DNA of 52,567 nt from Planctomycetota bacterium (lineage in GTDB: Bacteria > Planctomycetota > Phycisphaerae > UBA1845 > UTPLA1): the NCBI GenBank assembly GCA_016235815.1, contig JACRIM010000053.1, positions 1 through 52,567 on the forward strand. The letters run 5' to 3'. Shown here piece by piece: positions 1-52,567 of this stretch. The translations under genes and the position numbers were made by a program. The notes beneath the pieces were generated by a model that was not told where the DNA came from, did not search any database, and saw only the letters and a program-made list of their open reading frames with translations. How positions within the stretch are numbered: position 1 is the first letter of the stretch; the number at the start of each line of letters is the position of its first letter.

Positions 1-249
1 GCGGGTGAGGGTTGGCGTCGCGGCGGGTGCGGGTTTTGCAGGGCGAACCGGTTGCCGTGGTGGAATGGTCAGGGATGTCGCATCGTTTTGTGGTTGGGGC
101 GTGACGTCGGTCGCGTGAATGGTGGGATTTGGAAGCGCGTGGAGCTCGTTATTCTAACGTTTGGATGAGCCGGCAGGAGTGCGTTTGTCGAGAAGGGACT
201 GGAAAAGTAGAATGACCCCTTTTTATCTTGTAATAGGATGGGGAAACAG

Positions 250-696
250 ATGTCCACATTCTTTTTGTTTACTCAACGCGCTTACTTACATTTTCTGAGC
301 CTAACCCTTGTGGTAATGATCCAAGGATGCGGTCATCCAGTTCCGGTGCAGAGCCTTAAAGTTCAGACGCACTACATGAGCAAGGAAGGCGCTGTTCAAA
401 TCAAGATACATGAATCTGGAATGAACTCTGCGCTCTATGTCGGCAGATCAGAAGTGAGCCGCTGGAATGGCATTATCAAGGTAGAGTTTTACTATTACCT
501 CATTCCTTCGAGCAACTTTCCTATCAAGCACATTGATGAAGTCTGGGTGCGAGTTTATCCGAAAGATACGAAGATTCTCCTTGTCGATGGGCAAGAGAGC
601 AGGGTGATATGGACCCGGGAATCGACCGTATCGTTTGAGGATCCGCGCCAAGATTGCGGGGCAGAGGGGCACAAGCCCTTGTCGATAAGCCAATGA
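250..696 (+). CDS. Hypothetical lipoprotein
   Basis: Predicted 148-residue protein of unknown function. The N-terminus has a hydrophobic segment followed by IQGC, which resembles a lipobox, so it is probably exported and lipid-anchored. The rest is short and mixed, with no family I recognise. I prefer the ATG at 250, which has GGGGAAA just upstream; an in-frame ATG at 238 would add four residues. The stretch before it (1-249) shows no gene I can support. The base composition here is lower in GC than the housekeeping genes to the right, which fits accessory DNA. Confidence 0.55.
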   Translation: MSTFFLFTQRAYLHFLSLTLVVMIQGCGHPVPVQSLKVQTHYMSKEGAVQIKIHESGMNSALYVGRSEVSRWNGIIKVEFYYYLIPSSNFPIKHIDEVWVRVYPKDTKILLVDGQESRVIWTRESTVSFEDPRQDCGAEGHKPLSISQ

Positions 697-779
697 TTCG
701 CGAGGCGCGCAGCGATTTCTTAAGTTGGAGCCGAATGGAGTGACGGTGAATGTGATGTGTCATCGGCGATCGGATCGTG

Positions 780-1193
780 CTAGGGCTTACTAATTGGATG
801 AACCAGCGCTTTCCCGCACTCCGGGCAGCGGCCGCTGACGTTGCCGGTGAGGTTGTATCCGCAAGACTTGCAATGATCAGCAGGGCTTTTCCGTTTGCGA
901 CGACGAATCAGATAAATGGCCAATGCGCCAATCACACCATAAAAGATTGCGTTGCCAGCAATAATCGTGTGGGTCGCATATTCTCCACCGCAAGGCCCGA
1001 GCTGGCCCGTGAGTAGGGCGAGCGGACACCCAGGAAGGCACGGGATAAACAGGACGAATCCTATTATGTCGGGCGTTACGGCTTTCAGTGATTGGGGCAA
1101 GAGAACCAAGAACGAGAATGAGTAGATGGCTCCAGAAGAGGCCCCGATTAGCGCCGCTTTAAGCGTTGAAGGGCGGGTTGCGTAATGTGCCAT
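780..1193 (-). CDS. Small membrane protein with C-terminal zinc ribbon
   Basis: 137 residues. Hydrophobic segments at roughly residues 12-35, 40-60 and 75-95 suggest an inner-membrane protein. After a basic stretch (RRRKRK) comes a zinc ribbon of the form CKSCGYNLTG...RCPECG, two CxxC pairs. This ribbon wording is common at the ends of small membrane proteins in Planctomycetota, so it is a lineage hint rather than a functional one. Function is unknown. It stands alone; neighbours are a lipoprotein and a toxin-antitoxin pair. Confidence 0.65.
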   Translation of the reverse strand: MAHYATRPSTLKAALIGASSGAIYSFSFLVLLPQSLKAVTPDIIGFVLFIPCLPGCPLALLTGQLGPCGGEYATHTIIAGNAIFYGVIGALAIYLIRRRKRKSPADHCKSCGYNLTGNVSGRCPECGKALVHPISKP

Positions 1194-1330
1194 TGCAAGA
1201 GGGTAACGTCGTTACGCTGTCTTGGCTCGCAGTTCAATAAGGAATCTTGGGGTGCCTGCGCGTTCCGGCGGTGTATGGCTCGTTGTCCTCCACCCTTACA
1301 GGGTGGTTGTGGCGATTTGGTGGGAGTGAC

Positions 1331-1390
1331 CCAGGGTAGGGCTTTGCCCAACTCTGGGCCGGGTTCCGGCACCCCTTTGGGGTAGGTTGG
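1331..1390. repeat. Direct repeat copy 1 (~60 bp)
   Basis: About 60 bp sharing the core GGGCTTTGCCCAACYCTGGG and a GGGTTCCGGCAC block with a second copy at 2078-2137 in the same orientation. The copies flank the toxin-antitoxin pair at 1485-2014. The gap 1194-1484 holds no gene besides this repeat. Confidence 0.8.
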
Positions 1391-1484
1391 TTCGACTTGA
1401 GAATGCTGGCCTATTGTTGAGTTGCTCGAAGAGGGGCTACTTGGTTTTCGCGGCCACCGTAGAAACTCGTTGAGGCTTCTATTG

Positions 1485-1787
1485 TTAGATGATTCGTTCG
1501 GCACGCCCCTGCAATTCGCCGGGATCCCGGTGTCCGTGAAGTACCGCAAGGATGCTAATGGTGTTTTCCGCTCCGATGAAATAGACGCCGTATGGAAACC
1601 GCATCATGAGAGCGCGCCGAATCGTTTTGTGGACCACTGGAAAGCTCAACGGGCGCTCAAGTATGAAATCGAAGGTGGCGTCGACAGTGGTGAGAAATTC
1701 ATCGCCTAGTCCGGCGCGCTGTTGTTCGTACCATGCGTAGGCATCGGCCAAGTCCCCCTCCGCCTCTGGACGAACAATGAGGTGCAA
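1485..1787 (-). CDS. ParE/RelE-family toxin
   Basis: 100 residues, the usual length of the family. The sequence shows the typical plan: N-terminal strand (LIVRPEAEGDLADAYAWYE), helical hairpin, and a C-terminal strand block with FPYGVYF and ISILAVLHGHRDP. Members of this family poison gyrase (ParE) or cleave ribosome-bound mRNA (RelE); the AYAWYE..R..LG..F pattern favours the ParE side, but the target cannot be told from sequence alone. It starts 2 bp after the stop of the antitoxin gene, so the two form a classic antitoxin-first operon. Confidence 0.85.
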   Translation of the reverse strand: MHLIVRPEAEGDLADAYAWYEQQRAGLGDEFLTTVDATFDFILERPLSFPVVHKTIRRALMMRFPYGVYFIGAENTISILAVLHGHRDPGELQGRAERII

Positions 1788-1789
1788 GG

Positions 1790-2014
1790 TCAGCCCTTGG
1801 CCTTAATACGTTGCTTCACCGTTTCCCACGGCGAGCCTGCGGCGGGGTCGCGATGGTAGGCAGCGAGGCGTGCGTCAAGTTCTTGTCGTTGTGCAGGTGT
1901 CAGTTCCAACGACTCAGGGCAGGCGGCAATGCTGTTCCAAATGTCTTCGACCAAGCGAAGACGGTCGTCGACGCTGAGGTGAAGGAAGTCACTCGCAGAG
2001 GGGACCGTTGCCAT
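1790..2014 (-). CDS. Antitoxin, putative addiction-module component family
   Basis: 74 residues when started at the ATG at 2014. The segment LSVDDRLRLVEDIWNSI followed by LTPAQRQELDARLAAY and a C-terminal GSPWETVKQRI matches the small helical antitoxins annotated as putative addiction module component (PF09720/TIGR02574 type), which pair with ParE/RelE toxins. It would bind and neutralise the toxin encoded 2 bp downstream and probably represses its own promoter. An upstream ATG at 2029 with GGAAG directly before it is the alternative start. Confidence 0.85.
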   Translation of the reverse strand: MATVPSASDFLHLSVDDRLRLVEDIWNSIAACPESLELTPAQRQELDARLAAYHRDPAAGSPWETVKQRIKAKG

Positions 2015-2077
2015 ATCCAGATTATACATCTTCCGTTCGTCGAAATCAGACGGCGATTGGCTGGGTTGCGCGGGGAC

Positions 2078-2137
2078 TCTGGATAGGGCTTTGCCCAACC
2101 CTGGGCTGGGTTCCGGCACTCCGTTGGGGTTGAGAGG
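2078..2137. repeat. Direct repeat copy 2 (~60 bp)
   Basis: Second copy of the repeat at 1331-1390, same orientation, with a few substitutions (GGGCTGGGTTCCGGCACTCC against GGGCCGGGTTCCGGCACCCC). It lies just upstream of the antitoxin gene. Confidence 0.8.
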
Positions 2138-2183
2138 GAATCGTGCGTCCTCCGGACGCTAAAGAGTGTGCGGGCGTCGGGTC

Positions 2184-2254
2184 CCGGTGGTTGAAACCAC
2201 CGGCTACCTACGTGCGCCTTGCCGGGCGAAAAGCCACGGGTCAACGAGTTGACC
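2184..2254. repeat. Two intergenic palindromes
   Basis: A perfect palindrome with 9-bp arms (CCGGTGGTTGAAACCACCGG, 2184-2203) is followed at 2237-2254 by GGGTCAACGAGTTGACCC with 8-bp arms. Both have the same build, two arms around a central GA, as the palindromes in the nuo region. The rest of the 2138-2334 gap shows no gene. Confidence 0.75.
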
Positions 2255-2334
2255 CATGCCACCCATTACATCGTGGATTTGTTCATCACGATGCAGCAAT
2301 GCAACAGGCTGGGCGGTGAGCGGTATGCCACCCA

Positions 2335-3060
2335 TTACTTCGCTTTCTTGTCCATGATGAGATTGTCGTAGATCAGGCCCGCTACCACCGCGCCGAGGAT
2401 CGGGCCTACCCAGTAGACCATGTGCTGGCCCCAGAAGGAGTCGAGGCAGTTGTTCATGGAGGCGACGAGGCCGGGGCCGAAGGTGCGGGCCGGGTTCATG
2501 GCAGCGCCGGTGAGCGGGCCGCCGACGAGGATGTCGGCGCAGATGGTGAGGCCGATGCCGAAGCCGCCGATCTTGGGGGCGCGGGGGTCAGCGGCGGTGC
2601 CGAACACGGCGAACACGAGCAGGAACGTGAGCACCGCTTCGATGAGGATGGCGGTGCCGGTGCTGATGGATTGAGGGTTGAAGTTGGGGGTGCCGAGTTG
2701 TGCCGCGACGATGACGCTGGTGCCGTCGGGGGCTGACATCCCCTTGAAGATGGTGAGCACGAGGAAGCCGGCGACGGTCGCACCGACGCACTGGGCGACG
2801 ATGTAGCCGATGGCGTCGGCGAGTGAGATGCGGCCGGTGACGAGCATGGCCATGGTGACGGCCGGGTTCACGTGGCCGCCGGAGACGTTCATGGTCGCGG
2901 AGACGGCGATGGAGAGGATGATGCCGTGCGCGATGGCGACGCCGAGGAGGCCCGCGCCGGTGGCACCCATCTTGGTGGTCATGCAGATGGCGCCTGCTCC
3001 GATGAAGCAGAGGGCGAAGGTTCCGATGGCTTCGGCGGTGAGTTTTGCGGGGGTGGACAT
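2335..3060 (-). CDS. Aquaporin (MIP family channel)
   Basis: 241 residues with six membrane segments and the two half-helix signature motifs, GGHVNPAVT in the first half and AAMNPARTFGP in the second. These NPA boxes form the central constriction of water and glycerol channels in the inner membrane. The second box context GGPLTGAAMNPAR is closer to plant TIP and animal AQP8-like sequences than to E. coli AqpZ, so selectivity (water, ammonia, small solutes) is open. GGAA precedes the ATG. It is a single gene, divergent from the cytochrome gene to its right. Confidence 0.92.
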   Translation of the reverse strand: MSTPAKLTAEAIGTFALCFIGAGAICMTTKMGATGAGLLGVAIAHGIILSIAVSATMNVSGGHVNPAVTMAMLVTGRISLADAIGYIVAQCVGATVAGFLVLTIFKGMSAPDGTSVIVAAQLGTPNFNPQSISTGTAILIEAVLTFLLVFAVFGTAADPRAPKIGGFGIGLTICADILVGGPLTGAAMNPARTFGPGLVASMNNCLDSFWGQHMVYWVGPILGAVVAGLIYDNLIMDKKAK

Positions 3061-3367
3061 GGTGGATTCCTTTTACATCGACTGGAGCACGGTCTGACTT
3101 TGCCAGCGAGCTGCAATGGAGAATCACGATCCGTAATTCATTGCCAGAGGGGACTTTAGAAACAAAGCCCCCAACGTGTCAAGCCAAAAGTGCGGCGGTT
3201 TATTCGTGCATCCAGCCATGACCTTTCTCCGGGTTGATACAAAATTCACAGATGAAAAAAATCCCAAACCAACCCAGCGTCGCATTCCAAACTATCATCT
3301 ATCGATAGTCACGTGGAAGACGGCCAAACGGCCGTTGATTAACTCAGAATCAGAAGGAGTACAGTTC
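3061..3367. other. Divergent intergenic region
   Basis: About 300 bp between the aquaporin and cytochrome genes. It holds the perfect 8-bp palindrome TATCGATA within ACTATCATCTATCGATAGT near 3290-3310 and a small CGGCC/GGCCG hairpin near 3325. Either may be a regulatory site. No small gene is convincing. Confidence 0.4.
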
Positions 3368-4774
3368 GTGTTCAACCCTCGCAAAGCTATTGTGGAAAAA
3401 CTGTTGGTGGTCGCCGCATGCGGCACGGTGGGCATTCTTTTGGCAACGGGCACCCTGGCCGATGACGCTCGCCCGTCGAGCTATGCCCCGGTCAATCCGA
3501 CCGAGAGTTTCAAGAGCGTTCGGGAACGGATGGAGAAGGCCAAGCCTGGCGTGGAGGCGACGCACAAGAAGTTGTTGGAGCTGCGTTACGACCTGGCGGA
3601 TCGGTCGGCCGGTGCGACGATGTCGAAGGGCAAGGCGGTGCAGGGGGGCACGCGGGTGAAGCTGCCTTCGGGCATGACGTGGGACAAGCTGGGTGCGATG
3701 TCGCCGGAGGAGATTCGCTCGAAGGGTGCGTGGCCGGAGGGATTTTATCCGCTGCCGCATCCGAATCACCCTGAAGGCGGGATGCTTTTTCCGCAGCATC
3801 ACATCGATGAAGTTCTGAAACAGGAGGGCCGCGACCTGACGCGATTCGATCTGGACTTTGACCTTCCGGCACATTTTTTGCCGGAGTTCCCGCCGCCCAT
3901 CTATTTGACGACTCGGCCCGATCTTGGCGACGTTTCGCAGGGGAAGCTCGTCACGATCATGAATTACTATGAGATGTTCAACGGCATTCTCAATCCGAAG
4001 CAGCTTGAGGGCCTGCGGTTGTTGGTTACGCCCTTTCCGCAGCAGCAATACAACCAGACCGAGGATCGGCGTTCGGTGTTGCCGCATCGCGGCGTGGCGT
4101 GTTTCGATTGCCATGTGAATGGTCACACCAACGCCGCGACCCATGAGGTCGGTGACATTCGGCCGCAGGAGCATCGGCATCGAATCGACACGCCGTCACT
4201 GCGCGGCGTGAACATTCAGCGGCTTTTCGGTTCGCAGCGGGCATTGAAGAGCGTCGAGGATTTTACCGAGTTCGAGCAGCGTGCCGCATATTTTGACGGT
4301 GACCCGGTGATTGCCGTGAAGAAGGGCGTGAACCCGCTTGATCGCGGATCGCAGGTTCATGCGATGGCGGAGTTCGAGGCTCTGCTGGATTTCCCGCCGG
4401 CACCGAAGCTGAATTTGTTCGGGCGGCTTAACCCCTCGAAGGCGAGCGAGCAGGAGTTGCGCGGCGAGGCGCTTTTCTTCGGGAAGGCCCAGTGCTCGGC
4501 GTGCCACGTGCCGCCGTACTACACGGATAACTTGATGCACAACCTCAAGACCGAGCGGTTCTTTGAGGAGAAGATGATCAACGGCCGACTGGCGTCGGCG
4601 GATGGGCCGATCAAGACGTTTCCGCTTCGCGGCATCAAAGATTCGCCGCCTTATCTGCATGATGATCGGCTGCTGACGCTGGACGATACCGTGGAGTTCT
4701 TCAACGTCGTGTTTGGGCTGAAGCTCAATGCGCAGGAGAAGCAGGATATCGTTGCGTTTATGCTGGCGTTGTAA
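3368..4774 (+). CDS. Exported diheme c-type cytochrome, peroxidase-like
   Basis: 468 residues from a GTG at 3368, chosen because AAGGAG lies 9-14 bases upstream and the product then opens with a signal peptide (basic start, hydrophobic VVAACGTVGILLATGTLA, cleavage near LADD). Two heme-binding motifs are visible, CFDCH mid-protein and CSACH in the C-terminal third, followed by the FPLRGIKDSPPYLHD and TLDDTVEFFN blocks seen in bacterial cytochrome c peroxidase/MauG relatives. It would act outside the inner membrane, passing electrons or reducing peroxide. It is a single gene with its own terminator. Confidence 0.8.
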   Translation: MFNPRKAIVEKLLVVAACGTVGILLATGTLADDARPSSYAPVNPTESFKSVRERMEKAKPGVEATHKKLLELRYDLADRSAGATMSKGKAVQGGTRVKLPSGMTWDKLGAMSPEEIRSKGAWPEGFYPLPHPNHPEGGMLFPQHHIDEVLKQEGRDLTRFDLDFDLPAHFLPEFPPPIYLTTRPDLGDVSQGKLVTIMNYYEMFNGILNPKQLEGLRLLVTPFPQQQYNQTEDRRSVLPHRGVACFDCHVNGHTNAATHEVGDIRPQEHRHRIDTPSLRGVNIQRLFGSQRALKSVEDFTEFEQRAAYFDGDPVIAVKKGVNPLDRGSQVHAMAEFEALLDFPPAPKLNLFGRLNPSKASEQELRGEALFFGKAQCSACHVPPYYTDNLMHNLKTERFFEEKMINGRLASADGPIKTFPLRGIKDSPPYLHDDRLLTLDDTVEFFNVVFGLKLNAQEKQDIVAFMLAL

Positions 4775-4801
4775 GCGTTGGTTGAAATGAATTTGAAGTG
4801 A

Positions 4802-4833
4802 GGGAGGCGTTCGAAAGGGCGTCTCCCTTTTTT
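4802..4833 (+). terminator. Intrinsic terminator after the cytochrome gene
   Basis: GGGAGGCG pairs with CGTCTCCC (8 bp, one G-T pair) across a 10-base loop and is followed by six T. It starts 28 bases after the cytochrome stop codon. Confidence 0.85.
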
Positions 4834-4884
4834 ATGGTGCCCGGACATTCGCGTGGAAACACTGGCTTTGGCTTTGCCGATTGG

Positions 4885-4890
4885 TATAAT
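4885..4890 (+). promoter_or_regulatory. -10 box of the hicB-like gene
   Basis: A perfect TATAAT lies 10 bases before the ATG at 4900. No good -35 box is visible at 16-18 bp. The spacing puts the likely transcript start within a few bases of the ATG, which suggests a leaderless or nearly leaderless mRNA. Confidence 0.5.
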
Positions 4891-4899
4891 TAGCGCGTC

Positions 4900-5148
4900 A
4901 TGTTGACGGACTACATCATCGCGGCGATGGCGAAGGCGAAGTACGAGCAGATTGAGGATGGCACGTACTTTGGGAAGATTCCCCAATTCAAGGGGGTCTG
5001 GGCCAATGCGAAGACGCTCAAACGTTGTCGACAGGAATTGCAGGAAGTGCTCGAAGAGTGGATCGTCGTGAGCCTCCGCGTTGGCAGCAAGCTTCCCCTG
5101 TTGCCGGGGGTGAAACCATTTCCGAAGCGGCTGAAGGTCGCGAGCTGA
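4900..5148 (+). CDS. HicB-family antitoxin-like protein
   Basis: 82 residues. The pattern MLTDYIIAAMAKAKYEQIED followed by YFGKIPQFKGVWANAKTLKRC and ELQEVLEEWIVVSLR is the partial RNase H-like fold of short HicB antitoxins. These bind HicA toxins and block them. There is no C-terminal DNA-binding domain. Its natural partner, a HicA-like gene, lies directly to the right but on the opposite strand, with the two stop codons 7 bp apart; normally the two genes are co-directional. Confidence 0.8.
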   Translation: MLTDYIIAAMAKAKYEQIEDGTYFGKIPQFKGVWANAKTLKRCRQELQEVLEEWIVVSLRVGSKLPLLPGVKPFPKRLKVAS

Positions 5149-5155
5149 CCGTCGG

Positions 5156-5377
5156 CTAACCCGCAGAATCCCATTCGGCCCGCGTGACTTCCAATTGCGC
5201 CAAGACGCGGCGCAGCAGGCTGACGGAAATCTCATGCCCATGGGGATTCGGCACGTGGTAGGGCCGACCGTTCTTGATGAAGAAGGGGTGTTTGGTGCCG
5301 GGGTACGGACCCTGGAAGCCGAGCTTTCGGAGTCTGCGAATCAGTTCGCGATGGGATACGGGGGTTAGGCGTTCCAT
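5156..5377 (-). CDS. HicA-family mRNA interferase toxin
   Basis: 73 residues. The double-stranded-RNA-binding-like fold of HicA is recognisable: SHRELIRRLRKLGFQ, then GTKHPFFIKNG carrying the conserved catalytic histidine, then YHVPNPHGHEISVSLLRRVL. HicA proteins cleave mRNA independently of translation. The start codon lies inside the 3' end of the upstream glycosyltransferase gene (13-bp overlap), so this toxin is read as the last gene of the leftward rpmE-prfA-fbp-prmC block, while its antitoxin is transcribed towards it from the other strand. Confidence 0.82.
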   Translation of the reverse strand: MERLTPVSHRELIRRLRKLGFQGPYPGTKHPFFIKNGRPYHVPNPHGHEISVSLLRRVLAQLEVTRAEWDSAG

Positions 5378-6471
5378 TCGGTGCGATCCTTCGCATTATG
5401 TATTTGGTTTTTGAATGGAGCGCCCGTCATTGAACCGGTGCAGCGATCGATCACCTTCTCAGCCAGAAGGTCGCGCATGCAGGCGTGGTCGTGGGGGCAT
5501 TGGCTTAACTTTTTGTAGTAGCACGGTGAACAGGCGAGATCGAGGCGGAGGACGTCGTTCATGCGGGCGTAGGGGCCGGTGCGCGCGGGGTTTGTCGGGC
5601 CGAAGAGGGCGACGAGCGGGCGGTTGAAGGCGGCGGCGAGGTGCATGGGGGTTGAGTCGGCGGTGACGACGAGGGCGGCGCGCTCGATGAGGGCCGCGGC
5701 CTGGCGGAGCGTGGTTTTGCCGCAGAGATTGGTGGCGGAGTTGTTGGACGATTGCACGGCGCGCTCGGCGGCGGAGGTGTCGTCCTTGCCGCCGATGAGG
5801 ATGCTCTTCATGCCGTGCGACTGATGCAGGGCGGCCGCGAGCTTTCCGAATCGTTCGGCGGGCCAGCACTTCGTTTCCCAGCGCGTACCGGGGACGAGTG
5901 CGATGAACGGTGAGGCGCTGCCGAGTAATTCACCGGCGATGCGGCGGTCGTCGTCGGTGAGGTGCACGGTGAAGTCCATCGGTTCGCGTTCGAATCCAAG
6001 CATGGCGGCGACGGCATAGTTCTTGTCGGCGGCGTGAATGTTCTTGTCCATTTTGGGGATGCAATCGGAGTAGAACATCCACGCCAGTTCGCGGGCGTCG
6101 GCGAAGCCGATGCGCGTGGGCGCGCCGCCGGCCTTGGTGAGGAAGCCGCTGCGGAAGAGGCCCTGCAGGTCGATGACGAGGTCAAACTCCTTGGCGCGAA
6201 GTTGTTTGAGGAACGTGAGAAACTCGCCGGTGACGCGGATGCTGCGCCCGAGGAAGCCATAGCGTTTGCGATCGAAGGGCACGACTTCGTTCAGCGCGGG
6301 GTCGGCGGAGATGAGGTCGGCGAAGGGGGTCGCGACGAGCCACGCGAGGTGCGCCGACGGATAGCGCTTGCGCAGGCCGTGAAGAACAGGCAGCGCGTGA
6401 ATGATGTCGCCCGGCGAGCTGGGCTTGATGAGGAGGATTCGCCGGAAGTCGCGGTCGGCCAGACTGCTCAT
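5365..6471 (-). CDS. Glycosyltransferase family 9, heptosyltransferase-like
   Basis: 368 residues. The N-terminal ILLIKPSSPGDIIHALPVL is the donor-independent Rossmann start typical of LPS heptosyltransferases, and VPGTRWETKCWPAERF followed by VTADSTPMHLAAAFNRPLVALFGPTNP is the family's C-terminal sugar-nucleotide binding block. It probably adds heptose or a related sugar to the lipopolysaccharide core at the inner face of the membrane. It overlaps the stop of prmC by ATGA, so translation is coupled. A cysteine pair near the C-terminus (CSPC) is also seen in other members. Confidence 0.87.
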   Translation of the reverse strand: MSSLADRDFRRILLIKPSSPGDIIHALPVLHGLRKRYPSAHLAWLVATPFADLISADPALNEVVPFDRKRYGFLGRSIRVTGEFLTFLKQLRAKEFDLVIDLQGLFRSGFLTKAGGAPTRIGFADARELAWMFYSDCIPKMDKNIHAADKNYAVAAMLGFEREPMDFTVHLTDDDRRIAGELLGSASPFIALVPGTRWETKCWPAERFGKLAAALHQSHGMKSILIGGKDDTSAAERAVQSSNNSATNLCGKTTLRQAAALIERAALVVTADSTPMHLAAAFNRPLVALFGPTNPARTGPYARMNDVLRLDLACSPCYYKKLSQCPHDHACMRDLLAEKVIDRCTGSMTGAPFKNQIHNAKDRTEWNA

Positions 6472-7445
6472 GCGGGTAGTGTAAACGCCAGCGCCCGCTC
6501 GATGCCTGCGCCGTCGCGGTGGCGGCCGGTGAGTTGAAGAGGCGTTGCGGTGAAGATTTCGACAACGCGGTCGGCCTGTTCGCGGCCGACTTCGACGGCG
6601 AAGAGGCCGCCGGGGGTGAGTCGGTCGGCAATGTCGGCGGCGAGACGGCGATACATCTCCAATCCGTCGCCCGGCGCGAAGAGTGCAAGCGCAGGTTCGT
6701 ATTTGCGCACGTTTTCAGGAAGCGTATCTTCGTCGGCCCTGGCGATGTAGGGCGGGTTGGAGACGATGATGTCGAACGTCGCCGTGGCAAGATCGCCTTC
6801 GAGTCGGAGCCAATCTGCATGAATGAATTGGGCATTCGCGACTTTGTGCCGCCCGGCGTTTTGCTTTGCCACGGCCAGGGCCGGTTCGGAGATGTCGCAA
6901 CCGATGACGCGTGCGTTCGATTGTTTCCTGGCGAGGGTGACGGCGATGCAGCCGGAGCCGGTGCCGACGTCGAGAATGTCGTAGGCTTCGCGGGCATTTG
7001 CTTTGCACCACGACAGGGCGAGTTCGACCAGCAGTTCTGTTTCTGGGCGCGGGATCAGCACATCCGGGGTGACGGCGAACTCCAGCGAGTAGAACTCCTT
7101 CATGCCGATCAGGTAGGCGATTGGTTCATGGGCGGCGGCGGCGCGGACGAGTTCGCGATAGGCGGTGCGCTGCGGCTCGGTGGGCGTCTGCTCGAAGCGC
7201 GTGTACAGCTCGATGCGTTTGCAGCCGAGGGCCTTGGCGAGCAGCAGTTCGGCGCAGAGGCGGGCGTCGTCGATGCCGGACTTCTCGAAGTGGCCGCGCG
7301 TCCATGTGAGCAGGTTGCCGATGGTCCAGGTCGTTGGCGTTGTGGATTGATCGGGTGGCACAGGGTTTGTAATGGCAGATTCCGAGGCACAAATCGTCGC
7401 GACATGCCACAAGGGTCGCCTCAGCGACTCGTCGACTTGCGCCAT
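6468..7445 (-). CDS. prmC: Release factor glutamine methyltransferase PrmC (HemK)
   Basis: Up to 325 residues. It has the N-terminal helical domain (TIGNLLTWTRGHFEKSGIDD, AELLLAKAL), then the SAM-binding motif DVGTGSGCIAV and the substrate-glutamine motif SNPPYIA. The enzyme methylates the glutamine of the GGQ motif in release factors, here the product of prfA two genes upstream. The family is usually about 280-290 residues, so the first 30-40 residues before TTWTIGNL may not be translated; I see no clear ribosome site to settle the start. Confidence 0.92.
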   Translation of the reverse strand: MAQVDESLRRPLWHVATICASESAITNPVPPDQSTTPTTWTIGNLLTWTRGHFEKSGIDDARLCAELLLAKALGCKRIELYTRFEQTPTEPQRTAYRELVRAAAAHEPIAYLIGMKEFYSLEFAVTPDVLIPRPETELLVELALSWCKANAREAYDILDVGTGSGCIAVTLARKQSNARVIGCDISEPALAVAKQNAGRHKVANAQFIHADWLRLEGDLATATFDIIVSNPPYIARADEDTLPENVRKYEPALALFAPGDGLEMYRRLAADIADRLTPGGLFAVEVGREQADRVVEIFTATPLQLTGRHRDGAGIERALAFTLPA

Positions 7446-7480
7446 GTGCTCGGATTGGTGCGGCGTGCGTTCGTGCGAAG

Positions 7481-8500
7481 CTACTTCGCTTCGTCGACGA
7501 AGCGTTGTAACCGGTCCATTTCGGTCTTGCTACCCACGAACAGGGGCGTCCGTTCATGAAGCGATGTCGGAATCTTCTCCATGATTCGCTTTTTGCCGTC
7601 GGTCGCCGCTCCGCCCGCCTGCTCTGCGAGGAATGCAATGGGGTTGGCCTCGTAGAGCAATCGGAGCTTTCCGCCGGGGCTTTTCGCCGTCGGCGGGTAG
7701 AGGAAGATTCCGCCGCGGAGGAGGGTTCGATGAAAGTCGGCGACCAATGATCCGATGTAACGACTGGTGAATGGACCGGCCTCTTCGGTCTTGCACCAGT
7801 CGAGATAGCGTTTGACGCCGGTCGGAAAGCTGTTGGCGTTCCCTTCGTTCACGCTGTAGCACTTTCCTTTCTCGGGCATTTTGACGTGCTCGCTGGCCAG
7901 GATGAATGCGCCGACCGAGGGGTCGAGCGTGAACATGTGTACACCCTCGCCGGTGGTATAGACGAGCATGGTGCTGGAGCCGTAGACGATGTAACCGGCG
8001 GCGAGCTGTTTGACGCCGGCCTGAAGCACGTCCGTGACGGGGTCGGACGTGTTGAACCCGCTGGGGTCTCGTTCGAGGATGGAGAAGATGGTGCCGACCG
8101 AGACGTTGACGTCGATGTTGCTTGATCCATCGAGGGGATCGAAGACGACGATGTAACGACCGGCCGTACCGCTTTTGGTGATGACCTTTGGCTCGTCGAG
8201 TTCTTCGGAGGCGATGATGCCGACGTTGCCGCGATACTCGAGGCACAGCTCGATGGACTTGTTTGCGAGGATGTCGAGCTTTTGTTGCTGTTCGCCGAAG
8301 ACGTTTGCGTTGCCGATGTCGCCGAGGATGTCGAGGATGCCGGCGCGTCGGACGTTGGCGGAAATGATTCGCGCGGCGAGGGTGATGCCGGAGAGGAGCC
8401 AGGAGAAACCGCCGGTCGCGGTGGGATGGTTGCGTTGTTGTCCGAGGATGTGTTCCTGGATGGTGATGATGTGGCCGGCTTTTTTGGGTTCGTCGCTCAC
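7481..8500 (-). CDS. fbp: Fructose-1,6-bisphosphatase class I
   Basis: 339 residues from a GTG at 8500, chosen because GGAG sits 8 bases upstream and the length fits the family; an ATG at 8536 lacks such a site. The metal and substrate loop VFDPLDGSSNIDVNVSVGTIF and the C-terminal KLRLLYEANPIAFLAEQAGG are diagnostic. The enzyme removes the 1-phosphate of fructose-1,6-bisphosphate in gluconeogenesis. It sits between prfA and prmC, two genes that are often direct neighbours, so it appears to have been inserted into that pair. Confidence 0.95.
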   Translation of the reverse strand: MSDEPKKAGHIITIQEHILGQQRNHPTATGGFSWLLSGITLAARIISANVRRAGILDILGDIGNANVFGEQQQKLDILANKSIELCLEYRGNVGIIASEELDEPKVITKSGTAGRYIVVFDPLDGSSNIDVNVSVGTIFSILERDPSGFNTSDPVTDVLQAGVKQLAAGYIVYGSSTMLVYTTGEGVHMFTLDPSVGAFILASEHVKMPEKGKCYSVNEGNANSFPTGVKRYLDWCKTEEAGPFTSRYIGSLVADFHRTLLRGGIFLYPPTAKSPGGKLRLLYEANPIAFLAEQAGGAATDGKKRIMEKIPTSLHERTPLFVGSKTEMDRLQRFVDEAK

Positions 8501-8670
8501 AGCGGCGTCTCCTTGTGGGTAGGGATATGCAGGCATCGCGCCCCGTGGACGACGGGTGTTTCATTTTACATGGTGGGATGGTTGCGCCATAGCGAGCGCG
8601 ATCAGCGCTTATCAGACGGGTAAGATAGTTGAAATCGAGCGAGGGAAAACGTTTTACTACACTTCCTTCG

Positions 8671-9768
8671 CTAGATTCCCGCGGCGATGCGTTGGGCGCG
8701 GTCGTGGCGGCGGAGGGCTTGGACGACATCGTCGAGTTGGCCGGCGATGATTTTTTCCAGCGAGTAGTTCTCGTTGAGGCGATGGTCGGTGCAGCGGTTT
8801 TGCGGGAAGTTGTAGGTGCGGACGCGCTCGTTGCGATTGCCGGAGCCGATCATGGACTTTCGCGTCGAGTCGCGCTTGGCGCGGTCCATTTCCTCATAGT
8901 GCGCCTTGACGCGGCTGGCCATGAGGCGGCGGGCCTTGGCGCGATTCTTGTGCTGGCTGCGTTCGTCGCGCATCGAGACGGTGATACCCGTCGGGATGTG
9001 TTCGAGGCGAATCGCCGTGGCGACCTTGTTCACGTTCTGCCCGCCGGGACCGCCCGCGGCACTGACGTGTTCGAGCACATCTTTTTCCCAGTCGATGTCG
9101 ACGTCGGTTTCTTCCACCTCGGGCAGCACGGCGACTGTCGCGGCCGAGGTGTGGATGCGACCCTGTTGCTCGGTCTCGGGGACGCGCTGCACGCGGTGGC
9201 CGCCGCCTTCGTAGCCAAAGTGCAGGAAGACGTTGGGGCCTTTGATTTCGCTGATGGCTTCGCGGTAGCCGCCGAGTTCGTTCGGGGAGATGTCGATGAC
9301 TTCGAATTTGAATCCGCGGGCCGCGGCGTAGCGGGCGTACATGTCGTGCAAATCGCGGGCGAAGAGGGCTGCTTCGTCGCCGCCGGTGCCGGCGCGGATT
9401 TCAATGATGATCGAGTCCACGTTGGCGTCGTCGCCGCCGATGAGGCCGTCAACCAGGCCTTCCATGATCTGCGTGGCCTGTGCTTCGAGTTCGGGCAGCT
9501 CCATCCTGGCGAGTTCTTTTAGCTCGGGATCGCCGGCCGGGTCGTCCAATATCGCCTTGGCTTCGTCGAAGCCGGCGCGGACTTTTTTGTATGCCTGGTA
9601 GGGCGTGACCATCTTGGCGAGGTTGGCGTGTTCCTTGGCGAGCTTCACGATGCGGGCCGAGTTGCCGGATGCCGCGGCGTCGTTCATTTCGTTGCCGACG
9701 GTTTCGTAGCGCGTGACGATCTCGTCGAGTTTGGCGATGAAGGCGGGATTTTCTTCGACGGTGGACAT
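8671..9768 (-). CDS. prfA: Peptide chain release factor 1
   Basis: 365 residues, usual length. It carries the peptidyl-hydrolysis loop AGGPGGQNVNKV with GGQ, and the stop-codon reading segment HRVQRVPETEQQGRIHTS, where PET is the PxT tripeptide of RF1 (RF2 has SPF). It therefore recognises UAA and UAG. The lower-scoring N-terminal helices are also present. The gene lies downstream of rpmE and upstream of fbp and prmC, whose product methylates its GGQ. The 170 bp to fbp shows no gene. Confidence 0.96.
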   Translation of the reverse strand: MSTVEENPAFIAKLDEIVTRYETVGNEMNDAAASGNSARIVKLAKEHANLAKMVTPYQAYKKVRAGFDEAKAILDDPAGDPELKELARMELPELEAQATQIMEGLVDGLIGGDDANVDSIIIEIRAGTGGDEAALFARDLHDMYARYAAARGFKFEVIDISPNELGGYREAISEIKGPNVFLHFGYEGGGHRVQRVPETEQQGRIHTSAATVAVLPEVEETDVDIDWEKDVLEHVSAAGGPGGQNVNKVATAIRLEHIPTGITVSMRDERSQHKNRAKARRLMASRVKAHYEEMDRAKRDSTRKSMIGSGNRNERVRTYNFPQNRCTDHRLNENYSLEKIIAGQLDDVVQALRRHDRAQRIAAGI

Positions 9769-9848
9769 GGGGCACGTTACTGAATTTGATCGTTTCTGGA
9801 TTCTCTGTTTGGTTCCGAATCATGTCGTGTGAGGGCTGGTCACACAAG

Positions 9849-9935
9849 GCACAGGTTGGAAACCTGTGCCACCGTAACCGGTTGGAAACCGGTGCCACAG
9901 AAAACCGGTGCCACAGAAAACCTGTACTACATGCA
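9849..9935. repeat. Palindromic repeat cluster (GGTTGGAAACC family)
   Basis: The sequence CACAGGTTGGAAACCTGTG with 10-bp arms once flanking bases are included (9849-9871) is followed by ACCGGTTGGAAACCGGT (9877-9893) and two half copies up to 9935. The cluster sits between rpmE and prfA. The same family recurs at 15,171-15,295, 20,464-20,489 and 22,150-22,172. Confidence 0.88.
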
Positions 9936-9996
9936 AACAAAAACGCCGCGGCTGCGATCGAGGCGCGAGCACGCGGCGTGTGAATGACAACGTACG

Positions 9997-10245
9997 CTAG
10001 GCCTTGGCGGGCGGGGCCTTCTTGGCGGCGGCGGGCTTGAAGTAGTTGCCGCCGAACTTCTTCTGGAACTTCTCGACGCGGCCGGCCGTGTCGACGAACT
10101 TCTGCGTTCCGGTGAAGAAGGGGTGGCAGTGGGAGCAGATTTCGACGGCAATCTTCTCCTTGGTGCTGCCCGTTTCAAAGGAGTGGCCGCAACCGCAGGT
10201 TACGACGGACTTTTCGAAGTACTTCGGATGGATGTCGCTCTTCAT
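9997..10245 (-). CDS. rpmE: 50S ribosomal protein L31
   Basis: 82 residues from the ATG at 10245. [20 protein letters not shown] and [26 protein letters not shown] are the L31 signature. The four cysteines (CGC and CSHC) make this the zinc-binding C+ form, used under zinc-replete conditions. The last dozen residues are an Ala/Lys/Pro tail ([12 protein letters not shown]). It heads the leftward block that continues with prfA, fbp and prmC, with a palindromic repeat cluster between it and prfA. Confidence 0.95.
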
Positions 10246-10627
10246 GGCTTTTTCCCGGCGAATGGACTGGTCGTTTTTTTCGAGCACAGCATTATATCGC
10301 GTGGGGTTTTTGGGGCAACGAGGCGACAATGCCTTGTTGGGGTGGGCTTCCGTGACTGCTGCGATTGGGCAACCGGCAGGTACGGGGGCTTTCCCCGCTT
10401 TGACGCCTAACGCATTGAAAATAAGGCACTTAGAGCAGTTTGCACAATGCTGAATCGCTTTCCCGTGAATCAAACCCGCTTCCTTACGGGCGCGGCTCGG
10501 TTCGACGCTCGGCTCGGTTCGACGCTCGGCTCGGTTCGACACGCAACAGGAATGCGCGACTCGCTCTGGTGCGAATCGGCCGCTCTGGGAATCGCCGATC
10601 TAGAATCGTCCTATTGCGAAGGTGGTT

Positions 10628-11146
10628 ATGGAGTCCATGTTCAAGAGCCGCAAGTTCGAGGTTGTCCGCCGGATGTGCGAGGGGCGGGACGGCGTGCCGC
10701 GGGCGATCGATATTGTTGTCCATCCGGGGGCAGTGGTGGTCCTGCCGCTGGTTGATGACCGACGATGCCTGATGCTGCGGCAGTGGCGGCACGCGCTGCA
10801 AAAAGAGCTTTGGGAGTTGCCGGCCGGGACGCTGGATGTGCCGGGTGAGGCGCCGGAGGTCGCGGCGGCGCGGGAGTTGGAGGAAGAGACGGGTTATGCG
10901 GCCGGTGCGATACGATACCTGTGCGAGTTCTACCCGTCGCCGGGGATTCTGACCGAGCTGATCCGGGCCTATGTGGCGACGGACCTGCGGGTCACGGAGC
11001 AGCATCTGGAGGCGACGGAGCGAATCACGGTCGAGATGGTGCAATTGGCCGATGCAATGAAGATGGTGCGCGACGGACGAATTACGGACGGGAAGACGAT
11101 CATTACGCTTTGCCGGTGGGGCATGGAAGCGGGGGGCGGGATATGA
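10628..11146 (+). CDS. Nudix hydrolase, ADP-ribose pyrophosphatase-like
   Basis: 172 residues from the ATG at 10628 (GTG at 10622 and ATG at 10637 are alternatives). The Nudix box ELPAGTLDVPGE...ARELEEETGY carries the metal-binding REUxEExGU core; the first half is one residue longer than the textbook spacing. The upstream QWRHALQKELWELPAG is typical of ADP-ribose pyrophosphatases, which split ADP-ribose to AMP and ribose 5-phosphate. Its stop overlaps the next gene's ATG (ATGA), so it is coupled to the rhomboid protease. Confidence 0.88.
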   Translation: MESMFKSRKFEVVRRMCEGRDGVPRAIDIVVHPGAVVVLPLVDDRRCLMLRQWRHALQKELWELPAGTLDVPGEAPEVAAARELEEETGYAAGAIRYLCEFYPSPGILTELIRAYVATDLRVTEQHLEATERITVEMVQLADAMKMVRDGRITDGKTIITLCRWGMEAGGGI

Positions 11147-12009
11147 GTTGGGAGAATCGGCCGTACGCATCCGGCGAGACGCCGTATCACGGTGAAGGCG
11201 GAGCCCGTTCGTGGCTTGGGGGACTTCCGAGGCCGACCAAGGCCGTGAAGTGGATTCTGTTTGCCAATATCGGGATGTTCTTTCTGTGCCTGATAACGGG
11301 TGGAAGCCGCTCGCCGATTTACGAAGCGTTGGAGATGAATACGTCGCTTGTATTGCGTGGACATGTCTGGCGACTATTCACTTATTCCTATCTGCATGAC
11401 CAGAGCTCGGTGAGCCATATCTTCTGGAACATGTTGGCTTTGTATATGCTGGGAATTTATCTTGAGCGAGCATGGGGAGCTCGTCGATTCGTCGTTTTCT
11501 ATTCACTTGGTGCGTTCGTAGCGGTTGTCGCGTACATGTTAATAACGCTGGTTGGCTGGCTGGACGACGACGTTCCCTTGGTCGGAGCATCCGGTGGCGT
11601 GCTGACGGTCTTGGGGGCCTGCGCGGTGCTTTTTCCCCACATTCGACTGTTTATGTTCTTCCCGATTCCAATTCGCGCAGCGGTTCTGCTTTTTACCGCG
11701 ATGTACTCGGTAAACCTCATTATGAAGGGGCACAACGCCGGTGGCGATGCGTGCCACCTTGCCGGCATGGCGTTCGGCGTTGCGTGGGGCTATCGCGGCG
11801 AGCGATGGTGGCAGGCATGGTCGTCGATGGGCGATGCGATGCGGCAGCGCGCGGCGGATGCGAAACGGCGGCAGGAGGAATCGCTGCTCCTGTCGGTCGA
11901 TCAGATCCTCGACAAGGTCCGCGACCGTGGGATTCAGAGTCTTACGTCTCGCGAGAAATCGATCCTCGAAGAGGCGACGAAGCGGCAGCAGGCGGGGCGG
12001 AATCGCTAA
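11143..12009 (+). CDS. Rhomboid-family intramembrane serine protease
   Basis: 288 residues. After a cytoplasmic N-terminal segment come six or so membrane helices with the family landmarks: WRLFTYSYLH, HIFWNMLAL, the catalytic serine in GASGG (Ser150) and the catalytic histidine in DACHLAGM (His205). Rhomboids cut membrane proteins within or next to the bilayer. The C-terminal 70 residues are soluble, charged and helical (RQRAADAKRRQEES, then SLTSREKSILEEATKRQ), a tail often seen in relatives from this phylum. It is coupled to the Nudix gene and converges on fic with a 4-bp overlap of stops. Confidence 0.9.
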   Translation: MSWENRPYASGETPYHGEGGARSWLGGLPRPTKAVKWILFANIGMFFLCLITGGSRSPIYEALEMNTSLVLRGHVWRLFTYSYLHDQSSVSHIFWNMLALYMLGIYLERAWGARRFVVFYSLGAFVAVVAYMLITLVGWLDDDVPLVGASGGVLTVLGACAVLFPHIRLFMFFPIPIRAAVLLFTAMYSVNLIMKGHNAGGDACHLAGMAFGVAWGYRGERWWQAWSSMGDAMRQRAADAKRRQEESLLLSVDQILDKVRDRGIQSLTSREKSILEEATKRQQAGRNR

Positions 12010-13154
12010 TCTCCATAGGCGACGTTGAAAATCTCTGTAGCACAGTAGGCCTTTGGACGTCGAACAGATTTCAATTCTGTAAGAACTCCAGCACTCAGCA
12101 GCTTGTCAATATCCGCTTTTGCGGTGTGGTAGGTGACGTCGCAATGTTCGGCGAGTTGCGTTACTTCCACGATCGGATCGGTGAGTAGTCTGGTAATGAT
12201 CTTACTCATTCTTGCGCTCGCGTCCCCAATCACGGCCTCGTACTTGCGCTTGATTTCCCCCAATCGGTGACAACGGGCGATGGCGGAGTCGGCTTGCTCG
12301 ATGGTTCCATGAAGGCAGAACTCCACCCACTCTTCCCATTCGCCGCTGGTGCTGACGGCAGAGAGTTTGCCGATGTACTCTCTTCGATTCCTGTCGAAGT
12401 ACTCGCTCAGATATAGCCATGCGTGGGAATGCCCGAGCCATTTGTAGATGCAAAGTGACAGGATCAGTCTGCCGATGCGACCGTTGCCGTCCTTGAACGG
12501 GTGAATGACTTCGAATTGATAATGCGCAATGAAGGCGCGAAGAAGCGGATCGCGCTCGGCGTTTGAGGCGAGGTAGGACTCCAGGTTGGTGATTTGTTCC
12601 TCAAGCAACTCCGGGGGCGGTGGGATGAAGCGCCTGCCTTCGCCTATGAATACCTGAACGTTTCGAATTTGTCCGGGACTCTTTTCTTTTCCCCTCGCGC
12701 TGCTTAAGAGCATGTGATGCAGGTCGATCATCAAATGCCGGTCTATCGCATGGCCCTCGCTGATTCTTCTGCACCCTTCGTTCAACGCCTGGTCATAAAG
12801 CGAAACCTCAAGCCAGTCGTTCCGCCTAGCGGACTCCATGTGTTGCTTCTGATCGGCTTCGAACAGGAGGAGCTCCTCCGGGGTGACGTGCGTGCCTTCG
12901 ATGCTGTTCGACGTGATGGCTTCACGACGTTGCAACGGCCTGAGCAACAGTGCGGGGGTCGGCAGTGTGCAGCCGATTCCGTTTAGATTGCCAAGCTTCT
13001 CTCTGGCGGTCGCGATGAGCGGCCACAACGCGTCGTTGATCCTCCAAGAAGGCGGGAGTGGGTTCGGGACAAACGCGTAGTCATTGACCCGTTCATTGAG
13101 GGCGATTGGGACGAGGCATCCGGTCTTGAATTCTCCAAATCGTTCGATCTGCAT
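12006..13154 (-). CDS. Fic-domain AMP-transferase with inhibitory helix and winged helix
   Basis: 382 residues. The core Fic motif HPFKDGNGRIGR (218-229) has the catalytic His218. An inhibitory motif SNSIEG (82-87), matching (S/T)xxxE(G/N), is built into the N-terminal part, making this a class II Fic protein held inactive until relieved. The C-terminal 80 residues form a winged-helix-like DNA-binding domain (VTQLAEHCDVTYHTAKADIDKL). Relatives transfer AMP from ATP to protein hydroxyls, sometimes to themselves. The winged helix suggests it binds DNA, perhaps the repeats over its own start codon. Confidence 0.93.
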   Translation of the reverse strand: MQIERFGEFKTGCLVPIALNERVNDYAFVPNPLPPSWRINDALWPLIATAREKLGNLNGIGCTLPTPALLLRPLQRREAITSNSIEGTHVTPEELLLFEADQKQHMESARRNDWLEVSLYDQALNEGCRRISEGHAIDRHLMIDLHHMLLSSARGKEKSPGQIRNVQVFIGEGRRFIPPPPELLEEQITNLESYLASNAERDPLLRAFIAHYQFEVIHPFKDGNGRIGRLILSLCIYKWLGHSHAWLYLSEYFDRNRREYIGKLSAVSTSGEWEEWVEFCLHGTIEQADSAIARCHRLGEIKRKYEAVIGDASARMSKIITRLLTDPIVEVTQLAEHCDVTYHTAKADIDKLLSAGVLTELKSVRRPKAYCATEIFNVAYGD

Positions 13155-13232
13155 TGCAATTACACCTTCGCGAACTGCAATTAATGCAATTCGGCAAAGT
13201 CATTTTGTATTTTGCGAAGACTTTTTGCAATT
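13155..13232 (-). promoter_or_regulatory. Four TGCAATT repeats upstream of fic
   Basis: Direct copies of TGCAATT occur at 13155, 13176, 13185 and 13226; the first touches the fic start codon. The surrounding sequence is AT-rich against a GC-rich background. They look like an operator array. The remainder of the 13,155-13,546 gap holds the Crp-like site and a weak candidate promoter (TTGCCG at 13357, TGTAAA at 13379, 16-bp spacer). Confidence 0.5.
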
Positions 13233-13419
13233 AAAAAATATTGAAATGCAGGAGATCGAAGCTGGGGCCGCTCGATTAGGTCCGAAAAGAAGGTGCTTTG
13301 TTGAAGCAAGGGCATATGGATAGAGTGTACGACGAGGTCATCAATTCCTGACTCACTTGCCGTTTTTTGGCTGAATCCTGTAAATCTGACGACTTGTCAA
13401 ACGCTTTGCGTTGCCTGCC

Positions 13420-13441
13420 CTTTGTGATACTCTTCACAAAG
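13420..13441 (+). promoter_or_regulatory. Crp/Fnr-type palindrome upstream of nuoG
   Basis: CTTTGTGA and TCACAAAG are perfect 8-bp arms around a 6-bp centre, giving TGTGATACTCTTCACA, an exact TGTGA-N6-TCACA site. This is the known consensus for Crp-family activators. It lies about 105 bp before the nuoG start, a plausible place for control of the nuo operon; it could also serve the divergent fic gene. Confidence 0.6.
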
Positions 13442-13546
13442 TTCCCATCGATGGTCGGTGCGGGGCTTGCAAGTGCTGGCGGGACAGGTGATTAGATGCC
13501 GATCCCTCATCGGCCCGCCGTCGATTAGACTCTTCGATCAAGGCCC

Positions 13547-15169
13547 ATGCCCAAGATTATCGTCGATGGCAAAGAGATCGAGTGCCGGGACAAGATTCCC
13601 GTGCTACAGGCCGTCCTTGAGGCGGGCGGGGATGTTCCTCATTATTGCTATCACCCCGGGCTGTCCATCGTGGCGAGCTGTCGGCTCTGCCTGATGGAAA
13701 TGAAGATGCCCAACCCCAAGACGAAGGCGATGGAGTGGACGCCGCGTCTTTTTCCGTCGTGTCAGACGCCGGTGAAGGATGGGTTGGAAGTTCGCTTCGA
13801 GTCCGACAAGGTCAAAGACAATCAGACGCACTGCATGGAGTACTTCCTGCTGAACCACCCGCTGGATTGTCCGGTGTGCGATCAGGCCGGCGAGTGCTAT
13901 CTGCAGGACTACTCGCTGAAGTTCGGCGAATCGACCAGCCGGATGGTGGAGCCGAAGAACAAGAACCCGAAAAAAGACATCGGCAGCAAGACGCTGCTTT
14001 ACGCAGACCGGTGCGTGATGTGCTCGCGGTGCGTGCGCTTTTGCAACGAGGTCGCGGGCACGGGCGAGTTGGCCATCATCAATCGTGGCAGTCGGGCGGA
14101 GATTGATGTGTTCCCCGGTGTTCCGCTGGAGAACAAGCTTCAGGGCAATGTTGTTGATATCTGCCCGGTGGGGTGCCTGCTCGACAAAGATTTTTTGATG
14201 CAGCAGCGCGTGTGGTTCCTCAAGAGCGCGGACAGCGTGTGCGCCGGTTGCTCGGCGGGCTGCACGATCACGGTCGATGCGAATGAGGGCAAGGTCTGGC
14301 GACTGAAGCCTCGCTACAACCCCGGCGTGAACGACTGGTGGATGTGCGACGAGGGGCGATTCGGATTCAAGTATGTGCATGACCCGCGACGGCTGAACCG
14401 ACTGACGGTTCGCCGCGGCGCGGAATTGGATTATCCCGACTGGAGCGCGTTGCCGGAGATCGTGACGCTGCGGCTTGAGTCGGTGGTGAAGAAAGACGGC
14501 GCAGGGTCTGTTGCGGTGGTGCTTTCGCCGTTTATGGCGTGCGAAGAGGCATGGATGCTGGCGTCGATGGTGCGGTGCATCGCCCCGCAGGCGGCGCTGG
14601 TGTGCGGACCGGCACCGATGGTTGGCGAAGATGAAGCATTCCCCAAGGGCGGCAACGGCCATCCGGCGAAGTTCATGATTCGCGCGGAGAAGTGCCCGAA
14701 CAAGCGCGGGATTGAGATGATCATCGCGGGGCTGGGTGGGCCGACGCTCAGTTTCACCGATTTCCTTAAACAGGCGGGCGAGAAAAAGATCGCCGCGGCG
14801 TGGATTGTCGGCGGATCACCGACTGAGTGGGTCGGCGATGATCTGAAAAAGGCGCTGGGCCACATCGCCTTGGTCATCGCGCAGGATATTTTTCCGAGCG
14901 CCGTGACCGACGCGGCGACCGTGATTGTTCCGAGCTGCTCATGGGCTGAGCGGAGCGGCTGCTTTGTGAATGTCGATGGAAAGATTCAACCCTTCGAGGC
15001 GGGGATCAACCCGATCGAGGGGTGTCAGCGCGATGGCAACTATCTTTATGCCGTGTTTGGCGGTGAGGGGTTGTACAGCGCGGAGAAGGTGCGCGCGTTG
15101 ATGGCGAAGCAGATGCCGGCGTTTGGGCAGTTGCATGTGCCGCCGCCGGTGCCGGAGCATGCACACTGA
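13547..15169 (+). CDS. nuoG: NADH-quinone oxidoreductase subunit G
   Basis: 540 residues. All iron-sulfur ligands can be read: [2Fe-2S] Cys34, 45, 48, 72; the His-Cys cluster His104, Cys108, 111, 117; 4Fe-4S Cys156, 159, 162 and 210 with 166 and 206; and an extra set Cys232, 235, 239, 267 in CxxCxxxC-x27-C spacing, which matches the N7 cluster found only in some bacteria. The remainder is a shortened molybdopterin-enzyme-like domain; E. coli NuoG is about 900 residues. NuoG sits in the peripheral arm and passes electrons from NuoF to NuoI. It is the first gene of this nuo run. Confidence 0.95.
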   Translation: MPKIIVDGKEIECRDKIPVLQAVLEAGGDVPHYCYHPGLSIVASCRLCLMEMKMPNPKTKAMEWTPRLFPSCQTPVKDGLEVRFESDKVKDNQTHCMEYFLLNHPLDCPVCDQAGECYLQDYSLKFGESTSRMVEPKNKNPKKDIGSKTLLYADRCVMCSRCVRFCNEVAGTGELAIINRGSRAEIDVFPGVPLENKLQGNVVDICPVGCLLDKDFLMQQRVWFLKSADSVCAGCSAGCTITVDANEGKVWRLKPRYNPGVNDWWMCDEGRFGFKYVHDPRRLNRLTVRRGAELDYPDWSALPEIVTLRLESVVKKDGAGSVAVVLSPFMACEEAWMLASMVRCIAPQAALVCGPAPMVGEDEAFPKGGNGHPAKFMIRAEKCPNKRGIEMIIAGLGGPTLSFTDFLKQAGEKKIAAAWIVGGSPTEWVGDDLKKALGHIALVIAQDIFPSAVTDAATVIVPSCSWAERSGCFVNVDGKIQPFEAGINPIEGCQRDGNYLYAVFGGEGLYSAEKVRALMAKQMPAFGQLHVPPPVPEHAH

Positions 15170-15170
15170 C

Positions 15171-15319
15171 CGGTTGAAAACCGGTCACACAGTACACAGG
15201 TTGGAAACCTGTGCCACAAGGGTAGGACACAGGTTGGGACACAGGTTGGAAACCTGTGCCACATGGGCGGGATACAGGTTGGGAACCTGTGCCACAATGT
15301 AGGGTCCGCTGCGCGGACC
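15171..15319. repeat. Palindromic repeat array between nuoG and nuoH
   Basis: Three full and two partial copies of the CACAGGTTGGAAACCTGTG family lie at 15,171-15,295. They are followed at 15,302-15,319 by a second palindrome, GGTCCGCTGCGCGGACC, abutting the nuoH start. The array fills the whole gene junction of 150 bp inside an operon. Confidence 0.88.
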
Positions 15320-16516
15320 ATGATGGACACGATGGACGCGATTCGAAACATCCTCGCCGATCAGTTCTGGTTCAGCATCGTGCTGGGCCTTGTCGTGTTC
15401 GGCGGCATTCAGGGGGCCGTCGCGTATGCCATTTTGCTTGAGCGCAAGATTTCGGCGTGGACGCAGGATCGCTACGGACCCAATCGCGTCGGGCCTTACG
15501 GCATTCTCCAACCCATCGCCGACGGCCTGAAGTTTTTTCTCAAAGAGGACATCATCCCGGCCAACGTCGATAAGGCGCTGTTCATCTTTGCGCCGTGGAT
15601 GATCTTCGTCGTCGCACTTGTCGGCTTCGCGGTGATTCCGTGGGGCGGGTCGTTCAAGTGGGGCTGGATGGAGGCGACGGCCAAGCCCATGGTGGTGCAG
15701 GTCGCCAGTGTCGACATCGGCCTGCTCTACATCGTTGCCGTTTCGTCGCTGAGTGTGTATGGCGTGGTCCTCGGCGGTTGGGCCAGCAACAACAAGTATT
15801 CGTTCTATGGCGCCATCCGCGCTGCGGCGCAGATGCTTTCCTATGAAGTGCCGATGGGCATGTGCCTCATGGCCGCGATCCTGATGACCGGTTCGCTGCG
15901 GCTGGAGGAGATGGTCGACTGGCAGGCGCGGCATGGGTGGGCGGTGATGTATCACCCGATCGCCGCGCTGGTGCTGTTTATCACGGCGCTGGCCGAGGCG
16001 AATCGCATGCCGTTCGACCTTGCCGAGAGCGAGCAGGAACTCATCGGCGGCTATCACACGGAGTACAGCGCGCTGAAGCTGGCGTTGTTTTTCCTCGCCG
16101 AGTATTCGCACATGATTACATCCAGCGCGATGATGATCTGTATTTTCTTCGGCGGCTATCTTGTGCCGGGGTGGGAATGGCTGAACACGACGCCGACCTT
16201 CGGCGCGGCGTTGGTCCGTGTGGCGGTGTTCGCGTTCAAGATCTTCCTGTTCATCTGTCTGTACATGCTCATTCGCTGGACGATTCCGCGATTCCGCTTT
16301 GATCAGCTCATGCGGCTCGCGTGGAAGGGTCTCGTGCCGATGACCATGACGCTGGTCGCGGCGCAAGGATTGGTGTTGTACATGGGCTGGTCGCAGTGGA
16401 CGACGACGGCCGTGAACATCGGCGTCTTTCTTTTCGGCGGATTTGTGAGCGTGGCCGGCGGCAAGGCGGTGACGGGCCGACAGCTCAGCCTGCGCCGTGC
16501 GGAGGCAATGGGGTAA
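15320..16516 (+). CDS. nuoH: NADH-quinone oxidoreductase subunit H
   Basis: 398 residues from the ATG at 15320 (ATGs at 15323 and 15332 are equally possible); upstream codons are repeat DNA. About eight membrane helices are visible. Conserved landmarks are ERKISAWTQDRYGPNRVGPYGILQPIADGLKFFLKE near the N-terminus (quinone-site side) and EANRMPFDLAESEQELIGGYHTEYS mid-protein. NuoH joins the peripheral arm to the membrane arm and forms much of the quinone cavity. The ribosome site is unclear because a palindrome abuts the start. Confidence 0.95.
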   Translation: MMDTMDAIRNILADQFWFSIVLGLVVFGGIQGAVAYAILLERKISAWTQDRYGPNRVGPYGILQPIADGLKFFLKEDIIPANVDKALFIFAPWMIFVVALVGFAVIPWGGSFKWGWMEATAKPMVVQVASVDIGLLYIVAVSSLSVYGVVLGGWASNNKYSFYGAIRAAAQMLSYEVPMGMCLMAAILMTGSLRLEEMVDWQARHGWAVMYHPIAALVLFITALAEANRMPFDLAESEQELIGGYHTEYSALKLALFFLAEYSHMITSSAMMICIFFGGYLVPGWEWLNTTPTFGAALVRVAVFAFKIFLFICLYMLIRWTIPRFRFDQLMRLAWKGLVPMTMTLVAAQGLVLYMGWSQWTTTAVNIGVFLFGGFVSVAGGKAVTGRQLSLRRAEAMG

Positions 16517-16519
16517 GGC

Positions 16520-17071
16520 ATGACGGCAAAGCCCGACTGGAAACAAACGGACATCATCCACGTCGATCAGCCCGAGCTGTCGATGACGGAGCGGATGTAT
16601 CTGCCGCAGATCTTCGGCGGCATGAAGACGACGCTTCGGCACATGTTCAAGAAAAAGCTGCGCGACGAGACGGTGGTGCAGTATCCGGAGCAGAAGCGCC
16701 AGCTTCGCAAGGAGATCTATCGCGGCGTGCATCGGCTGAATCGCGACGATCAGGGGCGCGTGGCCTGCGTGGCGTGTTTCATGTGCGAGACGGCCTGTCC
16801 GGCGCATTGCATTCATATTGAAGGCGCGGAGAGTCCGTGGCCCGATCGGGAGAAGTATCCGATCAAGTTTGATATTGATGAGCTGCGCTGCATCTATTGC
16901 GGCATGTGCGAAGAGGCCTGCCCGGTGGATGCGATTGAGTTGACACCGGAGTACCATCTCGTCGGCGGCAGTCGCGAGGAGATGATCTTCGACAAAGAGA
17001 AGCTGCTCAACATCTTTGACCGCACGAAGGATGAGAAGCCGCGGAAGAACCCGAACATCACGGGATACTGA
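16520..17071 (+). CDS. nuoI: NADH-quinone oxidoreductase subunit I
   Basis: 183 residues. Two 4Fe-4S ferredoxin motifs are clear, CVACFMCETACP and CIYCGMCEEACP, carrying clusters N6a and N6b that deliver electrons to N2 in NuoB. It starts 3 bp after nuoH. The 125-bp gap to nuoJ contains an interrupted inverted repeat (GAATTACCAATGACAAAA against TTTTGTAATTCGTAA) and no gene. Confidence 0.96.
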   Translation: MTAKPDWKQTDIIHVDQPELSMTERMYLPQIFGGMKTTLRHMFKKKLRDETVVQYPEQKRQLRKEIYRGVHRLNRDDQGRVACVACFMCETACPAHCIHIEGAESPWPDREKYPIKFDIDELRCIYCGMCEEACPVDAIELTPEYHLVGGSREEMIFDKEKLLNIFDRTKDEKPRKNPNITGY

Positions 17072-17196
17072 AAAATGACGAATGACGAATTACCAATGAC
17101 AAAACGAGATCGCTCGATGGGGCATCCCTTTTGTAATTCGTAACTCGACATTTGGAATTCGGCCGGGAGGGATGTGCCTGGCCACTTGAGGAAACT

Positions 17197-17955
17197 GTGG
17201 AGTCCTATCTCGTCTATCTCGCATACGCAGTCGCCGCGATTGGCTCCGCCGCGGTCTATGCCGCATTGCCGCGCGATGGGGTCGCGCCGCGGAAGAGCTT
17301 CCTGGTGCCCATGCTCGGGCTGACGATCGGCGGCGTCGTGGTGTTGTTGGATAAGTTCACCGGTGACGCTGCGAAGACGTGGTATTCCGTGCTGCTCGTC
17401 GTTCTTTCGCTCGGCGGCGCGGTGCGCGTGGTGACGCATCCCAAGCCGGTATATTCCGCGCTCTATTTCGTGATGGTCGTGCTTTCGACGGCGGCGTTGA
17501 TGGTTGTTTGCGGTGCTGAGTTTCTCGGGGCCGCGCTGGTGGTTGTCTATGCCGGTGCGATTCTGGTGACGTATGTGTTCGTGATCATGCTGGCGCAGCA
17601 GTCGCACCTTGGAACCGAAGCCCAGTTTTCGATGATGGTTGATTACGACCGAAGCTCGCGCGAGCCGTTTGCGGCGGTTGCGGCCGGTTTCGTGTTGGTG
17701 GCGACGGTGGCCGGCGTGATTGCTGGTCGCGGGGCGAGCGCGGCGAATCCCGTGCCGCCGCCGGTCGAGGGCAACACGATGGCGCTCGGCCGCGTGCTGC
17801 TCACGGATTTTGCGATCAGTGTGGAACTGGCGGGCGTGCTGCTGATGGTGGCGATGATCGGGGCGATCGCGATCGCGCGAAGGCGATTCCCGAAGAGCGA
17901 AGAAACCGCCGCGTATCAGCCCGGTGAGATCGGGCGGCATGTGAAGCCGTTCTGA
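17197..17955 (+). CDS. nuoJ: NADH-quinone oxidoreductase subunit J
   Basis: 252 residues from a GTG at 17197, chosen for GAGG five bases upstream and because the product then begins with a membrane helix; an upstream TTG at 17152 would add a polar stretch. Five membrane helices are visible, with the family block HPKPVYSALYFVMVVLSTAALMV and EFLGAALVVVYAGAILVTYVFVIML. NuoJ is a core membrane-arm subunit next to NuoK. Length is normal to slightly long because of an extended loop between helices 4 and 5. Confidence 0.93.
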   Translation: MESYLVYLAYAVAAIGSAAVYAALPRDGVAPRKSFLVPMLGLTIGGVVVLLDKFTGDAAKTWYSVLLVVLSLGGAVRVVTHPKPVYSALYFVMVVLSTAALMVVCGAEFLGAALVVVYAGAILVTYVFVIMLAQQSHLGTEAQFSMMVDYDRSSREPFAAVAAGFVLVATVAGVIAGRGASAANPVPPPVEGNTMALGRVLLTDFAISVELAGVLLMVAMIGAIAIARRRFPKSEETAAYQPGEIGRHVKPF

Positions 17956-17956
17956 G

Positions 17957-18020
17957 GAAGGGTTTAAGGGTTCAAGGGTCCGAGGGTTCGAGGGTTTAAG
18001 GGTCCGAGGGGCCTAGGGGC
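17957..18020. repeat. Tandem GGGTTYRA octamer repeat
   Basis: Six to seven consecutive 8-bp units of the form GGG(T)(T/C)(C/T)(A/G)A, such as GGGTTTAA, GGGTTCAA and GGGTCCGA, followed by GGGGCCTAGGGGCC. They lie between nuoJ and nuoK. Too short and too uniform for CRISPR. Confidence 0.85.
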
Positions 18021-18041
18021 CAAGTGAAGGAAGGGTTTGTT

Positions 18042-18341
18042 TTGAATTCGTCGGCGTTGATGTTGGTGGGGGCGATGCTCTTTGGGTTGGGCGTAGTCGG
18101 TTTTCTGACGCGCCGCAATCTGATCATCATGTTCCTCTGCACTGAGGTCATGTTTCAGGGCGTTCTCGTCAACTTCGTCGCCATGGGCCAGCGCTGGGGC
18201 AACTTGCAGGGTCAGGCCTTCGGGCTTTTTGTTTTGGTGATTGCCGCGGTGGAGGCCGGTTTGGGGCTGGCCATCGTGGTGATGCTGTATCGTCGGCGCG
18301 GCACGCTGGATGCGGAGCATTGGCGCACGTTGCGCGGGTAG
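18042..18341 (+). CDS. nuoK: NADH-quinone oxidoreductase subunit K
   Basis: 99 residues from a TTG at 18042, preferred because GGAAGG lies about 8 bases upstream and the length matches the family; a GTG at 18024 would add six residues. Three membrane helices are visible, with the conserved glutamates in CTEVMFQ (helix 2) and AAVEAGLGLAIVVML (helix 3) that take part in proton translocation. Confidence 0.93.
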   Translation: MNSSALMLVGAMLFGLGVVGFLTRRNLIIMFLCTEVMFQGVLVNFVAMGQRWGNLQGQAFGLFVLVIAAVEAGLGLAIVVMLYRRRGTLDAEHWRTLRG

Positions 18342-18349
18342 ATGGAGTT

Positions 18350-18417
18350 GGCAGGGTCCGTTGTGCGGACCACGATGGCGCGTTGCACTGGAATGGTCCG
18401 CACAGCGGACCCTACAT
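18350..18417. repeat. Paired GGTCCGC palindromes between nuoK and nuoL
   Basis: GGTCCGTTGTGCGGACC and GGTCCGCACAGCGGACC lie in inverted orientation about 30 bp apart. They belong to the same family as GGTCCGCTGCGCGGACC in front of nuoH. The pair could fold into one large hairpin. Confidence 0.8.
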
Positions 18418-18422
18418 AGTGA

Positions 18423-20444
18423 GTGGAAGTTTTGGATCTGAATAACGTCGAGACGCTCGCCATTCTGATTCCGCTGCTGCCCCTGCTCGGGGCGGTGGCG
18501 GTCGGGGTGATCGGTCTGCGCGGGCTGCGGTCCAATTCGCATTGGCTTGTGCTCATCGGCGTCGGCCTCGCGCTGGCGTGTGCTGTTCGTCTGTTCATGA
18601 ATATCAACCTTGCCCTGACCAAGGGCGGCTCGGGCTGCATCGACGGGCTGGCCAAGTCGTGGCTGATCTACGGCTGGATCAATGCCGGCGTTACGTGGAT
18701 GAATGTCACGTTTCGGATCGACTCGCTGACTTGCGTGATGCTGCTGACCGTGCTGAGCGTGTCGTTTCTCGTGGTGGCCTATTCCGTCGGCTACATGCGC
18801 GATCATCACGGCCATGCCGAGCGCGGCTATGAACGTTTCTTCGCCTTCCTCGGCATCTTCGTGTTCTCGATGTGCATGTTGGTGCTGGCGGGGAACTTCC
18901 TGTTGCTGTACCTCGGCTGGGAACTCGTCGGTCTGTCGAGCTATCTGCTCATCGGCTTCTACTATGAAAAGCCATCGGCCGCGGCCGCCGCGAAGAAGGC
19001 GTTCATCGTCAATCGCATCGGCGACTTCGGCTTCGGCCTTGGCATCTTCCTTATTTACTACACCTTCGGCACGCTGGATTACAAGGAAGTCTTCGACCTC
19101 GTCGCCAAGATGAAGATGGCCGGTGGGGCGGCGTTGTCGCCTGATCGGGTTACGGCGATTGCACTCCTGCTGTTTTGCGGCGCGATGGGCAAGAGCGCCC
19201 AGTTGCCGCTGCATGTCTGGCTGCCGGATGCGATGGAAGGCCCGACGCCGGTGAGCGCGCTGATTCACGCCGCGACGATGGTCACGGCCGGCGTCTATAT
19301 GGTCGTTCGCTGCAACGTCATCTTTTCCGCCTCGCACTATGCCATGTGGATCGTTGCCACCATCGGCGGCATCACGTCGCTGTTTGCCGCGACGATTGCG
19401 CTCACGCAGTTCGACATGAAGCGCATCCTTGCATACTCAACGCTCAGCCAGCTTGGTTACATGTTTCTCGGCGCGGGGGTTGGCGCGTTTGATTCGGCGA
19501 TCTTCCACCTGTTCACGCATGCCTTCTTTAAGGCCCTGCTCTTCCTCGGCGCCGGCAGCGTGATGCACGCCATGGCCGGTGTGATTGATATTCGCCATTT
19601 CTCCGGCCTGGCGAGGTCCATGAAGATTACGGCGACGACCTTCTGCATTGGCGGACTGGCCCTTGCCGGTTTCCCGCTGCTGGCCGGTTTCTGGAGCAAG
19701 GACGAGATTATTCACGCCGCGCTGTCGAGCGACATGCCGTGGCTCGGGTATATGGCACTGATCACGGCGTGGATGACGGCCTTCTACACGTTCCGAATGA
19801 TCTTTATGGCGTTTCATGGGCAGGAGCGATTGCCGCGCGACGTTCATCATGCGCATGAGTCCGGCCCGTGGATGACGGCACCGCTTCTCATTCTCTCGGT
19901 CGGTGCGATCTGTGCCGGTTACGTCGGCGTGACCTTTGGCGGACACGGCTTTCTCGGCGTGTTTGAGCCGCACGGCGAGTTCCATCATTTCCTTTCGTAT
20001 TTCACCAGCGGACACCGCGGCACGCCGAAACATGTCGGCGCGGCCGAGGCTGGCTGGCTGCTTGGCGGCCATCGGTTGATGTATGTCTCCGCGGCGATTT
20101 CGCTCTGGGGCATTGGGACGGCGTGGTTCTTCTATCGCCGGCGACCGACGATTCCGCTGGCGATCGCGTTCGCCAGCGGCGGGCTGTATCGCCTGCTCTA
20201 CAACAAGTATTACGTGGATGAGTTGTATGACCTCGCGCTGGTGCGGCCGCTGCGGCGCATCGGCATGGTGTGTTACAACCTCGACCGCTATTTCATCAAT
20301 GCGATCCTGTGGGTCATCGCGGCTGTTCCGCGGTTGATCGGGATCATTCTCAAGGGCTGGCAGACCGGTGCCATGCAGGGGTATGCCCTGGCGATGGTGG
20401 TCGGATTGCTGGTCATGATCTGGTGGATGCTGGTGGCGGCGTGA
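18423..20444 (+). CDS. nuoL: NADH-quinone oxidoreductase subunit L
   Basis: 673 residues from a GTG at 18423 (a TTG at 18432 after GGAAG is an alternative). It is the largest antiporter-like subunit, with about 15-16 membrane helices. Landmarks are NFLLLYLGWELVGLSSYLLIGFYYEKP, LHVWLPDAMEGPTPVSALIHAATMVTAGVY (the family signature) and LIYAST-like LAYSTLSQLGYMFLGAG. The long lateral helix expected at the C-terminus follows. NuoL is the distal proton channel of complex I. Confidence 0.95.
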   Translation: MEVLDLNNVETLAILIPLLPLLGAVAVGVIGLRGLRSNSHWLVLIGVGLALACAVRLFMNINLALTKGGSGCIDGLAKSWLIYGWINAGVTWMNVTFRIDSLTCVMLLTVLSVSFLVVAYSVGYMRDHHGHAERGYERFFAFLGIFVFSMCMLVLAGNFLLLYLGWELVGLSSYLLIGFYYEKPSAAAAAKKAFIVNRIGDFGFGLGIFLIYYTFGTLDYKEVFDLVAKMKMAGGAALSPDRVTAIALLLFCGAMGKSAQLPLHVWLPDAMEGPTPVSALIHAATMVTAGVYMVVRCNVIFSASHYAMWIVATIGGITSLFAATIALTQFDMKRILAYSTLSQLGYMFLGAGVGAFDSAIFHLFTHAFFKALLFLGAGSVMHAMAGVIDIRHFSGLARSMKITATTFCIGGLALAGFPLLAGFWSKDEIIHAALSSDMPWLGYMALITAWMTAFYTFRMIFMAFHGQERLPRDVHHAHESGPWMTAPLLILSVGAICAGYVGVTFGGHGFLGVFEPHGEFHHFLSYFTSGHRGTPKHVGAAEAGWLLGGHRLMYVSAAISLWGIGTAWFFYRRRPTIPLAIAFASGGLYRLLYNKYYVDELYDLALVRPLRRIGMVCYNLDRYFINAILWVIAAVPRLIGIILKGWQTGAMQGYALAMVVGLLVMIWWMLVAA

Positions 20445-20463
20445 TCGGAAAAACAAGCTGGAT

Positions 20464-20489
20464 GGACACAGGTTGGAAACCTGTGCCAC
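20464..20489. repeat. Palindromic repeat between nuoL and nuoM
   Basis: One full CACAGGTTGGAAACCTGTG copy, ending 11 bases before the nuoM start codon. Confidence 0.85.
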
Positions 20490-20499
20490 ATGGAAACGA

Positions 20500-22194
20500 A
20501 TGAACGGATTGTTCGAACATCACATTCTCTCGCTGATCGTCTTCCTGCCGGTCGCGGCGGCGGCGTTGCTTTTTACGCGCACGTCGTGGGATGCGCCGAC
20601 GGTCCGGCGGTTTGCGATGTTCGTCGCGCTGCTGGTGTTCGCACTGGCGTGCTATGCCACGAGCATGTTTCTTAATCAGTCGGCCACGGAGCGCGGACAG
20701 TTTCATCTGGTCGAGCGGCTGCACTGGTTCGGCGACACCGACAGCCTCGCCCCCGTGCATCTGCAATATCACGTCGGAGTCGATGGTATTTCGTTGCCGC
20801 TTCTGTTGTTGACGGCGTTTCTGACGCCGCTTGCGATCTGGGGCAGCTTCACCGGGATTCAGGATCGCTGCCGTGAGTATTACAGTCTGATGCTCCTCCT
20901 GCACGGCGCGATGCTCGGCGTTTTCTGTGCACGCGATCTGCTGCTGTTCTACATCTTCTTCGAGTTCACGCTCATCCCGCTGTACTTCCTGATCGGCATC
21001 TGGGGCGGCTCGCAGCGCACCAAGGCCGCGAATATGTTTTTCATCTACACGCTGACGGGCAGCATGTTGACCTTCGCCGGCGTGCTGTACCTCGGGTGGA
21101 AGGCGTCGCTGCTGCCGCTCGGCGCGGACAAGACGTACGAGTTTTCATTCGATCTTGATCGCTTGTACGAATTGGCCGCTGCGGGGTATCTGTCGCTGGA
21201 TGTGCAGTGGTGGTTGTTCCTTGCCTTCTTCGCGGGATTCGCGATCAAGGTGCCGCTCTTTCCGATGCACACGTGGCTGCCGCTGGCGCACACTGAGGCT
21301 CCGACGGCGGGCAGCGTCATGCTTGCGGCGGTGTTGCTGAAACTCGGCACGTATGGATTCTTGCGATTGTCTCTGCCGATGCTGCCCGAGGCGTCGGTTG
21401 CGCTCGCGCCGTTTGTGTCCATCCTTGCGATCATCGGCATCATCTATGGCGCACTCGCCGCGTGGGTGCAGGACGATGTGAAGAAGCTGGTCGCGTATTC
21501 GTCGGTGTCGCACCTGGGCTTCTGTCTGCTCGGCATGTTCAGTTTGAAGATGGCGGGCCTGCAAGGTTCGCTGCTCTACATGGTGAACCACGGTCTTTCC
21601 ACCGGCGCGCTGTTCCTTATTGTCGGCATGATCTACGAGCGCTATCACACCCGCGAATTCGCCAAGATCGGCGGCCTCGCCCGCAAGATGCCGGTGATGA
21701 CGTTCTTCCTGATCGTCTTCACCATGTCGAGCATCGGGCTGCCGGGCACCAACGGCTTCATCAGTGAATTCCTCGTGCTGCTCGGCACGTTCAATTCGTC
21801 GAAGGCCGAGGCCGGTTCGCCCGCAGGCCCGCTCGGCATGTGGTACGCGATCCCCGCAGCGAGCGGCATTTTGCTCGGCGCGATCTACATGCTGCACATG
21901 GCGCGATGTGTGCTCTTTGGCCCATTGAAGGAACCCGGGCACGGGTTCGATTCATCGACAGGGTTGACGCAGGACCTGACGCGGCGCGAGATCGGCATCC
22001 TCGTGCCGATTGCCGCAGTCTGCATTCTTATTGGTGTGTATCCGCGCGTGGTGACGGACATCACCGCGCCCGCGTTGCAGTCGCAGGTGCTGACCCGCGC
22101 CCATCACATGGTGAAGCGCGGCCCGGCGCCGGCCGTGGCGATGCACGATGTGGCACCGGTTTCCAACCGGTGCGAAGTGGAGGTCGCGCGATGA
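20500..22194 (+). CDS. nuoM: NADH-quinone oxidoreductase subunit M
   Basis: 564 residues from the ATG at 20500, with GGAAACGA just before it; an in-frame TTG at 20473 lies in the repeat and is unlikely. It has about 14 membrane helices with FFEFTLIPLYFLIGIWGG (conserved Glu) and FPMHTWLPLAHTEAPTAGSVMLAAVLLKLGTYG. It is a proton-pumping antiporter-like subunit. The last 15-20 residues are encoded by a GGTTTCCAACC palindrome (VAPVSNRCEVEVAR), so the C-terminus was extended or replaced by a repeat. It overlaps nuoN by ATGA. Confidence 0.95.
   Translation: MNGLFEHHILSLIVFLPVAAAALLFTRTSWDAPTVRRFAMFVALLVFALACYATSMFLNQSATERGQFHLVERLHWFGDTDSLAPVHLQYHVGVDGISLPLLLLTAFLTPLAIWGSFTGIQDRCREYYSLMLLLHGAMLGVFCARDLLLFYIFFEFTLIPLYFLIGIWGGSQRTKAANMFFIYTLTGSMLTFAGVLYLGWKASLLPLGADKTYEFSFDLDRLYELAAAGYLSLDVQWWLFLAFFAGFAIKVPLFPMHTWLPLAHTEAPTAGSVMLAAVLLKLGTYGFLRLSLPMLPEASVALAPFVSILAIIGIIYGALAAWVQDDVKKLVAYSSVSHLGFCLLGMFSLKMAGLQGSLLYMVNHGLSTGALFLIVGMIYERYHTREFAKIGGLARKMPVMTFFLIVFTMSSIGLPGTNGFISEFLVLLGTFNSSKAEAGSPAGPLGMWYAIPAASGILLGAIYMLHMARCVLFGPLKEPGHGFDSSTGLTQDLTRREIGILVPIAAVCILIGVYPRVVTDITAPALQSQVLTRAHHMVKRGPAPAVAMHDVAPVSNRCEVEVAR
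22150..22172. repeat. Palindromic repeat inside the 3' end of nuoM
   Basis: GCACCGGTTTCCAACCGGTGC is a perfect palindrome of the same family, here read in frame as protein 20-40 bp before the nuoM stop codon. Confidence 0.85.
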
Positions 22195-23777
22195 ACATCG
22201 TCGCCCTCCATCCCATGGTTCACGGCCTTTTGCCTGAGCTGCTGCTTGTCGGCGGGGCGTCGGCGATTTTGATCGTCGGCGTGCTCGGGGCGCGTGCCCT
22301 GGCATTTCCGCTGAGCATTCTCTCGGCGGCAGGGGCCATCTGGATGAGCACGCGACTTGCGATCCTTCCCGCAGAGGCGACGGCGGCACTGCACATTGAT
22401 TCGCTTGTCGCCTTTACGCGGCTGTGCACGTTGCTGGTTGGCGTGCTGATCCTGCTCGTGAATCGTCACGTGCCCGAGGAACGTGAACAGCCCGAGTACT
22501 TCTCGCTCATCCTGTTTTCGCTCGCGGGCATCATGCTGGTTTCCGTCGCGAACGATCTTGTGCTCTTGTTTCTCGCGCTTGAGTTGGTGAGCGTGCCGAC
22601 GTACATCCTCATCGGCCTGTCACGGAAGGATGTCCGCGCCCAGGAGGCGACCGGGAAGTACTTCTTCCTTGGGGCCTTCGCAGCCGCGCTGATGCTCTAC
22701 GGTTTCTCGTTTCTCTATGGCGCGGCCGGCACGATGCAACTGTTTCCGGCCGGTGGCGAAACACGCAGCCTCGCCGCGGCGTTGGCACGACCCGAAATCC
22801 TGGCCGACAAGCTCACGCTGGTCGGTCTGCTCCTCGTCATCGGCGGCCTGGCGTTCAAGGTTGCGGCCGTGCCGATGCATTTCTACGTTGCCGATGTTTA
22901 TCAGGGCGCGGCGTCAGCGATGACCGGCATGCTTGGGTTCGTGCCGAAGTTCGCGGGCTTCATCGCCCTCATTCGCGTCTTTTCGATGACCGGCTGGGTG
23001 CTGAGCGACGGCATGTTCTGGCTGCTTTGGGCGATGGCCGCGCTGACCATGACGGTTGGCAACACGCTCGCGCTGATGCAACAGAACGTGAAGCGCACGC
23101 TTGCCTATTCCAGCGTCGCGCACTCGGGCTACATGCTGGTCGCGCTGCTGGCAGGACCGGGCGGTCTGGCTCCGAACGCGGCCGATACGGAGTCGCCACT
23201 GCGCAACGGCCTTTCAGCGATGCTGTTCTATATGGTGATGTATGGCGTGATGAATCTCGGTGCTTTCGCCGCCGTGTCGTGCCTGCGAAAGACCGGCGAC
23301 GAGGGCGATGATGATTCCGTCGAGCGCCTTGAGGATGCTTCGGGATGTGCCCGAAAGCACCCGTGGGCGGCGCTGGCGTTGGCGATTTGTCTGCTCAGCC
23401 TGATGGGCATGCCCCCGACCGGCGGTTTCCTCGGCAAGCTGTATGTCTTTTCATCGGCGATGTCGTCGGAGGCGGGCACGGCGCGGGCGATGCCGATGCT
23501 GGCGCTGGTCATCATCGGCGTGCTTAACTCGGCGATCGCCGCTGCGTATTACCTGCGCATCATCGCCGCGTGCTATCTCGGCAAACCGGCCGACGGCATT
23601 CGCGCCTCGCGCTGCCGCATGCTGCATGTCGGACTTGCGGCGTGTGCGGTGCTGGTGATGGCGCTCTTTTTGCGACCGGGTGTGCTGTTTGATCGGGCGC
23701 ATTCGGCTGTGGCGGACATGGGAAATAAGCCGCTATCCACCGAAACCTCTGCAACTGCTGAACTTACGGCAAAGTAA
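22191..23777 (+). CDS. nuoN: NADH-quinone oxidoreductase subunit N
   Basis: 528 residues. The ATG at 22191 overlaps the nuoM stop and has GGAGG upstream. About 14 membrane helices are visible, with ELVSVPTYILIGLSRKD, FKVAAVPMHFYVADVYQGA (the family signature with Lys and His) and TLAYSSVAHSGYMLVAL. It is the proximal antiporter-like subunit of complex I and the last gene of the run. Confidence 0.95.
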   Translation: MNIVALHPMVHGLLPELLLVGGASAILIVGVLGARALAFPLSILSAAGAIWMSTRLAILPAEATAALHIDSLVAFTRLCTLLVGVLILLVNRHVPEEREQPEYFSLILFSLAGIMLVSVANDLVLLFLALELVSVPTYILIGLSRKDVRAQEATGKYFFLGAFAAALMLYGFSFLYGAAGTMQLFPAGGETRSLAAALARPEILADKLTLVGLLLVIGGLAFKVAAVPMHFYVADVYQGAASAMTGMLGFVPKFAGFIALIRVFSMTGWVLSDGMFWLLWAMAALTMTVGNTLALMQQNVKRTLAYSSVAHSGYMLVALLAGPGGLAPNAADTESPLRNGLSAMLFYMVMYGVMNLGAFAAVSCLRKTGDEGDDDSVERLEDASGCARKHPWAALALAICLLSLMGMPPTGGFLGKLYVFSSAMSSEAGTARAMPMLALVIIGVLNSAIAAAYYLRIIAACYLGKPADGIRASRCRMLHVGLAACAVLVMALFLRPGVLFDRAHSAVADMGNKPLSTETSATAELTAK

Positions 23778-23880
23778 TAATTCTCAGATTGACCCTTCCT
23801 GAATTTACAGTCTAATCGATAAACCATTACACTATTAGTATTAGTGAGTAGTGGGGGGGCGTTCGAGGAGGTGGATTGAA

Positions 23881-25188
23881 ATGCGCGTTTCACACGTTCG
23901 GAGGTTTGTCTTGACAAACGTGATGGCGATGTTGTTTGCGATTTGCATTTCCGACGCTCTGGCCGCAACGCGCGACGCGCAAATGATCATCAAGCAGGGC
24001 GACTCTTTCTATGGCTCGACGGTCAGGAACTTTGGGTTGGGCTCCCCCTTTACCGATGGAAATGGCAAGGTCAACTTCAACGCTCGACTCGAAGACGGTC
24101 GGTACTTCCTCTGGCGCGACACCGGCCCTGTCTTTTACAGCGGCGATGTAATATCGCCGGCTTTGACATCACCCGAACAGGGCCAGGGATTTAGTGATTC
24201 CGGTAACTTCATTCACAGGCCGAATTCAGATGGAAGTCTCAGCATCTATACAAGTGCGGGGCTCACGCTTCGCATGACGGACCCGGCGCCCGATTTCCCC
24301 GGGAAATATATACTGGGCGTGTCTCGTCCGACCATGCAGCCTGATGGTACCGCGTATTGGTATGCCACGGTTTCAGATACTCCAGGCGGCGCGATAACCA
24401 ATAATGTCATCTACAAAGCATCCGGACCCACATACTCCGGCATTACCAAGGTGATCGCAGGAAACGATGTCATCGATGGATTTACGGTCAGGCCTAATTT
24501 CGGAAACGTCAAGTACGATATTTCTGACAACAACGCCCACCATGTTCAAATCCTGAATACGACCGAGGCGGCGGCCGCGGACACGTTTTTGTTTAAGGAT
24601 GGCTCGATGGCCCTTCGGGAAGGATCGTCGACCGGCCAGGGCGACAATTGGGGTAACTTTAACACAGTCTGTGTCAACGATTTTGGGAACTATCTGGTTT
24701 CAGGGGATACCAGTCTTCCGTCGTCAGCCAACGATCAGTTTCTGGCGTACAACGGCCTGATCGTAATGCGCGAAGGCGACACGATTGATGGTTATTCGAT
24801 TCCAACTGGCTCGCGCATCGAGGGGGCCAGCATCAACAATCTTAACCACGCTGCCTACGTCTGGACGAGTTCCAACAGCGATGCCCTTCTCTACGGTGAT
24901 GCATCGTCGTTGGCGACTACATCGAAGTTGCTGCTGAAGACAACTGATTCCATCGACATTAACAACGACTCCATTCCTGACTACCTAATCTCGACTATCC
25001 TCGTCCGATTCGATTCGCAATTCACAATGGAGCTTGCCGAGGATGGATGGATCCATGTTATGGTCGGCCTGACCGACATGAATGGACTAAATCCGACGCG
25101 GGCGATTATTCGCTTGGGAGTCCCTGAACCGACGACAGCGGCGCTGCTTGCCTTAGGTCTCTTGGTCGTGGCTCGTCGGCGGCGTTAG
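23881..25188 (+). CDS. Secreted PEP-CTERM protein
   Basis: 435 residues from the ATG at 23881, which has GAGGAGG upstream. It has an N-terminal signal peptide (FVLTNVMAMLFAICISDALA) and a C-terminal sorting tail: VPEPTT, a hydrophobic helix and RRRR. PEP-CTERM tails are recognised by exosortase, which moves proteins to the envelope or exopolysaccharide. The body is rich in Gly, Asn, Asp and Ser with repeated motifs such as REGD/REGS and FLFKDGS/FLAYNGL, which suggests a beta-rich repeat fold. Function is unknown. Confidence 0.85.
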   Translation: MRVSHVRRFVLTNVMAMLFAICISDALAATRDAQMIIKQGDSFYGSTVRNFGLGSPFTDGNGKVNFNARLEDGRYFLWRDTGPVFYSGDVISPALTSPEQGQGFSDSGNFIHRPNSDGSLSIYTSAGLTLRMTDPAPDFPGKYILGVSRPTMQPDGTAYWYATVSDTPGGAITNNVIYKASGPTYSGITKVIAGNDVIDGFTVRPNFGNVKYDISDNNAHHVQILNTTEAAAADTFLFKDGSMALREGSSTGQGDNWGNFNTVCVNDFGNYLVSGDTSLPSSANDQFLAYNGLIVMREGDTIDGYSIPTGSRIEGASINNLNHAAYVWTSSNSDALLYGDASSLATTSKLLLKTTDSIDINNDSIPDYLISTILVRFDSQFTMELAEDGWIHVMVGLTDMNGLNPTRAIIRLGVPEPTTAALLALGLLVVARRRR

Positions 25189-25281
25189 GCCGGCCTTTTT
25201 CGCATTCAGTGGGGGCGTGGACCACCATCCACCCCCTTTTTGCGCCCCCCCAGGGGCGGTTTTTCGCTCCCGAACGGTCCC

Positions 25282-25345
25282 CGAACACCTGTCCTAACTT
25301 TTCCCTAAAATCCTGCTTGCCTTTTGGCCGATCCTCTGACAGAAT
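25282..25345 (+). promoter_or_regulatory. Candidate recA promoter with possible LexA half-palindrome
   Basis: TTGCCT (25317-25322) and CAGAAT (25340-25345) are separated by 17 bp, each matching 4 of 6 sigma-70 consensus bases. Just upstream, CGAACACCTGTCCT (25282-25295) resembles the Gram-positive type LexA box CGAAC-N4-GTTCG, with a perfect left half and a 3-of-5 right half. Confidence 0.35.
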
Positions 25346-25447
25346 GCCCGGGCATGGACAGGAGAATCCCGTCTCGTGCCCGGCCCAAATTTATCGCCGG
25401 TGCGAGAACGCCTTTTTGTACCCGGCCCACGATTAAAGGAGCCTTTC

Positions 25448-26629
<1,182 letters not shown>

Positions 26630-26706
26630 CCGGCCGCGTACGCACGTATAATTGATGCATGGTGTTCCGGTCTGCCGCGGCGGATCGCTGCGGGAGGAGA
26701 TTTCCC

Positions 26707-27966
26707 ATGCGTCAATTGCATCGCTTTGGTCTTGCCGTCGTTTTGTCCTTTTTGTGGATAGGCGTTACCCGCGCCGATTCCCCGGCGAAGTCGCCGCGCG
26801 TCAACGGCGAACTTACCACCCAAGACGGTCTGCGAATTCTCCGCGTCTGGGGGACGCCGCGCGAGCAGGGCTTCGCGCAGGGGTATCTCCTTGGCGCGGA
26901 CAGCATCGCGCTGCTCGACAAGTATCTGCAAGCCGGCGGCCCGGAGGCGATCAAGGCGTATGAGGTTGCGTCGTTTCTGATGACGCGATCGATGAAAATC
27001 GAACCGCGCTACAAGGAGGAGATGGAAGGCATTGTCGCCGGCTTCAAGGCGAGGCTTGGCGAGCGGATCGTCGTGCCGGCGCTGAATCGGCCGCTGGAGT
27101 ATCGTGATCTCGTTGCCGTGAACTGTATTCCCGAGACGGCTCGCGTCGGGTGTTCGTCGTTTGCGGTGTGGGGGGCACTGACCAGTGATGGCGGCACGAT
27201 TGCCGGCCGCAACCTTGATTGGTTTCACAATCCCGCGCTTGATGATTCGCAGATCATCGTGGCACGCGTGTCGGCGGATGGGGCGGATGCGCAGGGCTGG
27301 GTGTCGCTGACGTGGCCTTGCTTTGTCGGGTGCCTTACCGGGATGAACGCGGAGGGAGTCACGGTGAGCGTACATGATGCGCCGGGGCAGCGCACAACGG
27401 ACGGCAGCAAGCTCACGCCGCGCGGGCTGGCGTTGCGCGAGGCGCTGGAGGCAGCGCGGGTGGCGTCGGCGGAGAAGGACATCGTCGCGGTGCTTCGCAA
27501 TCGCACGTGCATGGTCGGCAACAACGTGCCGGTGGCATTGCCTTACAACGGCAACGGGCCGGCGTCCATCGTGTTTGAGTACGACGGCGATCTGGAGAAG
27601 GACGGCGGCGTGAGCATTCGCCGTGTGACCGGTGATCCGGCGAAGGCGGTCATGCAGGCCTGCACGAATCACTACCGGGCGCGGTCCAAGGCGGTGGAGT
27701 GCGGGCGGTATGAGACGCTCGAATCCGATTTCAACGCGGCCTATCAATCGAGCAAGAAGCTCGACGTGGCCGGTGCGTTTGCCTGGCTCGACGACGTGGC
27801 GATGGACGGGCGATGCATGACGTATCACAGCGTGGTGTTTGAGCCGAACAAGAAGCGGATGCACATCCGCCTGTCTCGCGGCACGGAGAACGCGACGCAT
27901 TCCAAGCCGATTGTCGTTGATGTGGGCGAGTTGCTTTGGCCGGTCGGCTCCGCGAGCGGTCGCTAG
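26707..27966 (+). CDS. Secreted C45-like Ntn hydrolase
   Basis: 419 residues from the ATG at 26707 (GGGAGGAG eight bases upstream). The N-terminus is a signal peptide (LAVVLSFLWIGVTRA). ILRVWGTPREQGFAQGYLLG and the block GCSSFAVWGAL followed by GTIAGRNLDWF match the acyl-CoA:6-APA acyltransferase/choloylglycine-like group, where a cysteine freed by self-cleavage (here probably the Cys of VGCSS) is the nucleophile. Substrate is unknown; amide or acyl bonds are likely. TATAAT at 26647-26652 may be its -10 box. It stands between recA and cdsA without a clear operon link. Confidence 0.75.
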   Translation: MRQLHRFGLAVVLSFLWIGVTRADSPAKSPRVNGELTTQDGLRILRVWGTPREQGFAQGYLLGADSIALLDKYLQAGGPEAIKAYEVASFLMTRSMKIEPRYKEEMEGIVAGFKARLGERIVVPALNRPLEYRDLVAVNCIPETARVGCSSFAVWGALTSDGGTIAGRNLDWFHNPALDDSQIIVARVSADGADAQGWVSLTWPCFVGCLTGMNAEGVTVSVHDAPGQRTTDGSKLTPRGLALREALEAARVASAEKDIVAVLRNRTCMVGNNVPVALPYNGNGPASIVFEYDGDLEKDGGVSIRRVTGDPAKAVMQACTNHYRARSKAVECGRYETLESDFNAAYQSSKKLDVAGAFAWLDDVAMDGRCMTYHSVVFEPNKKRMHIRLSRGTENATHSKPIVVDVGELLWPVGSASGR

Positions 27967-28012
27967 GCCGGGTTGGTAGCGTGCGCCTGCATCTCTCGTT
28001 ACGCTGCCCGCC

Positions 28013-28912
28013 ATGTTGAACCAGCGGCTTTTCTTCGGCGCGGTCATGATCGGCGCGCTGCTTGGGCTTCTTTACCTGGATGATCGATTCGCCGGTCCGC
28101 TCGATCTGGGGGCGCGGGTCATTCGGCACGAGGGCGCGATCGTCACGCTCATCCTCGCGGTTGTTTGCATCATCGGCACCATCGAGTTCTCTCGCATCGC
28201 GGAGGCGGCCGGTCACAGCGCCCTGCATCTTTGGGCCGCGTTTTCGAATTATCTGCTCGTCCTTCTGCCGTACTTCACGCACAACGGGTTGCTGGGCAAC
28301 GCGGTATCGCCGACGTCTCATGCGAGTTGGCTGGTGACGTGGCTGGTGGTCACGCTGTTCGGGGCGTGCACGCTGGTGGCAGCGCGGCAGCGCACGGAAC
28401 ACGCGGTTTCTGATATTTCAGTCACGCTGCTCATGGTGCTTTACCTCGGTGTGCTTCCGACGTATCTGTTGCGCCTGCGCCTCGAAGGGTCGGTGTGGCT
28501 GCTCTTGTATTTCATCGCGACGGTGAAGTGCTGCGACATCGGGGCGTACTTCACGGGTCGCGTGCTCGGCCGGCACAAGCTCATCGAATGGCTCAGCCCA
28601 AAGAAGACCATTGAGGGGCTGCTCGGCGGGGTGCTTACATCAATCCTTGTTTCGATTGCGTTGTCGCAGTGGGTCGGCGTGCGGCTTGGGGACGGGATTC
28701 GGCTGGAGATTCCGATGTCGCTGGCGGCACTCTTCGGGCTGCTGATGGCGGTCGTGGGGCAGGCGGGCGATCTGCTGGAATCGCTGTTCAAGCGCGATGC
28801 CCGGGTGAAGGATTCGGCCTCGGTGATTCCCGGTTTCGGCGGCGTTCTTGACATCGTGGATTCGCTTTTGCCGACGGCTCCCATCGCCTGTTGGATTTTG
28901 CTAAAATCCTGA
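28013..28912 (+). CDS. cdsA: Phosphatidate cytidylyltransferase
   Basis: 299 residues with about eight membrane helices. Conserved blocks are CDIGAYFTGRVLGRHKL, SPKKTIEGLLGG and the C-terminal signature SLFKRDARVKDS...PGFGGVLDIVD. It makes CDP-diacylglycerol from phosphatidate and CTP in the inner membrane, the branch point of phospholipid synthesis. The signature has two departures from the family pattern: Phe for the usual His (PGFGG for PGHGG) and Ile for the usual Arg (LDIVD for LDRID). Confidence 0.88.
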   Translation: MLNQRLFFGAVMIGALLGLLYLDDRFAGPLDLGARVIRHEGAIVTLILAVVCIIGTIEFSRIAEAAGHSALHLWAAFSNYLLVLLPYFTHNGLLGNAVSPTSHASWLVTWLVVTLFGACTLVAARQRTEHAVSDISVTLLMVLYLGVLPTYLLRLRLEGSVWLLLYFIATVKCCDIGAYFTGRVLGRHKLIEWLSPKKTIEGLLGGVLTSILVSIALSQWVGVRLGDGIRLEIPMSLAALFGLLMAVVGQAGDLLESLFKRDARVKDSASVIPGFGGVLDIVDSLLPTAPIACWILLKS

Positions 28913-28977
28913 GTGTCGGCACTGTGGATGGAGGGTCCGCGGCCGGCCGTTGTGCGCGACAGGAGTAAGCCCCGCCC

Positions 28978-29934
28978 TTGGAACTCGTCATCACCTTGCC
29001 TGGCTCGCCTGAGAAACAGATGATCCTGTTCGGCCCGGCCGACTGCAATCTTCGGGCCATCCGCGATGCCTTTGGGGTCAAACTCTTTGCGCGTGATTCG
29101 ACGCTGCGCCTTGTCGGCGAGGCGGATTCGGTCGGCAAGGCATCGACGCTGATTGAGAATCTCCAATCGCACATTCGCGACCATTCTGCTTTGACCAAGC
29201 TCGACCTCGATGAAGCCATTGCCGAGTTGAAGGCCAGGGATCATGCCGACGGCGAACACGTCATTCGTGTGTCATCGAAGGCGGCGCCGATTCGGCCGAA
29301 GACGGCGGGGCAGGAAGTCTACATTCGGGCGATCGAGGAGAGCGACCTGTGCTTCTGCCTCGGACCGGCCGGCACGGGGAAGACGTACATCGCCGTGGCA
29401 ATGGCGCTTGCGATGCTGAAGAGTGGCCGGATCAAGCGGATCGTGCTGGCGCGGCCGGCGGTGGAGGCGGGGGAGAAGCTTGGCTACCTGCCGGGCGACA
29501 TGCAGGCGAAGGTGAATCCGTATCTGCGGCCGCTGTTCGACGCGATGCATGACATGATGGACTTCGATCAGATTCGGCGGTTCCTTGCGAATGACATCAT
29601 CGAAGTCATCCCGCTGGCCTTCATGCGGGGGCGCACGCTCAACCACGCGGCGATCATTCTCGACGAGGCGCAGAACGCGACGAAGTCGCAGATGCTGATG
29701 TTTCTGACGCGGCTCGGCCAGCACAGCAAGATGATCGTGACCGGCGACGACAGCCAGTCGGACCTCGACCACAAGGTTCGCAGCGGGCTGACCGACGCGG
29801 TGGAGCGGCTGGACGGGGTGAACGGGGTGCGCGTCGCGCGGTTGACGAAGCTGGACATTGTTCGGCATCGGCTGGTGACGGAGATTGTTCATGCCTATGG
29901 GGATCCGCCGCGTGCCAATGATCGATCGCTTTGA
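28978..29934 (+). CDS. phoH: PhoH-family ATPase (YbeZ-like)
   Basis: 318 residues from a TTG at 28978; GGAGTAAG lies about 10 bases upstream and no better start exists. An N-terminal KH-like segment (MILFGPADCNLRAIRDAFGV) precedes the P-loop GPAGTGKTYIAVA, Walker B IILDEAQNATKSQM and GDDSQSDL. YbeZ-type proteins act with YbeY in 16S rRNA maturation and ribosome quality control. Here no ybeY follows; the next gene is on the other strand. Confidence 0.92.
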   Translation: MELVITLPGSPEKQMILFGPADCNLRAIRDAFGVKLFARDSTLRLVGEADSVGKASTLIENLQSHIRDHSALTKLDLDEAIAELKARDHADGEHVIRVSSKAAPIRPKTAGQEVYIRAIEESDLCFCLGPAGTGKTYIAVAMALAMLKSGRIKRIVLARPAVEAGEKLGYLPGDMQAKVNPYLRPLFDAMHDMMDFDQIRRFLANDIIEVIPLAFMRGRTLNHAAIILDEAQNATKSQMLMFLTRLGQHSKMIVTGDDSQSDLDHKVRSGLTDAVERLDGVNGVRVARLTKLDIVRHRLVTEIVHAYGDPPRANDRSL

Positions 29935-30000
29935 GCCTTAAGCCATGGGCCCAAGCGCCGCATTCGAAGGCGGTGGATCGCGTTGGCATTCTGATTCAGC

Positions 30001-30906
30001 TTACTTTTTTAAGTGCAGATCGCGCTTCGCCGAGTCTGACACCGCCAGAATCGCCGGGTGGCGGATGCGTCGTTCGATGGAAATCGCATAGAAACGTTCT
30101 CGCAGGGCCGGGATGGTAGCGATTCGAACGACGCCGTATTGGCGCTCAATTTCGGTCGCGATGGCGGCGGATGCAAAGAAGAGCCCCCGTCCGGCGTGCC
30201 CGAAGGCCTTTAATAGTGCGCTGTCCTCGAACTGCCCGACGACGTGCGGTGTGATGCCGTTCGTGAGCATCCATTGATTCAACGTTCGACGGATCGTACA
30301 TGTCTCGGCCGGCAGAAGAAGCGGCGCTTCGGACAGGCAGCCTGGAAATCGCTTTCTGAACTTCTTGGCTAGGGACGGGGTACCAAATACGGCCAACGAG
30401 CTTTCTCCGAGCAAGTGGCTGTAGGCACGCACATTCACGCTTGGACCTATGGGTGCATCGCTGAGTACGAGATCCAATTCGTGAATCGCCAAGTCAGCAA
30501 GGAGCTTGTCGGGTTTGCCCTCGCGACAAAGCAACTCGACGCCACCCGGCAATTGCAGAGCGGGTTCCAGCAGACGATAGGCAATGAGTTTGGGGACCGC
30601 GTCGGCCACGCCCACCACGAAGCGCGGCGCACGGTCTGACGGGCGGCCTCGAAACGTTTCGCGCAGTTCGCGGCCCAGCGCGAAGATGTCGTCAGCATAG
30701 CGCATCGCGACATGGCCCATCTCCGTCAGCTCCAGACGCCGACCGCGCCGATGGAAGAGCGGCTGCCCGAGGGAGCGCTCCAGCGAACGAATCTGCGCCG
30801 AGATGGTGGGTTGCGAGACGAGCAGTTTCCGGCCTGCGGCGAGGATGCTGCCCTCGCGTCCGACGGTCCAGAAGTAGAACAGGTGGTGGTAATTCGGATC
30901 GTCCAT
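30001..30906 (-). CDS. LysR-family regulator, NhaR-like
   Basis: 301 residues from the ATG at 30906. The N-terminus NYHHLFYFWTVGREGSILAAG followed by SQPTISAQIRSLERSLGQPLFHRRGR is the LysR winged helix-turn-helix in the NhaR subfamily wording. A LysR substrate-binding domain follows. NhaR regulates sodium/proton antiport and, in some bacteria, biofilm polysaccharide genes. It diverges from the HPF/type I secretion genes across 143 bp, which contains the AT-rich stretch TATATAGATAGAACGTAT, a possible LysR site. Confidence 0.88.
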   Translation of the reverse strand: MDDPNYHHLFYFWTVGREGSILAAGRKLLVSQPTISAQIRSLERSLGQPLFHRRGRRLELTEMGHVAMRYADDIFALGRELRETFRGRPSDRAPRFVVGVADAVPKLIAYRLLEPALQLPGGVELLCREGKPDKLLADLAIHELDLVLSDAPIGPSVNVRAYSHLLGESSLAVFGTPSLAKKFRKRFPGCLSEAPLLLPAETCTIRRTLNQWMLTNGITPHVVGQFEDSALLKAFGHAGRGLFFASAAIATEIERQYGVVRIATIPALRERFYAISIERRIRHPAILAVSDSAKRDLHLKK

Positions 30907-31049
30907 GGCCGGATTGTATATAGATAGAACGTATAAGCAATTGCGCCAGTTTCTTATTTTCTTTTCCACCCCATCGCCCAATAGTTACGACATCAACGCA
31001 TGCGGCGTCCTTCGCAGGGTGATGCATCGCGTTCCCCGGAGTGCCGTTC

Positions 31050-31370
31050 ATGCGCGTGTTGCTCAAGTTGGCGGCCCGACACTCCAGCCCTGCGGCCCGC
31101 GACGCGGTCGACCGGCGTGTTCGCCTGGCGCTGGGGCGATTTGATGAGTTCATTCAGCGGACCGAGATCGTGCTAACGGACGCCAAAGGTCTGAAAGGAA
31201 ACGTGCTTCAGTGCTGTCGATTGACGATTGCGCTGCGCTCGGCGCCGGACGTCGTTATCGAGATCACCGACATTGATGCCACCCTGGCGATCCATCGCGC
31301 CATCGATCGGGCCGTCCGGCATATGCGAGAGAGCCTGGACCGTCGGCGCGACGTCCGGCGCGAATTTTGA
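31050..31370 (+). CDS. HPF/RaiA-like ribosome-associated protein
   Basis: 106 residues from the ATG at 31050 (GGAG eight bases upstream). The pattern RRVRLALGRFDEFIQRTEIVLTD..G.KG...QCCRLTI followed by VVIEITDIDATLAIHRAIDRAVR follows short HPF/RaiA proteins, which bind the small ribosomal subunit and promote hibernation. Similarity is moderate, and the usual basic surface is only partly present. It opens the run of genes that continues with the ABC transporter 57 bp downstream, an unusual position for such a factor. Confidence 0.65.
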   Translation: MRVLLKLAARHSSPAARDAVDRRVRLALGRFDEFIQRTEIVLTDAKGLKGNVLQCCRLTIALRSAPDVVIEITDIDATLAIHRAIDRAVRHMRESLDRRRDVRREF

Positions 31371-31427
31371 CGGAATGCCGGAGCGACCCATGCAATTGCG
31401 TTTGACGTGAGTAAGTGAGTAACAGGA

Positions 31428-33167
31428 ATGATTGAAACTGCAGCCACGAAAACAACCTATCCCATGTCCGGAGCCGCGCACGGCGACGAGCCGCCGTTTC
31501 GCAGGTTGGTTCGGCTTTTCGCCGACGATCGGCGGGACATCGGGCTTGTTCTGGTTTTCTCCGTGGCCGTCGGCATTCTCACGCTGGCCACCCCGATCAC
31601 GGTTCAGGCGTTGGTCAACTTCGTCTCCTTCGGCGGGTTGATGCAGCCGTTGGTGGTGCTCGGCATACTCTTGTTCGGATTCCTGGCGATGGCGGGCGCG
31701 ATCCGCACGCTGCAGACGTATGTGATTGAAGTTCTTCAACGGCGGCTCTTTGTGCGCGTGCTGGCGGATTTGTCCATGCGACTTCCGCGCGTCGCGGCGG
31801 ATTGCTACGACCGGGGAAACGGGCCTGAACTGGTCAATCGGTTTTTTGACATCGTCACCGTGCAAAAGGTCGCCGCCATGCTGCTGCTTGATGGCGCATC
31901 GGTGGTGCTGCAGATCTTTGTCGGCCTTGTGATTCTGGCGTTCTACCACCCGTTCCTTCTTGCCTTCGACGTATTGCTCATTCTCTCAATTGTGTTCGTG
32001 ATGTTTGCACTGGGTCGAGGGGCCGTCCGCACCGCCATAACGGAGTCGAAGGCGAAATACGCCGTGGTGGCCGCGCTGGAGGAGATTGCCCGTTACCCCG
32101 TGGTGTTCAAGCTGGCCGGCGCCGCCGACTTTGCACGCCAGCGGGCGAACGCCCTTGCGATCGATTATGTGGATTCCCGGCGGCAGCATTTTTCGATCGT
32201 GCTTCGACAGGTTATTGGTTTCATCGTTTTGCAAGTGATTGCGGCGACGATCCTGCTCACGCTCGGCGGATTCCTGGTGATGGATGGACAATTAACGCTG
32301 GGGCAACTGGTGGCGGCTGAACTGATTGTCTCCGGCGTGCTGGCATCGTTATCAAAATTTGGCAAGCAACTCGAGAATGTATACGACCTGCTTGCCGCCG
32401 TTGACAAGCTGGGGCATCTGCTGGATCTGCCGCTGGAGCGCGATGACGGCGCCGCCTGCTCTGCCGGCGGCACGGGGGCGGCTCTTGAATTGCGCGATGT
32501 TGCCTTCGGCTTCGCGGGCCAGAAACCGGTGATTGCCGGATTCAGTCTTCGCGTGAACCCGCGTGATCGTATCTGCATCGTCGGTCGACATGGCTCGGGC
32601 AAGAGCCTTCTCGCGGACTTGTTGATCGGGCTGCGCCGGCCAATCGCCGGCTGCATCGAATTTGGAGGGGCCGATCTTCGCGAATTGAGCCTGACGACGA
32701 TTCGGGAGCACGTCGCGCTTGTTCGCGGGATCGAGATTATCGAGGGGACCGTCGAAGAAAACGTGCGCATGGGTCGAACCGACATTCCATTGGACGTGAT
32801 TCGCCACGCTCTGGACCACGTCGGAATCCTCGAGCGGGTCAGGGAATTGCCCGACGGTCTGGCAACGCATCTTGTGTCGACCGGCGCGCCGCTTTCGCCC
32901 GGACAGGCAGGGCGACTCATGATTGCCCGGGCCATCGTGGGTCGGCCGCACGTGTTAGTGCTGGATGATCTGTTGGATGATCTGGACTCGGAGGCGCGTG
33001 AGTGCGTGCTTGATGCCGTCTTGGCCCCCGAGGCGACATGGTCGGTACTGATCCTCGGGAGCCACGCGGTCGGAGACGGCCGCGGCGTGCGCGTGGTTCA
33101 CCTCGGCCAGTCGCCGGATAAAAGTCCCGACCCAGCGTCGCGTTCCTTCACTGCGGCTTCCGCATAA
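31428..33167 (+). CDS. ABC transporter, fused permease and ATPase (type I secretion-like)
   Basis: 579 residues. The first ~330 residues form a six-helix exporter membrane domain, and the rest a nucleotide-binding domain with Walker A GRHGSGKSL, signature LSPGQ, Walker B VLVLDDLLDDLD and H-loop SHAV. Two usual catalytic positions differ: the Q-loop glutamine is absent (HVALVRGIEI) and the residue after Walker B is Asp rather than Glu. With the HlyD- and TolC-like genes that follow it would form an envelope-spanning export channel. No C39 peptidase domain is present and no cargo gene is seen nearby. Confidence 0.88.
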   Translation: MIETAATKTTYPMSGAAHGDEPPFRRLVRLFADDRRDIGLVLVFSVAVGILTLATPITVQALVNFVSFGGLMQPLVVLGILLFGFLAMAGAIRTLQTYVIEVLQRRLFVRVLADLSMRLPRVAADCYDRGNGPELVNRFFDIVTVQKVAAMLLLDGASVVLQIFVGLVILAFYHPFLLAFDVLLILSIVFVMFALGRGAVRTAITESKAKYAVVAALEEIARYPVVFKLAGAADFARQRANALAIDYVDSRRQHFSIVLRQVIGFIVLQVIAATILLTLGGFLVMDGQLTLGQLVAAELIVSGVLASLSKFGKQLENVYDLLAAVDKLGHLLDLPLERDDGAACSAGGTGAALELRDVAFGFAGQKPVIAGFSLRVNPRDRICIVGRHGSGKSLLADLLIGLRRPIAGCIEFGGADLRELSLTTIREHVALVRGIEIIEGTVEENVRMGRTDIPLDVIRHALDHVGILERVRELPDGLATHLVSTGAPLSPGQAGRLMIARAIVGRPHVLVLDDLLDDLDSEARECVLDAVLAPEATWSVLILGSHAVGDGRGVRVVHLGQSPDKSPDPASRSFTAASA

Positions 33168-33177
33168 GGAGATGACC

Positions 33178-34524
33178 ATGCACGGTGCGCAGCTATTTCA
33201 GCCCGCTCAACCGCTTGCATCCCCGTTCACGGTGATGGCGATGGTGGCCCGTCCGCGCTGGCTCGGACGAGTGGGCTGGGCCATCGCGATTTTTCTTTGC
33301 ATCATGCCGTTTGGCATGCTGTTCGTGCCGTGGCAGCAGAACATCAAGGGCACGGGCCGCGTGCAGGCCTTTGCAGCGCTGGAACGTGAGCAGGCGATCA
33401 AGGCGCCGTTGTCCGGTCGCGTGGTGCGTTGGCGGGTTCAGGAAGGAGCGCATGTGAACGCCGGCGATCCGCTGGTCGAGATTTCCGACATTGATCCCAA
33501 CCTGATCGGCCGGCTTCAGCAAGAGCGCAACGGCTTGCAGGGAAAATACGATGCGGCGGTGGACAAGGTCCGTTCGTATGAGCAGCAGATCGTCAATCTG
33601 GAGGCCACGCGGGACCTGGCCGTGACGGCGGCGACGCATCGCTTGGAGATGACCCGGGAGAAGGTGAACTCATCCGTGGCGATGCTTGAGGCCTCGCGAG
33701 CGGCGCTCAAGGCGGCGGAGGCTCAGTTGCAGCGATACAAGACGCTTGAAGCGGATGGGCTTGTCTCGCGGCGCGACTTCGAAGTGGCGGAACGAGATCA
33801 TGAACTGGCACGCACCTCGGTCGACAGCGCGGAAGCCTCGTTGAAAGCGACACGAAACGAACTGCAGGCGATGGAAGCCGAGCTGAAGCGAATTCGAACC
33901 GACGCAGACTCCAAGATTGACTCGGCCCGCGCCACACTCAATGAAGCGCAGGGGCTTGTTCAGGAGTCGCTGGCCAGCCTCGCCAAGCTCGACGTCAGCA
34001 TCTCGCGGCAACAGTCGCAGTTGGTGACTGCTCCGCGTGACGGCTACGTTTTTCGCCTGCACGCGAGTCAGGACGGGGAGATTGTGAAGGCGGGTGATTC
34101 GCTGATGGTGCTGGTTCCGAAGACGGACAATCCGTCGGTGGAACTTTGGATCGATGGAAACGACGCGCCGCTGGTGCGGCAAGGCTCGCCGGTTCGGCTT
34201 CAGTTTGAGGGTTGGCCGGCTGTTCAGTTTGTGGGGTGGCCGTCGGTTGCGGTCGGCACGTTCGGCGGTCGTGTGGCTCTGATCGATTCGACGGATAACG
34301 GGAAGGGGCAGTTTCGAGTTCTGGTCGTTCCCGATGAGGCGGAGTCGAAATGGCCGGACAGTCGGTATTTGCGACAAGGTGTGCGGGCCAAGGGCTGGGT
34401 GCTGCTGAATCAGGTGACGGTCGGCTATGAGGTTTGGCGACAACTGAACGGCTTTCCGCCGGTGATTGCCCCAACTGAACCCAAGCAGGATGCGGAGAAG
34501 GACAGGGGCGTCGGCAAGAAATGA
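33178..34524 (+). CDS. HlyD-type periplasmic adaptor
   Basis: 448 residues from the ATG at 33178 (GGAG six bases upstream; the ATG at 33172 is too close to that site). One membrane helix near residues 28-50 is followed by a lipoyl half-motif (IKAPLSGRVVRWRVQEGAHVNAGDPLVEI), a long coiled coil (about residues 105-285), the second lipoyl half (TAPRDGYVFRLHASQDGEIVKAGDSLMVLV) and a beta-barrel region. This is the membrane-fusion protein linking the ABC exporter to the outer-membrane channel. It starts 10 bp after the ABC gene and overlaps the next by ATGA. Confidence 0.9.
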   Translation: MHGAQLFQPAQPLASPFTVMAMVARPRWLGRVGWAIAIFLCIMPFGMLFVPWQQNIKGTGRVQAFAALEREQAIKAPLSGRVVRWRVQEGAHVNAGDPLVEISDIDPNLIGRLQQERNGLQGKYDAAVDKVRSYEQQIVNLEATRDLAVTAATHRLEMTREKVNSSVAMLEASRAALKAAEAQLQRYKTLEADGLVSRRDFEVAERDHELARTSVDSAEASLKATRNELQAMEAELKRIRTDADSKIDSARATLNEAQGLVQESLASLAKLDVSISRQQSQLVTAPRDGYVFRLHASQDGEIVKAGDSLMVLVPKTDNPSVELWIDGNDAPLVRQGSPVRLQFEGWPAVQFVGWPSVAVGTFGGRVALIDSTDNGKGQFRVLVVPDEAESKWPDSRYLRQGVRAKGWVLLNQVTVGYEVWRQLNGFPPVIAPTEPKQDAEKDRGVGKK

Positions 34525-36386
34525 ACGCAACGTCAATCGAACTTCAACGACCACCGGGACCGAAGGTGCGCCGGCGGAGAATATTCCCTCTCCTGTTGAC
34601 CTGGTTGATGCTGGCGCAGGCGGCGGCGACGGGTGGCTGCTCCCTGTGGCGCGGCGATCTGGACCCGCACTTTGAGAACAAGGTGAACCAGAAGCTTCGC
34701 GGCATCGAGCAGTCGCGCCTCGACCAGCAAACGGCAAAACCCCCCACGACCGTCGAGCAGGGCATCGCGTCGATCAAAGATCAGAGCCGGTTTAAGGGGC
34801 CGACGTCGATGCCTGCGTCGATGGAACTGCCGATCGACGATGTGCGCAAGTTTGTGCTGGAGAATAACCTCGACTTGTCCGTCGTCTCGATCGAGCCGGA
34901 CAAGGCGCGCACCAAGGTCAGCGAAGAGGAGGCCAAGTTCGACGCCACGATCCGGGTCGGCGCGTCGTACAAGAAATCGAACCCGCCCGCCCTTGATGGC
35001 GACATCATTCAGTTTGATGAGAAGAAGCCGCTGGATGAAAAGTTGGCGAAGCAATTCCAGCGTGGGCAGTCGATCATCGACGCCATGGAGAAGCTGTCGA
35101 AGGGTGAGATTCCGAAGGAGGACAAGTTCGGCGGGTTTGACGAGGGCATTGCCAAACTCACGACCATCGAGCAGACGAAAGAGAGCATCAATGCCGAGGT
35201 CGGCGTCAACGTTCCGCTGCCGACCGGGGCGAAGGTGGGGTTGGCTCAGGTCTTCGACCGGCAGAACAAGCTCTCGCCGTATTCTTCCGATCAGAGCACG
35301 GCGCCGGCGGTCTTTTCGATCAGCCAACCGCTTTTGCGGAACGCCGGCCTCGATGTGAACCTTGCGTCGATTCGCATTGCCCGGCTTGATGCGAAGGCGA
35401 CCGGGGCCAAGACGAAACTCGTGGCCATTCGCCTGCTGGCCGCGGCGGAAAAGGCTTATTGGAAGTTGTATGCCGCGCGAAAGCTGCTCGACATTCGCCG
35501 GCAGCTCAACGATGTCGCGAATCGCAACCTGGAGATTGTGGAGAAGCGGGCGGCGGAGGGGCTCGTCGCGCCGATCGAGGTCATCCGGGCCGAGGCGGGC
35601 GTGGCGTTGCAACTTGAGTCGCTGATCATCGCGCAGACCAACGAACGCATTCAGGAGCGCGAGCTCAAGCGCATCCTTAATATCGAGGGGGTGGATCTCC
35701 GCTCGCCGACACGGCTTGATGTCACCACGCCGCCGACGCTGATGGGCTATGAGTTGGAGGCGGAGACGCTTGTGGCCAAGGCCCTTGGGAACCGGATGGA
35801 GTTGCTGGAAGTCGAGCTGGATCTGGCGGCCGATGCGATTCGCATTGACTTCGCCAAGAATCAGACGCTTCCGCTTATTTCGCTTGATTTTGAGTACGGC
35901 CTGCTCGATACCGGCGGGACGCCCGGCACGGCCTGGCAGAGCGCGTGGGATTTCGACAACACCAACTTCGGCGTGGGGATCAAGGGGGAGATCCCGGTGA
36001 CGAACGAGGCGCGAAAGGCACAACTTCGCCGAGCGGTGCTCAATCGAACGCAGCGGCTGGCGACACGGGCGGCGCGGGAGCTTTCGATCCGGCAGGAGGT
36101 TTACGATTCGCTCGATCTGATGTCGCAGAACTGGCAGCGCATTCTCGCCGCTCGGCAGGCCGCCATCATCTCGGGACTGACGTATGAGGCGGAGCGCAAG
36201 CAATTCGACCAGGGCTTGCGGACGATGCGGGAAGTTTTTGAAGCGCTCGGCCAGCTTGGGGATGCCCAGGCGAGGGAAGTGAGCGCGATCGCGGCTTATC
36301 AGGCGTCGCTGATTGAACTGGCTTTTGCGACGGGGACTTTGCTGGGTCACGCGAAGGTGGATGTTCTGGACAGGGATTTCGACTGA
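34521..36386 (+). CDS. TolC-family outer-membrane efflux protein
   Basis: 621 residues. A signal sequence ends in ATGGC with a following Ser, which suggests a lipoprotein. The two TolC repeats are visible: SISQPLLRNAGLDVNLASIRIARLDAK with KLVAIRLLAAAEKAYWKLY, and later GIKGEIPVTNEARKAQLRRAVLNR with VYDSLDLMSQNWQRI and the long helix AALGQLGDAQAR. An insert of about 130 residues before the first repeat, rich in Lys and Asp, makes it longer than E. coli TolC. It forms the outer-membrane exit of the export system. Confidence 0.9.
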   Translation: MNATSIELQRPPGPKVRRRRIFPLLLTWLMLAQAAATGGCSLWRGDLDPHFENKVNQKLRGIEQSRLDQQTAKPPTTVEQGIASIKDQSRFKGPTSMPASMELPIDDVRKFVLENNLDLSVVSIEPDKARTKVSEEEAKFDATIRVGASYKKSNPPALDGDIIQFDEKKPLDEKLAKQFQRGQSIIDAMEKLSKGEIPKEDKFGGFDEGIAKLTTIEQTKESINAEVGVNVPLPTGAKVGLAQVFDRQNKLSPYSSDQSTAPAVFSISQPLLRNAGLDVNLASIRIARLDAKATGAKTKLVAIRLLAAAEKAYWKLYAARKLLDIRRQLNDVANRNLEIVEKRAAEGLVAPIEVIRAEAGVALQLESLIIAQTNERIQERELKRILNIEGVDLRSPTRLDVTTPPTLMGYELEAETLVAKALGNRMELLEVELDLAADAIRIDFAKNQTLPLISLDFEYGLLDTGGTPGTAWQSAWDFDNTNFGVGIKGEIPVTNEARKAQLRRAVLNRTQRLATRAARELSIRQEVYDSLDLMSQNWQRILAARQAAIISGLTYEAERKQFDQGLRTMREVFEALGQLGDAQAREVSAIAAYQASLIELAFATGTLLGHAKVDVLDRDFD

Positions 36387-36394
36387 TGGCGATT

Positions 36395-36470
36395 GGGGGG
36401 GAAACGTCGAAACGTCGAAATTGAGGGGGGCCGCAAAATGGTGCAAAAGCCCGCAAAAGCCCGCAAAAGA
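36395..36470. repeat. Short tandem repeats downstream of the TolC-like gene
   Basis: GAAACGTC occurs twice in tandem followed by GAAATT, and GCAAAAGCCC repeats almost three times near 36,443-36,470. The rest of the 136 bp to the element boundary shows nothing. Confidence 0.7.
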
Positions 36471-36517
36471 GTCCTGAGTCTTGAGGCGGTCGGGAACTGC
36501 AATTTGGGCGGAATGAC

Positions 36518-36522
36518 GTCGA
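36518..36522. repeat. Target-site duplication, left copy (GTCGA)
   Basis: GTCGA directly precedes the left terminal repeat. The same five bases directly follow the right terminal repeat at 51,488-51,492. Five base pairs is the duplication length of Mu-type transposition. Confidence 0.93.
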
Positions 36523-36546
36523 TGATGCGCGCCGGAATAAACTGGA
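36523..36546 (+). repeat. Left terminal inverted repeat
   Basis: 24 bp beginning TGATGCGCGCC and ending AAACTGGA. It matches the inverse of 51,464-51,487 at 19 of 24 positions. A second ATAGCTGGACTG motif follows at about 36,556-36,567 and is probably an inner transposase site. Confidence 0.92.
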
Positions 36547-36652
36547 ATCGTGTACAAAATAGCTGGACTGAAAAACGTGCCAGCAAAACAAGCCGGTGCA
36601 ATCGTGCCCGGCTGAAAAACCCCCTCGAATTGTCTTCGCCCCCACTTCGAAC

Positions 36653-37162
36653 CTAGTTCGATGCTCCCCCGTGGACGCCCTGTCGTGCGTCCTGTTGACC
36701 GTTACCGCCTTGCACGGATCGCTTTGAGCTTCGAGCCAGAACGGCCTTCAGAAGCTCTATGACCTCCATTGCGTCAACGGTCGATGCGATCCGCGTCATC
36801 GGCCGTCCGTCGCCGAAGTGGCGCTCTGAGAGCCACCCGTCAAGCCCTTGCGGCGTCCAGTCCAGTTCGATGCGGAGCGACTCAATCTTTCGACGCTGGG
36901 CCAGAGTCGCCAGGCGATAGACACCCTTCGGTCGGCGCTGGCCGCGCGGCGCTGGACGTGGATGCTCATACTCGCCGCCGGCGTTCAATCGCTTCAGCAA
37001 TGCCGACGCCTCATCGTGCGACATGGCCGAGATCGAACCGGACGGAGTGAGCGCCCGTAAGTCGTCGATGCTCATGCCTCGCGACTTCGCCCAGGCGAAG
37101 AGCGCCCGGCGCTGGCCAGGCGAGATCGGCTCGGCTGGGGAGTATGCCGGTTGCGCACTCAT
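36653..37162 (-). CDS. GemA-like phage protein (Mu gp16 family)
   Basis: 169 residues from the ATG at 37162 (GGAG five bases upstream). Two helical halves are visible: SPGQRRALFAWAKSRGMSIDDLRAL with SHDEASALLKRLNAGG, and ATLAQRRKIESLRIELDW with TPQGLDGWLSERHFG and DAMEVIELLKAVLAR. This two-part pattern is that of GemA/gp16 (DUF1018), an early regulatory protein of Mu-like phages. Its start overlaps the stop of the sigma factor gene (ATGA), so the two are coupled. It is the last gene of the leftward operon, 107 bp from the left terminal repeat. Confidence 0.75.
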   Translation of the reverse strand: MSAQPAYSPAEPISPGQRRALFAWAKSRGMSIDDLRALTPSGSISAMSHDEASALLKRLNAGGEYEHPRPAPRGQRRPKGVYRLATLAQRRKIESLRIELDWTPQGLDGWLSERHFGDGRPMTRIASTVDAMEVIELLKAVLARSSKRSVQGGNGQQDARQGVHGGASN

Positions 37163-37842
37163 GCCGACTCCCGTAAGCGATTCTGTTCGCAATACTCACG
37201 AAGCGGCCGCGAGTTACGAAGCGCCGCCAACCCGTCATTTTGTATTTGGCGAACTCGCTCTTTGTTCAAATCGAGCGTGCGGCCCACGTCTTCCAGAGTG
37301 CGCGCCTTTACTCCGCCCAGTCCGAATCGCTGGACAATGACATACCGGGTTCGCTCGGGCAAAATGGACAGGTCGATTTCGGGCAAGTTCAATGCAATGG
37401 CTGAGACGGATTCCGTCGCGGCCGCGCCTCGTTCAATCTGTAATTCAAATTCCTTCCCGCACACGCCTTCGAAGTGTCGCCGTTCGATAGCTCTCAACCG
37501 ACGAATGATTGCGGTCGATGCGTAGGTACTGAATTGGTAGCCTCGACCCGGATCGAACAGTTCAGCCGCGCGCGTAAGTGTGATGATCGCTTCCTGATTC
37601 AAATCCTCGAAGTCCAGTCCCGAGCGGCGAGCCACTTTCCCCGCCCACACTCCCGCCAAGCCGAGATTCTCTTCGACCATGCGATTTCGCCGACGCACCA
37701 ATAGTCGGCCGCGCTTATCCACGAGCGATGGATTCCACTTTGGAACGTGGACCGCCGGTCGCGTGGTTTTCGATTGCGCGTGTCGGCGTTTGGCCTTGGC
37801 ATCGGCCTTGCGCTGGGTTCGTTTGCTGGTGGTAGTGGCCAT
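37159..37842 (-). CDS. Element-encoded sigma-70 family factor
   Basis: 227 residues from the ATG at 37842. A basic N-terminal tail (KRTQRKADAKAKRRH) is followed by region 2 (LDFEDLNQEAIITLTRAAELF and GRGYQFSTYASTAIIRRLRAI) and region 4 (RTLEDVGRTLDLNKERVRQIQNDGLAALR), the helix-turn-helix that reads the -35 box. Regions 1.1 and 3 are reduced. It would redirect host RNA polymerase to the element's own or a helper's promoters, a role played in Mu by Mor and C. It precedes and is coupled to the GemA-like gene. Confidence 0.9.
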   Translation of the reverse strand: MATTTSKRTQRKADAKAKRRHAQSKTTRPAVHVPKWNPSLVDKRGRLLVRRRNRMVEENLGLAGVWAGKVARRSGLDFEDLNQEAIITLTRAAELFDPGRGYQFSTYASTAIIRRLRAIERRHFEGVCGKEFELQIERGAAATESVSAIALNLPEIDLSILPERTRYVIVQRFGLGGVKARTLEDVGRTLDLNKERVRQIQNDGLAALRNSRPLREYCEQNRLRESA

Positions 37843-37872
37843 GTTCAATCCGTCGATTCGCCGCGTGCCGCT

Positions 37873-38322
37873 CTACAGCGACTTGGACTCCATACTGTTC
37901 GTCCGCTCGAAGCCCGCCGCGATCAATTCGCCATCGACCCACGAGCGCCGCGATGTCGCGATTCGTCGCAATTCCTCGCTTGAATCGAACTCGCGGGCGG
38001 CGTTCGCAATGATCGACGCGCGAGTCGTTCCATTGACGACTTGGCGAACCGACGCCGCCTCCAATTCGGCCTCATTGAGTAGCGGAAGCCCGGCGTTCCG
38101 GAGCTCGCCGTTCACCCACGCCGCGCGGTTCGCGACGATCTTTCGAGCCATCGGCTCGCTGTCGTACTCCGCCCCGGCTTTGGTAATAACCGCCTGGCGG
38201 TCCGATGTTGAATTCATAACCGTTGCTCCAATTGGCCCGGCCCGATTCGCCGTTGTCCTCGCGGACACGGGGATCGGGATCAGCGGGCCATGCACCAACA
38301 CAAAGTCTTTGCGATTCTTCAT
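37873..38322 (-). CDS. Small protein with two ~38-residue repeats
   Basis: 149 residues from the ATG at 38322 (GAAGG six bases upstream); an internal ATG at 38217 with GGAG eight bases upstream is also good. Two copies of one unit are visible: AGAEYDSEPMARKIVANRAA then WVNGELRNAGL, and AAREFDSSEELRRIATSRRS then WVDGELIAAGF. The shared core is (Y/F)DS...(R/K)IxxxRxxWVxGELxxAG(L/F). I do not recognise the family. It lies between the coiled-coil protein and the sigma factor. Confidence 0.7.
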   Translation of the reverse strand: MKNRKDFVLVHGPLIPIPVSARTTANRAGPIGATVMNSTSDRQAVITKAGAEYDSEPMARKIVANRAAWVNGELRNAGLPLLNEAELEAASVRQVVNGTTRASIIANAAREFDSSEELRRIATSRRSWVDGELIAAGFERTNSMESKSL

Positions 38323-38387
38323 TTCGAACCTTCGAACACTGACACGGCCTGAGGCGCGGACCGTTTGTCCGCGCCTCAGGCATCGCG

Positions 38388-39143
38388 TTACTTGTTTCCG
38401 ATGATCGCGCGAATACGCTCAGTGAGCACCTTGATTTCGATCTCAATCGGTTCGGCCGTCTCCTTGAGATCGGCGAGCTTCTTTTTCGCCGCGGCGAGAC
38501 TGTCCTTGTGAAGGTGGGCGTCACTAGGCCCGGCAGAGATCGTCCGCTCAATTCCAGTCACTTCACTGAGAGCGTTTGCAGTGGCACCGGGGCCTGCCCC
38601 CATCTCGTGAAGACGCATATGCAGCGCCTTTTTCTTCCGAATCATTTCCATCGCTTCAGCGGCCTTGGCGGGCAAAACTCCGTCCGACGCCCAGGTCAAT
38701 TGGCGAATGATTTCTTCGCGTGCGACCACGAATCCGGACCGCTTGCGCTCGATCTCGGCGAGCGCGTCTTTGTGACGGCGCTCCTCAGCTTCGGTTTCAG
38801 AGGCTAGAAGCCGATGTCCTTCAGATTGTGCGGCCGTCGCCTTTTCGAGACGCCCGCGCAGGTCGGCAATGAACGCCGATTTCTCGACTTCGAATTGAGC
38901 GGAGTAAGCGGCGCGGAGTCGATCGAGTCGCTCCTGGCTCTCGGTCAGCCGCGCCTTCACCGTCGCCGCTCGCGAGGCAGACTCCGCGTAGCTCGATTCG
39001 TCGGCCGCAGCCGCAGCCGTCGCGTCAGCCTCAGCCTGGTCATGCTCGCTTGTCAGCGCCGCGACCTCAGTTTCGGCCGCTTTGATTCGCTCGGCCAACG
39101 TGGCCGCGTCCGACTTCCCGGTTAGCTTTTTCAATAATGACAT
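38388..39143 (-). CDS. Coiled-coil protein downstream of the tape measure gene
   Basis: 251 residues from the ATG at 39143 (AGGAG eight bases upstream). Residues ~14-200 are almost entirely helical, with heptad-like Ala/Leu/Glu/Arg content (LAERIKAAETEVAALTSEHD, VKARLTESQERLDRLRAAYS). A second helix pair is at the C-terminus (EPIEIEIKVLTERIRAIIG). There is no recognised family. Position after the tape measure gene could fit a tail-associated or scaffold-like role, which is inference only. Confidence 0.72.
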   Translation of the reverse strand: MSLLKKLTGKSDAATLAERIKAAETEVAALTSEHDQAEADATAAAAADESSYAESASRAATVKARLTESQERLDRLRAAYSAQFEVEKSAFIADLRGRLEKATAAQSEGHRLLASETEAEERRHKDALAEIERKRSGFVVAREEIIRQLTWASDGVLPAKAAEAMEMIRKKKALHMRLHEMGAGPGATANALSEVTGIERTISAGPSDAHLHKDSLAAAKKKLADLKETAEPIEIEIKVLTERIRAIIGNK

Positions 39144-39207
39144 TTTCGATACTCCTTTTTTTTCGTGTTCAATCCGGCGTCCATCGCCGAAGTTGGTTTC
39201 AACCCAA

Positions 39208-41523
39208 TTACCCACGGGCAATCGCATTAAGTTTGGCGTTCTCTCCACTGAGCACGCCCGTCAATCCGTGAATCGATTCGATCACACTCTTACTGATTCC
39301 CATGAGCTCGCTCGCTCGTCGGTCCATGCTTTTCAGCGAGTCCATCGCCTGGCGAATAAGCGGTTCCATCGCCGTACCCTTTTCGATCATGCCGATCCCG
39401 CGCCGCTGATTCCCACGAATCCCCTCGCGATCCATGTCGCGGACTCCGTCACGGGTTAAGCGCCCCTGTTCATCGCTGAGTCGCATGAATCTCTGAAATT
39501 CGCTTTCATACGATTCACCATAAGTGCGTGTCGCGCGATCCTGCGATGACCGGCGAACGGCCCGCACGCGATCGCGCAAAACGGATCGTTGTCGCATCGG
39601 ATGCGATGGGCTAAACGGCTCGACTTCCGACCGCTCGCGCTGCAAGTAGTCCTCGAATTTATTCAGATACTCGCTCAGCGTTTGGCCGTCTTTGAGGCGA
39701 TAATTCTCCAAGCCGAATCCGCCCTTTTCCGTGCCCGATATTCTGGCATCGCGGTCAAGCGTCTCGATGTCGTGCATGGTTTGGCGGATCAAGGCGTCCT
39801 GATCGTCCTTCCCCATGTATCCACCCATGAAGCCCTCGCGGTAGTTCGCACGCAATCGCGCGACGTTTTTGGCTATTTGCGCCGGGAGCGTTTCGACGCT
39901 GTTGCGTGCCTGCCGCTTTCGACGGGCGGCCTTCTCCGCGTCAGAAAGCGCAGGGGCACCCTTGCGCGTTCGCGTCGTTTGCTCGCGTTCCTTCGTGACT
40001 CGCGCGGCCGCGTCGCCTGGGTTCGGACGCGATGGTCCTAACTCACGCGGCTGCAACTCCGGCGGCAAAGGCAGATCGTCGATTTTTAATGGATCGCGCC
40101 CACCTAGTTTGCCTAGCCCATCGATCCCGCCGAGCGGACCTTGAACACCGTTTCGCTTGGCATCGTTCTCCGCAAGGCGGCGATTGGTTTCCTCTTCGCG
40201 ATACTGCGCGACGAGCTTGTCACGCTCGGAGTATGGAACCCTCTCCCCCTTCGCACGTCTCGCGCGGATTTCATCGTCGGCACGCTTTGCAGCGCCCCGG
40301 CGAATTGCGAAGTTGGTATCCCCCGTGATGATCTTCCGTTCGCGGTCAAGGTCGGCGGATTGTTTCTTCGACAAGCCTCCCGCCTGATTTGCAGCGCCCG
40401 GCCCGCCGCCGCCCGGCTTCGCCCCCTGGCCATTGATCGCGCGTTGCTGATCGGCGTGGAGCTTCATCGTCGCGCTGGCGTCGCGCGTCCGGCTGAAATC
40501 CATGCCCGCCTGAATCTTCGTAATTCCCGCTTCGGTAATGCCGAGCATGTCCGCGAGCTTCGGCGCTGCCGCGCGGAAGTTTGTCATCATGGAGGATACA
40601 AGGCTGCGCGCAAGCACTTCGCCAAAGTCAAGCGCGAAGCCTTTGAGAACATTCAGCGAGTCCACCACCGCGAGCGAAAAATCACCACCGCTGCCAAGGA
40701 AATCCGCGAGGCTTCGCGCGAAGCCGGCCGCGCCCGCAACCGCGTCCGAGAGGGCCTTGGTCCCTGCGACTGCTTGCAAGATTCGGTCGCTCGCATCACC
40801 GACGGCGTTTTTCAATCCCTGCCACTGAAAGTAGACGTCTCGTGTGTTTATGTTCAACTTGCCCGACTGCGCGGTCATTTCGTCAAGTGCTTGCCGAATG
40901 ATCTCCGCCTTTTGAGCGGCCGGTCCGAGCGCATCGAACGCGCCGATTCCCTTGAGTTGATCGAATCGCCGCTTCACGCCGTCGATGCCATCGACAAGGA
41001 TTCCGAAGTCGTCCAGGAAGAGCGTGCTCCCTCGCGACAATCCCGTGATGACGGTAGAGATCGCCTCACTCGCATTCTTACCCGTCGCCACCGCCTTTTT
41101 GCTTATGAAGTCGATGGCCGTGCCGACTTGTTCAAGGTTCATCCCAGCGCCGATCGCACGGTTGGCAATCTGCATGGCCTCGGCGAGTCGAAGTGTGCCC
41201 GATGATGCATCGACGAGCCTTCGAGCCAGCGCCTGCGCCCCGCCCGCGCTTTGCCCGGTCAACGATTGAAAAGCCTTGCTTTGGACTCCAAGGGCTGTAC
41301 CGCGATCGACGAGCGCGTCGATCCCACGCACCAGGGGCGCAAGACCCTGATTGATGTCGCGTAGGAAGCCAAGCCCTCCGCTCGCGAGTTTGAATGGAAT
41401 CGTGATCGGCTTGATCGCAGTGCGGGCAAGGCTTTGGATCCCCGAAATCGCCGACTGGAACGCGGACCGTGAGTTATCACGGGCCGTGATGTTCATACTG
41501 AGATTCAGATTGCCAGCGCTCAT
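39208..41523 (-). CDS. Phage tail tape measure protein
   Basis: 771 residues from the ATG at 41523, with GAGAG just upstream and 7 bp after the stop of the frameshifted chaperone product. The N-terminal part has the tape-measure wording: MNITARDNSRSAFQSAISGI, ALGVQSKAFQSLTGQ, VATGKNASEAISTVITGLSR then GSTLFLDDFGILVD, and a hydrophobic stretch (ALSDAVAGAAGFARSLADFLGSG). The C-terminal half is charged and helical. Tape measure proteins set tail length and travel with the DNA during ejection. At about 1.5 angstrom per residue this would specify a tail near 115 nm, if it works as usual. No other tail structural gene is recognisable in the element. Confidence 0.85.
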   Translation of the reverse strand: MSAGNLNLSMNITARDNSRSAFQSAISGIQSLARTAIKPITIPFKLASGGLGFLRDINQGLAPLVRGIDALVDRGTALGVQSKAFQSLTGQSAGGAQALARRLVDASSGTLRLAEAMQIANRAIGAGMNLEQVGTAIDFISKKAVATGKNASEAISTVITGLSRGSTLFLDDFGILVDGIDGVKRRFDQLKGIGAFDALGPAAQKAEIIRQALDEMTAQSGKLNINTRDVYFQWQGLKNAVGDASDRILQAVAGTKALSDAVAGAAGFARSLADFLGSGGDFSLAVVDSLNVLKGFALDFGEVLARSLVSSMMTNFRAAAPKLADMLGITEAGITKIQAGMDFSRTRDASATMKLHADQQRAINGQGAKPGGGGPGAANQAGGLSKKQSADLDRERKIITGDTNFAIRRGAAKRADDEIRARRAKGERVPYSERDKLVAQYREEETNRRLAENDAKRNGVQGPLGGIDGLGKLGGRDPLKIDDLPLPPELQPRELGPSRPNPGDAAARVTKEREQTTRTRKGAPALSDAEKAARRKRQARNSVETLPAQIAKNVARLRANYREGFMGGYMGKDDQDALIRQTMHDIETLDRDARISGTEKGGFGLENYRLKDGQTLSEYLNKFEDYLQRERSEVEPFSPSHPMRQRSVLRDRVRAVRRSSQDRATRTYGESYESEFQRFMRLSDEQGRLTRDGVRDMDREGIRGNQRRGIGMIEKGTAMEPLIRQAMDSLKSMDRRASELMGISKSVIESIHGLTGVLSGENAKLNAIARG

Positions 41524-41530
41524 GATTCTC

Positions 41531-42141
41531 TCAGTCCTTGCCCCTGTCGCCGACAAAATACGGATCGCGGCGATTGATCCCTTTAACGATCTGATCCTCA
41601 GCGAACGCGGGCAAGTCTCTCAGATCGCATTCAAACGACATACCGATCCACTCTGCCATGTGGCAGTAATGCATCATTGGTTGGATGACGGCTCGCCAGA
41701 CGGCGACGCGACCGGCTTCATAAAAAAAGGATCGATGTCTCCGAGAAGCTTCTCGACTTCCTTTTCGTCGGTCACCAAGTCCTGAACCAACCCTCGCAGA
41801 TTTCGAAGGTGGATTCCGTTCATCGCAACTTGAATGAGCAGGATTCGAACTTGTTCGATAAAGGGCAAACGGCCGATGACCCTGTCGAAATTGCTGCGAT
41901 CGGTTTGACCGTCCGGCTTTTGGAATTCGATCAGGATAGGCGCCCCGTCCATGTCGTAAACGCCATCCCACGCGAGGATGTAGGACCACCATTCGGCCAT
42001 CGCCGCACCAAGTCCGCGATTGAAACAGTCAATTGCGGCGGCGCGCTCGATGGCAGTAAGCCAGCGGTGAAAGAGCTTGAATTCTTCGTCGCCGACTTTG
42101 ACCACGATGGGCGGCGCTTTGGCTTTCAGATCGAACTTCAC
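41531..42141 (-). CDS. Tail assembly chaperone GT product, by -1 frameshift
   Basis: Predicted 203-residue fusion. Translation follows the chaperone G frame to Phe140, slips back one base on T TTT TTT (41,728-41,722), and continues with YEAGRVAVWRAVIQPMMHYC to the stop at 41,531-41,533. The extra 63 residues look like genuine protein (MAEWIGMSFECDLRDLPAFA), and the two frames exchange coding character at the slip site. A G/GT pair made by -1 frameshift immediately before the tape measure gene is a conserved trait of long-tailed phages. The GT tail usually recruits tail tube protein to the tape measure. Confidence 0.8.
41674..42141 (-). CDS. Tail assembly chaperone G-like protein
   Basis: 155 residues. 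KFDLKAKAPPIVVKVGDEEFKLFHRWLTAIERA is the usual beta-then-helix opening of tail assembly chaperones, and the C-terminal helix (RNLRGLVQDLVTDEKEVEKLL) precedes DIDPFFMK at the slip site. The zero-frame product ends 15 residues after the slippery T7. Such proteins coat the tape measure during tail assembly and are absent from the virion. Start at ATG 42141, 45 bp after the MutS-I gene. Confidence 0.8.
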   Translation of the reverse strand: MKFDLKAKAPPIVVKVGDEEFKLFHRWLTAIERAAAIDCFNRGLGAAMAEWWSYILAWDGVYDMDGAPILIEFQKPDGQTDRSNFDRVIGRLPFIEQVRILLIQVAMNGIHLRNLRGLVQDLVTDEKEVEKLLGDIDPFFMKPVASPSGEPSSNQ

Positions 42142-42186
42142 TGTTAGACCTCCGTGTCTTTGTCGCGTCGCCGCGACGGTTCCAAT

Positions 42187-43017
42187 TCATGCACCCGGCA
42201 GCAAGCGACCGGCATCGTCATCGACGCGGACGAGTCGCAGTCCGCCGTGTTCGTTTTCGATTTCAACCTCATTCGAGTCGGCGGCGATTTCCCCGGCGAG
42301 CTTCGCCGCGTGTCGCTCCAAACTCTCAAACATCGCGCGCTTTAGATCGCGAGGAATCGACGAGAGAATCGTCGCCATCCGCTCCACGTCATCCCGCTCC
42401 GCAAGGTCGGGTTCCGAGTGAAACGGGAATTTCCCGCGCCGCTTAATCCATCGCACAATCAAGTGACTGCCGGTCCGGCGATGCGCTGGGCCGACTTCCA
42501 TAAGCGCCTGGCACACGCCGCGAAGCGGATCGGGAAGCTCCGCGATGATCCTCAGGAGCTCAGCATCACGATTGACCGGAGCGGGCCTCGGGCGCTTATT
42601 GAGTACAATCGCCCTGGGCGGCTCCGATCCTTCGCAATCCGGCTCGCCGACTTCGTTCGCGACGCACACGCCATACCCGGCCTGGACGAGCTTCGCTACG
42701 GCCGCGTCGACAAGGGACGCGGGCACTCGGACGAGTTGCACGATCGCCCCTTCACAAACCCAATAAGACAGGTCAAGCGCCAACGCGCGGGCGATGACCT
42801 CGGCGTCATCGCCGTGCGCCTCAAAATGCTGGCCGCTCTGAATGAGCACAAGCGACGCCCCGGCCGCGAGCTTGAATTCAAGCCAGTCGATCCTTCGGGC
42901 ACTCGGAAGCCTCTGCGGATCGGGCCAAACCGTGCCATCGGCGGCGCGTTCAATGATCGCGTCCAGGCTTGGCGGCCGGGCCGTTGTATGAATGGGAAGC
43001 GTGGTCAACGCGGACAC
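42187..43017 (-). CDS. Orphan MutS domain-I protein
   Basis: 276 residues. Residues ~44-127 follow the mismatch-recognition domain I of MutS: LEFKLAAGASLVLIQSGQHF, EAHGDDAEVIARALALDLS, IVQLVRVPASLVDAAVAKLV and QAGYGVCVANEVGEP line up with the E. coli landmarks [39 protein letters not shown] and ESVAICEQIGDP. The wedge motif Phe-x-Glu becomes His64-Phe65-Glu66, so Glu is kept and the intercalating Phe is replaced. No ATPase, clamp or lever domain follows. The C-terminal 130 residues (ELLRIIAELPDPLRGVCQAL, MATILSSIPRDLKRAMFESL) are helical and unknown. A DNA-structure sensor is possible. Confidence 0.7.
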   Translation of the reverse strand: MSALTTLPIHTTARPPSLDAIIERAADGTVWPDPQRLPSARRIDWLEFKLAAGASLVLIQSGQHFEAHGDDAEVIARALALDLSYWVCEGAIVQLVRVPASLVDAAVAKLVQAGYGVCVANEVGEPDCEGSEPPRAIVLNKRPRPAPVNRDAELLRIIAELPDPLRGVCQALMEVGPAHRRTGSHLIVRWIKRRGKFPFHSEPDLAERDDVERMATILSSIPRDLKRAMFESLERHAAKLAGEIAADSNEVEIENEHGGLRLVRVDDDAGRLLPGA

Positions 43018-43586
43018 GTCGAAAACCCCTTTCGGAATACCGTCGGCGCTCTCAGCGCCCTCAGCTCACCGGACACGTCGCGTAGTGACGCGAAGCCGCT
43101 TGGGGAGAGCACCATCGCGGCCGCGCGGATTAGCTCAAAAAAGCCCGGCGCGGCGTGTGGATAATCCGCCGCGCCAGGACCGGCCAAAGGAGTATCTCGG
43201 CCCGACGATGGCTGCGTTGCCGAACCGAGTCGGTGCGATTCTCGAAGCGTGGAAGCTTCGCGAGCGCGCGTAAAACCTGAGTCGCACTTCAGCATCGCCG
43301 CAAGTCCGCCCTCGCGAGACCGCAGGCTTTCCACAAACAGCGATGACACGCGCGACCAGGGGGAAAAGCCAAAAAGTGGCGATCCGCCATTTACGGACCG
43401 CCACCAGGAGAGCGTCGGCAGAAATTGCAAACCGCCGACGCAACCGGGTAGTTCTGCAAAACGACCCGGATCAGAGCGAGCAAGAAGCGGCGAGCCGCCA
43501 CCATCAGCGGCCCGCCGCGAGGAGATTCCGACGCGGATGGAATTAACCGCATCGGAGCTATGGGCGTTTTCAATCTTCACGTTCAT
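43005..43586 (-). CDS. Doubtful ORF with internal DNA repeat
   Basis: Up to 193 residues, fitting neatly between its neighbours (23 bp after the 121-residue gene, 13-bp overlap with the MutS-I gene) with AAGG nine bases before the ATG. The sequence is odd: Ser/Arg/Gly-rich, with two related segments, RRAADGGGSPLL and WWRSVNGGSPLF, arising from a ~45-bp DNA repeat near 43,375-43,420 and 43,485-43,530. All three frames are partly open here. It may be a real fast-evolving gene or a non-coding structured region. Confidence 0.3.
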   Translation of the reverse strand: MNVKIENAHSSDAVNSIRVGISSRRAADGGGSPLLARSDPGRFAELPGCVGGLQFLPTLSWWRSVNGGSPLFGFSPWSRVSSLFVESLRSREGGLAAMLKCDSGFTRAREASTLRESHRLGSATQPSSGRDTPLAGPGAADYPHAAPGFFELIRAAAMVLSPSGFASLRDVSGELRALRAPTVFRKGFSTCPR

Positions 43587-43609
43587 CGATTCAACCTTTG
43601 TCCCGCGAT

Positions 43610-43975
43610 CTATGCCTTTTCTGCCGTGCCAGTGAGATCGACTACGAGAATCCCATTTTCAATCCGCGTGCAACGCCGACCCTTGCATTCGTCGGGATGA
43701 ACACCGGCAGCGCGAATCGCCCGGTCCAGCGTGAGCCGCACGGCTCGCGTTCCCTTTGACGGCTTCGATACCTTGATGCGGTGCCTGCCTTGCTCGGGTT
43801 TGCATATCCCGATCATGCCTTTGGCGCTATCAAACACGACGCTCGCGTAGTCACTCACACCAACGGCGGCGAGCTCGTCAGGATCGAACCGACAAACCCC
43901 GCGCGGGCCGACCGTGCAAGTCCCGCCATGTAGGCGGAGCCCGGCGCAATCGTTTGTCAGGAACTTCCAAGCCAT
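43610..43975 (-). CDS. Hypothetical protein following the MuB-like gene
   Basis: 121 residues from the ATG at 43975 (GGGAG seven bases upstream), 2 bp after the MuB-like stop, so it belongs to the same transcript. Beta-rich N-terminus (LRLHGGTCTVGPRGVCRFDP) and a SAKGMIGI...KVSKPSKGTRAVRLTLDRAI segment. No family recognised. Four cysteines are spread out and do not form a clear metal site. Confidence 0.75.
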   Translation of the reverse strand: MAWKFLTNDCAGLRLHGGTCTVGPRGVCRFDPDELAAVGVSDYASVVFDSAKGMIGICKPEQGRHRIKVSKPSKGTRAVRLTLDRAIRAAGVHPDECKGRRCTRIENGILVVDLTGTAEKA

Positions 43976-43977
43976 AC

Positions 43978-45249
43978 TTACGCTCCCGTCGCCATGCGCC
44001 GCGGTGCCGCTTGTCGCATCTCGCGATGCGTGTTCCACTGTGCATCGATTCGGCCGAGCATGGCCGGCACTTCAACGCCGGTGGAAAGCAAGCTCAGCCG
44101 TGTCGCGTCGCGAACGGATTCCACCGTCACGACGTTCCGGCCGCTTCGTATCGCCGCGCGGTAGGCTTTCTGCCAAACACCATGCGTCGTGCGCAACATT
44201 CCAAGCCCGATGACGCACGCCAGGGCTTGCAGATATTCGGCCGCGTCCGACGCGAGCCGCACTTCGTTTGAATGGAAAATCGCCCGTATCTCTTCGATGC
44301 TGAAAAACGGCCGCGTCACACCGCCGCGCCCGTCGATGCCGCGAAGCAAGTCCAATTGCATCCCGACACGCGAAGCGAATTGATCGTACAAAAGATTGCC
44401 AACGCCGACGCGGACGCTCGTGAGTTTTTCAGAGACTTCCGTCGTGCCGAGCAACAGGATCGGAATGCCGCACACGTCGGCGAGATCGCGCACGAGCTCG
44501 CACGCCGAATGCTTCATGCGGTGGGCCTCATCGATAATCAGCAATCGACCGCTTCCCGTCATCCGCCGCTTGATTGCTTCGAGATTCAAAAACGTCGAAG
44601 AGCGCGGCCGCTCGCCAAGCTCGGCGAGAATCAAGTGTGACAGATACCGCGACGATCCCGCTCCCTCCTGGACGCGCACAAGGATCGACGTGGGATCGTC
44701 GCCATGAAGGGCCAGCGCCCCGGCGCTCTTCCCGCAACCGCCCGGCCCGTATCCCAGGGCGATACTCTGCCGAGCGTGTTCGCGAGCCACGCCGCGCGGC
44801 GATACGCCGGTCCGCGCGTTGCTCTTCGCGAACCTCGCGAGCGCCATGATCGTCGTGAAGACGACGTTCGCATAGAAGCCGAGCGGTCGGCCCTCTCGTC
44901 GGCGTTGCTCGTCGGTTTCGATCCACTGATTGAGTTTGCGAATGATGTCGGAGTCATCGGCACGATACTTGCCGGAAAGCACTTCGCTCACCGTGCTCGC
45001 ACCGTGCCCGATGGCCAGCGCAATCTCGGGATGACTGACCTTGTTTTGTTTGGCGTGCTCATTCGCCAAAGCCCGCACCTTGGCGCGAAGCTCAGGCGTC
45101 AGCCCGTCCTTGGGTAGCTTGATTGATTTCATCAGCTCTCGGGCCTCCATGCCCAATTGCTCGGCCACGTCGTTGCGCTCATGCGCATCGTGCGGGCCTT
45201 CCAGAACGTTCCAATTAGGGGCGTCGCTTTGATCCGGTTCGCGTTCCAT
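43978..45249 (-). CDS. MuB-type AAA+ transposition activator
   Basis: 423 residues. A helix-turn-helix near residues 60-105 (NKVSHPEIALAIGHGASTVS) precedes an AAA+ domain with Walker A GPGGCGKS (168-175), Walker B LLIIDEAH (236-243) and a sensor-1 like PILLLGTTEVSEKL. In Mu, MuB binds DNA as an ATP-dependent filament, chooses target DNA, delivers it to MuA and gives target immunity. The last 120 residues have no obvious match. It lies 8 bp after the transposase gene, as in Mu. Confidence 0.88.
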   Translation of the reverse strand: MEREPDQSDAPNWNVLEGPHDAHERNDVAEQLGMEARELMKSIKLPKDGLTPELRAKVRALANEHAKQNKVSHPEIALAIGHGASTVSEVLSGKYRADDSDIIRKLNQWIETDEQRRREGRPLGFYANVVFTTIMALARFAKSNARTGVSPRGVAREHARQSIALGYGPGGCGKSAGALALHGDDPTSILVRVQEGAGSSRYLSHLILAELGERPRSSTFLNLEAIKRRMTGSGRLLIIDEAHRMKHSACELVRDLADVCGIPILLLGTTEVSEKLTSVRVGVGNLLYDQFASRVGMQLDLLRGIDGRGGVTRPFFSIEEIRAIFHSNEVRLASDAAEYLQALACVIGLGMLRTTHGVWQKAYRAAIRSGRNVVTVESVRDATRLSLLSTGVEVPAMLGRIDAQWNTHREMRQAAPRRMATGA

Positions 45250-45257
45250 GATTCGAC

Positions 45258-47276
45258 CTAGATAAAGTCCTCAACGCTCATCCCTGAATACATGGGCGCA
45301 TCGTCCCTGAGGCGCTCATCGTCTAATACGTCCAACACGGAAAGCGGCTCATCGTCGGTGCCCGTTCGATGGGCCTTCGATACCACGTCGGACGGCGCTT
45401 TCCCGGCCGTCGCGATGGCATCCTCCATTGCCGGTCTGACGCGCAATTGCGACGGCGGAATAACCGGCTCGGGCGCTTCGCCGCGCGACGCGCGAATCCC
45501 TGCGAGTCGAAGCGTCAGCAATTGCTCGGGCGTCGTCGTCGCCAGTGCGGCCTTTGCCTTGCGCACGTCCTCGCGATACGGCGTCAGCAACTTGCGCCGC
45601 TCGCGATGTTGCTCTTTGACCTGTTGCAACGTGAGCCCGCGAATCGACAGGCATTCGATTTTGAACAACGGTTCCCGATCCAAGCCGCACACCATCGCCC
45701 GGCTTGCATCGTCCGGCTGAATCGCCAGCAATACCGATTGTCCCTGCATGGCGACGAGCCGCGCGTCGCCGTTGCCATACCACCGGCCGTCCAGGCGAAC
45801 ACCGTCACGGCGCACGAGGCGCGGGCCGATGAATTCGCAAAACAGATGTTCGAGCACCGTCTCGGATTCGAGCCTGATCGGCTCGGCGCGGAAAGCGTCC
45901 ATCGCTTCCAGCGGCGTCTTGCCGAAGAGATCGACGGCGCTGTGTGGCGTTTCGTGATAAACGTCAATCCACTTGGCAAGTGCCGATTCGACAGAGTCCA
46001 GTGTCGGGAGTTTTTCGAGATTGGCTTTGATGTATCGCGCCCGATCCTCATGGCGCTCACTCGGGCATCCGCCCCAAAACGTGTCAAAGAGCTTGTCGAA
46101 AGAATCTTTGAAACCACCAAAAAACGATTCAATGGGTTTCGCGTAGGGCGTGTACGGCGCGACGCGGCGAACCTCAATCCCGAGATCGTCCAGAATTCCG
46201 CCGATGCGAGCGCCGTCGAAGTCGCGATACTCGCCATGTCGCGCCGCCTTGCGGTAATCCTCGCCCCAGTCTGTGCGAAGGATGCGAGGCTTTCCGTAGG
46301 TTCCGAACGCGCGCTTCAACGCCCCTAGAATCGTTTGGCTATTCGCGTGCGCGGCGAGCACCCACCCAACGATGACACGCGATCGCATGTCCATCCAAAC
46401 GGTCCATTTCAATCGGACCGCCCGCCATCCGCGCGCCGTCAGGATGCGGCACCAAATATCCAGCGTCCGCTCGTCGCCGACGTATTCATCCCCGGCCGCG
46501 ATGGATTCAAAGTCTCGCTGCATTTTGGGAATACATTCGGCCTTTGCGGATCGCGGGCCGCTGTTCGCAAGTCGGCGGGTAATGGCGGGAAGCAATGGCC
46601 GCAACTCACAGCGCACGATCGAATATGAAGGCACGGCCCATGCCGGATCGCCGCGATGCTCGCGAGCGGCTTCCCCTTTCACAATCTCCATTGCAGCCTT
46701 GGTCGACAAGTCGCGTGCGAGAATCAGGTTTTTTATTGCATTCAGCGCCTCGGCTCCGACATGAACGCTCTGCCCCCGGCCGCGCTTGGTGTATTGTGGA
46801 ATCAGTGCGACGATTCCGTCGTCACGATACGCCTTACCCCATGCGTAAAGCGTCGAACGCGAAAACGATCCGCCGACCGCCTTGGCGAGCGATTCATCAC
46901 TCAGTACGGACGCGGCGAATCGCTCGAAGGCGACGCTCGCGTTCGGTTGTTTCGGGAACTCACCCCAACGTTGCCAGCATTGCTTGCGGGCCTTCGCCTC
47001 TTCGATATCCTCGCAGCGCGTTCCGTCTGTCACCGCCTGAGCGAGCCCTTCCAAGTCACGGCGATTCAACGCCGAAGTAGTTTGGAATCGCGAGTCCGCC
47101 GCAATACGAATTCGCCATTCGCCATTGACAAAGCGGGCAAGCCCACGCGGTCTAAATTCCGTTCGACACCGCCCCTGCATGCGCCGCTTTCTGACGCCAG
47201 TGAGCGCGCACGCTTCGGCGACGGAGATTTCGTCAGCCAGGAGCGGAGAAGAATGTGTCACGGCAACGGCATTCAC
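45258..47276 (-). CDS. MuA-type DDE transposase
   Basis: 672 residues. The N-terminal part has winged-helix/HTH end-binding segments (ISVAEACALTGVRKRRMQGR, SFSRSTLYAWGKAYRDDG). The RNase H-like core carries Asp268 (YVGDERTLDIW), Asp336 (ILRTDWGEDY) and Glu383 (YAKPIESFF). A beta-barrel like Mu transposase C-terminal region follows (LVRRDGVRLDGRWYGNGDAR), then a basic helical stretch. It cuts and joins element ends to target DNA, which fits the 5-bp duplication seen here. It overlaps the upstream gene by ATGA and is followed by the MuB-type gene. Confidence 0.93.
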   Translation of the reverse strand: MNAVAVTHSSPLLADEISVAEACALTGVRKRRMQGRCRTEFRPRGLARFVNGEWRIRIAADSRFQTTSALNRRDLEGLAQAVTDGTRCEDIEEAKARKQCWQRWGEFPKQPNASVAFERFAASVLSDESLAKAVGGSFSRSTLYAWGKAYRDDGIVALIPQYTKRGRGQSVHVGAEALNAIKNLILARDLSTKAAMEIVKGEAAREHRGDPAWAVPSYSIVRCELRPLLPAITRRLANSGPRSAKAECIPKMQRDFESIAAGDEYVGDERTLDIWCRILTARGWRAVRLKWTVWMDMRSRVIVGWVLAAHANSQTILGALKRAFGTYGKPRILRTDWGEDYRKAARHGEYRDFDGARIGGILDDLGIEVRRVAPYTPYAKPIESFFGGFKDSFDKLFDTFWGGCPSERHEDRARYIKANLEKLPTLDSVESALAKWIDVYHETPHSAVDLFGKTPLEAMDAFRAEPIRLESETVLEHLFCEFIGPRLVRRDGVRLDGRWYGNGDARLVAMQGQSVLLAIQPDDASRAMVCGLDREPLFKIECLSIRGLTLQQVKEQHRERRKLLTPYREDVRKAKAALATTTPEQLLTLRLAGIRASRGEAPEPVIPPSQLRVRPAMEDAIATAGKAPSDVVSKAHRTGTDDEPLSVLDVLDDERLRDDAPMYSGMSVEDFI

Positions 47277-47698
47277 GATGCGGCCTCCGACGCAGCCCCA
47301 TCGGCATTGGGCGAGAGTCCGGAAGCCAGCGCCGCCATACGCGCCGTAACACGTTGCACGCTCTTCCCCGTGAGAATCATCGACAGGCCCATAAGGAACG
47401 CCTGCGCCGTTAGATCAATCCAATCCCCTCGCACACGGCCGCGCCCCCGCCGAATCAAGACGCCGCGCTTTTTGCGACGCGCGGAGACGTAGCGCCCGAC
47501 GGTATTCGACATCATCGGGAATCCAGATTGTGACAACTTCGCGGTGATTTCGGTTGCCGAAAGAAGCGTTTCGTCGGCAAGTCGATGTAGCTCGGCCCGC
47601 CCATCTGCCGGAAGCGTTTGGGGTGTGTACTCGGCCTTCGGTCGACGCCCGCGCCGTGCTTTCACCGTTGCAGGAGTTGTCTTTTTTTGTTTTGCCAT
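47273..47698 (-). CDS. Small DNA-binding protein upstream of the transposase
   Basis: 141 residues. A very basic N-terminus (KARRGRRPK) is followed by LPADGRAELHRLADETLLSA, TEITAKLSQSG and SNTVGRYVSARRKKRG, which looks like a helix-turn-helix and weakly resembles DUF3486-type Mu-like phage proteins. A hydrophobic helix (LTAQAFLMGLSMILTG) follows. Its stop overlaps the transposase ATG. GGGGCAAAGCT lies before the start, and a strong hairpin sits 27 bp upstream. Confidence 0.7.
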   Translation of the reverse strand: MAKQKKTTPATVKARRGRRPKAEYTPQTLPADGRAELHRLADETLLSATEITAKLSQSGFPMMSNTVGRYVSARRKKRGVLIRRGRGRVRGDWIDLTAQAFLMGLSMILTGKSVQRVTARMAALASGLSPNADGAASEAAS

Positions 47699-47724
47699 AG
47701 CTTTGCCCCGAGTCTTTCAAAAGT

Positions 47725-47774
47725 GCCCTGGCCGGTTGTGCTGCTCAGGGCAGAGCGGCGCTCCCGGCCAGGGC
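47725..47774 (-). promoter_or_regulatory. 11-bp inverted repeat hairpin in the leader of the 141-residue gene
   Basis: GCCCTGGCCGG (47725-47735) and CCGGCCAGGGC (47764-47774) are perfect arms around 28 bases, which contain a nested GCTC/GAGC stem. It ends 27 bp before the downstream start codon. No T-run follows, so it is more likely an operator, attenuator or RNA-binding site than a terminator. The rest of 47,699-47,952 shows no convincing gene. Confidence 0.6.
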
Positions 47775-47952
47775 GGAATTTCATGGCTGCGTACTCATCT
47801 TCAGTCGGCCTGCCTATCACATCTGGCAATGCTCTCGACCGCAGCCATCCGCGCGAAAACACTCCGCGCGGCGGCGCGATTGCGATCATCGCCCGCGTGT
47901 CGCGGGAGACTGGATCGATCGCAATGAGCGCGCCTTTTCATGCTGTTCACCA

Positions 47953-48189
47953 TCACGCCGCCGTCGAAGCGGCGGGTTCATTTTCCGATTTCACAAGTTC
48001 GACGAGTTCGGCTCCCAGCGCCTTGGCGATTGCACGAGCCACGCGAACGCCGACCGGCCGACCGGCGAAGGCGTTGACGATGCTCTGCGTGGATATCCCG
48101 GCCTTTCTGCCGAGCTCACCACGGAGAAGACCCGCAAGCGCGGTTCGCCGCGATAGCACGGTCGGGTTGAAAATCAGTGCGTCGGACAT
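47953..48189 (-). CDS. Ner-like helix-turn-helix regulator
   Basis: 78 residues from the ATG at 48189. The segment LAGLLRGELGRKAGISTQSI followed by VNAFAGRPVGVRVARAIAKALG is an XRE-type helix-turn-helix, and the short length and place as first leftward gene match Ner of Mu-like phages, which damps early transcription. It faces the XRE repressor gene across the divergent control region; one AGCCAAACCCT motif overlaps its ribosome site. Confidence 0.82.
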   Translation of the reverse strand: MSDALIFNPTVLSRRTALAGLLRGELGRKAGISTQSIVNAFAGRPVGVRVARAIAKALGAELVELVKSENEPAASTAA

Positions 48190-48242
48190 AGCCAAACCCT
48201 GTCAATTCGATCCATACAAGAATCAACCAACAGCCAAACTCT
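48190..48242. promoter_or_regulatory. Paired operator-like repeats AGCCAAACYCT
   Basis: AGCCAAACCCT at 48190-48200 and AGCCAAACTCT at 48232-48242. The second overlaps the -10 box of the leftward promoter and the first the ribosome site of the Ner-like gene, suitable places for repression. Confidence 0.5.
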
Positions 48243-48266
48243 AGTGGGACTGGAATTAGGGGTCAA
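48238..48266 (-). promoter_or_regulatory. Leftward early promoter
   Basis: On the minus strand TTGACC (48266-48261) and TAGAGT (48243-48238) are separated by 17 bp. The transcript would start near 48,231, about 42 bases before the Ner-like gene, and drive transposase and MuB-type genes. Confidence 0.6.
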
Positions 48267-48296
48267 GACAAATTCCCGTCCTGATAGAATTATTTT

Positions 48297-48326
48297 TTGA
48301 CTGGCACCATGCTTGACTCTTATGCT
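48297..48326 (+). promoter_or_regulatory. Rightward repressor promoter
   Basis: TTGACT (48297-48302) and TATGCT (48321-48326) with an 18-bp spacer. The expected start, about 48,333, falls on the ATG at 48334, so the repressor mRNA may be leaderless. Confidence 0.55.
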
Positions 48327-48333
48327 CATTCTG

Positions 48334-49623
48334 ATGCGACGGAAGCGGACAGTATTGAGTAGGGGGGAAAGGGTCCGCGAATTGAGGAAAAAACGCGGGA
48401 TTACACAGGGCCAACTTGCCAAGGAATGTGGGGTTCACCTGAGTTTTATTAGCGCCGTCGAGCGCGGAGAATCCGCCCCTGGCAGAGACGTCTTATTCCG
48501 AATAGCGACAACTCTTAGCGTATCTCCGCAGTTTATTGAGTCCGGCGAGCTTGGCGATGACGATCGCGCGCGAATTGCTCGTTTTGAATTGTGGCCTGAG
48601 CTCGTGTACCTCGTTGCGAATCAATTCATCGTTCCAAGACGATTGCCACTGGCCAAGGTCATTCCCGATCAACCGCAGATACAAGAAGCCGTTCGCGTCG
48701 CATGGCAATCGCGTCACTTTTGCGAGTATTGGTCGTGGGCAACCTCTCGTGACGGGCGCAAAGTCGCAGACGGTCTTGCTGGGCACGGAGCGATAGAATC
48801 GCTGATTGACGGTGCGATTCAATCAGGCATTTCTCAGTCTGGAAATACGGGATGGATTGAACTAGCAAATAGAACTTTGGCCGCTCCGACAACCGAAAAA
48901 AACACCCATTCATCTGCGGTCGGATATCATATCCCCTATCAGCCAAGCCGGTGTTTTGAATTCGACATCGAAACCTGTGCGAACCTTCGCAATGCAATCC
49001 CGGCCTTCCTACACCGCGCCGGGAAATACGCAAGCAACATACTGAGCCGCTCGTTCATTGAAAAAGCATTCCCGTCGTTTTTCTGGTCGGCGTCTCGACT
49101 TTGGGGAGATAGACGCATGGCCGGTTGGATTTGGTATTTGAACATGCCATTCGACCTGTTTGGTCCGCTCGCCAGGCTTGCACGATCCTACGACGACGTT
49201 GAAAAGTTTAAGGCGGCCGGTTCGCGTTTACTCGACCAATCGACTATCGAAGATCGAGACGTGTTTCTCGGCTTATTTGACGATGTGATTGCCGAGCCTG
49301 GTCGTTACAACGCTGAGTTTGGAGAGCACCCCTTGAATTGTGGCAACATCATGGGCATGGGTCCGAGCGTCGGCGGATTCTGGCCGGTTGATGAGAGACG
49401 ATTAAACCGTACTTCACGGTCCGACTCACAGCGCCTTGAATTCATTCATAAACTAGGAAGCCCCCGAGATCGGAGCGAGTTGTCGGAGTTTCTGAAAGCC
49501 AAAGCCGACGCGATTGCACCGCATAGCATTGATGAAGACGGGAATCTTTGGGACATTAAGCCCGGAGAGCAACGTCCCGAACACCCCCGCTTCAACGAAT
49601 CACCGCCTGAGGCGCTTCCATGA
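48334..49623 (+). CDS. XRE-family repressor with large unknown C-terminal region
   Basis: 429 residues from the ATG at 48334; a TTG at 48355 with GGAAG upstream is the alternative. The N-terminal 70 residues are an XRE helix-turn-helix (RVRELRKKRGITQGQLAKEC, VHLSFISAVERGESAPGRDV). The remaining ~340 residues are not a peptidase S24 domain or any family I know; they include a hydrophobic helix (IWYLNMPFDLFGPLARL) and conserved-looking FWPVDERR. By place it is the element's repressor. It is about twice the length of Mu c. It overlaps the next gene by ATGA. Confidence 0.8.
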   Translation: MRRKRTVLSRGERVRELRKKRGITQGQLAKECGVHLSFISAVERGESAPGRDVLFRIATTLSVSPQFIESGELGDDDRARIARFELWPELVYLVANQFIVPRRLPLAKVIPDQPQIQEAVRVAWQSRHFCEYWSWATSRDGRKVADGLAGHGAIESLIDGAIQSGISQSGNTGWIELANRTLAAPTTEKNTHSSAVGYHIPYQPSRCFEFDIETCANLRNAIPAFLHRAGKYASNILSRSFIEKAFPSFFWSASRLWGDRRMAGWIWYLNMPFDLFGPLARLARSYDDVEKFKAAGSRLLDQSTIEDRDVFLGLFDDVIAEPGRYNAEFGEHPLNCGNIMGMGPSVGGFWPVDERRLNRTSRSDSQRLEFIHKLGSPRDRSELSEFLKAKADAIAPHSIDEDGNLWDIKPGEQRPEHPRFNESPPEALP

Positions 49624-49982
49624 GTGAGCCACGGCCATACCCCGCAACCCGAACTATCGTCGTGGTTTTACAGGTAATTGGGGCGATTGTGGCGGTCCTT
49701 TCCGGCATCGTTGCTGGCTTCATGGTCCAGCCGCTCATAGCTCCGAATTGTTCGCCTGGACAGGCAACGGGACTGAGCTTCGGCGTCGGTGCCATCGTCG
49801 CGGCGCTCATACTCTTACCGTTCCAGTTTTTTGCGGAAGCCCTCGCAATCGGCCGCGATATCGCGGTCAACGTCGCCAAGCTCGCCGAACGCAAGGAACC
49901 GCCCGCTCGTCCTCCAGCGCCGCACGACCCGGAAACCGAAGCGGCCCTTCACCGCTTGACGCAATCCGCAAAGGTCGATTGA
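49620..49982 (+). CDS. Two-helix membrane protein
   Basis: 120 residues, coupled by ATGA to the repressor gene. Two membrane helices (TIVVVLQVIGAIVAVLSGIV, LSFGVGAIVAALILLPFQFF) are followed by a cytoplasmic tail (EALAIGRDIAVNVAKLAERK). No family recognised. Co-expression with the repressor suggests a function active in the dormant state, such as exclusion, but this is inference. Confidence 0.75.
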   Translation: MSEPRPYPATRTIVVVLQVIGAIVAVLSGIVAGFMVQPLIAPNCSPGQATGLSFGVGAIVAALILLPFQFFAEALAIGRDIAVNVAKLAERKEPPARPPAPHDPETEAALHRLTQSAKVD

Positions 49983-50078
49983 CCGGGCAGCCGGTTTCGA
50001 TGCGACTTTCGCCCATGCCCACCTCTACTATTCCATCGACCCGGATCGGAGTAAACCGACCCTCGAAGGGAATAGCCG

Positions 50079-50423
50079 ATGCCCCTTGCAATCACAATTG
50101 AATTGGTGGGCGATGCTGCCCGACTCTCACAGAGAGAGAGCACCACGCCCAACTCAAAAACGCACGTCGTCGTCATCCCCCCGGCGAGCGCGGCAGCGGT
50201 GAAAGCATGGTTCGTTACCCCGGCCGCGTCCACCACGGTTTCCGATGTAGCGCTCGAATGCCTGGACTGCGGCGTCCGCGTCATGCAGACGGTCTATATC
50301 GATGGCCGCTGCGAAAAACGTCCGATCATTCTGACGCCCGCGCAGTTCACAACGATCAAGGCATGGATGGCCCTTTGGGGAACTACGACGGCCCCCGAGA
50401 GCCCGCTCGTCGTCAATCCGTAG
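50079..50423 (+). CDS. Hypothetical protein, element rightward operon
   Basis: 114 residues, GGG six to eight bases before the ATG. Beta-strand content is likely (HVVVIPPASAAAVKAWFVTP, RPIILTPAQFTTIKAWMALW): the two segments share (V/I)IxP(A)..xxxKAW and may be an internal duplication. A CLDCG pair lies between them. Not recognised. Confidence 0.65.
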   Translation: MPLAITIELVGDAARLSQRESTTPNSKTHVVVIPPASAAAVKAWFVTPAASTTVSDVALECLDCGVRVMQTVYIDGRCEKRPIILTPAQFTTIKAWMALWGTTTAPESPLVVNP

Positions 50424-50458
50424 CGAGCGAATCGGTACGCGCAAAGAGAGTAGGCAAC

Positions 50459-50629
50459 ATGATCGAAATCGAAAAGACGGAAGACGGCGACGTGAAGCTC
50501 CGCGAAACCGTCGAAGGCAAGTTCAACGAAGTGACCGTAACGCCCCAGCACCTTGATATCGTCGCCGACGCATTCGGGCGAATGGTCAAACCCGACAGCC
50601 CGGCCAGCAAGATTCAGGTTGGAAACTGA
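50459..50629 (+). CDS. Small acidic protein, element rightward operon
   Basis: 56 residues from the ATG at 50459, with AGAGAG upstream. Pattern MIEIEKTEDGDVKLRETVEG then VTVTPQHLDIVADAFGRMVK. No family recognised. It lies between two unknown genes of the same direction. Confidence 0.6.
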   Translation: MIEIEKTEDGDVKLRETVEGKFNEVTVTPQHLDIVADAFGRMVKPDSPASKIQVGN

Positions 50630-50638
50630 CGCGCAGCG

Positions 50639-51136
50639 ATGAACCAAGCAACCGCGACAACCGACACAGACGCCCGCCCGATCCGGCTTCGTAAGGCACG
50701 CGGTCCAGGTGGAGTGAACTACGACTTCGGCCGGTTTATCGAACACGGCGAAGAGCTCGAAGCGCCGGTAGAGCTCGCCGCCCGTTGCATCATGGGCCAT
50801 GAGTTTGAGCTCATGGACGAAGCCGACCGCCCGCGTGTCGACGCCGCCCTCCGCGTGTTGACCGGCGACGCTCCAACGGCCGATGCGACGCCAACAGGTC
50901 AAAGCGACGCGCCGCCCCTGGCCGATCCCGACGCGATCACCCAGGTAGAAGCGCCGACCGGCGAGACAGCCGCCGACGCGATCCCGGACGAGCCGCTCTC
51001 TATCAGTAATGATGATGCGCCGTCGCCGACCGCCCCGGCCGATGACACCCCGGCCGAGTCCAACGATCCCGACGATTCCACTGATCCGAGCGAACCGCAA
51101 CCCCTCGACCCATCGGAGCGCCACTCGACCCGATGA
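50639..51136 (+). CDS. Protein with acidic disordered tail, element rightward operon
   Basis: 165 residues. The first ~75 (RPIRLRKARGPGGVNYDFGR, ELAARCIMGHEFELMDEADR) look folded; the rest is a low-complexity Asp/Ala/Pro/Thr tail (SNDDAPSPTAPADDTPAESN) that is probably disordered and strongly acidic. Not recognised. An acidic DNA-mimic or interaction role is conceivable but not shown. Confidence 0.65.
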   Translation: MNQATATTDTDARPIRLRKARGPGGVNYDFGRFIEHGEELEAPVELAARCIMGHEFELMDEADRPRVDAALRVLTGDAPTADATPTGQSDAPPLADPDAITQVEAPTGETAADAIPDEPLSISNDDAPSPTAPADDTPAESNDPDDSTDPSEPQPLDPSERHSTR

Positions 51137-51251
51137 CCCGACCCGACACCATGCTCCGACCGGCCCCGATCCCGACCGCCCGGCAACCCGCCGCCCGGTT
51201 CGATCCCCCCTCGAAGCCGACTCGACCCGCCATCAGCCAAGCCCCCGACCG

Positions 51252-51470
51252 TTTTGGACGATTTGACCCACTTCGGACAAAAACTGAGTGCGCAATGCGC
51301 TGCGCTTTGGACAATCCGAACCGCGTTTTTAGAGCGCCATGCGGGTTAGGGGGGAGAAAATTGTCCGAAACCGCCCTTTTGTCCAGCTTTTTCTACAAAT
51401 GCGTTCTAGCGTCTAACTGACGCTCCCGCCTAGACTTACGCAAAATCGCCCTTTTTTTTATTGTCCAGTT
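51252..51470. repeat. Cluster of TGGACAA-type sites in the right end of the element
   Basis: Six copies of (T/C)(T/G)GGAC(A/G)A: plus strand at 51252 (TTTTGGACGATTT), 51271 (CTTCGGACAAAAA) and 51305 (CTTTGGACAATCC); minus strand at 51360-51370 (TTTCGGACAAT), 51379-51388 (GCTGGACAAA) and 51460-51470 (AACTGGACAAT). The last merges with the terminal repeat, and related motifs follow the left terminus. They are probably transposase-binding sites, as in Mu and Tn7 ends. 51,137-51,463 otherwise holds no gene I trust. Confidence 0.65.
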
Positions 51471-51487
51471 ATTTCAGGTGCGCCTCA
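51464..51487 (-). repeat. Right terminal inverted repeat
   Basis: 24 bp; read inward on the minus strand it begins TGAGGCGCACC and ends TAACTGGA. It is directly followed outside by the GTCGA duplication. Confidence 0.92.
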
Positions 51488-51492
51488 GTCGA
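51488..51492. repeat. Target-site duplication, right copy (GTCGA)
   Basis: Identical to 36,518-36,522. Together they show that the element inserted as a unit and that neither end has since been lost. Confidence 0.93.
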
Positions 51493-51505
51493 TCTGTGAA
51501 AAACT

Positions 51506-51525
51506 GCCGGCGTTTGCTGGCTTTT
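51506..51525 (+). terminator. Candidate terminator separated from the TolC-like gene by the element
   Basis: GCCGGC and GCTGGC pair over 6 bp (one G-T) around GTTT and are followed by TTTT. Before insertion it would have stood about 150 bp after the TolC-like stop. The following 51,526-51,937 holds only a doubtful 67-codon ORF (51,568-51,771) with one hydrophobic stretch. Confidence 0.45.
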
Positions 51526-51937
51526 CCCGGCGTACTTGATTGAGACGGCGGGGCCGCGCGGCGATGGATGATGGTTGTTCTGTTTGGGCTCGTTGATGCA
51601 CATGGGATGGTTCCCTCCTTCTTCTCATGGACACCTATCAGTCTTGCTCAGTGTTTCATCGTTGGTGTGATTTTGTTTGTAAGTGGCGGGCGGAGCGGAA
51701 GTTGGGCGGCAAGTTCTGGCAGGCCAGCGGAACGACGAATCGCGGCGATTGATCGCTCGGGTGCAGTGTAAACTTTTTGTTTGTGAGGATCCGTGAATGT
51801 GGGGGCGGTGGGATCAGGAACGGTCCATCTTGTTCGATTTCATGTATGCTGGACGAGCCGAAACGTAGGATCCGTTTTTTGTGCCTATTGTGCTCACGTC
51901 ATAGTTATAGTTCCGTATTATTGAGACTGGGAATCCC

Positions 51938-52489
51938 ATGGCGCGATATACCTTTGCAATTGCATTGTTCGCCGCACATTTGAGTTGTGTGGATGGCACT
52001 CACGTTCAGGACTCGTCACCAACGGAACATAGATTTGGTATCTGGCAACAGCCAACATTTTCTGATGACGGTGACTACTTAGCACTCGTGTTGACAGATC
52101 GTGTGCCGGCCGGGAAATATCAACTTATCATATATAGCGTGGCTCAATGGCGGCGTGTTCAATTTCCTCCGGACATTCTGCTCGAGAATGGCCACTGTAC
52201 CTATTTTCAATGGGGTGTCAGGCCACGCCAGTTCCTTTGCGAAGTAATGGACGCGGATATGCACTTTATTGGCTGGCGAATGGGGTCATTGTTATCCGAT
52301 GAGTATAAAATAATTAAAGATCTCCGAATCTCAAACTGCAATGAATCTCCCAAGGTGTCTCGCAATGGCCAGTTTGTTGCATTTTGTGACGATGGCCGGG
52401 ACACATCTCGAGTATTTCGATACCACCTAAGTAGAGCCGCAGAATCTTTCATGCGGCTTTTTTCTGGACATCGTCATGGTCAAACATGA
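51938..52489 (+). CDS. Secreted beta-propeller-like hypothetical protein
   Basis: 183 residues with an N-terminal signal-like segment (YTFAIALFAAHLSCVDG). PTFSDDGDYLALVLTD and PKVSRNGQFVAFCDDG resemble TolB/PD40-type blades, but the protein is too short for a full propeller, so it may be truncated. A hairpin terminator lies inside the last 20 codons, and in another frame a TAA stands just before it, so the original 3' end may have been changed by a frameshift. Confidence 0.6.
   Translation: MARYTFAIALFAAHLSCVDGTHVQDSSPTEHRFGIWQQPTFSDDGDYLALVLTDRVPAGKYQLIIYSVAQWRRVQFPPDILLENGHCTYFQWGVRPRQFLCEVMDADMHFIGWRMGSLLSDEYKIIKDLRISNCNESPKVSRNGQFVAFCDDGRDTSRVFRYHLSRAAESFMRLFSGHRHGQT
52435..52463 (+). 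terminator. Intrinsic terminator overlapping the end of the preceding ORF
   Basis: AGCCGCA and TGCGGCT form a 7-bp stem around 10 bases, followed by a run of T. It lies 26-54 bp before the annotated stop. Confidence 0.7.
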
Positions 52490-52567
52490 ATCCCATTTGG
52501 TTTCGATGGCCGTTGATTCGGCCGACGCCGCGACGAAAGGCATCAATCAGGTCCTCGATGGCCACGA
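52449..52567 (-). CDS. 3' end of a leftward gene running off the window
   Basis: The minus strand is open from the window edge to a TGA at 52449-52451 and ends EDLIDAFRRGVGRINGHRNQ then MGFMFDHDDVQKKAA, which reads like a natural protein end. The family cannot be told from 39 residues. It overlaps the end of the plus-strand gene by about 40 bp, tail to tail. Confidence 0.45.
   Translation of the reverse strand, partial: VAIEDLIDAFRRGVGRINGHRNQMGFMFDHDDVQKKAA

What the first reader, a model, noticed from the sequence alone, without database searches (positions are those of the whole stretch)
36653..37842. Element carries its own sigma factor, coupled to a GemA-like protein
The last two genes of the leftward operon are a compact sigma-70 factor with regions 2 and 4 and a GemA-like protein, joined by an ATGA overlap. 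Mu uses Mor and C activators for middle and late transcription; a sigma factor would be a different solution. With so few late genes of its own, the factor may act on helper or host promoters.
Basis: inference. Interest (0 to 1): 0.62.

Follow-up and report, generated by a model that had tools for sequence, protein, structure and literature searches.

The report
Mu-like element with own sigma factor
A small Mu-like jumping element in an uncultured Phycisphaerae bacterium carries, beside its GemA gene where Mu and B3 carry the activator Mor, a gene for a compact sigma factor, which suggests (but does not prove) that it switches on genes by supplying a new RNA-polymerase subunit rather than an activator.

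Summary
Window 37159-37842 (-) encodes a 227-aa two-domain sigma-70 (Pfam region 2, 7.8e-11; region 4, 1.5e-12), joined by an ATGA overlap to GemA (at Pfam's cut-off). Both lie at one end of a 14,965-bp insertion: TG...CA ends 19/25 identical, 5-bp duplication GTCGA. The layout is B3-like; in Mu and B3 GemA's neighbour is Mor, here it is a sigma. Mor passes its cut-off in 0 of 15 MuA-bearing genomes, this one included. The sigma is no recent host copy (32-38% identity to five host sigmas), but it is a singleton: nothing at E<=1e-22 in 396 other class genomes, nothing beside 37 other MuA hits. Its promoters are unknown; a shared-motif test was negative. The element lacks terminase, portal and capsid genes; the host has, on another contig, a conserved tail-less Mu-like head cluster (its TerL is 47-64% identical in 30 of 40 related genomes). 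Best reading: a sigma in Mor's place, driving the element's own second unit. Action on helper or host promoters is possible but unsupported. New variant of a known kind.

The parts
37159..37842 (-). two-domain sigma-70 factor, 227 aa (regions 2 and 4, no region 3; K/R-rich N-terminus)
   Evidence: Pfam r2 7.8e-11, r4 1.5e-12; PHROG 351 sigma 4e-28; alignment; model confident over both domains
36653..37162 (-). GemA-like protein, 169 aa, start overlaps sigma stop by ATGA
   Evidence: Pfam GemA 27.0 bits at cut-off; BalMu-1 GemA E 6e-11; overlap printed
36523..36547 (.). left end of element (TG...), inverted repeat with right end, 19/25
51463..51487 (.). right end of element (...CA)
36518..36522 (.). 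target-site duplication GTCGA, left copy
51488..51492 (.). target-site duplication GTCGA, right copy
45258..47276 (-). MuA-like DDE transposase, 672 aa
   Evidence: PHROG 310 2.6e-75; Mu-transpos_C and rve
43978..45249 (-). MuB-like ATPase, 423 aa
   Evidence: PHROG 296 1.4e-35; AAA_22
47273..47698 (-). 141-aa protein upstream of MuA, function unknown
   Evidence: no Pfam or PHROG match; 4-nt overlap with MuA
47953..48189 (-). Cro/Ner-like HTH protein
   Evidence: HTH_3 2.6e-5; PHROG repressors
48334..49623 (+). divergent XRE-type regulator, probable repressor (role inferred)
   Evidence: HTH_3 3.1e-14
49620..51136 (+). short right arm: four small unknown genes; no head, packaging or lysis genes recognised
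43610..44038 (-). 142-aa unknown protein; last gene before the hairpins
43370..43610 (-). hairpin array with two terminator-like stems, between the MuA/MuB unit and the second unit
   Evidence: fold z -5.86, 0 of 200 shuffles as stable; stems of 14 and 13 pairs; no Rfam match; a 193-aa open frame over it has no family match
43137..43177 (-). third terminator-like hairpin (11 pairs) followed by six T
   Evidence: sequence, fold (81-nt stretch z only -1.2)
42187..43017 (-). protein with a MutS domain I; first gene of the second leftward unit
   Evidence: Pfam MutS_I 1e-9
41674..42141 (-). homologue of the gene before the tape measure in relatives (tail-chaperone position)
   Evidence: tblastn 7e-17 to G010, 5e-6 to G001; role inferred from position
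39208..41556 (-). tape-measure-like protein, 782 aa
   Evidence: PHROG 3779 3.4e-4; 45-47% over about 330 aa to two relatives
38388..39143 (-). unknown protein o286 (likely start 39143)
37873..38322 (-). unknown protein o149, 24 nt before the sigma frame

Best explanation
A 15-kb transposable element of the Mu/B3 family sits in a Phycisphaerae chromosome. Beside GemA at its end, where Mu and B3 encode the activator Mor, it encodes a compact sigma-70. Shown: the gene, its place inside the element, the overlap with GemA, no Mor above cut-off, and no recognisable head genes. Inferred: after derepression the sigma binds host core RNA polymerase through a conserved region 2.2-like surface, reads a near-standard -35 with its region 4.2, and reads a non-standard -10 because region 2.3/2.4 has lost the residues that primary sigmas use. 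It then starts the element's middle/late transcription, most simply its own second leftward unit (MutS_I protein, tail genes, sigma, GemA) beyond the hairpins, as a self-reinforcing switch. It works like Mor/C in role but by subunit exchange, as T4 gp55 and SPO1 gp28/gp34 do, not by activator recruitment.
For: Element ends and 5-bp duplication enclose the gene. Mu GemA 8233-8784 and Mor 8781-9170 overlap by 4 nt. B3 has Mor at the very end, then GemA, with MuB and MuA on the same strand and a divergent repressor arm: the window's layout. BalMu-1 GemA is directly followed by the late activator. Mor is over cut-off in 0 of 15 MuA-bearing genomes. The motif D-L-x-Q-E of region 2.2 is kept, E-R-V-R-Q-I of region 4.2 is kept, WW of region 2.3 is replaced by TA, region 3 is missing (residue roles recalled). 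The structure model is confident over both domains, and solved primary and RpoS sigmas are its best fold matches. The sigma frame has a coding-like codon-position G+C pattern. Literature: phage sigmas are essential for T4 late and SPO1 middle/late genes (PMC9429907, passages).
Against: It is a singleton: no relative at E<=1e-22 in 396 other class genomes nor at 1e-19 in 391 other phylum-sample genomes; the samples overlap and only up to 7 first-look candidates a genome were scored. None lies around 37 other MuA hits, many on short contigs. Sigma precedes GemA, whereas Mor follows it in Mu and B3. In relative G001 the ORF that overlaps GemA by 4 nt is an unrelated 107-aa ORF, so the slot need not hold a regulator. 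No promoter or shared motif was found. Terminator-like sites over the whole element are near chance (24 found, 18.1 sd 4.4 expected), so the two-unit reading rests on a few long stems. With few late genes there is little of its own to switch on. Leptospira transposable prophages lack Mor/C without a reported sigma (PMC8705779).
Confidence: 0.5

Rival explanations
1. The sigma is an auxiliary gene captured from planctomycete sigma stock that alters host transcription, like the sporulation-type phage sigmas, and does not run the element's own middle or late genes.
For: Host sigmas C32, C58 and C38a share its missing region 3 and non-aromatic region 2.3/2.4; one tree groups it beside them (0.92). 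Host-like phage sigmas can be dispensable for lytic growth (PMC9429907, passages). It is found in one element only.
Against: It overlaps GemA, a gene common to transposable phages, at the Mor position. Identity to host sigmas is only 32-38%.
Confidence: 0.22
2. The element is a defective prophage or deletion derivative; the sigma is a leftover of a larger phage's late switch and now has little function.
For: Related prophages have terminase, portal or capsid genes; the element has only the tape measure and the gene before it. Same-strand placement of tail genes with MuA differs from G010 and G001, so it was rearranged.
Against: The element's main frames are open and mostly closely spaced, and its ends match with a 5-bp duplication. 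From the layout of G010 or G001 a single deletion cannot put the tail genes on the MuA strand.
Confidence: 0.15
3. The element is a satellite; its sigma switches on structural genes at another locus, a helper phage's or the host's conserved Mu-like head cluster on contig C4.
For: 15-kb size and lack of head genes. C4 holds open frames for TerL, portal, a protease-like protein, decoration, Mu-gpT capsid and adaptor, conserved in relatives.
Against: No shared promoter-like dyad between element and C4 upstream DNA (24 of 60 shuffles as good). The cluster is present in genomes without a relative of this sigma, such as G001 and G002. No packaging data.
Confidence: 0.1
4. Assembly or annotation artefact: a host sigma gene spliced next to GemA in a draft contig.
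For: Draft assembly in 60 contigs; unique gene.
Against: The 4-nt overlap is continuous DNA, and the 5-bp duplication spans the whole element. No host sigma is close to it.
Confidence: 0.03

Closest known systems
Phage Mu and B3 GemA-Mor pair (middle/late activators Mor/C)
   Same: GemA overlaps a transcription-regulator gene by 4 nt in Mu; the pair lies at the element end, MuB and MuA on the same strand, divergent repressor arm in B3
   Different: Regulator is a sigma-70 subunit, not the Mor/C activator; gene order is sigma then GemA; no head genes
Phage-encoded sigma factors (T4 gp55, SPO1 gp28/gp34; phage sigmas in general)
   Same: Phage-borne sigma-70 thought to redirect host RNA polymerase; 86.6% of 4,350 phage genomes lack one, the rest carry one to three (PMC9429907, passages)
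   Different: Here in a Mu-family transposable element and overlapping GemA; best family E-values are to RpoS/RpoD-type models
Transposable prophages of Leptospira
   Same: B3-like arms, GemA near one end when present, no Mor/C (PMC8705779, passages and sections 12 and 14)
   Different: The word sigma occurs once in that text, about another phage; they keep head and tail genes
Planctomycete sigma factors without region 3 (host C32, C58, C38a)
   Same: Lack region 3, non-aromatic 2.3/2.4 segment, KERVRQI-type helix
   Different: Larger proteins (335-616 aa), chromosomal, 36-38% identical
Helper-dependent satellites (AH14b, 16.8 kb)
   Same: Similar size, no head or terminase genes (PMC4936722, abstract and passages)
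   Different: AH14b has an integrase and a primase and data for its packaging; this element is a DDE-transposon type with no packaging evidence

Membership tests
sigma-70 family | region 2 domain | tested here: met
   Pfam 42.0 bits, cut-off 24
sigma-70 family | region 4 domain | tested here: met
   Pfam 47.3 bits, cut-off 24.1
sigma-70 family | binds core RNA polymerase | not testable with these tools
   D-L-x-Q-E motif kept; role of the motif recalled
primary/RpoS-type sigma (groups 1-2) | region 3 and aromatic pair of region 2.3 | tested here: not met
   region 3 missing, WW replaced by TA
ECF sigma | only regions 2 and 4, and ECF-type sequence | tested here: inconclusive
   two-domain layout; generic TIGR02937 superfamily model 52.3 bits over 42.9, but RpoS/RpoD-type models have better E-values; 18% identity to one protein of G010 that I took by eye for an ECF sigma
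Mu/B3 transposable phages | MuA-type transposase and MuB ATPase | tested here: met
   PHROG 310 2.6e-75, PHROG 296 1.4e-35
Mu/B3 transposable phages | GemA | tested here: met
   27.0 bits at cut-off 27, so borderline; supported by relatives
Mu/B3 transposable phages | TG...CA ends with 5-bp target duplication | tested here: met
   19/25, GTCGA; next pair 15/25; chance-looking pairs of 16 and 17 in wider searches of two other loci
Mu/B3 transposable phages | Mor/C regulator | tested here: not met
   no match at E<=0.01 in the host genome, 0 of 15 genomes over cut-off
Mu/B3 transposable phages | terminase, portal, capsid genes (complete phage) | tested here: not met
   head genes of G010, G006 and G001 have no match in the window at E<=1e-3
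phage satellite | packaged by a helper's proteins | not testable with these tools
   no particle data; no helper prophage seen by TerL search

The most novel reading that the evidence does not exclude
A head-less Mu-family satellite that has exchanged Mor for its own sigma factor, and uses that sigma to wake a conserved, chromosomal, tail-less Mu-like head cluster (gene-transfer-agent-like) of its Phycisphaerae host, supplying transposition and tail-length functions itself.
Probability: 0.06. Interest if true: 0.9.

Novelty: new variant of a known kind. Interest (0 to 1): 0.5.

Why it matters
Mor/C has been treated as a marker of transposable phages, and its absence from Leptospira prophages was left open: truly absent or merely unrecognised (PMC8705779, passages). 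This element gives a concrete candidate for what can stand in Mor's place, a sigma subunit, and a testable pair of genes. It would make late control in the Mu family a case of regulator replacement. Together with the conserved head-only cluster in the same hosts it points to an unexplored phage/host relationship in Phycisphaerae.

Tried and rejected
Viral contigs: scans with the sigma and with a MuA alignment found no relative. Genome contigs: the MuA scan gave 6 loci, two of them Phycisphaerae; none has a match to this sigma.

Known-phage tblastn for the sigma found 26 records, none covering 80% of it in one place.

Shared promoter motif between the upstream regions of the second unit, the right arm and the C4 head cluster: no better than shuffles (24 of 60; 31 of 60 for two regions). 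Standard sigma-70 promoters: 3 found, 3.7 expected; terminator-like sites: 24 found, 18.1 expected.

Tail tube of a relative against the host genome: nothing, and the tool warns that an empty answer shows nothing.

End repeats alone are not beyond chance: shuffles reach 14-17 of 22 and another pair in the window scores 18. Only the joint test (TG, CA, 5-bp duplication, repeat) singles out one pair, 19 of 25 against 15 for the next. The same test over wider ranges in G005 and G001 gave unconvincing pairs of 16 and 17 of 25, so 19 is above the chance level but not far above it.

Tree: unresolved with the careful method; FastTree on the trimmed block gives 0.92 for grouping with region-3-less planctomycete sigmas; an IQ-TREE run on that block printed nothing. 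The flank searches do not list a protein in L017 that I took by eye for an ECF sigma, so ECF genes near MuA are not excluded.

Full report
What is there. The gene at 37159-37842 (-) encodes a sigma-70 factor with regions 2 and 4 and no region 3. Its stop overlaps the start of GemA (36653-37162) as ATGA. GemA passes Pfam only at the cut-off, 27.0 bits, but aligns with relatives' GemA and with BalMu-1 GemA. Identity to Mu GemA is 16%. ORF length alone would not be convincing (11 of 50 shuffles as long); the profile matches are.

Where it sits. A joint search for TG/CA ends, 5-bp duplication and inverted repeat gave one clear pair, 36523 and 51487, 19/25 identical, duplication GTCGA; the next pair in the window scores 15/25, and wider searches in G005 and G001 gave unconvincing pairs of 16 and 17. 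The element is 14,965 bp and the whole host contig is 52,567 bp. Genes: leftward a Cro-like protein, a 141-aa protein, MuA, MuB and a 142-aa protein; then hairpins with terminator features; then a MutS domain-I protein, a tail-chaperone-position protein, a tape-measure-like protein, two unknowns, sigma and GemA. Rightward an XRE regulator and four small unknowns. The host is taken to be a Phycisphaerae bacterium: two family relatives, G010 and G006, correspond to records so named (contigs of the same length).

Why the position matters. In Mu, GemA and Mor overlap by 4 nt. In B3, Mor is the first gene at the end, GemA the second, with MuB and MuA on the same strand. In BalMu-1 the late activator follows GemA directly; in FP_Mushu and RcapMu it comes a few genes later. 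The window has the B3 layout with a sigma in place of Mor and the pair reversed. Mor passed its cut-off in 0 of 15 MuA-bearing genomes (control: Bacillus subtilis rang); two sub-threshold matches lie in long ORFs that score as sigma factors. Leptospira transposable prophages also lack Mor/C (PMC8705779, passages and sections 12 and 14 read). In relative G001 the ORF that overlaps GemA by 4 nt is an unrelated 107-aa ORF, so the slot is not always a regulator.

How unusual. The sigma had no relative at E<=1e-22 in 396 other genomes of the class sample nor at 1e-19 in 391 others of the phylum sample; the samples overlap, and up to 7 first-look candidates a genome were scored. MuA was found at E<=1e-20 in 32 of 397 class genomes, 38 places including the window. 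Flanks of the other 37, many on short contigs, hold no relative of this sigma. An HMM built without it finds it at 7.9e-33 and, apart from two host sigmas put in as controls, nothing better than E 0.58 in 74 loci around MuA or GemA hits, 1.08 Mb. The HMM does not list a protein in L017 that I took by eye for an ECF sigma, so ECF genes are not excluded.

Origin. Identity over regions 2-4 is 41% to E. coli RpoS, 36% to RpoD, and 32-38% to the five host sigmas compared. Three of those five share its missing region 3 and its non-aromatic region 2.3/2.4. FastTree on the aligned block puts it beside them (0.92); the careful tree is unresolved and flags its long branch. So it is not a recent host copy; an old capture from planctomycete sigmas is plausible.

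Mechanism. Kept: D-L-x-Q-E in region 2.2 and E-R-V-R-Q-I in region 4.2. Lost: the WW pair of region 2.3 and the usual -10 contact residues (residue roles are recalled from sigma-70 work and come from no call). This predicts core binding, a near-standard -35 and a non-standard -10. Mor activates a promoter that has a -10 but no -35, by recruiting host polymerase (PMC4287176, passages); a sigma would instead replace the subunit. The structure model, from an alignment of five sequences, is confident over residues about 51-120 and 161-210 and not over the linker. The best fold matches are primary and RpoS sigmas; TM-scores are low, about 0.3, which I ascribe to the unsure domain arrangement. A target could not be shown: the motif test was negative, standard promoters were at chance level, and terminator-like sites as a whole were near chance. 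The long stems at 43137-43610 still suggest that the sigma-GemA unit has its own promoter, which is where I would look first.

Helper question. The element lacks terminase, portal and capsid genes: head genes of related prophages (G010, G006, G001) do not match the window at E<=1e-3, whereas tape measure, chaperone-position protein, MuA, MuB and GemA do. TerL searches of the host genome gave one convincing TerL, on C4, and two weak matches, 4.2e-4 and 7.1e-4. It lies in a run of open frames: TerL, portal, a protease-like protein (named by its match to G010 and by eye), decoration, gpT capsid, adaptor and a gp37-like protein. A TerL of this type occurs once, at 47-64% identity, in 30 of 40 other relatives; one search counts 32 of 41 with the own genome and with G038, whose only match (34%) lies near MuA. 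The seven other TerL matches, five of them on MuA-bearing contigs, are at 32-39%. Seven of ten fetched clusters keep all seven genes in order, with capsid identity 73-83%; in the other three only TerL and portal matched. This is a conserved head-only cluster, also in genomes without a relative of the sigma; nothing links the two except co-residence. A relative's tail tube had no match in the host genome.

Literature searches. No paper held 'transposable phage' with 'phage-encoded sigma factor' or with 'sigma factor' and 'Mor'. The titles and abstract starts listed by the other searches (one search showed 20 of 39) named no such case. The library is open-access only.

Verdict. Observation confirmed, interpretation partly supported, new variant of a known kind.

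Noticed in passing
G000:C4:115697-122790 (L121, L122); relatives L129, L131-L135, L138: Conserved tail-less Mu-like head cluster (TerL, portal, protease-like, decoration, gpT capsid, adaptor, gp37-like) in Phycisphaerae, within a few kb of a PTPS gene in seven of ten fetched loci (not in C4); looks domesticated, gene-transfer-agent-like.
   Followed up: partly
window 42187-43017 (-): Element protein with a lone MutS domain I (Pfam 1e-9), first gene of the second leftward unit; role unknown.
   Followed up: no
window 43137-43610 (-): Array of strong hairpins (z -5.86 over 43370-43610) between two gene units, no Rfam match.
   Followed up: partly
window 39208-42141 (-): Tape measure and the gene before it stand without recognised tube or baseplate genes, on the same strand as MuA, unlike G010 and G001.
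   Followed up: partly
L020:13582-14502 (-): Mom-family protein (Pfam 1.8e-46) about 2 kb from a GemA homologue in G010.
   Followed up: no
L013:7140-8261 (+): ABC-type ATPase with weak acetyltransferase (GNAT) matches in its C-terminal part, downstream of GemA in the G005 prophage.
   Followed up: no
L017, L018, L019: G010 carries several GemA-like copies (one with a stop) on short contigs where I recognised no complete phage.
   Followed up: no
L139, L142, L143: Three of five compared host sigma factors lack region 3 and the aromatic pair of region 2.3.
   Followed up: partly
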